From a virus, in the IMG/VR virus record IMGVR_UViG_3300037843_000757, positions 1 through 28,453 of that record: a DNA stretch of 28,453 nt; one strand, 5' to 3'. Position numbers and translations under genes: made by a program. A model generated the notes under the pieces. It was not told where the DNA came from and did no database searches. It saw nothing but the letters and a program-made list of their open reading frames with translations. Shown here piece by piece: positions 1 to 28,453 of this stretch; the stretch's first letter is position 1, and each line of letters begins with the position of its first letter.

Positions 1-2
1 AG

Positions 3-1088
3 TTCGAGGCTGTGCATATCCCTGGGCTCACTACTGCGAGCTTCCCGTCGTCCTACCGGGGCCAGCGGTGTCCACCGCCGGCCGGGATGATTCAGGATTC
101 CGAGCTGCCTGTATCGGAGGAAGCAGCACGTGCCCACGAGCGCGAAGAAGAGTGCCTTTTCTTTGTGGCGGTCTCACGCGCCCGCACGCATCTGATTCTC
201 CACTATTACCGCCTTATCGGCGGTGGGAAGAACCGGACACCGTCTAGGTTCCTCTCCTGGTTCAATTCGGCGATTGTCGTTGAGGCCAAGAAGCCGGGAA
301 CCCTTTCCCTCCCCCCTGATGCGCCAAAGCCGAGGCCGATCATCGTTACCCGGCCAGCGAACTGGCATGTGACTGACAGCCAGCTTGCCGCTTACGAAAA
401 ATGCCCGCGGCGGTACTTCTACACCCACGTGCTGGGCCTCGGCGCGGCGCGTCAGGCGACAGCATTTTCGCGGACGCACGACTGCATTTACGAAGTAATC
501 GGCTGGTTGGCCCAGGCCAGGCGGGATGGCGATCCCAGTCGGGAGGCGGCCGAAGCGGCGTTCGATGCAATCTGGCAGGAGCGAGGTCCGGTCGACCACG
601 GGTTTGCCGCCGACTATCACCGGTTGGCATCGCGGCTTATCGGCGCTCTTGTGCGGGCCAGCGCGGGGCGGCGTTTCCGGGATGCCGAGCCGCTCGCGAT
701 TGACTTCCCTAATGGGCGGGTGGTGGTTGAGCCGAGCGAGATGACCGAACTGCCGGACGGATCTGTTGTCCTGCGACGAATCCGGACCGGGCAGAAGCGC
801 GATAAGGAGTACGATCGGCTTGACTACGCGCTCTACCATCTGGCGGGCCAGGCCCGATTTGGCAGACGCTATGCTGTCGAAGCTCTTCATCTGGTTGACG
901 AGCTGGTCGAAGTGGTCCCGATCACGTCGCACAAGTTGGCGAACCGGCAAATCAAGAGCGCGGAGCTACTCACCGCGCTGAACGCCGGTTGGTTCCCTAC
1001 CGAACTGGACCAGGTCACCTGCCCGCGCTGTCCCCACTTCTTTATCTGCGCCGCCACTGCCAAGGGGACGCTCACGCTTAGCTGCTGA
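3..1088 (+). CDS. UvrD/Rep-like helicase C-terminal part fused to a PD-(D/E)XK-type domain (5' truncated by window)
   Basis: The reading frame is open from base 3, so the gene starts upstream of the window. The first codons (FEAVHIPGL) match helicase motif V of superfamily 1A enzymes. Shortly after, EEECLFFVAVSRAR matches motif VI, with its arginines for ATP hydrolysis. From about base 357 the protein changes to a RecB/AddB/Cas4-like nuclease fold. It has one cysteine in CPRRYFY (codon at 402) and a C-terminal CPRCPHFFIC cluster (cysteine codons at 1020, 1029, 1047), the C-x(n)-CxxC-x5-C pattern of iron-sulfur nucleases. The usual nuclease core (D...E/D-x-K-T-G) reads RRIRTGQ here, so the acidic residue and lysine are missing and cutting activity is doubtful. 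The likely role is ATP-driven DNA unwinding in defence or repair. It lies 94 bp upstream of the ubiquitin-like operon on the same strand, so it may share its regulation. The helicase call is firm; the exact subfamily is not. Confidence 0.82.
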   Translation, partial: FEAVHIPGLTTASFPSSYRGQRCPPPAGMIQDSELPVSEEAARAHEREEECLFFVAVSRARTHLILHYYRLIGGGKNRTPSRFLSWFNSAIVVEAKKPGTLSLPPDAPKPRPIIVTRPANWHVTDSQLAAYEKCPRRYFYTHVLGLGAARQATAFSRTHDCIYEVIGWLAQARRDGDPSREAAEAAFDAIWQERGPVDHGFAADYHRLASRLIGALVRASAGRRFRDAEPLAIDFPNGRVVVEPSEMTELPDGSVVLRRIRTGQKRDKEYDRLDYALYHLAGQARFGRRYAVEALHLVDELVEVVPITSHKLANRQIKSAELLTALNAGWFPTELDQVTCPRCPHFFICAATAKGTLTLSC

Positions 1089-1182
1089 AAAAAGCGGCAA
1101 TCTCCTTTCCGGGTTTGCTCGTCTGCCGCGATCAAGTTGGTAGACGAGACAAGAACACCGAGAATCCTGAAAGGAGGATCCA

Positions 1183-1707
1183 ATGACGAAAAGCGTTGAC
1201 GTTTTCTACCAAGGCGAGGGCATTCGCGAAATCGAGCACATCGAGGTGGGCCCTCATCACAGCTTTTCTGACCTCAAAGCCCTTTTGGTCGAGAAGCACG
1301 GGATGGACACCGATGCGGAGGTGCTCATGTTCATCGAGGACCGAGACGAGCCCGTGGAGGGCGGCCTCTTGGTTCATGAGCACGCCGAGGCGTGCATCAT
1401 CAAGATCCACGTCCATCGCTGCCGGCACATCGAGGTCACGGTGACGTTCAACGGCGAATCGGTGGAACACCGCTTCGGTCCCGGGACCACCATTGCCCGC
1501 GTGAAGAAATGGGCGGCCGAGCACAAATTCGGCATGAGCCCCGAGGAGGCAAGCGAGCACATGCTTCAGATCGCCGGGAGCCACGACCGGCCGGCGCCAG
1601 GGACCCATCTCGGTTCGCTGGTGAGCCACGGGAAATGCCAGCTCGCCTTCGACCTTGTGCCGGATGAGCGGGTGAACGGACACAGCGACTTGGAGGTGGT
1701 CGAATGA
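1183..1707 (+). CDS. bilA: Double ubiquitin-like protein (BilA-like modifier)
   Basis: This 174-aa protein appears to be two tandem beta-grasp ubiquitin-like domains (about residues 3-78 and 80-160). Each starts with a beta-strand pair and a helix ([30 protein letters not shown]) and carries similar charged loops. Double-Ubl proteins followed by E2, JAMM and E1 genes define the ISG15-like Bil systems, in which the modifier is conjugated to phage proteins. There is no terminal GG. The last glycine is Gly166, followed by an eight-residue tail (HSDLEVVE), so removal of that tail by the JAMM protease is plausible but inferred. The ATG is preceded by a near-perfect Shine-Dalgarno (AAAGGAGG, 5-nt spacing), the strongest in this part of the window, as suits the most abundant component. 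The stop overlaps the next start as ATGA. The call rests on gene order and visible fold pattern. Confidence 0.8.
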
Positions 1708-2177
1708 CCGCACCCGACGAACGAGCGTTCCGCGCCGACGTGGCGAAGGCCGACTTCCACCTCGGCCAACTTGAGGGGCGATGGCGCCTGGTGGACATCA
1801 CCTGGCCCTTCGCCTTGATAGGGGTCAGCGCGAAAGACGGCCAGGAGTACATCCTTCGGTTCGAGTGCTCCGCCTATCCGCAATCGCTGCCGACCGCTGG
1901 CCCCTGGGACCCTGAGACGAACGCGATTCTCGCTTTCGACAGGTGGCCCAAGAGCCGCGGTGGCCGTATAGGTGCGGTGTTCAACAGCGGCTGGAAAGGG
2001 GGCACTGCCCTCTACCTGCCGTGCGATCGAGAAGCGTTTGCGGGGCATGACCACTGGCGCACGCAAATGCCATCGAAAATCTGGCGCCCGGCCGAAGGAA
2101 TTATCCAATACCTGGAATTAGTCCATGAGCTTCTCCATTCGAGAGATTATCTGCCGGCTGGTTGCGCCGTGGCATGA
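1704..2177 (+). CDS. bilB: E2-like ubiquitin-conjugating enzyme (BilB-like)
   Basis: This 157-aa protein has the order of elements of a small bacterial E2 fold: an N-terminal helix, the strand pair [13 protein letters not shown] and [15 protein letters not shown] (the latter recalling the E2 YPxxPP loop), and a catalytic segment TALYLPCDR. The only cysteine in that segment, Cys107, is the expected thioester residue; GHDHW follows closely, as in other bacterial E2s of JAMM/E1 operons. It would accept the BilA Ubl from the E1 and pass it to a target lysine, with no E3 visible nearby. Its ATG overlaps the bilA stop (ATGA), which implies translational coupling. Its own 3' end overlaps bilC by 53 nt. 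The fold is inferred from motifs, not from overall identity to eukaryotic E2s. Confidence 0.8.
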
Positions 2178-2643
2178 GCTTTCGGTCTCCTGGTTCACCT
2201 GGCGTCGGTTGCTGCGCGGGCTTCGGAGCCGCGGCCTAAATGGAAAACGCGAAAGCGGCGCGTTTCTCCTTGGCACCCGCCGCAAGACACGGGCACGGGT
2301 CGTTGACTTCATCCTTTACGATGACCTCGACCCGCGGTGCCTGGATTCGGGGATCGTGCATTTCGACGGCCGATACTTTGGGGCGCTCTGGGACATCTGC
2401 AAGGAGCGCGGGCTCGCTGTTATGGCCGATGTTCACACACACCCCGGCGGCCCAGGGCAAAGTGACTCAGACCGGGCTCACCCGATGATCGCCGCGGCCG
2501 GCCACATCGCTCTGATCATTCCGCGTTACGCGACCGCACCGGTGCCGCGCCGTGAGATTGGCATTTATCGTTATCGAGGTTCAAGGCGGTGGGACACGAT
2601 ACCGCCGCGCCGGCGACGGCGATTCCTTCACATTGGTCTATAG
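2125..2643 (+). CDS. bilC: JAB/JAMM metalloprotease (BilC-like deubiquitinase)
   Basis: The 172-aa protein shows the JAMM zinc-protease signature: the catalytic Glu43 in RESGAFLLG and [13 protein letters not shown] with His104, His106, Ser113 and Asp116. The spacing between the second His and Ser-x-x-Asp is six residues, one shorter than in the AMSH/RadC pattern. Such proteins remove ubiquitin-like proteins from targets or trim the precursor C-terminus, and in Bil operons this gene is the peptidase. The ATG at 2125 lies inside bilB. No ATG in this frame occurs after the bilB stop, and the ATGA at 2174 is in another frame and opens only a short ORF, so the long overlap seems real. A weak GGAA precedes the start. 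The arginine-rich C-terminus is unexplained. Confidence 0.83.
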
Positions 2644-2652
2644 GGAAGCAAC

Positions 2653-4023
2653 ATGGAGAATTATGGCCTTAGCGATTCGCTCCACCGACTCGTGAAGCAG
2701 GCGGTGGATAGCGGCGAAGCGTCGAGTATTGCCGAAGCAGAGGCGATGTTTCGCCGGTATACCCTGACGTTTGAAATCGGCAAAACCGAGGCCGGCGATC
2801 CCCTGCATCAAGGGGCGCTCTTGACGGGCGTCGCATTGGCACGGCGTGTGTTCTTGGGCGGCGTGGCCGTTACCGGGGCCGTTGAGAGTCTGCTACAGGT
2901 TCCCCTGCCCCTTGGGAAAACTCTTGCCGAGGCGGTCGCCGCGCTCGGCGGGGCGGTCGGCGGCGGGGAATCAGGTGGACCGGTGATCAGCATCGGCGGC
3001 GGACCGCGCCCCCGCACGCAAGGATTCCATGTGCGGACTGTCTCCGCCGGGTGGCGCGGCGGCATTGTTCCCGGGCATTCAGAGTTGTTCCCCTTGCCCG
3101 GCCCGGCGATGCCGCTAGCCGCTATGCTTTCGGCGGCGCTGGGAGTGAACGAAGCGTTCACCTATGTCGGCCGGCAAAGCGGCGCGGCGGGGCGACGCGC
3201 CGTTGGCCTGTCGCTCTGGCGGCCTGGGGCCGGCGCTAACTGGCTTGGGGATAACGCGGGGGAACCGGAACTCCAGTATCTCCCCTCAAAGCTGTGGTTG
3301 ATCGGACTGGGGCACCTCGGCCAGGGTTACCTCTGGGCACTTGGAATGCTCCCATACCGGCAAGATTTCGGCGTGTTGCTGGTACTGCAAGATGTCGATC
3401 TCGTTACCCCATCGACGGAAAGCACTGGCGTTCTTTGTGACCAAACGACGATCGGGCAATTGAAGACCCGCGTGATCGCAGCGTGGGCGGAGAAGCGAGG
3501 CTTTTCAACGAGGATATACGAGCGTCTCTTCGACGGCTCCTTCCAGCGGCATCCGGATGAACCAGCGGTAGCTCTCTGCGGAATCGATAATGGCCTTGGC
3601 CGGCGTGCCCTCGATCAAGTCGGCTTCGGCTTCGTCGTCGAGGCCGGGCTAGGCCACGGCTACCAGAACTTCCGCTCGATACGGCTGCACACGTTGCCCG
3701 GGTCGCGACCCGCAAGTGATCTCTGGAAGGGAACTGACCAAGATGCGGTCGAAGATGTCGCCGGCCGCGCTGCTTACCGGGACATGGTCGCCAAAGGCGA
3801 GTTGGATCGCTGCGGCGTTACTGTGCTGGCCGGCAAAGCCGTTGGCGCCCCCTTCGTCGGCGCGGTGGCCGCGTGTCTGGGGATCTCCGAGATCCTCCGG
3901 TTGCTCCACGGCGGCACGTTGCACAGCGTCGTTGAAATGGATCTGCAGGGTGTCGAGCATCGAGTGGCCGTCTCGCGCGATGGGTTAGATGGGTTCAACC
4001 CTGGGTATGTGCCGGCCGCCTGA
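2653..4023 (+). CDS. bilD: E1-like ubiquitin-activating enzyme (ThiF fold, BilD-like)
   Basis: This 456-aa protein has an N-terminal ~200-residue region, probably an inactive adenylation-like or accessory domain, followed by an active ThiF/E1 Rossmann domain. LIGLGHLGQG (Gly218, 220, 223, 225) is the nucleotide-binding glycine loop. LQDVDLV supplies the acidic residues after strand 2, GQLKTRV carries the conserved lysine, and CGIDNGLGRRAL resembles the Dxxx(R) element of the active site. Cys387 in DRCGVTVLAGKAVGAPF is the best candidate for the E1 thioester cysteine. The enzyme would adenylate the BilA C-terminus and transfer it to BilB. The start follows bilC by nine nt with GGGAAG upstream. 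The gene closes the operon and converges on the subtilase gene after 82 bp, with no clear terminator seen between them. Confidence 0.83.
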   Translation: MENYGLSDSLHRLVKQAVDSGEASSIAEAEAMFRRYTLTFEIGKTEAGDPLHQGALLTGVALARRVFLGGVAVTGAVESLLQVPLPLGKTLAEAVAALGGAVGGGESGGPVISIGGGPRPRTQGFHVRTVSAGWRGGIVPGHSELFPLPGPAMPLAAMLSAALGVNEAFTYVGRQSGAAGRRAVGLSLWRPGAGANWLGDNAGEPELQYLPSKLWLIGLGHLGQGYLWALGMLPYRQDFGVLLVLQDVDLVTPSTESTGVLCDQTTIGQLKTRVIAAWAEKRGFSTRIYERLFDGSFQRHPDEPAVALCGIDNGLGRRALDQVGFGFVVEAGLGHGYQNFRSIRLHTLPGSRPASDLWKGTDQDAVEDVAGRAAYRDMVAKGELDRCGVTVLAGKAVGAPFVGAVAACLGISEILRLLHGGTLHSVVEMDLQGVEHRVAVSRDGLDGFNPGYVPAA

Positions 4024-4105
4024 CGACTTGCGACCTCGATTGAGGGTGCGCTGCGAAAGCCATTTGTATTGAGCCAGGGCTCCAGCCGCCGGCATCGGTA
4101 GCTCT

Positions 4106-6397
4106 CTATGGCTGCAACCTTGCCCGCGACCGAATGCCGAGGTCCTGAGCACCCCAGTTGAGGCGATTCATTTCGCGAACGAGGGCGTCATAAACGCGGG
4201 CCTGCCCCGCAGGATCGCGGATCGTGATAACCAGGATGACTTCCTGGTCTTCCTCGGGCAGGAACTCGGCTCTATTGAGGACGTCAAGGGTGAGCCTCCA
4301 CTCCTTGTCCGCGGGTCCCCTCATGAAACGGCGGTAATAGAGTTTGAGCGGCGCCCACTTGAAACCGTGCTTGATCAACTCCTCCTCGTACCCCTCGCAC
4401 AGCTCCTTGGGATATGGCGGCACTTGTCGGTTGTAACTCTCCTTGCCGGTAGCTGGATCGATAACGACGGTGCCAAGCGAAGCGTTCACGTTGCAGCGGC
4501 AGTATTCCACCCCGTAGCCGCGGTCTAGCGGCGGGTCATAGAGCAACGTCATGAACACTTCGCAGTTCAGCTTGCCGGACTCTGAGAGGCAGGCCGGCAT
4601 CGGGAAGGGACGCTTCCCGAATTCTGGCCGGCTTCTTACGGGGGCTTGCAGAATCAGCGTGGCCGAAGACTGTCGGCAATTGATGATCTGCTCGACATTC
4701 GGAGGGGTCCCAAGTCCATCGTAGTTCAGCCGAGTGCGGTCGAAGGGGGCATTTTTCAAAAACGCGCCGTGTACCATCAAAGCCTTGACCAGGGTCGGTG
4801 AGGCCGAATCCGTGGTCGTACTCAGCTCGCGCTGGACGTCTGCGGCAATGGTCGAGACCAGGGGACAAGCGAAGCTTGTCCCGATGTTTTCGGCAATGTG
4901 GCCGCTTGCGTCGATCGATATGACTCCCGTCTGGACGTAATTACCATCCTCATCGCAGTTTCCGCCGCACTGCGACAATTCCGGCTTGATCAGGTAAGCG
5001 GGCCCGGGGCCACGGCGACTGAATGGGGACGGTTCATCCGTTCCAACGCGGGTATTGCTGTTTGCCAGGTGCGCTACCGATCCAACGGTGATGGCCCGTA
5101 CGGCATCTGCAGGTGGGCAAATGCGGTCGGCCTCGCCGAGGGCATCGGGATCTTCCGGGGGCCACGACCGGAGCGGAAGGTCTGGGTAGTTACCGGCAGC
5201 CACGACGAATAGCACGTTACGCTTCCGCGCTCGCTCGTCCAGGGCCGAGGCGAGCATGGAGAACTCCTGGTCCGTGCAAGGGTCGCCGAGCATGGCCAGA
5301 GAGAGGTTCCATACCTTGACGTAATCAAATCGGTTCAAGCCTTCGTCCAGGACGGTCAGGACGTCGTATTCGCTGATTTCCCCGTCCTTGTCGAACGCAA
5401 CGACGTCGACGATTCGCGAGGAAGAGGTCGGGAATCGAGGGTCGTTGTTGTTTAGCCGCTTGCCGTGAACAAGCAGGCCGGCAACGAAACTCCCGTGGTT
5501 ATTGTCCTGGCGATCCCGTGGTACAAAATCGAGCCGGTCAACGACCCAAGCCTGAAGATGGCGGTTGTCCGGGTCTGTCCCGCTGTCGAAAAGACCGACG
5601 ACGCCATACTCTCGGCGGGGTTCCGGTGGCGGGAAGCCGGTCGCCGAGACATTGGCGATGACTCGGGACGCTGTTCGAACGATGCGGTAATCGGGGAATA
5701 AAGAAAGGCTCTGCGTTCCGACGAATCGAACCAAAGGCTCGACCGCCTGCGTCCGGACGTTCCTCAGACAGTAGACGCTCAGGCCCTCGGCGTAGTCCAT
5801 CGGTTCGTAATCCTGAATGCCATATTCCTTCGCGATCTCTATGAAGGCATCGTCGATCGCCTTATTGACGCTAGGGGAGGGATGGCGGAAGAGGCGGAAC
5901 CGCAGGGCCGGGGCGTGTTTCTTCCGGCCCGCCTGCAGGGATTGAATCGGCTTCGATCCGAGAACATCTTCCGGGGCGTACGGGCGGATCCTCTCCACGG
6001 TTGAAAGGTGAGCTTCGAGCTTGCGTGAGTGCCCGGATTGAGCGCGTTGCGACAGCCTGTCCAGCCCCGTAGGTTGAACGCTTACGTACAGCTCGCCCAA
6101 TTTGTTGCTGCCAATGATGGGGCACGTATCGTCGTTGAACAGATCGTAGGGCCGGTAAGTCTTGGCCACGGCCTGCTGTCGCAGCTTTACCTTCGCGACG
6201 GCAGGAACGCCTTGATAGGACTCGAAAGCCGGTTCAAAGAAAGCCCGGATCTCCTCGACTTGGCGAACGAACTGACCGCGAAATGCGTCGGTTACTTCAA
6301 CGAAAGGTTCCCATTCTCCGCCCGTTCCGCCCGGGAGTTGGTAATCCCCTTGGCGCGGAAATACGACTTTGATCGGGAGGAGAATGTCCGATGGCAT
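4106..6397 (-). CDS. Subtilisin-like serine protease (S8) partner of an AAA+ ATPase
   Basis: The 763-aa protein carries a complete subtilase triad: Asp271 in GLFDSGTD, His301 in NNHGSFVAG and Ser508 in GTSFACP. The oxyanion Asn403 lies in FVVAAGN. An N-terminal ~260-residue domain and a C-terminal ~170-residue extension flank the catalytic domain. There is no signal peptide, so it is expected in the cytosol, unlike most secreted subtilases. The start lies three nt after the ATPase stop, so the two form one operon and are probably translationally coupled. AAA+/S8 pairs recur in bacterial defence islands; by inference the ATPase senses or controls and the protease executes. The N-terminal region could be a pro- or substrate-recognition domain. 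The protease call is very secure; the biological target is unknown. Confidence 0.9.
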   Translation of the reverse strand: MPSDILLPIKVVFPRQGDYQLPGGTGGEWEPFVEVTDAFRGQFVRQVEEIRAFFEPAFESYQGVPAVAKVKLRQQAVAKTYRPYDLFNDDTCPIIGSNKLGELYVSVQPTGLDRLSQRAQSGHSRKLEAHLSTVERIRPYAPEDVLGSKPIQSLQAGRKKHAPALRFRLFRHPSPSVNKAIDDAFIEIAKEYGIQDYEPMDYAEGLSVYCLRNVRTQAVEPLVRFVGTQSLSLFPDYRIVRTASRVIANVSATGFPPPEPRREYGVVGLFDSGTDPDNRHLQAWVVDRLDFVPRDRQDNNHGSFVAGLLVHGKRLNNNDPRFPTSSSRIVDVVAFDKDGEISEYDVLTVLDEGLNRFDYVKVWNLSLAMLGDPCTDQEFSMLASALDERARKRNVLFVVAAGNYPDLPLRSWPPEDPDALGEADRICPPADAVRAITVGSVAHLANSNTRVGTDEPSPFSRRGPGPAYLIKPELSQCGGNCDEDGNYVQTGVISIDASGHIAENIGTSFACPLVSTIAADVQRELSTTTDSASPTLVKALMVHGAFLKNAPFDRTRLNYDGLGTPPNVEQIINCRQSSATLILQAPVRSRPEFGKRPFPMPACLSESGKLNCEVFMTLLYDPPLDRGYGVEYCRCNVNASLGTVVIDPATGKESYNRQVPPYPKELCEGYEEELIKHGFKWAPLKLYYRRFMRGPADKEWRLTLDVLNRAEFLPEEDQEVILVITIRDPAGQARVYDALVREMNRLNWGAQDLGIRSRARLQP

Positions 6398-6400
6398 GGA

Positions 6401-7561
6401 TTACGGTTCCTTGAGCAGTTTGCAAACCTGCGGCTGTGAAATGCCGAAGACCTCGGCAAGACGGTTTTGCGTGAATAAACGAGAGTCGAAATCGCGGACC
6501 GCCCTCAGTCGTTCGCTCAGTGGTAGCTTCATGGTGGGAGCGGTCTTTGGATTGGCGGCCAATGCCGCATGAATCGCCTCTCGCAACGGGACTTCCGTCT
6601 TGCCGGAAAGAACAGCTTGACGGATACAATCATCCGCCAGTTCACGAAGCTGAGCGCCGGCAACTCCCTCGGTCAGTGCTGCAATAGCCCGGACGGTGTC
6701 TTCAACAGCGAAACCGTTGAAGAAATAATGGAGCATTTGCTGGCGAAGCTCTGCAGTAGGCTCAGTAAGCCTTATTCTGTAGGCAAATCGCCGCCAAATG
6801 GCGGGGTCAAGGAGGTGCTCGTGGTTGGTGGCGGCAATCAGGACGTGATCCGTCTCCATGGCGTCGATGTTTTGCAGGAGGCTGATTACGACCCGCTTCA
6901 GTTCGCCGAGTTCGTGCGAGTCGTCGCGCATCTTGGCGACGGCATCGAACTCATCCAGGAACAGCACGCAGGGCCGGGACATTGCATGATCGAAGAGTAG
7001 TCTAATGTTCTTCGCAGTGCTGCCAAGGTACGATGATATCAGGCCATCGGTTCGGGCGGTGATTAGAGGCAGCGACAACTCGGCCGCGATGAAGCGGGCT
7101 AGTTGAGTCTTGCCGCAGCCAGGAGGACCGAAGAGCAAAAGTGAGGCGCTGATACCAACGCCGTTCGCGATAAGGCGGTCTGCGGCCCTGTAGTACGTCA
7201 GAAACTTTTTGACGGTCCCCATGTCCCCCGGCGAGAGGAATATAGGCACCTCTCCAGACTGGAGGTGCGTTTCGTCTGCCATCGGTAAGCGCGACTCCGA
7301 ATCTACCGGCACTTGCGCCGCTGAGTTCGGTGCCGCTGTCCCGTTCGTTGACCGCGCCAGCGCCAGCTTCCCGACCTTACTCTTACCGAGAATTTGGCGA
7401 ATTCGCTTAGCACCTTCCAACTCTCCATCCGTCTCCAGCCGATCACTAAGCTGTTGGCAGTAAGACAGGACTTTGGCATGGTCGGCATTGGCGGCACCCT
7501 CGACGATCTTCGCAATGTCGAACAGGTACTTCCGCAGCTTTAGGGAATCGTTATCGCCCAT
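6401..7561 (-). CDS. AAA+ ATPase with C-terminal helix-turn-helix, partner of the subtilase
   Basis: This 386-aa protein has a classical AAA+ module: Walker A GPPGCGKT (residues 145-152), Walker B VLFLDEFD (199-206), sensor-1 Asn246 in AATNHEH and arginine fingers in WRRF (257-258). The C-terminal lid helices follow. The first ~100 residues are helical and variable. The last ~37 residues (RLFTQNRLAEVFGISQPQVCKLL) look like a helix-turn-helix, which is unusual for such ATPases and may bind DNA or serve autoregulation. The ATG at 7561 has no Shine-Dalgarno. The predicted transcription start from the upstream promoter falls only a few bases before it, so the message may be nearly leaderless. It forms an operon with the downstream subtilase. 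The ATPase assignment is secure; the HTH is my reading of the pattern. Confidence 0.88.
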   Translation of the reverse strand: MGDNDSLKLRKYLFDIAKIVEGAANADHAKVLSYCQQLSDRLETDGELEGAKRIRQILGKSKVGKLALARSTNGTAAPNSAAQVPVDSESRLPMADETHLQSGEVPIFLSPGDMGTVKKFLTYYRAADRLIANGVGISASLLLFGPPGCGKTQLARFIAAELSLPLITARTDGLISSYLGSTAKNIRLLFDHAMSRPCVLFLDEFDAVAKMRDDSHELGELKRVVISLLQNIDAMETDHVLIAATNHEHLLDPAIWRRFAYRIRLTEPTAELRQQMLHYFFNGFAVEDTVRAIAALTEGVAGAQLRELADDCIRQAVLSGKTEVPLREAIHAALAANPKTAPTMKLPLSERLRAVRDFDSRLFTQNRLAEVFGISQPQVCKLLKEP

Positions 7562-7882
7562 GATGGAATAATATACGCGAACAATGGAATAGTTTCAAGC
7601 TAGTCGTGAATAATCGGCATCGCAGTACCCAAACCTGAAGCTCTTCCCTTACTAAGAAGAACTTGGTGCGGAGGGCGGTGTTGCCGCAAGGTCTTTCGCG
7701 GCAGCGGTTTAGGTATCGCATCTTATCCCATTTGACGGCTGGGGACCCTAGCCCTCGGCTTTCGCAGCTACAGTTCCGACGCGGCGAGCCCCAAGACGGA
7801 CACACATCCCCGGCATCGCGCTGAGGGGCTACGGGCGGGCCACTTTCGACAGTGCCGGATGCCATGCACGAGTGCCAGGGCC
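7562..7882. other. Intergenic junction between defence block and phage block
   Basis: Apart from the promoter at its left end I see no supported gene in these 321 bases. It contains a short inverted repeat TGCCGC/GCGGCA near 7680-7705 with a 10-base loop, and GC-rich stretches without a clear tRNA cloverleaf. Because structural phage genes end at 7883 and cellular-type genes begin at 7561, an attachment site or recombination scar could lie here, but no repeated att core can be shown without the other phage end. Confidence 0.4.
7570..7598 (-). promoter_or_regulatory. Sigma-70-like promoter for the AAA+/S8 operon
   Basis: On the minus strand TTGAAA (7598-7593) and TATATT (7575-7570) are separated by exactly 17 nt. 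The expected start is about 7563, two or three bases before the ATG at 7561, so the mRNA would be almost leaderless, which agrees with the missing ribosome binding site. The surrounding sequence is locally AT-rich compared with the rest of the window. Confidence 0.6.
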
Positions 7883-8458
7883 CTACTGGTAGAACTGGTG
7901 CGAGGACATCCCTTGGCGATCAGCCTGGGACGTGAGCAGCTTGAAGACCTTGCAGTCGGCAAAATCCACCAGCTTGCAGCGGGTGACGTGGACGCCGAAT
8001 TGCCGCAACTCGCGGCGGGTCTCTCGTGTGAGCGTCTTCGTCAAGCTCTCATCCCTGATCCCTGCCATGATCTCGTCGTAGGTGTGCGTGGCAATCACGC
8101 GGACCACGGCGGATTGGGTCAGATCGTTGATCGTGGTGTCCACGTCCCAATTCAACTTACCGATGGCCCGCACGGGATCGGGAATCTTGTAGACCACCAG
8201 CGTCTTGACGACCACCTTCTTGCCATCCTTCGTGGCCATCACCTGGTCCGGGATGGCGAGGGTCTGCCGGGCCGTCACGATCACCTCGACTTCCGTAGTC
8301 AGCGGCCACCAGAGGTGCAAACCGGGGGCGAGCAGGCGGACGTGCTTGCCGCGTTTCCAGGCCACTCCGCCATGTGTTGCGCGGATGATGAGGATGTGCG
8401 GGATGAACTTATAAATCGTCTCGGCGAGTTGGCCGAGCCAGGCAAACGCGCTTTCCAT
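7883..8458 (-). CDS. SPFH / Band 7 domain protein
   Basis: The 191-aa protein follows the stomatin/prohibitin pattern: GGVAWKRGKHVRLLAPGLHLWWP at the domain start, TKDGKKVVVKTLVVYKIPDP in the middle, then a helix leading to RRELRQFGVHVTRCKLVDF at the domain end. The N-terminal 30 residues are moderately hydrophobic (YKFIPHILII) and may insert in or lie on a membrane. SPFH proteins form ring-like membrane scaffolds in cells, and some phages (for example actinophages) also encode Band-7-like proteins of unknown role. It is the last gene of the phage block and has a good ribosome binding site (AGGAG, about 7 nt before ATG). It is short compared with cellular family members, with no long C-terminal coiled coil. 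A role in infection, membrane protection or lysis control is speculation. Confidence 0.78.
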   Translation of the reverse strand: MESAFAWLGQLAETIYKFIPHILIIRATHGGVAWKRGKHVRLLAPGLHLWWPLTTEVEVIVTARQTLAIPDQVMATKDGKKVVVKTLVVYKIPDPVRAIGKLNWDVDTTINDLTQSAVVRVIATHTYDEIMAGIRDESLTKTLTRETRRELRQFGVHVTRCKLVDFADCKVFKLLTSQADRQGMSSHQFYQ

Positions 8459-8479
8459 AAGGTGCTCCTCTCAAGAAAC

Positions 8480-8515
8480 GCAAGTGCCCAGATGGTTCGC
8501 CACCTGGGCACTTGC
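8480..8515 (-). terminator. Strong hairpin between the 62-aa gene and the SPFH gene
   Basis: A perfect 12-bp inverted repeat (GCAAGTGCCCAG/CTGGGCACTTGC) extends inward through one A/C mismatch and three more pairs to a TTCG loop. In the minus-strand RNA the mismatch becomes a G-U wobble, so the stem is continuous (16 bp). Only a short GTTTCTT follows, then the SPFH ribosome binding site. It could be a weak terminator, an attenuator or an mRNA processing/stability element. Confidence 0.6.
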
Positions 8516-8539
8516 TCGAATCGCACTTGCCGCACTCGC

Positions 8540-8728
8540 CTATTTGGACCGCCCCTTGTGATGGAAGGTGGCCAGGGTCTTCGCCAGATTGATCTCCCGC
8601 CGGGTCGAAGTCGAAATGTTCTTCGGCGGGTGCGCCTCGAAGGCCGCCAGCGATTTGCCGGCCGCCTTCGCCTTCGCGGTCAATGCGCCGGGGTGCTTGA
8701 TCGCCCCGGCAATCCACTTCTTTGCCAT
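8540..8728 (-). CDS. Small basic phage protein (62 aa)
   Basis: This lysine-rich protein begins MAKKWIAGAIKHPGAL and ends in HHKGRSK. Small proteins with this KHPGAL(T)xKAKxAG opening recur in tailed phages, usually near structural genes, without a known function. The ribosome binding site GAGGAG lies about 8 nt before ATG. The strong positive charge would allow nucleic acid or capsid-lumen binding, but this is inference. The hairpin at 8480-8515 follows its stop codon. Confidence 0.65.
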   Translation of the reverse strand: MAKKWIAGAIKHPGALTAKAKAAGKSLAAFEAHPPKNISTSTRREINLAKTLATFHHKGRSK

Positions 8729-8753
8729 TGCACAGTCTCCTCAAGTTGCGTGT

Positions 8754-9566
8754 TTATGGACAAACCTTGGTAACGGACAAATCGTAGACGTAAGCATCCA
8801 TGTCGAACGCGCCGAGCCAAAACGTCTCGTAGTAGCGGCCGGCTGCATAGTCGTAGTAGTACCCCGTCCCTATCGGCTGATCGTAGTAGTTCGTCGATCC
8901 GGTCGTGGTGCCGCTGGCGTAACTCGGCGCAAGCTCTGGCACCCAGCCGGAGCCAACGACCGTGGTGTCCGTGTTGCTGCACGTATACGTGTACGTGTCG
9001 TTTCCGTTATAAGACCTTATACCACCCCCGACCCATTGGTCCTGATAGACGCAATTCGTCCAGTGGAGGTGCCGCTGGGTGTACTGGATGATCTGGCCCG
9101 TGGTCCCGCCGGCAGCGATGCACGCCGCAAGGGCCGTCACCAAGTCGGACCCCATTGCGGCGACCATATCGCTGTAGCTGACGTTCCCGTAGAGGTACTG
9201 CGTGAGGATTTGCGAATAGGGAATGGTCACGTTGTAGCCGCCGGGCATCGGGACCGTCCCGGTCTTGTTGGGCACGCAACACGCCTGCTGGCACTTGCAC
9301 CAGCCCTTCCCTATGGCCGTGTTAAGCTCGTCGATGATCGCCTGCTTCCAGATGCCCGTGGGCGCATTGAAGACATTGGCGGAGCAGATCGCGCTGAGCT
9401 TGTTCCTGGCCGCCGTAATGTCGGCCGCGCTCCACCTGTGCGGCGCGGTCACGAGCGGCAACGCGGCCAGGGCCGTGCAGCCGGCGGGCGGGTTCTTCGC
9501 CAGGTTGTTGATCCGCGTGAGCAGATCATTCCAGACCGCGCGCGTCAGTACGGAAGTGGCAGCCAT
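8754..9566 (-). CDS. Uncharacterised phage protein, cysteine- and tyrosine-rich (270 aa)
   Basis: I do not recognise a family. The N-terminal half is helical and carries a cysteine cluster GWCKCQQACC around residues 90-98. The C-terminal half is rich in Gly, Tyr, Thr and Asn with strand-like alternation (GTGYYYDYAAGRYYETFWLG), typical of an exposed beta-structured tail appendage. It lies three nt after the 103-aa gene and two genes after the tail hub candidate, so a tail-tip or fibre component is the best guess. Disulfide or metal binding by the cysteine cluster would be unusual for a protein assembled in the cytosol. Start chosen at ATG 9566, right behind the previous stop. Confidence 0.6.
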   Translation of the reverse strand: MAATSVLTRAVWNDLLTRINNLAKNPPAGCTALAALPLVTAPHRWSAADITAARNKLSAICSANVFNAPTGIWKQAIIDELNTAIGKGWCKCQQACCVPNKTGTVPMPGGYNVTIPYSQILTQYLYGNVSYSDMVAAMGSDLVTALAACIAAGGTTGQIIQYTQRHLHWTNCVYQDQWVGGGIRSYNGNDTYTYTCSNTDTTVVGSGWVPELAPSYASGTTTGSTNYYDQPIGTGYYYDYAAGRYYETFWLGAFDMDAYVYDLSVTKVCP

Positions 9567-9569
9567 GAC

Positions 9570-9881
9570 TCAACCCTGCAAGAACGCGGTTCCCGTGCCG
9601 AACTTCTGGCCCGTGGTGTCGTACTGGAAATCGAACGGGGCCTCATTCTTCCCGTCCGTGACAACCACTTGGGACGACAGTTCCACCGGCGTCTTCCCAG
9701 CGTCGTTCTTCTTGCCGCTGACTGCCAGCACGTCCGACAATTGCCCCGTGTTAGTTCCATCCGTCACTTGGGTCATCCGCAGATCAAGCACAAGCGTTTG
9801 AGCCAAGTCCACAAAGGGGATGTTGAGCGGAGGCGGCGGGGTGGTATAAGGGGTCTTCAGGTCGAGAACTGGTTTATCCAT
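9570..9881 (-). CDS. Small phage structural protein (103 aa)
   Basis: The protein begins MDKPVLDLKTPYTTPPPPLNIPF and then forms alternating strand segments (QTLVLDLRMTQVTDG; SSQVVVTDGKNEAPFDF). No family is recognised. Two in-frame ATGs are adjacent (9884 and 9881). The second is preferred because GGAG then lies six nt upstream and because it uses the TGATG coupling seen elsewhere in this cluster. Its start overlaps the end of the 779-aa tail hub gene by one base. A small tail-tip or collar accessory is likely by position. Confidence 0.6.
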   Translation of the reverse strand: MDKPVLDLKTPYTTPPPPLNIPFVDLAQTLVLDLRMTQVTDGTNTGQLSDVLAVSGKKNDAGKTPVELSSQVVVTDGKNEAPFDFQYDTTGQKFGTGTAFLQG

Positions 9882-12220
9882 CATTCGCTCCAAAAGAAGC
9901 CGCAATCCTCCATCGTGCCCGCCAGCACCGGAGTCAGGCAGGTGAAGTGGATGCAGTTGTTCGCCGAGTCATAACGCGCGGATTCAACGATGGCCAAGAC
10001 CGGCCCGTTGGACACATAAGGCTGCGCGAAATCGAGCGTAACAGCATCGAAGGTTTCCAGCTTGAGTTTGTGCAACGCCGTGGTAAACTTCACCCTCTTC
10101 CAGGAATTTGACTTGCGCATCAGCCAGAACCTAGCGCAGCTTTCCACGGTTGCACGATCATTGAAGATCGTAAAATTGTAGGTAGCCTCGTGCATCCCGT
10201 AGCGCTCCACATTGTTGCGCAACAGAAGCACGTAGCTGGGATGTTTTACCTCGGTAGTATTGTCGCCGGTAATCACGCGATTGCTGAACACCGGCGGGGT
10301 CCAGACCTTCTCATTGACTAACTCGATCTCCGGGACGGGCAATTCGCTCCAGTTGACCGTCATCTTCGTCACCAATTCCTCGGTCGTCGTTATCTCAACC
10401 TCGATTCCCGCGTCGGCATCGAGATCGCTCTCCGTAATCGTATCGACGGAGGGCGGTTTCGCGGGTAGATAGTTGATGTATACCACGCCGTTTACGATCC
10501 GCAGCGAGCAACACGCCTGGAACGCAATGTCCTGCAAGACTTGCAGCACGTTGCGACTGCTGTTAATCGCAAAGTTGGCCGGACTAGGTGCGGCACAGCT
10601 ACCAAAGCTGACCGGATCGCATGTCAGGTCGCTGAAGTTCGTAATGATGTACCGCAGGACATCGACTACGGACGGACCAACCGCTGATTGGAACGAGACA
10701 TAAAGCTCGTCGCTCCAGTGCTCGTTGGCAATCGTGCTCAACCGTTGCGGGAGCGTCACCGTGACGCCCGTGAACCTCCCGCACGCCATCGAACCGACCG
10801 TGTAATCCGTAACGTCCCGCAAAAGCTGGACGCCCGACACCGTACACAGGGCCTTCACCGCCGTCACCGTGCCGGGTACAAGGGAGACCCCATAGACCAA
10901 TGATGCGGCCCCGTAAATCTGCACACTGGCCCCGGCGTCAATCCACATCTGCTGTAAGATCGGCTGCGTGTTATCAAAGTTCTTGTTGCGCGTAATCGTG
11001 TAAGTGACCGGATCAGTCGTGTAAGACTTCAAGCCGCCGTTGCCATCCGGTATCTGGGCTGTCCAGGTCCAGGTGTCTGAAACCTTCCCGCCATCGACAC
11101 CGTATAACGTAACGATGGACACCGTTCCATCCAGATTTGGTTCGGTATAGACCACCGGCTTAGGGACGAGAGTGAGGCCGTTCGTGACCGTGTTAAGAAT
11201 ACCCTGCGCCACCTCCTCCAGATAGTCGCTTCGACGGCCGGAGATGGTCAACAGATTGCCTGCCATCGTCCCCTCAAAGACAGCCCCGGTGATATTTGCC
11301 GTCACAGCGCCTTGAGGAAAGTTCTCGCCCCCGAGTATCTGGACCGGGTTCGTACCGTAACCTTGCAGGCGTGCCTGGTCGATCTTTGCCTGGCGAAGGT
11401 TGCGCGTGAGTTGCTGCGACGCCTCCCACTCGATGATCCTGCGCTGAAGCTGAATGTTCAGGTCATGGTACTGCTTCTGATAGCCGGCGCGGAGCTTCAC
11501 GTATTGCGAGTTGTTCGGGTCGCAGTTGAACTTGTCAATGAGTGTCTGGATGAAAGCCAGTTGTGACTGCGCCTTGTAGTAACTGAGCAGAAAATCCAGG
11601 CCGGGATCATCCGGCGAGGCGATCATCAATTCCTCGCCGCCCAACACGCCTATGGGATCGAGCGTCGTGCCCGTAACGGGCGGCTGGATATTCACCGCCT
11701 TGTTATCGGATACGGTGCCGAAGATCAGCGGCCACGCCTGATTGGGAATGGTATTGGGGATTTCTCCCCCGAAGTTCTCATCCGTCGTGAACCCGCACTC
11801 TTGGTCTTCTAGCTGCGAAACAATCGTAATCTCGACCGTGCGGGCGCGCTCGCTCCAGGAAAGCGGGGTCATCAACACGCCGCTAAAGAGAAGAAACCTG
11901 TCCGAGAGCGCCAGGCCGGAGAAGTATTGATAGACGCGCGCCGGCCGCTTGTGAACGTCCTGGCTGTCGAGGATGGCTTTGATCGAGCCGTCCGTGTCGT
12001 CCAGCGTGACCGCCAGCGATTGCGAACCACTACTGCCGCTGAGGTTCACGGCGTCATCCAGTTCGCCGACCTCTACGATCCGGCCCGGAATGTCGCCGAG
12101 GGTGCGGTCGGCGTAGACGGCCGTGCTGCCGTCCACCCAGTCCACCTCGATGATGGTGATGGGTTCATTGCCATAGCGCGACGCCAGCTTTGCCAGTCCC
12201 GCTTCGGATATGTTTCTCAT
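9881..12220 (-). CDS. Putative tail hub / baseplate protein (779 aa)
   Basis: The large protein starts with a beta-rich ~120-residue domain (TIIEVDWVDGSTAVYADRTL; SLAVTLDDTDGSIKAILD) common to tail-tip proteins. A helical insert at about residues 205-300 is rich in Gln, Arg and Leu (coiled-coil-like). The later part (DVLRYIITNFSDLTCDP, then VLQVLQDIAFQACCSLRIVNG) resembles siphophage tail hub proteins of the gp27/Tal type. Position downstream of the tape measure and the size both fit. It would close the tail tube and hold fibres. The start overlaps the preceding 132-aa gene as ATGA. No peptidase or lysozyme motif was seen, so the hub probably does not itself cut peptidoglycan. Confidence 0.65.
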   Translation of the reverse strand: MRNISEAGLAKLASRYGNEPITIIEVDWVDGSTAVYADRTLGDIPGRIVEVGELDDAVNLSGSSGSQSLAVTLDDTDGSIKAILDSQDVHKRPARVYQYFSGLALSDRFLLFSGVLMTPLSWSERARTVEITIVSQLEDQECGFTTDENFGGEIPNTIPNQAWPLIFGTVSDNKAVNIQPPVTGTTLDPIGVLGGEELMIASPDDPGLDFLLSYYKAQSQLAFIQTLIDKFNCDPNNSQYVKLRAGYQKQYHDLNIQLQRRIIEWEASQQLTRNLRQAKIDQARLQGYGTNPVQILGGENFPQGAVTANITGAVFEGTMAGNLLTISGRRSDYLEEVAQGILNTVTNGLTLVPKPVVYTEPNLDGTVSIVTLYGVDGGKVSDTWTWTAQIPDGNGGLKSYTTDPVTYTITRNKNFDNTQPILQQMWIDAGASVQIYGAASLVYGVSLVPGTVTAVKALCTVSGVQLLRDVTDYTVGSMACGRFTGVTVTLPQRLSTIANEHWSDELYVSFQSAVGPSVVDVLRYIITNFSDLTCDPVSFGSCAAPSPANFAINSSRNVLQVLQDIAFQACCSLRIVNGVVYINYLPAKPPSVDTITESDLDADAGIEVEITTTEELVTKMTVNWSELPVPEIELVNEKVWTPPVFSNRVITGDNTTEVKHPSYVLLLRNNVERYGMHEATYNFTIFNDRATVESCARFWLMRKSNSWKRVKFTTALHKLKLETFDAVTLDFAQPYVSNGPVLAIVESARYDSANNCIHFTCLTPVLAGTMEDCGFFWSE

Positions 12221-12615
12221 TGCTGGACCCCCTCGAACTCCAGGTCGATCATCTGCAATTCACCGCGCGGCAGCGGCGGGATCGCCGGTCCCGCCGCCTC
12301 GGGCGTGTCGAACTCGAATGGATTGTTCGTGAAGTTGCCGACCCACACACGGCCGTTGTGGTCCGTGACCTTCACCAGCGAGGCGAAATAGGCGTAGAGG
12401 AAGGCCCGTAGCTCCAGCCCCTTGTTGCGCATCACGCGAAACGTCCACTTCATCTTGCGGCGGCCACCCTTCTGCTTGACGTAGGTGTAGCGCGTGCCGT
12501 CCATCGCCGTCTTGCGGGTCACTGTCGCCGTCAGGCCCTCCTGGTCGCTAAGCTGCGGGTTGGGCAGCAGCGTCGTGGTCTGCAAAAGCGGATACGGGGC
12601 GGCAAGCGTGAACAT
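12217..12615 (-). CDS. Tail protein, homologue of the C-terminus of the 847-aa repeat protein (132 aa)
   Basis: The 132-aa product (MFTLAAPYPLLQTTTLLPNPQ...) aligns by eye with the last ~110 residues of the upstream 847-aa protein. Both have an N-terminal strand pair, a TRK/VRET element, a helix (LRAFLYAYFAS versus LLAFLETHLGE), DxxGRxWxG and a final DLEFEG/SLEFEG. Two ATGs are possible (12621, 12615); the second is chosen because GGAG then lies six nt upstream. The frame is the same as that of the 847-aa gene and is open up to its TAG stop at 12658. It is probably a small ring or distal-tail component. The family name is not known to me. Confidence 0.65.
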   Translation of the reverse strand: MFTLAAPYPLLQTTTLLPNPQLSDQEGLTATVTRKTAMDGTRYTYVKQKGGRRKMKWTFRVMRNKGLELRAFLYAYFASLVKVTDHNGRVWVGNFTNNPFEFDTPEAAGPAIPPLPRGELQMIDLEFEGVQQ

Positions 12616-12631
12616 GGGCATCTCCTCGCCA

Positions 12632-12675
12632 GGCACCAAGTCGGCACCAAGTCGGCACTAAGCCGGCACCAACTC
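12632..12675. repeat. Four 11-bp tandem repeats at the end of the 847-aa gene
   Basis: Four units of GGCACCAAGTC (32-42, 43-53 perfect; 54-64 and 65-75 with two and one changes, counted from 12600). The TAG stop of the 847-aa gene lies inside the third unit. An 11-bp period is not a multiple of three, so unit gain or loss would change the frame between the two homologous tail genes. Confidence 0.8.
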
Positions 12676-15201
12676 GCCCTCGAACTCCAGGCTCGCCGAA
12701 TAGCTGTCGCGGGCATCCTGGACCACCGGATTGGTCGGCGTCATAATGACGCCCTGCCAGCATCGGCCTTCCCAGTCGAGCAGGCCGATTTCCTCGCCCA
12801 GGTGCGTCTCCAGGAAGGCGAGCAACTGCTGCGACTGAGTGGAACTGAGGCCCGAGAAGCTGAGCACGAGGGTTTCGAGCTTCGGCCAAATCGGGTCGGC
12901 GAACACGATCAGTGTTCCGCCACGGGTCTCCCGCACGATGCGGTTGAAGCTGAAGCGGTCTTTGTTGCCGAGGTTCGGCGCTCGCAGCGTCACCGAGTCG
13001 GTCACGGTGCCCGTCGCCGGGAAGAACAACTGGAAGGGAAGCTCGCTGGGCGCGGGCGTCCCGACCGTCACGGCGGGAGGCGTTGGCGATCCCTCTGCCC
13101 CGGTGCCGACGAAGGGGTGGTACTGCTGGCGGATACCGGAAAGGACGATGCTATAGCTGACCGCCTGATCGAGGACGAGCACCGAGGCCGCCCCACGCGG
13201 GCCGCTATGGGCCGCCGTCGCCTGGCTGGCGAGCGTCAGGGTGGATTGCGTGGTCTTGCACGCATCGACCGTGGCGGCCTGCGCCAGCGAGAGCCAGTTG
13301 CCGGTGTCCCCGGTCGGGCTGGGGTGGACCTCGCCCAGCAGTTCCAGAACGCTTTCGGCCGACAGGCTGATGGCGGTCGGCTTCACCCGCACCACAGAGG
13401 CCGACTGCACCAGCGGAATCGGCTGCCGGACGGCCGCCGCCAGCGGCCGGGCCGCGCTCGCCGAGTCTTGCAGGCCCTCATACGTCGGGTAGAAGGTGTC
13501 GGTCTGCTGATCGTAGCCATAACTGGCGGTCTGGATCGGCGTCTGGGCGTCCAAGTACCAGGGCCGCGCGGTCTGCTCCGTCTGGGCCAGGGCAAGGGCG
13601 CTCTGGGCCGACAGCGACCGCACCACCACTACGTCCGCCTCATCCCAAAGATCGTCCAGCGCGCTGGCGGCAGCAAAGATCGCATTACGGTCGGCCGTCT
13701 GTGCCAGGGTGAGCGCGCTGGCCGCCGAGACGCCCCGCACGACTGAGACACTGGCCGCCGATCCCAGGGACATTGGGGAGGTGGCGGCGCTGGTCGCCGC
13801 CTTCTGGGCCGCAGCCACGGCCGCCAGGGTAAGCAGGCTGGCGGCCGTCAGCGGCCGATCAGCCGTGGTGGACGCCGCCGTAGCTGGGTTGATGGCCGAT
13901 TGGACCGTGAGCGTCCGCAGCGCGGTCTCGGCGGCAACGTCCGCCAAATGGAGCGGACTGCTCGGACCCACGTTGAGCGTGGTGCAAAGGCCCAGGGCGG
14001 AGCCGAGGTTGATCGCGGACTCTGCCGCAACCGTCCAGACGACACGGCTCGTGCGGACGGCCTCGTCCGTCAGATCGAGCGTGCTGGCAGCCGTCACCGC
14101 CCGCACGGCCGAAGCGTCGGCCGCCGTCGCCGGTCCAATCGCCGAGGAGGCAGCGACCGCAATCGAGGCCGTGCGGGCGGCCCCGTCCGTCAGGTCCAGC
14201 GCGTCGGCCGCCGCCAACGTCCGCACGGCCGCCGTGTCGGCCGCCGTCGTCAAGCTGGCTGCTGAGGCGGCAGCGGCCACGAAGACCGCCGCAACGGTGA
14301 CGGCATCCGTCAGATCGAGCGCATGGGCTGCCGCGACATTCCGCACCGCCCCTGCCGCCGCAGTTTCGGTCAGGGCCAAGGCACTTGTGGCGCTTTCGCC
14401 GCGCACGCAGCCAATGCCGGCCGCGCCTGTCAAGGCCAGCGTACTGGTGGCGGCGGGGGCACGCACGATGGCCGCCAAGGCCGCACTGCTCGACACCGCC
14501 AAAACGCTCGCGGCGGTCACGTAAGTGATGGTTGCCCCGCCGCCTCCCTCTTGCTGGCCCAGGGCCAGCCGCATCCCGGCCAGGAGCGAAGTCGGCGTGC
14601 CGAGCTTGCCCGTCCGGGTGCCGGTCGCCGGCTGCGGCGAGGCTGCGCCGGCATAGGCCAACTGCTCGCCACCCAGGTAAGCGTCCTGGCCGCCGAGAAC
14701 CCACCGGGGGGACGCATGGGCCGCGAAGGTCGGCGCGGGAACGGCCGTCTGGGCAATCGCCAGCACGCTCGCGGCCCGGAGGTTGCTGACCAACGGGCCG
14801 GCTACGCCGCCGAGGGCCAGCACGGTACTGCCCAGTTGGCCGCCGAGCCGGCCGCCCTGGCTGGTAAACGTGGGCCAAGGGGTGGCCGCGCCTGTGAACG
14901 CTAGCTCTGTCGCACCCAACTCGGCGTCTTGACCGCCCAAGACCCAATGCGGCGAAGGGTGGGCCGCAAAAGCCGGCGCGGGGGCCGCCGCCTGGGCAAG
15001 CGTCAGCGCGCTCGCGGCCGAGAGATTACTGACCAATGGGCCAGCCACGCCGCTAAGGGCCAGGACCGAACTGCCTAGTTGGCCGCCGAGCCGGCCGCCC
15101 TGCGTGGTGAGCGCAGGCGGCGCGGCGGCCGCGCCGGCGAACGCCAATTGCACGTTCGCCAACAGAGAGTCAGGGGTGCCTGGCTGGCTGGTCTGCGCCA
15201 T
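12658..15201 (-). CDS. Large repetitive tail/fibre-like protein (847 aa)
   Basis: Three zones can be seen. Residues 34-195 hold two 81-residue repeats (QGGRLGGQLGS..., GPLVSNL..., WVLGGQDA...). Residues 230-531 hold about 15 repeats of ~20 residues with the pattern A-x-S-x-L-x-L-x-x-x-A-x-x-x-x-V-R, rich in Ala, Ser, Thr and Leu. The last ~120 residues form a compact domain like the downstream 132-aa protein. Such an arrangement suits an elongated fibre or beta-solenoid fixed to the tail by its C-terminus. The gene lies between the candidate receptor-binding proteins and the tail hub. It follows the previous stop by three nt with GAGG upstream. No enzymatic motif was found. Long reading frames on the opposite strand here are by-products of the high GC content. 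Confidence 0.7.
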   Translation of the reverse strand: MAQTSQPGTPDSLLANVQLAFAGAAAAPPALTTQGGRLGGQLGSSVLALSGVAGPLVSNLSAASALTLAQAAAPAPAFAAHPSPHWVLGGQDAELGATELAFTGAATPWPTFTSQGGRLGGQLGSTVLALGGVAGPLVSNLRAASVLAIAQTAVPAPTFAAHASPRWVLGGQDAYLGGEQLAYAGAASPQPATGTRTGKLGTPTSLLAGMRLALGQQEGGGGATITYVTAASVLAVSSSAALAAIVRAPAATSTLALTGAAGIGCVRGESATSALALTETAAAGAVRNVAAAHALDLTDAVTVAAVFVAAAASAASLTTAADTAAVRTLAAADALDLTDGAARTASIAVAASSAIGPATAADASAVRAVTAASTLDLTDEAVRTSRVVWTVAAESAINLGSALGLCTTLNVGPSSPLHLADVAAETALRTLTVQSAINPATAASTTADRPLTAASLLTLAAVAAAQKAATSAATSPMSLGSAASVSVVRGVSAASALTLAQTADRNAIFAAASALDDLWDEADVVVVRSLSAQSALALAQTEQTARPWYLDAQTPIQTASYGYDQQTDTFYPTYEGLQDSASAARPLAAAVRQPIPLVQSASVVRVKPTAISLSAESVLELLGEVHPSPTGDTGNWLSLAQAATVDACKTTQSTLTLASQATAAHSGPRGAASVLVLDQAVSYSIVLSGIRQQYHPFVGTGAEGSPTPPAVTVGTPAPSELPFQLFFPATGTVTDSVTLRAPNLGNKDRFSFNRIVRETRGGTLIVFADPIWPKLETLVLSFSGLSSTQSQQLLAFLETHLGEEIGLLDWEGRCWQGVIMTPTNPVVQDARDSYSASLEFEGELVPA
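13609..14514. repeat. About 15 degenerate 60-bp (20-aa) coding repeats
   Basis: These encode residues 230-531 of the 847-aa protein. Units such as ATSALALTETAAAGAVRNVA and AADALDLTDGAARTASIAVA share hydrophobic positions but differ in sequence; a few are 18, 21 or 22 residues. Divergence suggests old amplification rather than recent slippage. Confidence 0.75.
14617..15102. repeat. Two 243-bp (81-aa) tandem coding repeats
   Basis: Unit 1 (15102-14860) and unit 2 (14859-14617) encode nearly matching 81-residue blocks of the 847-aa protein, sharing QGGRLGGQLGS, VAGPLVSNL and WVLGGQDA. A shortened third copy (RTGKLGT...) and a partial copy before unit 1 (SLLANVQLAFAGAA) flank them. Confidence 0.75.
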
Positions 15202-15204
15202 CGC

Positions 15205-16194
15205 TTAGACCTCTTCCCAGTGGACCAGGCTCAAGGAGATCTTCTGGGTGTTGTTCATCGGGTCGATGAAGATGCCGAACTGGCTGGGCGTGCTGTACTG
15301 GGAATAGCCCTGCTCGTCGAACTTGATCCAATTCACGCCGTCCGCCGAGTGGTAGAATCGCTTGTAAGTTCCCGCCAACTCCTGCCTAACCCAAAAGAGT
15401 CGTTGCGGCCAGAACTGGCGACCGTCGATGCCAGGCACGCCCTCGGTCGTCGTGGAGGAGGAATAGTATTTGTAGTGCAGCCACCAACAAGTGCTGCTTC
15501 CCTGGATGCGTATGCCCCAGCACGCGAAGTGCCCATCGGCGGTGCCGCCAACGTCCCGTGCGCAGAACCCCATGCAGGGCGTATCCGAGGCGATCCCGTT
15601 CCAGGTGAAGGCCGCCGTGATCGTCGTCGCCCCGGAGACCGACAACGGCCGTACCAGCGCGCGGATGTTCGGGCTGGTGTTGCCCAGGGTGGGCTCTTCG
15701 AGAACCACCGTGCTGCCGGTATACGTGACCGTGGCGTCACCCTGGTTCACCCATGTCCAGCCGGTCTGCGGTGGCGCTTTGAGCCGCCGGTAGGGACCGT
15801 ACTGGTGCCAGGCAGCGCCGTCGTCGTATTCCAGGAACAGGCCATCCGAGGGAAGGAAAAGCCGCCCCTTGACCCCGGCGGCTGGCTTGTTGGCATAGAG
15901 ATCGGAAATGAACCGATTGGCCACCCGCGCTTCCATGCTGCCTTTGGTCAAGAGGTGAATGACGCTCGCGCCGCTGGCGTGCGTGGACGCCACGGTCCCT
16001 TCGGCCCCGCGCGTGATGGTGAAGGCGCTGCCCGCCACGGCGGTGACAATGAGGATTTCAGCGTCGATCTTGATGCGGAAGTTCCCTGCCGTTGGGAAGG
16101 TGGTCACATCCGTGACCGTGCAACTCGCGGCGGTCGTGGTGGTGATGGCGGCCGAGAGCGTGGTCACGGCCTGATTGGAGAATCTTTCAGTCAT
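15205..16194 (-). CDS. Candidate receptor-binding tail protein, paralogue 3 (329 aa)
   Basis: Third of three tandem paralogues. The N-terminus (NFRIKIDAEILIVT, FTITRGAEGTVASTH) is a strand-rich module frequent in phage tail fibres, and LYANKPAAGVKGRLFLPSDGL marks the link region. The C-terminal half, with SADGVNWIKF, TPSQFGIF and final LVHWEEV, looks like a concanavalin/LamG-like lectin sandwich. The N-terminal module is best conserved among the three and the lectin part least, as expected for a tail-attached adhesin that changes its ligand. Its ATG overlaps the previous stop by one base (TGATG). Confidence 0.65.
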   Translation of the reverse strand: MTERFSNQAVTTLSAAITTTTAASCTVTDVTTFPTAGNFRIKIDAEILIVTAVAGSAFTITRGAEGTVASTHASGASVIHLLTKGSMEARVANRFISDLYANKPAAGVKGRLFLPSDGLFLEYDDGAAWHQYGPYRRLKAPPQTGWTWVNQGDATVTYTGSTVVLEEPTLGNTSPNIRALVRPLSVSGATTITAAFTWNGIASDTPCMGFCARDVGGTADGHFACWGIRIQGSSTCWWLHYKYYSSSTTTEGVPGIDGRQFWPQRLFWVRQELAGTYKRFYHSADGVNWIKFDEQGYSQYSTPSQFGIFIDPMNNTQKISLSLVHWEEV

Positions 16195-17189
16195 CAGTGT
16201 TGACTCCAGTGCAGGACGGTGATGCCGGTGTCCACGGGGTAGCTGGAATAGTAACCGGCGTTGCTGTTGGCGAAGAAGCCGATCTGGTTGGGCGTCAGGT
16301 AGTCGGTGCGGGAGTTGCTGACCATCTGCTGCCAGGTCACGCCATCGGCGGAAATCGAAATCACCCGAGCGCTCGCGCCGTCGTCGTAGTACCTGACCCA
16401 GATCAAGTTCTGCTCAAGCTGATGGTTGTCGCCGGAGCCGGGCCAGCCCGTCACTCCGCCACTGGCCGCCGAGTAGCTGCTGTAGTTGTATCCCCGGATG
16501 TGCAAGTCGGTGTTGCCCGCACCGTAGCACTGGAACTTCCCGCTCACCGAATCGCGGATGCAAAGGCCGGCAGTAATGCTTGGACTGCTATAGGGAAAGA
16601 CGTTGGTGAGGAAGGCCATGTCCACGGTGAAGGGCGGGGTGGGATAGGCTTGCAGCCGCGCACGCAGTTGCTCGTTGCTGCTGTTTCCCGCTTCCAGGAA
16701 GATCGCCCCCTTGTTGTCCACGCAGGTCGCCGACCCCTGGTTTACCCAAGTCGGGAAGTTCGCGGACTGCGGGGGCGTCATGGGCCAGACGGGGCCGAAC
16801 TTCTCCCAGGTCGAGCCGTTGTCGCGCTCGATGAACAAGCCATCGCTGGGCAGGAAGATGCGCCCCGGCACGCCGGCAGCCGGCTTGTTGGCATAGAGAT
16901 CGTAGCCGGCTAGGTCGTTCTGGTCGTGGGCATCCAGGGCACCCGCCGTCAGGACGTGGGCGACCGTCGCGCCATTGCTATGCGCGCTGGCGGCGGTTCC
17001 CTCCTGGTTGCGCGCGACCGTGAAGGTCGTTCCGCTGACGCCCGTGACCAGCATGATCTCGCTGTCCACGAGGATGCGGAAGTTGCCGCCGGTGAAGCCC
17101 ATCGCACTGGCCACGCCGACCGACGTGGTGGCGTTGTCGATCGCGCCACTGAGCGTGGTGCTGGCAAGGTTCTTGAATTGCTCGGCCAT
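16194..17189 (-). CDS. Candidate receptor-binding tail protein, paralogue 2 (331 aa)
   Basis: Second paralogue of the trio, closest to paralogue 3 in the link region (LYANKPAAGVPGRIFLPSDG). It starts MAEQFKNLASTTLSG, then NFRILVDSEIMLVTGVSG and the EGTAASAHSNGATVAHVLTAG element, and ends in SADGVTWQQM, TPNQIGFFANS and VLHWSQH. Predicted as an attachment module plus a lectin-like domain binding a surface glycan. It is coupled on both sides by TGATG, so the three are made from one message at similar levels. No enzymatic (depolymerase) motif was recognised. Confidence 0.65.
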   Translation of the reverse strand: MAEQFKNLASTTLSGAIDNATTSVGVASAMGFTGGNFRILVDSEIMLVTGVSGTTFTVARNQEGTAASAHSNGATVAHVLTAGALDAHDQNDLAGYDLYANKPAAGVPGRIFLPSDGLFIERDNGSTWEKFGPVWPMTPPQSANFPTWVNQGSATCVDNKGAIFLEAGNSSNEQLRARLQAYPTPPFTVDMAFLTNVFPYSSPSITAGLCIRDSVSGKFQCYGAGNTDLHIRGYNYSSYSAASGGVTGWPGSGDNHQLEQNLIWVRYYDDGASARVISISADGVTWQQMVSNSRTDYLTPNQIGFFANSNAGYYSSYPVDTGITVLHWSQH

Positions 17190-18169
17190 CAGGTTTGTCT
17201 CCAGTGCAGGAATGAAACGATTCGCGGGATACCGTTGGTCGTCTTCCAGCTATTGGCAAAGACGCCGATCTGGTCGGCCGTGCAGAACACCGTGCGGCCC
17301 TGGGGAGCGCACACCTGCTCGAAGTTGACCCCATCGCCGGAGACCTTGACCGTGCGGTTGACGCTATCGTCCGCGAAGCGAATCCAGAAGAGATGGTGAA
17401 GCGGTGCCTGGACGGTGAACTGACTGGCGGAAAGCGTCGTGGGATTGGTCCACTGGGCGTAGCTGAAATTGAGCGGGTAGTTGTTGCTGCCCCAGCCGAA
17501 GGTGAGGAGCTTGCCCGAACTGCTTTCCCGCCAGCAGATGCCGAACTGTGCGATCTGCCAGGAGCCGGCATAGAGCGGGTTTTGGACCAGCATAGCGACC
17601 GTAAACTCGTAGGGCGGCGTGGGCGCGGCCTGGGCCAGGATGCACAGGTTGTCACCCGAAGCCACGGAACAGGGCTTCAGGACCATCATGCCCTTGCTGT
17701 TGTCCGTGACTGTCGAAGTCCCCTGGTTGACCCAGGTGAAGTTGGCGACGGCTGGAGGCGTGAAGCGGTGAAAGGGCAGCATGTCCCAGGCCGTTCCGTT
17801 GTCCTGGTTCAGCAGGCCCTCGGTTGGCATGTAGAGCCGCCCCGCCTGCCCGGCCGCATCGCAATTGGCGATCGCGCCGGTGGCGAACTGGTCGCTGTCC
17901 CGCTGGGCCAGTGAGCCGGCGGTGAGCGCGTGAAAGACGGCTGCGGCGGCGAGATGGCTGGCGGCTGTGGTCCCCTCGGCCCCGCGCGTGACGGTGAAGG
18001 TCTGGCCCTGCACATTCGTCACCAGCATGATTTCGCTGTCGATGATGATGCGGAAGTTGCCGCCGGTGGGGAACCCCACGGCCGACGCCACCGCGAGGCT
18101 CGTCACGGCGTTGTCGATCCCCACCGCCAGCGAGGAGAGTCCGCCGTTTGCAAATCGTTCGTAGGCCAT
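17189..18169 (-). CDS. Candidate receptor-binding tail protein, paralogue 1 (326 aa)
   Basis: First of the trio in transcription order and the most diverged: its link region reads NCDAAGQAGRLYMPTEGLLNQ instead of LYANKPAAGV. It shares NFRIIIDSEIMLVTNV, FTVTRGAEGT and a C-terminal SGDGVNFEQV, TADQIGVFANS and FLHWRQT. It begins after the hairpin at 18203-18240 with a clear ribosome binding site (GAGGA, about 7 nt), the only independent one of the trio. Function as receptor binding is inferred from position after the tape measure, modular variation and lectin-like motifs. Confidence 0.65.
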   Translation of the reverse strand: MAYERFANGGLSSLAVGIDNAVTSLAVASAVGFPTGGNFRIIIDSEIMLVTNVQGQTFTVTRGAEGTTAASHLAAAAVFHALTAGSLAQRDSDQFATGAIANCDAAGQAGRLYMPTEGLLNQDNGTAWDMLPFHRFTPPAVANFTWVNQGTSTVTDNSKGMMVLKPCSVASGDNLCILAQAAPTPPYEFTVAMLVQNPLYAGSWQIAQFGICWRESSSGKLLTFGWGSNNYPLNFSYAQWTNPTTLSASQFTVQAPLHHLFWIRFADDSVNRTVKVSGDGVNFEQVCAPQGRTVFCTADQIGVFANSWKTTNGIPRIVSFLHWRQT

Positions 18170-18202
18170 CGTGGTTCCTCACGGAGAAAGAGGGGAAAGA
18201 AA

Positions 18203-18240
18203 GGCCGAGCGAGGGTTCGCGTGGAAGACCTCGCCCGACC
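18203..18240 (-). terminator. Hairpin before the paralogue trio
   Basis: In minus-strand RNA a 12-bp stem with two G-U wobbles (18229-18240 against 18203-18214) closes a 14-base loop and is followed by TTTCTTTCCCC. It separates the 201-aa gene from the first paralogue and fits a partial terminator or attenuator. Confidence 0.55.
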
Positions 18241-18258
18241 TCTGGCGAGGGAGTCCCG

Positions 18259-18864
18259 TTATGCGCTGACGGTGTAAGTCACCTTCAACTGATCGCTGGG
18301 ATTGACCGGCACGTTGCCGGTGCCGAACGAGGCGGTGGCCCAGAGCACGCCGCCGGCCGTGTGGTCGCTCTTGTTCTGGGCGTTGGCGATGCCACCCACC
18401 AGGAACAGGCCAACGACCGTGCCAGCGCCGGTAATGTTGAAGACCACCGGGCTGGCATTAGTGCTGGCCTGGCCGGAGGCCGCGCCCACGGCCCAGCCGG
18501 GGCGGGTGCTGGCGCTAGCGCCGTTGGCGGCGTCGGTGTAGCCGGTGAACTCGGCCCACTGGTTGCCCGACTGGCCGATGTTCGCGTAGGTGTCCGTGGC
18601 AGCCTGCGCGGTGTAGCCCGCGTTGTCGATCATCCCCAGCCACCAGGTCGTCACCGGCGAGACGGCGTGGAACATCACGTCCAAGAGCTTGTTCTTGCCC
18701 TCGTTGGTGATGCCGTTGGGGAACTCGTACTGGCCGATCTTCACGCCGTTGCGGAAGTGCTCGACCACGAAGCGGCCACGCGGCTTGAGTTGGTCTTCGG
18801 TGCTGCGGGCGCGGACCAGGCTGCAACCCGCGTTTTGGTTCACGTTCATCTGACTGACGCTCAT
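18259..18864 (-). CDS. Phage structural protein after the tape measure (201 aa)
   Basis: Start chosen at ATG 18864 (AGAGGA ribosome binding site about 8 nt upstream) rather than upstream in-frame codons, which would lie within the tape measure gene. The protein opens MSVSQMNVNQN, then GRFVVEHFRNGVKIGQYEFPNGITNEGKNKLLDVMF. This NGITNEGKN motif recurs in phage proteins with a Gly/Ser/Thr-rich beta-structured C-terminus, as here. It is likely a tail or decoration component; no more precise role can be given. Confidence 0.65.
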   Translation of the reverse strand: MSVSQMNVNQNAGCSLVRARSTEDQLKPRGRFVVEHFRNGVKIGQYEFPNGITNEGKNKLLDVMFHAVSPVTTWWLGMIDNAGYTAQAATDTYANIGQSGNQWAEFTGYTDAANGASASTRPGWAVGAASGQASTNASPVVFNITGAGTVVGLFLVGGIANAQNKSDHTAGGVLWATASFGTGNVPVNPSDQLKVTYTVSA

Positions 18865-18892
18865 GGGGTTTCCTCTCAATTCACAAAAGGGG

Positions 18893-21800
18893 TTACAGGG
18901 TTGCCGTGCCACGCCGCAATTCACGTCGCAATTCGGCGGCAATGGAGCGGGCCGTCTGGCGGCCGGTTCCGCCGCCGGTGACGCTGACGTTGATGTCACC
19001 GATGTTGGTGACGCTGCCGCCCTCGCTGCGGTAGACCGGCCGCACGCCGGCATTGATGGCGGTCAGTTGCGAGGCGAAGTTCCGGGCCGAGGCGGCGTTA
19101 ATGACTACCTCGCCCGGCGAGAGCATCGCCGGGATGGTGTCCGTGCCGACCGGGCCGCCCCCGGAGAGGAACTTCCAGGCCACGCCGCCCTGGGCGGCCG
19201 TCATCCGCGCCGCCGGGGCCTGGACGACGTTCTGCGAGGCATTGGCCAGGTTCCACATGGCGTCGGCCAATTGCTGGGTCTGGCCGAGCAAGCCACTCAT
19301 GTCGATCTGCGAGACCTGGGTGAGGGCCTTGCCGGCGGCCTCCGTGCCGGTCTGCGTGGCGTCCGTGCCCTGCTTCGCCTTGGCGGCGGCATCGGCGGCT
19401 GCCTTCAGGGCGTTCTGGATGGCCGATTGCTCCTGCGTGGCCGCATTGACGTTGGCTTCGTTGGCCTTCAGGCCGGCCGCGATGGTCTGGACTTGCTGGG
19501 CGACCGAGACCATCCCCGACGCCTTCTTCATAAACTCGTCCAGGGCCGTCTTGCTCGCCGCCCCCGGCTTCAAGACCGCCAGGTACAGGTCGTATGCGGC
19601 CTGGAGTTTGTCCAAGTCCTCCTTCAAGGGCTGGGCGTTGGGGGCAGTGAACTTCAACGTCGCCCGCACCAGTTCCTCGCGGGCCTGCTTGACCACGGGA
19701 GTATTGGCCACCTTGTCCGTGAATTGCTCCCATATCCCGCCCAGGTCACGCACATCCTTGACGAAGCCCACGTTCACCCAGCGATCGAGCGCGGCCTGAA
19801 CCTGCCCCTGACTCTGCTGGACGCCATCGTTGGCCACCTTCAAGGCGTCCTGGCTGGCCTTGAAGCTCTGGATGATCTGCGTGGTCCGCTGCAACTCCTG
19901 CTCGTAGTGCTGCATCGTGTCGGCGGCCGACATGCCCGAGGTGGCCTTCCAGGACGCCTCGCCGCCGCCGACCCGCATCATCGTCGCGGCGATCTCGACC
20001 GGGCCGACGCCCTTGGTGATGTCCTGGCGGAACTTGGCGAACGTCTCGGGGGTTGCGAAGAGTTGGTCCACCTGGGCCTTGGAGACGCCGCCCTCCAGGG
20101 CCACGCTCACGCGGCGCTGAAGCTGGTCGAAGGACAAGAGATCGGCGACATCGACCTTTTGGCCGCCCATCCACTGTTCCTTGAACTTGGCGAGGTTCTC
20201 CGTGAGCCGCTGTTGTTGACCGGCCAACGCCTGCGGCGACTTCTCCCCCTTCTTGTCGAAGGCGTCCAGGTCCGCCAGGATCGCCTTCATCAGGGTCTTC
20301 ATCGTGTCCAACCGCTGCTGCTCCTTGGCGGCCTGGTCCGCCAGGGATTGTGCGCGCTTGGCTTGCAGCGTCTCCAACTGCTTCTCGGCCGCGATCTGGT
20401 TCTGCACGTTGGTGATGGTGCGCTTCTCGGCCTGCTCGATCTGGAAGGTATCCCCCAATTCCTTGGCCAGGGCCACGCCCTCTTGCTCGAAGGCATCGGC
20501 CCGTTTGCGGAGCGCGTCGGCTCGGCTGACATCAATCGCCGTGGTCGCGTTGGCCAGCGTGCTGTTGGCGGCGGCCCGCAACTCAGCCGACCGCTGCAAG
20601 TCCATCTGCATCTTGAACTGATCGGAGGCTTGGATGCCCTTGTCGAGCCACCGCTTAAACAGCAGGTCGTCGGCGGTGCCTGACATATCGGCGCGGCGCT
20701 TCTCCGAGTCCTGCACGATCTTGAGCGCAGTATTGGCGGCGTTGCGATAGGCGGCCACCACCCGCTCCTGCGAGCCGACCATCGACTGCATGACCGCCCG
20801 GTCGCTGTCGATGAGCTGCTTGTTCTTGTCCTTCAGGTCGTCCAGAGCCTTGAAGTAGTTCCGCTGGATCGCCGCCGCCCGCTCCTGCCAGCCACGGTTC
20901 TCCTCGGCCGTCTTCTTCTCCTCCGTCTCGCGGGCCGCGCGCAGTTCCTCTTCCTTGTTCCGCAGATAAAGCTGGGTGGCCTGGGTCTGCTCGTTGGACA
21001 ACCGGCGGGTCTCGTTGATCGACTGTGCCGTGAAGTAGCTCATGCCGCCCAAGGCCACCGCTGCGGCAGCCGCGACAGCCGTGAGCGCCCAGCCGACCGG
21101 CCCCAGGGCGATGTGCGTCACCACGGCAGCACCCGCCAAGAGCACCAGGCCGGCAGCGGCCGCGCCGGCGACGGGGACAATCGCCTGGATCGCAGCCGAG
21201 AGATTGTCGGCCCCGCCCACCAGTTGCATCACGGAGGCCAGCGCGTGGGTCAGTCCCGCGCCGAAATCTTGCGTCAGGTCGATCTTGAGCTTGTTGACGG
21301 TGCTGGTGAGTTTCTCGGAGTCGGTGCTGGTGAACTGCTTGTAGACCTTATCGAGCGTCTCGGGGGTCGAAAGGGCCATCGCCTTCATGGCGTCTTCGAC
21401 CTGCTTGGCCCCGGTCTGGGTGAGCCGCAACTCGGCCGTCAAAGCGCGGACGTTGGGCACGTCCTTGGCAATCTTGCTGCCCAGGTTGTCGGCGGCGTCG
21501 GCGACCGCCTGCAATGCACCCTGAAAGCCCTTGGCCTGGACCATCTGTTCGCCGGAGGCGTAGCCCAAGTCGTGAATGACCTTCTGCATGTCCTGGGAGG
21601 GCTTCAACAGTGCCATCATGGCCCCCCGCAGGCCCGTGGCCGCCTTGTGGGCATCCAGGCCGCCGATGGTCATGCCGACCATCGCGGAGTTGACCTGCTC
21701 CAAACCGACGCCCAACTCGGCGGCGATGGGCGTGACCTGCCCCATCACGGCCGACAATTCCTGGCCGCGCACGCGACCCAGTTGAATCGTGGTGAAGAAC

Positions 21801-22639
21801 TTCGCGGCCACCGACTCGGCCTGGTCGCTCGACAGGCCGTAGGCGTTCAAGGTGCCGGTTATGAGCAGAATGGCATCGTGGAAGTCCATCACGCCGACCT
21901 TGGCCAGCTTCATTGAAGCGGTCATAATGTCGGTGCGCTGCGCCATCGACGTGAACTGGTTGGAGAGGGTCTGGTACAGGCCCTCGGTGGCCTCCTTCAA
22001 GGGAATGTTGAACTGCTTGGCGAACTCGGCGACCTCGCTGGTGAGTTGCGCAAAGCCGCCGCCGATCTGCGGGGCGATGGTCTGGACCTCGGCGATCCGC
22101 CGCTGGAACTCGACGGACTGCTCCACGGCCTCGCGCAGGGCGTCTCGAATCTGGCTCATGGCGCGGACGATAAGCTGGGTCATCACCACCCGCGAAAGCG
22201 TGCCCCAGGTGACGACGAACTTGCTGGTCTTGTCGTCGGCGTCTTTGATCCCCTCGCCGCCGCTGGTGCCGGCGTCCTTGATCTTGCTGCCGGTGTCCGT
22301 GGCCGTGGTGCCCACAGTCTTCAGGGCGTCGTTGAGCCGCTGGGTCTCGGCCTCCATGCCGGGCGGGAGCCAGAAGCCCGTGGAAGCCCCGGCGGTCTGC
22401 GCGGTGGGCAGCGACGCGCCGCCAGTCCTGGACATGGCATCGGCCATCTGGCCGGCGGCCGAGGCCATCGCCTTCATCTGCTGGACCGCGCCGTCAGCCT
22501 GGCTGTTCCAGCCATCCAGCGCGGAGCCGAAGGTCGCAAAGGCCGAGCCGGACGTTTGCAGCGCATCATCCAAGCGCTGAAGCGCGCCCAGGGCGTCTTC
22601 CACGCTCAAGCCGAGTTTATTGACGATTTCGTCGGCCAT
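18893..22639 (-). CDS. Tail tape measure protein (1248 aa)
   Basis: Length, position after the tail chaperone and internal features identify it. Residues ~140-330 match the TP901-type tape measure core (SVEFQRRIAEVQTIAPQIGG, NIPLKEATEGLYQTLSNQF, GQELSAVMGQVTPIAAELGVG, LDAHKAATGLRGAMMALLKP). A hydrophobic stretch at about 483-533 gives two transmembrane segments for DNA passage into the host. Long Gln/Lys/Glu-rich coiled coils follow (540-1150), and a Gly/Ser-rich tail ends in RRELRRGTATL. ATG 22639 is preferred over GTG 22654; neither has a strong ribosome binding site. By the usual 1.5 Angstrom per residue rule the tail would be roughly 190 nm, an estimate only. No lytic domain was recognised. 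Confidence 0.9.
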   Translation of the reverse strand: MADEIVNKLGLSVEDALGALQRLDDALQTSGSAFATFGSALDGWNSQADGAVQQMKAMASAAGQMADAMSRTGGASLPTAQTAGASTGFWLPPGMEAETQRLNDALKTVGTTATDTGSKIKDAGTSGGEGIKDADDKTSKFVVTWGTLSRVVMTQLIVRAMSQIRDALREAVEQSVEFQRRIAEVQTIAPQIGGGFAQLTSEVAEFAKQFNIPLKEATEGLYQTLSNQFTSMAQRTDIMTASMKLAKVGVMDFHDAILLITGTLNAYGLSSDQAESVAAKFFTTIQLGRVRGQELSAVMGQVTPIAAELGVGLEQVNSAMVGMTIGGLDAHKAATGLRGAMMALLKPSQDMQKVIHDLGYASGEQMVQAKGFQGALQAVADAADNLGSKIAKDVPNVRALTAELRLTQTGAKQVEDAMKAMALSTPETLDKVYKQFTSTDSEKLTSTVNKLKIDLTQDFGAGLTHALASVMQLVGGADNLSAAIQAIVPVAGAAAAGLVLLAGAAVVTHIALGPVGWALTAVAAAAAVALGGMSYFTAQSINETRRLSNEQTQATQLYLRNKEEELRAARETEEKKTAEENRGWQERAAAIQRNYFKALDDLKDKNKQLIDSDRAVMQSMVGSQERVVAAYRNAANTALKIVQDSEKRRADMSGTADDLLFKRWLDKGIQASDQFKMQMDLQRSAELRAAANSTLANATTAIDVSRADALRKRADAFEQEGVALAKELGDTFQIEQAEKRTITNVQNQIAAEKQLETLQAKRAQSLADQAAKEQQRLDTMKTLMKAILADLDAFDKKGEKSPQALAGQQQRLTENLAKFKEQWMGGQKVDVADLLSFDQLQRRVSVALEGGVSKAQVDQLFATPETFAKFRQDITKGVGPVEIAATMMRVGGGEASWKATSGMSAADTMQHYEQELQRTTQIIQSFKASQDALKVANDGVQQSQGQVQAALDRWVNVGFVKDVRDLGGIWEQFTDKVANTPVVKQAREELVRATLKFTAPNAQPLKEDLDKLQAAYDLYLAVLKPGAASKTALDEFMKKASGMVSVAQQVQTIAAGLKANEANVNAATQEQSAIQNALKAAADAAAKAKQGTDATQTGTEAAGKALTQVSQIDMSGLLGQTQQLADAMWNLANASQNVVQAPAARMTAAQGGVAWKFLSGGGPVGTDTIPAMLSPGEVVINAASARNFASQLTAINAGVRPVYRSEGGSVTNIGDINVSVTGGGTGRQTARSIAAELRRELRRGTATL

Positions 22640-22675
22640 GCTAGAACCCGCCACAACTTGCTAGAACTCGACGCG

Positions 22676-23176
22676 CTAGGTCTTGACCCGCTCCGCCTTG
22701 ACGTAAGGCGCTACCGGCAACAGGTCCACCTTGTCCGCAAACGCCAGAAAGGCCCTCACCCCCACGGCCTGGAAGTTGTAGGGGCCGGGCTTCGTCAAGC
22801 GACCGAAGAGGGTCGGGTCCGGCTCGACGTTGGCGTTGTGGTACTCGTTCCAAATGAGCCAGGGCAGCGTCGTCGAGTAGCTGAAGCTGTATTCACCGGA
22901 CTCCTTGTTCGTGACGAGGCTGCCGTCGCCGGACATCTCGCCCCGCGCCGTGCGGTCCATCACGGTCGGGGCAATGGGAATGGAGTAGGAAATACTGTCG
23001 GCCAACTTCGTGAACGTCGCCCGCTCCGCCCCGCTCCACACCGGAATCTCCGCCAGGACCGCCTCCAGCCAGGTCAAAAGGGCCTGGGCAATCTGATCGC
23101 TCATGTAGGCGTGCAAGGCGCTCTGGTAGGCCGCCAGGTCGATGCGCGGGATCGAAAACTGCGCAGCGAATTTCAT
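22676..23176 (-). CDS. Uncharacterised tail protein between chaperone and tape measure (166 aa)
   Basis: ATG 23176 is chosen because GGAGG lies six nt upstream; the TTG at 23194 would be the alternative. The protein starts with helices (LAAYQSALHAYMSDQIAQALLTWLEAVLAEIPVW), has a mixed centre and ends with YVKAERVKT. The pattern of an N-terminal amphipathic helix followed by a beta-sheet region with NEYHNANVEPDPTLFG is shared with minor tail or neck proteins, but no family is recognised. Its location before the tape measure suggests a tail completion or tail initiation role. Confidence 0.6.
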   Translation of the reverse strand: MKFAAQFSIPRIDLAAYQSALHAYMSDQIAQALLTWLEAVLAEIPVWSGAERATFTKLADSISYSIPIAPTVMDRTARGEMSGDGSLVTNKESGEYSFSYSTTLPWLIWNEYHNANVEPDPTLFGRLTKPGPYNFQAVGVRAFLAFADKVDLLPVAPYVKAERVKT

Positions 23177-23225
23177 GGCGGCCTCCGCACTCAATCGCAG
23201 TGAATCAGTCGTTCGGTCAAGCTCG

Positions 23226-23483
23226 TCACTGCTTCTCCCTCTCGACGCGCCCGAAGGGCATCCGTGCCCCGGCCAACTGCGCCTCCCACTCCGCCTCGTC
23301 GTGGCTGCGAACCTGGTCGAAGGCGATGATGCGGGCCTGGGTCTCCACGCCGCACTCGTCCCAGGAGGGCTTCACGCCGGGCGGCCGGACGCCTAGCCGT
23401 TCGCAGGCGTGCCAGACGGCGTACTCGCCGGTTCGGTAGTCGGGCCAGAGAATTCGGGCGGCATGGGAGCTTGACCAGCAAGA
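23226..23483 (-). CDS. Tail assembly chaperone T extension, made by -1 frameshift (GT product)
   Basis: This frame, -1 relative to the 175-aa G gene, encodes about 85 residues (SCWSSSHAARILWPDYRTGEY..., ending RMPFGRVEREKQ) with protein-like composition. It has no usable ATG, GTG or TTG in the sensible part, so it must be reached from the G frame. Slippage at 23483-23489 would join G residues 1-146 to this part, giving a product of about 231 aa. This copies the lambda G/GT arrangement, where the minor longer product bridges the tape measure and the tail tube protein. Confidence 0.75.
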   Translation of the reverse strand, partial: SCWSSSHAARILWPDYRTGEYAVWHACERLGVRPPGVKPSWDECGVETQARIIAFDQVRSHDEAEWEAQLAGARMPFGRVEREKQ

Positions 23484-23920
23484 AAAACCTCGCGGGCCTT
23501 TTGTAGCTTGGCCTCGTCCAAGGCGTTGGCCTCCAGGACCAGCGCCAGCACGCGGTTGCACTCCACTTGCGTCAGGCCGCCGTTTTTCAGGTCGGCCTCC
23601 CACTTGGTCCAAGTGCTGGGGTCGGCCTTGTTGGCGGTGTCCCACTCGATCGCGCTGGGCTCCAGAGAGCCGATGACCATGTAGCCCAGCCGCTTCTTGG
23701 CCCACTCGCCCAAGACTTGCTGGTAGGTGGGGTCGGTGAGGTTGGGAATCCAACCCTCCTTGGTGAGTTTGCCCGGCGGCTTCGGGTACGGGCAGAGGGC
23801 CTCGAACTCGCTCATGTCGGGCAGGCCCTTGGCGCGGAAGACGATCTGCCCGTCGCCGCGCGGCAGGACCAAGAGCACTTCGCTGGAGAGTGACTTGGGG
23901 TCGATACCGGCAATCTTCAT
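23393..23920 (-). CDS. Tail assembly chaperone (G-like, 175 aa)
   Basis: The protein (MKIAGIDPKSLSSEVLLVLPRG...) lies directly between the tail tube and the tape measure module, the fixed position of tail assembly chaperones. It is mostly helical with a final Pro/Ser/Thr/Gly-rich tail (FSGPTTEPASTPSGTPANG) that is replaced in the frameshifted product. A GAGGGAC ribosome binding site precedes ATG. It would coat the tape measure protein during tail building and is not part of the virion. The identity rests on position plus frameshift architecture; the primary sequence alone would not be enough. Confidence 0.75.
   Translation of the reverse strand: MKIAGIDPKSLSSEVLLVLPRGDGQIVFRAKGLPDMSEFEALCPYPKPPGKLTKEGWIPNLTDPTYQQVLGEWAKKRLGYMVIGSLEPSAIEWDTANKADPSTWTKWEADLKNGGLTQVECNRVLALVLEANALDEAKLQKAREVFLAGQAPMPPEFSGPTTEPASTPSGTPANG
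23483..23489 (-). promoter_or_regulatory. Probable -1 ribosomal frameshift slippery site (GGTTTTT)
   Basis: The G frame reads GAG GTT TTT CTT. Slippage by one base on the T run enters the T frame exactly before a region with coding character and no in-frame stop. A small CTTG/CAAG stem follows immediately. It is not a perfect X-XXY-YYZ heptamer, but A-site TTT re-pairs fully. Confidence 0.6.
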
Positions 23921-23955
23921 TGGCTTGTCCCTCGCGTAAAAGGAAAGAGAAAGGG

Positions 23956-23985
23956 GCGGTGCCGGCGAGCGCTCGCCGGCACCGC
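23956..23985 (-). terminator. Perfect 30-bp palindrome between tail tube and chaperone genes
   Basis: Two 15-base arms (GCGGTGCCGGCGAGC and its complement) meet without a loop. On the minus strand a pyrimidine tract (CCCCTTTCTCTTTCCTTTT) follows. It fits a partial intrinsic terminator that would lower expression downstream of the abundant tail tube gene. Confidence 0.6.
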
Positions 23986-23989
23986 ATAT

Positions 23990-24006
23990 CTGGTCCTCTG
24001 GACCAG
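23990..24006. repeat. Second hairpin upstream of the palindrome
   Basis: CTGGTCC and GGACCAG enclose TCT (8 bp when the flanking T-A pair is included). A weaker CCGGCC/GGCCGG inverted repeat lies at 24012-24037, so three hairpins line up between 23956 and 24037, immediately after the tail tube stop codon. Confidence 0.55.
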
Positions 24007-24046
24007 AGAAACCGGCCTTTTCACAAAAGCGGGCCGGGGAGTCGTC

Positions 24047-24838
24047 CTAACTGATGCGGGTCACGATGGGCTGAGTGACGTTGCACTTGCCGTTAATGGA
24101 AATCGTGGCGTCCTTGAAGTTCACCTCGCGCTGCTCCGAGCGGAAGTCGGGGAAGAGCGTGCTTTCGCTCTCGGCGGTGGAACAGGGCGGAACCTGCTGG
24201 ACCTCGATGGCCACGGCGTAGGGTTCGCAAGGGTCTTTGGAGTAGGTGATCCACTCCGAGGCCCCGTTGATCCCCTTCAGCGCGTCCATCGGCGTGATCT
24301 CCTCGCTGGTGCCGGTGGTGATGAACTCGTACACGCTGTCCCACTTCACGTCCAGCGGCACGTCCTTGCCTTCCTTTACCGTGTCCAGGTTGTCCCGGTC
24401 GAGCAGGTAGGTGTAATCGCTCTTCTCGGTGTAGGTGATGTTCCCCTCGCCGATCTTCACTTCGAGCTGCTGCGAGGAGAAGGTGATCGCCGCGTCCACG
24501 GCATAGGTGCCGGCCCCGAGGGCGGGCGAGAAGGTGATGTCGGTGGTCACGTCCACGTTGGTCCCGTCCTGGGTCCGCGCCGTGACGACGTGGACCGTGG
24601 CGGCCGTCTCACCGGCGATGGTGAACCGCGCGCCGACGGGCACCTTCTGCGTTTTGCCGGCGACCGCCGTGGGGATGCTCGTGCTGGACACCTTGCAGGT
24701 GGTGTCGCCAACGGCCACCGCCGTATTCGGCGTGCCGAGCGTTTTGTTGCCAAGCGCCGTGCAAGGATAGATGTCAGGGTGCGCCCCCAACCCGTCCTTG
24801 ATGTACACGGTACAGTCTCTCAATTCGATCCTGGCCAT
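24047..24838 (-). CDS. Major tail tube protein (263 aa)
   Basis: The protein starts MARIELRDCTVYIKDG at ATG 24838, which has GAAAGG about 7 nt upstream. It is rich in beta-strands and contains a Thr/Ala/Val-rich middle part (TAATVHVVTARTQDGTNVDVTTD) that could be an inserted surface domain. The later part (YTYLLDRDNLDTVKEG, VPLDVKWDSVYEFITTG, NFKDATISINGKCNV) resembles siphophage tail tube subunits. It stands immediately before the tail chaperone and tape measure, as expected. The three hairpins after its stop suggest this gene is transcribed more than the genes following it. Confidence 0.72.
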   Translation of the reverse strand: MARIELRDCTVYIKDGLGAHPDIYPCTALGNKTLGTPNTAVAVGDTTCKVSSTSIPTAVAGKTQKVPVGARFTIAGETAATVHVVTARTQDGTNVDVTTDITFSPALGAGTYAVDAAITFSSQQLEVKIGEGNITYTEKSDYTYLLDRDNLDTVKEGKDVPLDVKWDSVYEFITTGTSEEITPMDALKGINGASEWITYSKDPCEPYAVAIEVQQVPPCSTAESESTLFPDFRSEQREVNFKDATISINGKCNVTQPIVTRIS

Positions 24839-24866
24839 CACAGTACCTTTCTTGTCAGTTGAGGAA

Positions 24867-25487
24867 TTACACCGGGGCCTTGAAGCCCCAACCAACCGGC
24901 CACAGGCCGGACCTCGCGTATCGTCGCAATCGCATGTACAGCGTGTTTACGTTGACACCTGTTGCAAGAGCCGCGTCTTTGATGCAGCCGTAGGCGATGC
25001 CATCGACCGTGACAGGACGCGCACGAGGATTCTCGGCACCGGCCACATTCGTCAGCATTGCCAAAATCTTCGGGTGGAGCTTTCGACCGGCTGCCCTCTT
25101 CCGAATCCTGCTGCGGGTTTCCTCAGAGTGGGTCTTGCCAAACATTCCGTTCCCACGGCCGGAGCGCGATCGGCTCATTTTCATCCGCGTCTCTGCACCC
25201 GGCCGCCAGCCTACCGAACCTTCCCCACCCAGGGTCAGGTTGTATCCCTGTGGCGTCCTCGTCCCTAGCATCACGATTGCCCGGTACTCCATTGTCTTGA
25301 TCCAGGCATCGTCGCCTTCATACCAGACCTCAAATTGCAGGTGCTCCTTGCCGTACTTCCTGATCGCCTGCCGAACCAACGTCGATCCGTGGCCAGAGTA
25401 GTGCTCGCGCCGGCGCTGTTCGACGTTCCTGGTGATGCCGACGTATTGTTTGCCGTTGACCAGGTTGGTTATGACGTAGAGGAACAT
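24867..25487 (-). CDS. GIY-YIG homing endonuclease (206 aa)
   Basis: The N-terminus carries the GIY-YIG domain: FLYVITN and QYVGIT (the two tyrosine motifs), arginine/histidine in RRREHYSGHGS and the metal-binding glutamate in TMEYRAIV. Next come a NUMOD3-like segment (GNGMFGKTHSEETRSRIRKRAAGRK) and a C-terminal NUMOD1/HTH-like DNA-binding part (IKDAALATGVNVNTLYMRLRR). The gene sits one base after the stop of the 164-aa gene, with no good ribosome binding site, and before the tail tube gene. It is therefore a free-standing homing gene inserted at an intergenic point without breaking a neighbour. Its target is probably the same site in phages that lack it. Confidence 0.88.
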   Translation of the reverse strand: MFLYVITNLVNGKQYVGITRNVEQRRREHYSGHGSTLVRQAIRKYGKEHLQFEVWYEGDDAWIKTMEYRAIVMLGTRTPQGYNLTLGGEGSVGWRPGAETRMKMSRSRSGRGNGMFGKTHSEETRSRIRKRAAGRKLHPKILAMLTNVAGAENPRARPVTVDGIAYGCIKDAALATGVNVNTLYMRLRRYARSGLWPVGWGFKAPV

Positions 25488-25488
25488 G

Positions 25489-25983
25489 CTAGGCGGTGAA
25501 CAATTCCATCCGGTAACGGGCGTCCACCATCGACTGCTTCAGTCGATCGGTCGGATCGACCTGTCCAAAGTGCAGGACGCGGATCGTGTCGTTGCGGCCC
25601 TGGACCGGCTTGAGGCAGCCCACCAGCGCGTGCTCGTCGTCGCCGGGCTGGTTTCCGTACTGGCGGACGGCGATGGGGCCGTCCATTGCCTCCTGGAATA
25701 CGCCCATCTTCTGGATGATGGCGTACTGGTTCTTCGACTCTTCGTAGTGGCTGACGAACAGCACGTTCACCACGACTTCGACGTAGAAGTAGTTGTGGCT
25801 GGCTTCCCTGGTGAACGGGCCGGTGATGCGGATTTCACAGCGATCCGGGGCTTCCATGAATTCGGTGGTCCGGTCGTCCAGACCTTCGACGATGGCGGGC
25901 AGTTCCGCCTCCAGGGCGATTTCCTTCAAGTAGCTGGCCACCGAGGCGAACACCCAGCGCGCCCAGTTGGGATTGGCGGACAT
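25489..25983 (-). CDS. Head-tail connector or tail completion protein candidate (164 aa)
   Basis: The protein begins MSANPNWARWVFASVASYLKEIA and continues with strand segments (DRCEIRITGPFTREASHNYFYVEVVVNVLFVSHYEE). The helix-then-sheet plan, size and location between a head-closure candidate and the tail tube gene match tail terminator proteins. The ribosome binding site GGAGG lies about 8 nt before ATG, and the gap to the previous stop is three nt. No residue motif proves the role. Confidence 0.6.
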   Translation of the reverse strand: MSANPNWARWVFASVASYLKEIALEAELPAIVEGLDDRTTEFMEAPDRCEIRITGPFTREASHNYFYVEVVVNVLFVSHYEESKNQYAIIQKMGVFQEAMDGPIAVRQYGNQPGDDEHALVGCLKPVQGRNDTIRVLHFGQVDPTDRLKQSMVDARYRMELFTA

Positions 25984-25986
25984 GGC

Positions 25987-26505
25987 TCAACCTCCCGCCC
26001 CGGCTTGAGCATCCAGGGCGAGGGCATCGGCGGCCGAGAGATTGACAATCGAGCCGGCCACGCCAGGGGACTCGGCCGACAGTTCCTTGCCGGTGATGAG
26101 GTACGCCGCGTCGAACTCGTACTCTTCGTAGTTTTCGATGGCGTACTTTCGGCCGTTGTAGCCCACCCAGTCGGTCTTGTGCAGCACGAGATTGGGGCAG
26201 TCGCGGCGCTCGATGATGAACAACCGCTGACCCGTCTCGAAGCCCCCGCCCGCACCGGTGAGCATCTGCTTGTTCGCGGAGATCAGCGCGACGGTGTGCT
26301 TCACTTCGGCGCTGATCTTCACCGGCAGAATGACAGCCCGCTGAATCCGGGTCGCTGTCTTCGTGCGGGCCACTTCGCCGGTCTTCGGATCCGAAGTCAC
26401 CACGCCGTTCTGATAAATGACGATGCTGCCGCCATACTGCCGCTTCAGCGCGTAGAGTACCCGGCGAAGCTGCTGGTTCAAGCCGTAGCTGGCCGGGTAC
26501 GTCAT
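25987..26505 (-). CDS. Head closure / connector protein candidate (172 aa)
   Basis: ATG 26505 is preferred to the one at 26535, because it starts four nt after the previous stop and has GAGG about 8 nt upstream. The protein (MTYPASYGLNQQLRRVLYALKRQYGGSIVIYQNG) continues with IQRAVILPVK, GQRLFIIERRDCP and DWVGYNGRKYAIENYEEYEFDAAYLITGKEL. The last part resembles the small barrel of head-closure (gp16/Gp10-like) proteins, where the sentence 'measured quantity, then known relation' is a common pattern. Identification is by position and fold pattern only. Confidence 0.6.
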   Translation of the reverse strand: MTYPASYGLNQQLRRVLYALKRQYGGSIVIYQNGVVTSDPKTGEVARTKTATRIQRAVILPVKISAEVKHTVALISANKQMLTGAGGGFETGQRLFIIERRDCPNLVLHKTDWVGYNGRKYAIENYEEYEFDAAYLITGKELSAESPGVAGSIVNLSAADALALDAQAGAGG

Positions 26506-26509
26506 GGCG

Positions 26510-26833
26510 TCAGCCTCGCTTCCGCTGTTCAGCACAGGTCGGTCGCCAGGGGCAATCGAAACGCTCGTCCAGGGCCTTCTCCAGCCGCTCCATCATCAAG
26601 GTGTTCTGGGCAATCACGTCCGCGCACCTCTCGACCAGCGGCATCAGCACGTTGCGCTGTTCGTCTTCCAGCCTGACGATCCGTTTGCCCATGCGGCCCT
26701 CGCGGACCCAGCCTTGCCAAAGAAGAAAGGCCATGACCAGGACCAGCGGCCCGTACTGCTTGAGTAGGGCGAGCAGGGCCACCCCATCGGCGAACGTGTC
26801 GCCCGCTGATTGCGCAAAGAGTAGAAAATCCAT
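26510..26833 (-). CDS. Holin-like single-TM protein (107 aa)
   Basis: A short N-terminus is followed by one hydrophobic segment (residues ~19-42, LLALLKQYGPLVLVMAFLLWQGWV). A charged helical tail with heptad-like Leu/Met spacing then follows (RIVRLEDEQRNVLMPLVERC..., MMERLEKAL), ending in a basic EQRKRG. Size and topology resemble small holins or BhlA-like proteins. The place between major capsid and connector genes is unusual for a holin, so a membrane-linked assembly factor is an alternative. Ribosome binding site GGAG, about 8 nt before ATG. Confidence 0.55.
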   Translation of the reverse strand: MDFLLFAQSAGDTFADGVALLALLKQYGPLVLVMAFLLWQGWVREGRMGKRIVRLEDEQRNVLMPLVERCADVIAQNTLMMERLEKALDERFDCPWRPTCAEQRKRG

Positions 26834-26876
26834 GAGGCATCTCCGTCCGCAGAGGCGGCGCAGTGGATGATAGAGA

Positions 26877-26911
26877 GGCCGCCCGCCCAGGCTTGACCTG
26901 AGCGGGCGACC
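26877..26911 (-). terminator. Hairpin after the major capsid gene
   Basis: In minus-strand RNA a 15-bp stem with two G-U wobbles (26897-26911 with 26877-26891) closes a five-base loop (TCAAG). It stands 21 bases after the capsid stop and is followed by TCTCTATC. It probably acts as a partial terminator or 3' stabiliser so that capsid protein is made in excess. Confidence 0.65.
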
Positions 26912-26932
26912 TTTAGCTCGCTACCGACAGGA

Positions 26933-28321
26933 TTAGCCGAGCATGGCCACGCAGGAACCGTGCTGGAGGACCGCCACACCTGCGAGGATGTCGCAGTTCA
27001 CCACGGTGCCGCCCGCGTTGATGTCGTACTGCATACACACCCGCATCCCGATCCCGTTGTGGGGGACCACGGCGGCCATGACGCCCATCCGGCTGTCCGG
27101 CAGGGCCAGCGGCCTAGTCACCAGGGCCAGAGAGTCCCGGTGGAACGCCAGGTTCATCGAGCCGGTCGGGCCGGGGAACGCCGGGTCGGCGGCAGTGACG
27201 GCCAGTTCCAAGGGCCGGTCCAGCGCGACCGCACAGGTCGTGCCGGCGTCTTCCGACTCGATGATGGTGTAGACCTTGCGGCCCGCGCCGGTGCCGAAGG
27301 CGAGCAACTGCCCAACTTGCGGGGCCTTGCCGGCGGTGTACCCGCTCAGCGTGAGGGCCTGGCTGTAGCCGGCCACGTAGCTGGCGGCGGCGGCGCACTT
27401 CTTGTAGTGCGTCACGACGGTGGCATCTGTCACGCCGTACTTCAGCGGTTCGTTGAGCACAATCGCGCCGGTGGTGGCGTCGGTCATCCAGGTCGGCTGG
27501 TCGTTGCCGGCCACGTTGACGAACTCACCGGCCGTGCCGGTGATGGTGACGTTCAGCGCCCCGGCATAGCCGGCCGCCTCCGCCCCGGTGAGGGCGAGCG
27601 GTTCGCTGTCGGCGCTCGACGGGCAGTTGACGTTCTGGCACATGAAGGTGTCGAAGCCGAGGATCGTACCCAGCGTGGCGGTCGTCAAGGCCGCGCCGCC
27701 ATCGCCGCGCTTCTGGGCGGCGACGAACAGTTCGGTCTTGAGCATGGCGGTTTCCGCCGTGGGGGACATGACCAGCCGGCGGCCGTCCAGCGGGGCCTTG
27801 TTGACGTTCAGAACCTCGCGGGCGTCCAGCACATAGTCCTTCGCGTTCGTGGAATCGAGGGCGCCCAGCCGGCCGATGCGGTTCTGGGGGCCGCCCAGGA
27901 AGGCATGGATGCGACCCAAGAGGCAGCGGTCCACGCCACGGGCGATGGACAACATCGCCGGGTGGAGGTAGATGTCCTTCAACTCCTGGAAGGACTTGCT
28001 GCCTTCGCCGTCCCGGATGATGAAGGATTCGTAGAACCACTGGTCCAGCGGCACCGGCACGTTGGTGGCCGTGGCGTCCTGGTGGGCCAGCACGGTCCCA
28101 TCGACCTTGCGGCGGACCTTGAACTCGCCCGGCTTGCGGGTGTTCACCACGTCGCCGAACTTGGCGATCTCGTTCTCGAAATCGCGGTGGACCAGGTTGG
28201 CCATGACCATGTTCTCTTCGAGGATGGCCAGGCCCTCTTGCGCCCACAACTCGGGGATGTAGGCGTCGAGGTTGTTGTCGTAGCAAGCCACGAAGGGCTG
28301 GCTGAGGTAGAGACGATTCAT
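26933..28321 (-). CDS. Major capsid protein (462 aa, P22-coat-like)
   Basis: The N-terminal part (YIPELWAQEGLAILEENMVM, FGDVVNTRKPGEF) and the core (DAREVLNVNKAPLDGRRLVM, LGTILGFDTFMCQNV) follow the P22-type branch of the HK97 capsid fold. A strand-rich segment around residues 240-360 (ALNVTITGTAG..., AIVLNEPLKYG) sits where P22 coat carries its inserted domain. The end FHRDSLALVTRPL and GIGMRVCMQYD match the terminal part of such capsid proteins. A strong GGAG ribosome binding site precedes ATG and a hairpin follows the stop. Portal, terminase and scaffold genes would be expected to the right of the window. Confidence 0.85.
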   Translation of the reverse strand: MNRLYLSQPFVACYDNNLDAYIPELWAQEGLAILEENMVMANLVHRDFENEIAKFGDVVNTRKPGEFKVRRKVDGTVLAHQDATATNVPVPLDQWFYESFIIRDGEGSKSFQELKDIYLHPAMLSIARGVDRCLLGRIHAFLGGPQNRIGRLGALDSTNAKDYVLDAREVLNVNKAPLDGRRLVMSPTAETAMLKTELFVAAQKRGDGGAALTTATLGTILGFDTFMCQNVNCPSSADSEPLALTGAEAAGYAGALNVTITGTAGEFVNVAGNDQPTWMTDATTGAIVLNEPLKYGVTDATVVTHYKKCAAAASYVAGYSQALTLSGYTAGKAPQVGQLLAFGTGAGRKVYTIIESEDAGTTCAVALDRPLELAVTAADPAFPGPTGSMNLAFHRDSLALVTRPLALPDSRMGVMAAVVPHNGIGMRVCMQYDINAGGTVVNCDILAGVAVLQHGSCVAMLG

Positions 28322-28453
28322 CGTTGTTCTCCAAAGCTGATGGATTGATTCTGCTCAAAGGCACTGCCAGTCACCGTGACCAGTCAGCCGCCGGAGCGAC
28401 CTTTCACCGACCCCTGAGAGGCACTAGCGGCGCTTGGGGGCCAACCCGAGCAA

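Follow-up and report, generated by a model that had tools for sequence, protein, structure and literature searches.

The Bil operon

The window, a 28,453-base IMG/VR virus fragment, carries four genes at positions 1183–4023 of the plus strand, in the order bilA-bilB-bilC-bilD known from Bil systems and in one operon. bilA (1183–1707, 174 residues) encodes a tandem ubiquitin-like (Ubl) modifier, bilB (1704–2177, 157 residues) an E2-like conjugating enzyme, bilC (2125–2643, 172 residues) a JAMM deconjugase, and bilD (2653–4023, 456 residues) an E1-like activating enzyme. bilA and bilB overlap by 4 nt, and bilB and bilC overlap out of frame by 53 nt, an arrangement that is also seen in relatives. 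All four proteins cover the PADLOC Bil profiles approximately from end to end (BilA, 1.3e-60; BilB, 2.7e-60; BilC, 2.8e-65; BilD, 1.6e-163), ruling out chance matches. BilB also matches Pfam DUF7665 (5.4e-68), and BilC matches the solved BilC structure 8tyx (2.6e-9); neither phmmer nor profile searches of the PDB returned a match for BilB or BilD. On the basis of sequence, the locus is a canonical Bil operon and a further member of a known family. The initial annotation had read a Bil-type operon of Ubl, E2, JAMM, and E1 genes at this place and had proposed a profile search of the four proteins, and the search (1e-60 to 1e-163) bears that reading out.

The catalytic residues are conserved as well. 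Residues E43, H104, H106, and D116 of BilC, together with S113, are invariant in 10 sequences. C387 of BilD is invariant in 11 sequences, as are G218, G220, and G223 of the glycine loop (residues 218–224) and D247 and D249. Residue C107 of BilB is a cysteine in all aligned relatives except L006, which has a leucine. The JAMM tetrad, the E1 glycine loop and cysteine, and the E2 cysteine picked out in the initial annotation are thus those that the families conserve. The AF2 model of BilA (pLDDT 93.9) contains two beta-grasp domains, and its Foldseek matches include linear di-ubiquitin (2e-10) and ISG15 (about 3e-8), so the assignment of BilA as a double Ubl, which had been staked on the presence of two such folds, holds.

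Residue G166 of BilA is invariant in 63 sequences. Most BilA relatives end at this glycine, whereas BilA of the window continues for eight residues (HSDLEVVE). Given this tail, BilA is expected to be a precursor that BilC trims to G166. Other Bil systems conjugate the Ubl to phage structural proteins (summarised in PMC12948488 and PMC11354881), and by analogy with them the Bil system of the window may conjugate BilA to such proteins. The operon is like Bil as described in gene order, in its four full-length families, in the tandem Ubl with a conserved glycine, and in the E2 cysteine, JAMM residues, and E1 cysteine; it differs in the tail of BilA and in being carried on a phage contig.

Directly upstream of bilA, and open at the start of the contig, the plus strand encodes the C-terminal 361 residues of an ImmA/IrrE-UvrD-PD-(D/E)XK protein (HEL; 3–1088). 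This gene, a promoter-like element (1104–1135), and an IetAS pair (4106–7561) are absent from the initial annotation.

IetAS and a probable phage cargo slot

The two genes that follow bilD lie on the minus strand. IetS (4106–6397), a subtilisin-like protease, matches its PADLOC profile over the full length (3.2e-241) and NCBIfam NF042956 at 3.4e-199, below the curated cutoff of 900 bits. IetA (6401–7561), an AAA ATPase, matches its PADLOC profile at 6.9e-130. The two genes are adjacent and full length and constitute a second defence system between Bil and the tail module. Nothing notable distinguishes them from known IetAS, which is a neighbour and not part of Bil.

The remainder of the window is phage DNA, with genes on the minus strand. 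An SPFH/Band-7 gene (7883–8458; Band_7, 5e-19) is followed by late genes (8754–28321) that encode a protein of 270 residues without assigned function, tail proteins, three fibre-like paralogues, a tape measure, and a P22-like coat. Matches of the late genes include PhageMin_Tail (7.7e-20), P22_CoatProtein (3.5e-29), and PHROG tail fibre families, and their DNA is collinear in viral contigs. As for the phage group, the 779-residue tail protein has no relatives among sequenced phage records. The window contains no tRNA and no Rfam element.

The SPFH gene is 65–95% identical in 20 viral contigs in which the tail genes are collinear. In nearly all of these relatives homology ends at 7877–7889 (in the short L152, at 8091), and the SPFH stop codon, 7883, marks the limit of phage homology. 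In most relatives with enough sequence, the SPFH gene is followed by variable genes and then by early phage genes (an exonuclease, an 888-residue protein, a ParB-like protein, and a methyltransferase, all named by eye). In one relative, L135 (91.8% identical), the SPFH gene and the early genes are separated by a short stretch only. In the sister contig G760 (locus L137), the same position holds a 25-kb BREX/R-M cargo with phage genes on both sides; it comprises Vsr, a cytosine methyltransferase, BrxA, and BrxB, and, by reading, BrxC-, PglZ-, and BrxL-like proteins. L136 has a duplicated SPFH 3′ end that might have been an att repeat; this reading was dropped, as the copies are only 77% identical and no such copy exists in the window, L137, or L135.

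The phage edge at 7883, together with the BREX/R-M cargo of the sister phage in the same slot, argues that Bil and IetAS are probably phage cargo; most likely, the slot is filled with HEL-Bil-IetAS in the window and with BREX/R-M in G760. The phage flank lies to the right of the Bil block on the contig, the far (left) flank is off the contig, and phage genes on that side are seen only in G760; in addition, the window is an IMG/VR fragment, and IMG/VR contigs can be chimeric. The initial annotation had suggested that the Bil operon and the phage tail module might meet in one cell. That suggestion points the right way and is understated, since the edge at the SPFH stop and the other cargo that sister phages have in this slot make it most likely that Bil, IetAS, and the tail genes belong to one phage genome.

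The strongest competing explanation is that Bil and IetAS are chromosomal defence genes of the host beside an integrated prophage that ends at the SPFH gene. HEL-Bil is found mostly in bacterial genome contigs and plasmids, Bil occurs in only one other viral contig, and the left side of the window contig has no integrase or early phage gene, all of which fit this explanation. However, early phage genes close the G760 cargo on its far side, many relatives normally have the SPFH gene linked to early genes across an interval of variable content, and Bil is also borne by a prophage of another, unrelated phage type (L092). We therefore consider a host origin rather unlikely, and treat Bil and IetAS as probable cargo of the phage.

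Variable phage slots filled with defence genes are familiar, defence cargo in phages and satellites being the topic of a review (PMC8791490). In comparison with that cargo, what differs here is that a whole BREX system and, probably, Bil share one slot between the SPFH gene and the early genes.

The upstream module X260-Y215-HEL

We collected Bil loci by BilD similarity only, from plasmids, genomes, and one viral record, and scanned them with iterated profiles. Scans of viral and genome contigs with single BilD sequences found nothing; profile scans did. The counts that follow are out of 70 loci, those that contain BilA and extend for 5.5 kb or more upstream. HEL lies directly before bilA in 63 of the 70, and two further genes, X260 and Y215, are present in 67 each. 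The order X260-Y215-HEL-bilA is kept on one strand, with a spacing between HEL and bilA of mostly 65–210 bp. Pairwise distances of BilA, HEL, X260, and Y215 correlate (r 0.92–0.94, 64 loci), indicating that the module moves as a unit.

X260 of the relatives matches Sigma70_r4_2 (3.9e-7), and its profile matches structures of ECF sigma factors (6in7, 4e-10; 1or7, over residues 62–254). By homology to sigma regions 2 and 4, X260 is identified as an ECF-like sigma factor. Y215 is predicted to be helical and has weak HTH-like matches only, with no PDB profile match and no significant structural match in Foldseek. Because of the latter, the label anti-sigma for Y215 is a guess.

HEL consists of an ImmA/IrrE peptidase domain, a UvrD helicase with intact Walker A and DEYQD motifs, and a PD-(D/E)XK domain. 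Residues H82, E83, and H86 of the HExxH motif are invariant in 42 relatives; this N-terminal part lies off the window contig. In its helicase part, HEL is similar to helicase defence proteins, GajB among them. The nuclease-like domain of the relatives keeps its cysteines, but the catalytic D...(D/E)xK is replaced by RRVRTG or similar, and the window reads RRIRTG at this position; an active PD-(D/E)XK nuclease motif is thus absent from the HEL C-terminus both in the relatives and in the window. The fragment in the window matches PDDEXK_1 (9.8e-11), UvrD_C (0.0016), and the HEL HMM (5e-129), and is 62% identical to the C-terminus of a 1144-residue gene directly upstream of bilA on the Rhizobium plasmid pRL11. 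In Burkholderia-type loci, X260-Y215 occurs without HEL, indicating that HEL is not indispensable.

The window contig begins inside HEL, and X260 and Y215 are not on it; by the order in the relatives, they would sit just to the left. The initial annotation had called the operon complete with four genes. This is correct for the Bil core as described, whereas the unit conserved in relatives has seven genes and two matched promoters, and the window holds only the end of its third gene, HEL. Compared with the Bil descriptions in the available portions of the literature searched, the window adds the adjacent HEL C-terminus and a sigma-type promoter.

A promoter motif before bilA and X260

The gap between HEL and bilA contains a promoter-like element, CCTTTCCGGGTTTGCTCGTCTGCCGCGATCAA, at 1104–1135 on the plus strand, with a −35-like TTTCCGG and a −10-like CGATCA. 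It belongs to a 32-bp motif with the consensus CcTTTCCGGTTT-N13-CGATTAA, which we propose as the target of X260. The motif was learned solely from 77 bilA gaps (HEL-bilA) and then applied to other sites. Control windows are clean, a first control that overlapped true sites having been discarded. The element of the window scores 30.9 bits, about twice the control maximum of 14.7 (99.9% threshold, 14.1), a score that is not independent, since its own gap is among the 77 training sequences.

Upstream of X260, the motif exceeds the 99% control level in 59 of 68 loci and the 99.9% level in 51 of 68. It is found before HEL in 1 of 65 loci and before Y215 in none of 68. The two promoters of a locus also resemble each other. 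Within loci, the identity of the −10 elements is 0.857, versus 0.618 for shuffled partners (0/2000; 30 non-redundant loci), and that of the spacers is 0.41 versus 0.31. The similarity between promoter pairs of related loci comes partly from shared descent, which does not explain their specific placement. From its motif in 59 of 68 loci, X260 is predicted to be autoregulated through a cognate candidate promoter, and sigma control of the Bil operon is strongly suggested. Leader RNA is moderately structured overall (mean z −1.6); that of the window is not (z −0.6).

The module before other conjugation operons

The module also occurs outside Bil loci. HEL profiles match UvrD paralogues in nearly every genome, and only full-length matches were counted. 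In a sample of one class (385 genomes), five genomes have a full-length HEL match, and these are also the five with a strong Y215 match; BilD lies directly behind the module in three, and a multi-ubiquitin operon in two (G273 and G072). Among 369 genomes of a second class, Y215 is found in two, one with a Bil locus (G003, locus L057) and the other G725, in which the triad is followed by Multi_ubiq-like (compare L128), E1-like, and DUF6527-like proteins, recognised by similarity to L128. The multi-ubiquitin operons (type 6 of Iyer 2006) in G273, G072, and G725 share the preceding X260-Y215-HEL triad with Bil, but have Multi_ubiq repeats, DUF6791-ThiF or Prok-E2_E/JAB-ThiF, and DUF6527 instead of bilABCD.

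It could be argued that X260-Y215-HEL works on its own, in defence or stress, and travels beside Bil without controlling it. The triad is indeed also found without Bil, the HEL helicase part resembles GajB-type defence helicases, and the viral contig L162 carries a diverged Y215-HEL pair followed directly by phage baseplate genes, not by a Ubl operon. However, a Ubl-conjugation operon follows the triad (or X260-Y215) in 7/7 genomes found in the two class samples, order and strand are conserved with a gap of mostly 65–210 bp, and a common promoter, matching within each locus, precedes both X260 and bilA. Mere co-travel is therefore improbable, even more so than a host origin of the operon, and we favour control of Bil by the module. 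In diverged Bil loci that lack the triad (L019, L092, L130, and L131), other ImmA/IrrE proteins are encoded nearby, mostly with XRE-type domains.

Proposed mechanism and implications

We regard it as likely that the locus is a canonical Bil operon that a tailed phage carries, along with IetAS, as cargo in a slot of variable content, and that is under a dedicated sigma-factor switch. E1-like and Ubl folds are common to sulfur carriers, but a non-conjugating sulfur-transfer pathway of the ThiS/MoaD type has almost no chance of being correct, as the tandem Ubl, the E2 and E1 with conserved cysteines, and the JAMM protein all match Bil profiles and no rhodanese or sulfur gene is present among the window proteins scanned.

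CapP is an ImmA/IrrE-family protease, and HEL contains a domain of the same family. In the available portion of PMC13373217, CapH+CapP, CapW, and CapK+CapS are DNA-damage-type switches upstream of immune operons, as the module would be here, and five Bil operons with CapK+CapS are reported. What sets the Bil module described here apart from these switches is its sigma factor, the pairing of its promoters, and the fusion of its protease to a UvrD helicase; that portion of PMC13373217 contains no mention of such a sigma/protease-helicase module.

By analogy with CapH/CapP (PMC13373217), roles can be suggested for Y215 and HEL. X260 would be kept inactive, perhaps by its helical partner Y215, which may be an anti-sigma factor and protease substrate. 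HEL would sense aberrant (phage) DNA, and its metallopeptidase would cleave Y215. The freed sigma factor would then fire the two matched promoters, that of its own operon and that of bilABCD. BilC would trim the BilA precursor to G166, BilD would activate BilA via C387, and BilB would pass BilA on, via C107, to its presumed targets, the structural proteins of an invading phage; BilC could reverse the mark. The cargo would in this way serve the phage against competitors. Tentatively, and with rather less confidence, the scheme may be widened: Bil and multi-ubiquitin immunity would have a dedicated switch in which an ImmA/IrrE-helicase, on sensing phage DNA, cuts a partner and so frees a sigma factor, and phages would have captured this switch together with its Bil operon, in the slot that holds BREX in sister phages, for use against the tails of competitors, their own being spared.

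The conserved genetic unit and the probable carriage by a phage go beyond the published Bil descriptions that we searched; within this literature, a description of how Bil is turned on exists only for the handful of operons that have CapK+CapS. With its paired, readable promoters, the sigma factor makes control of Bil directly testable, and the promoter motif can be used to search for other conjugation operons under sigma control. That one phage probably has Bil and IetAS in the slot where its sister has BREX suggests that phages act as carriers of large defence systems. Bil is known to cripple the assembly of phage tails, and for a phage that carries Bil the question is how its own tails are spared. 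As a whole, given the module that almost always precedes it in relatives, the Bil operon resembles a weapon that can be induced through a switch of its own.

Genes associated with Bil and its upstream triad in relatives

The sigma factor–Y215–HEL triad (X260, ECF-like; Y215, helical; HEL, ImmA/IrrE-UvrD-degenerate PD-(D/E)XK) is followed by multi-ubiquitin conjugation operons in place of Bil at three loci (L128 1430-8650; L129 1475-9088; L134 3169-10450, reverse strand). The late operon for a contractile tail on one viral contig ends in a diverged Y215–HEL pair (L162 266-4316), which is not followed directly by a Ubl operon. A Paraburkholderia locus (L080) has X260–Y215 without an adjacent HEL; upstream of its bilA are three promoter-like TTGCC(G/T)GTTT repeats (7943-8560). 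The 5'-UTR between the promoter and bilA forms stable hairpins in L045, L068, L070, L082, and L003, and in the L070-type leader, CTCCTT near the expected transcript start pairs with the Shine-Dalgarno sequence AAGGAG.

A prophage of Neoroseomonas marina carries a Bil operon (L092 8536-11368) with the tape measure gene on one side and the tail tube gene on the other; an XRE-ImmA/IrrE protein is encoded upstream of the operon (7095-8414, reverse strand). BilB of a Sphingorhabdus plasmid (L006 4037-4495) has leucine at the position of the expected catalytic cysteine.

Further genes of the window and of sister phages

In the window, tail genes lie on either side of a GIY-YIG/NUMOD3 homing endonuclease (24867-25487, reverse strand). 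The cargo slot of a sister phage (L137, IMGVR_UViG_3300041955_000615, 1039-11035; L160 1-16282) holds ~25 kb of defence genes between SPFH and the early genes, encoding Vsr, a cytosine methyltransferase, BrxA, BrxB, and BrxC-, PglZ-, and BrxL-like proteins. The cargo gap of another sister-phage contig (L136 10803-12711) contains a second copy of the SPFH 3' end (77% identical) and a prepilin-like gene, assigned by eye to the planctomycete DUF1559 type, which hints at a planctomycete host.
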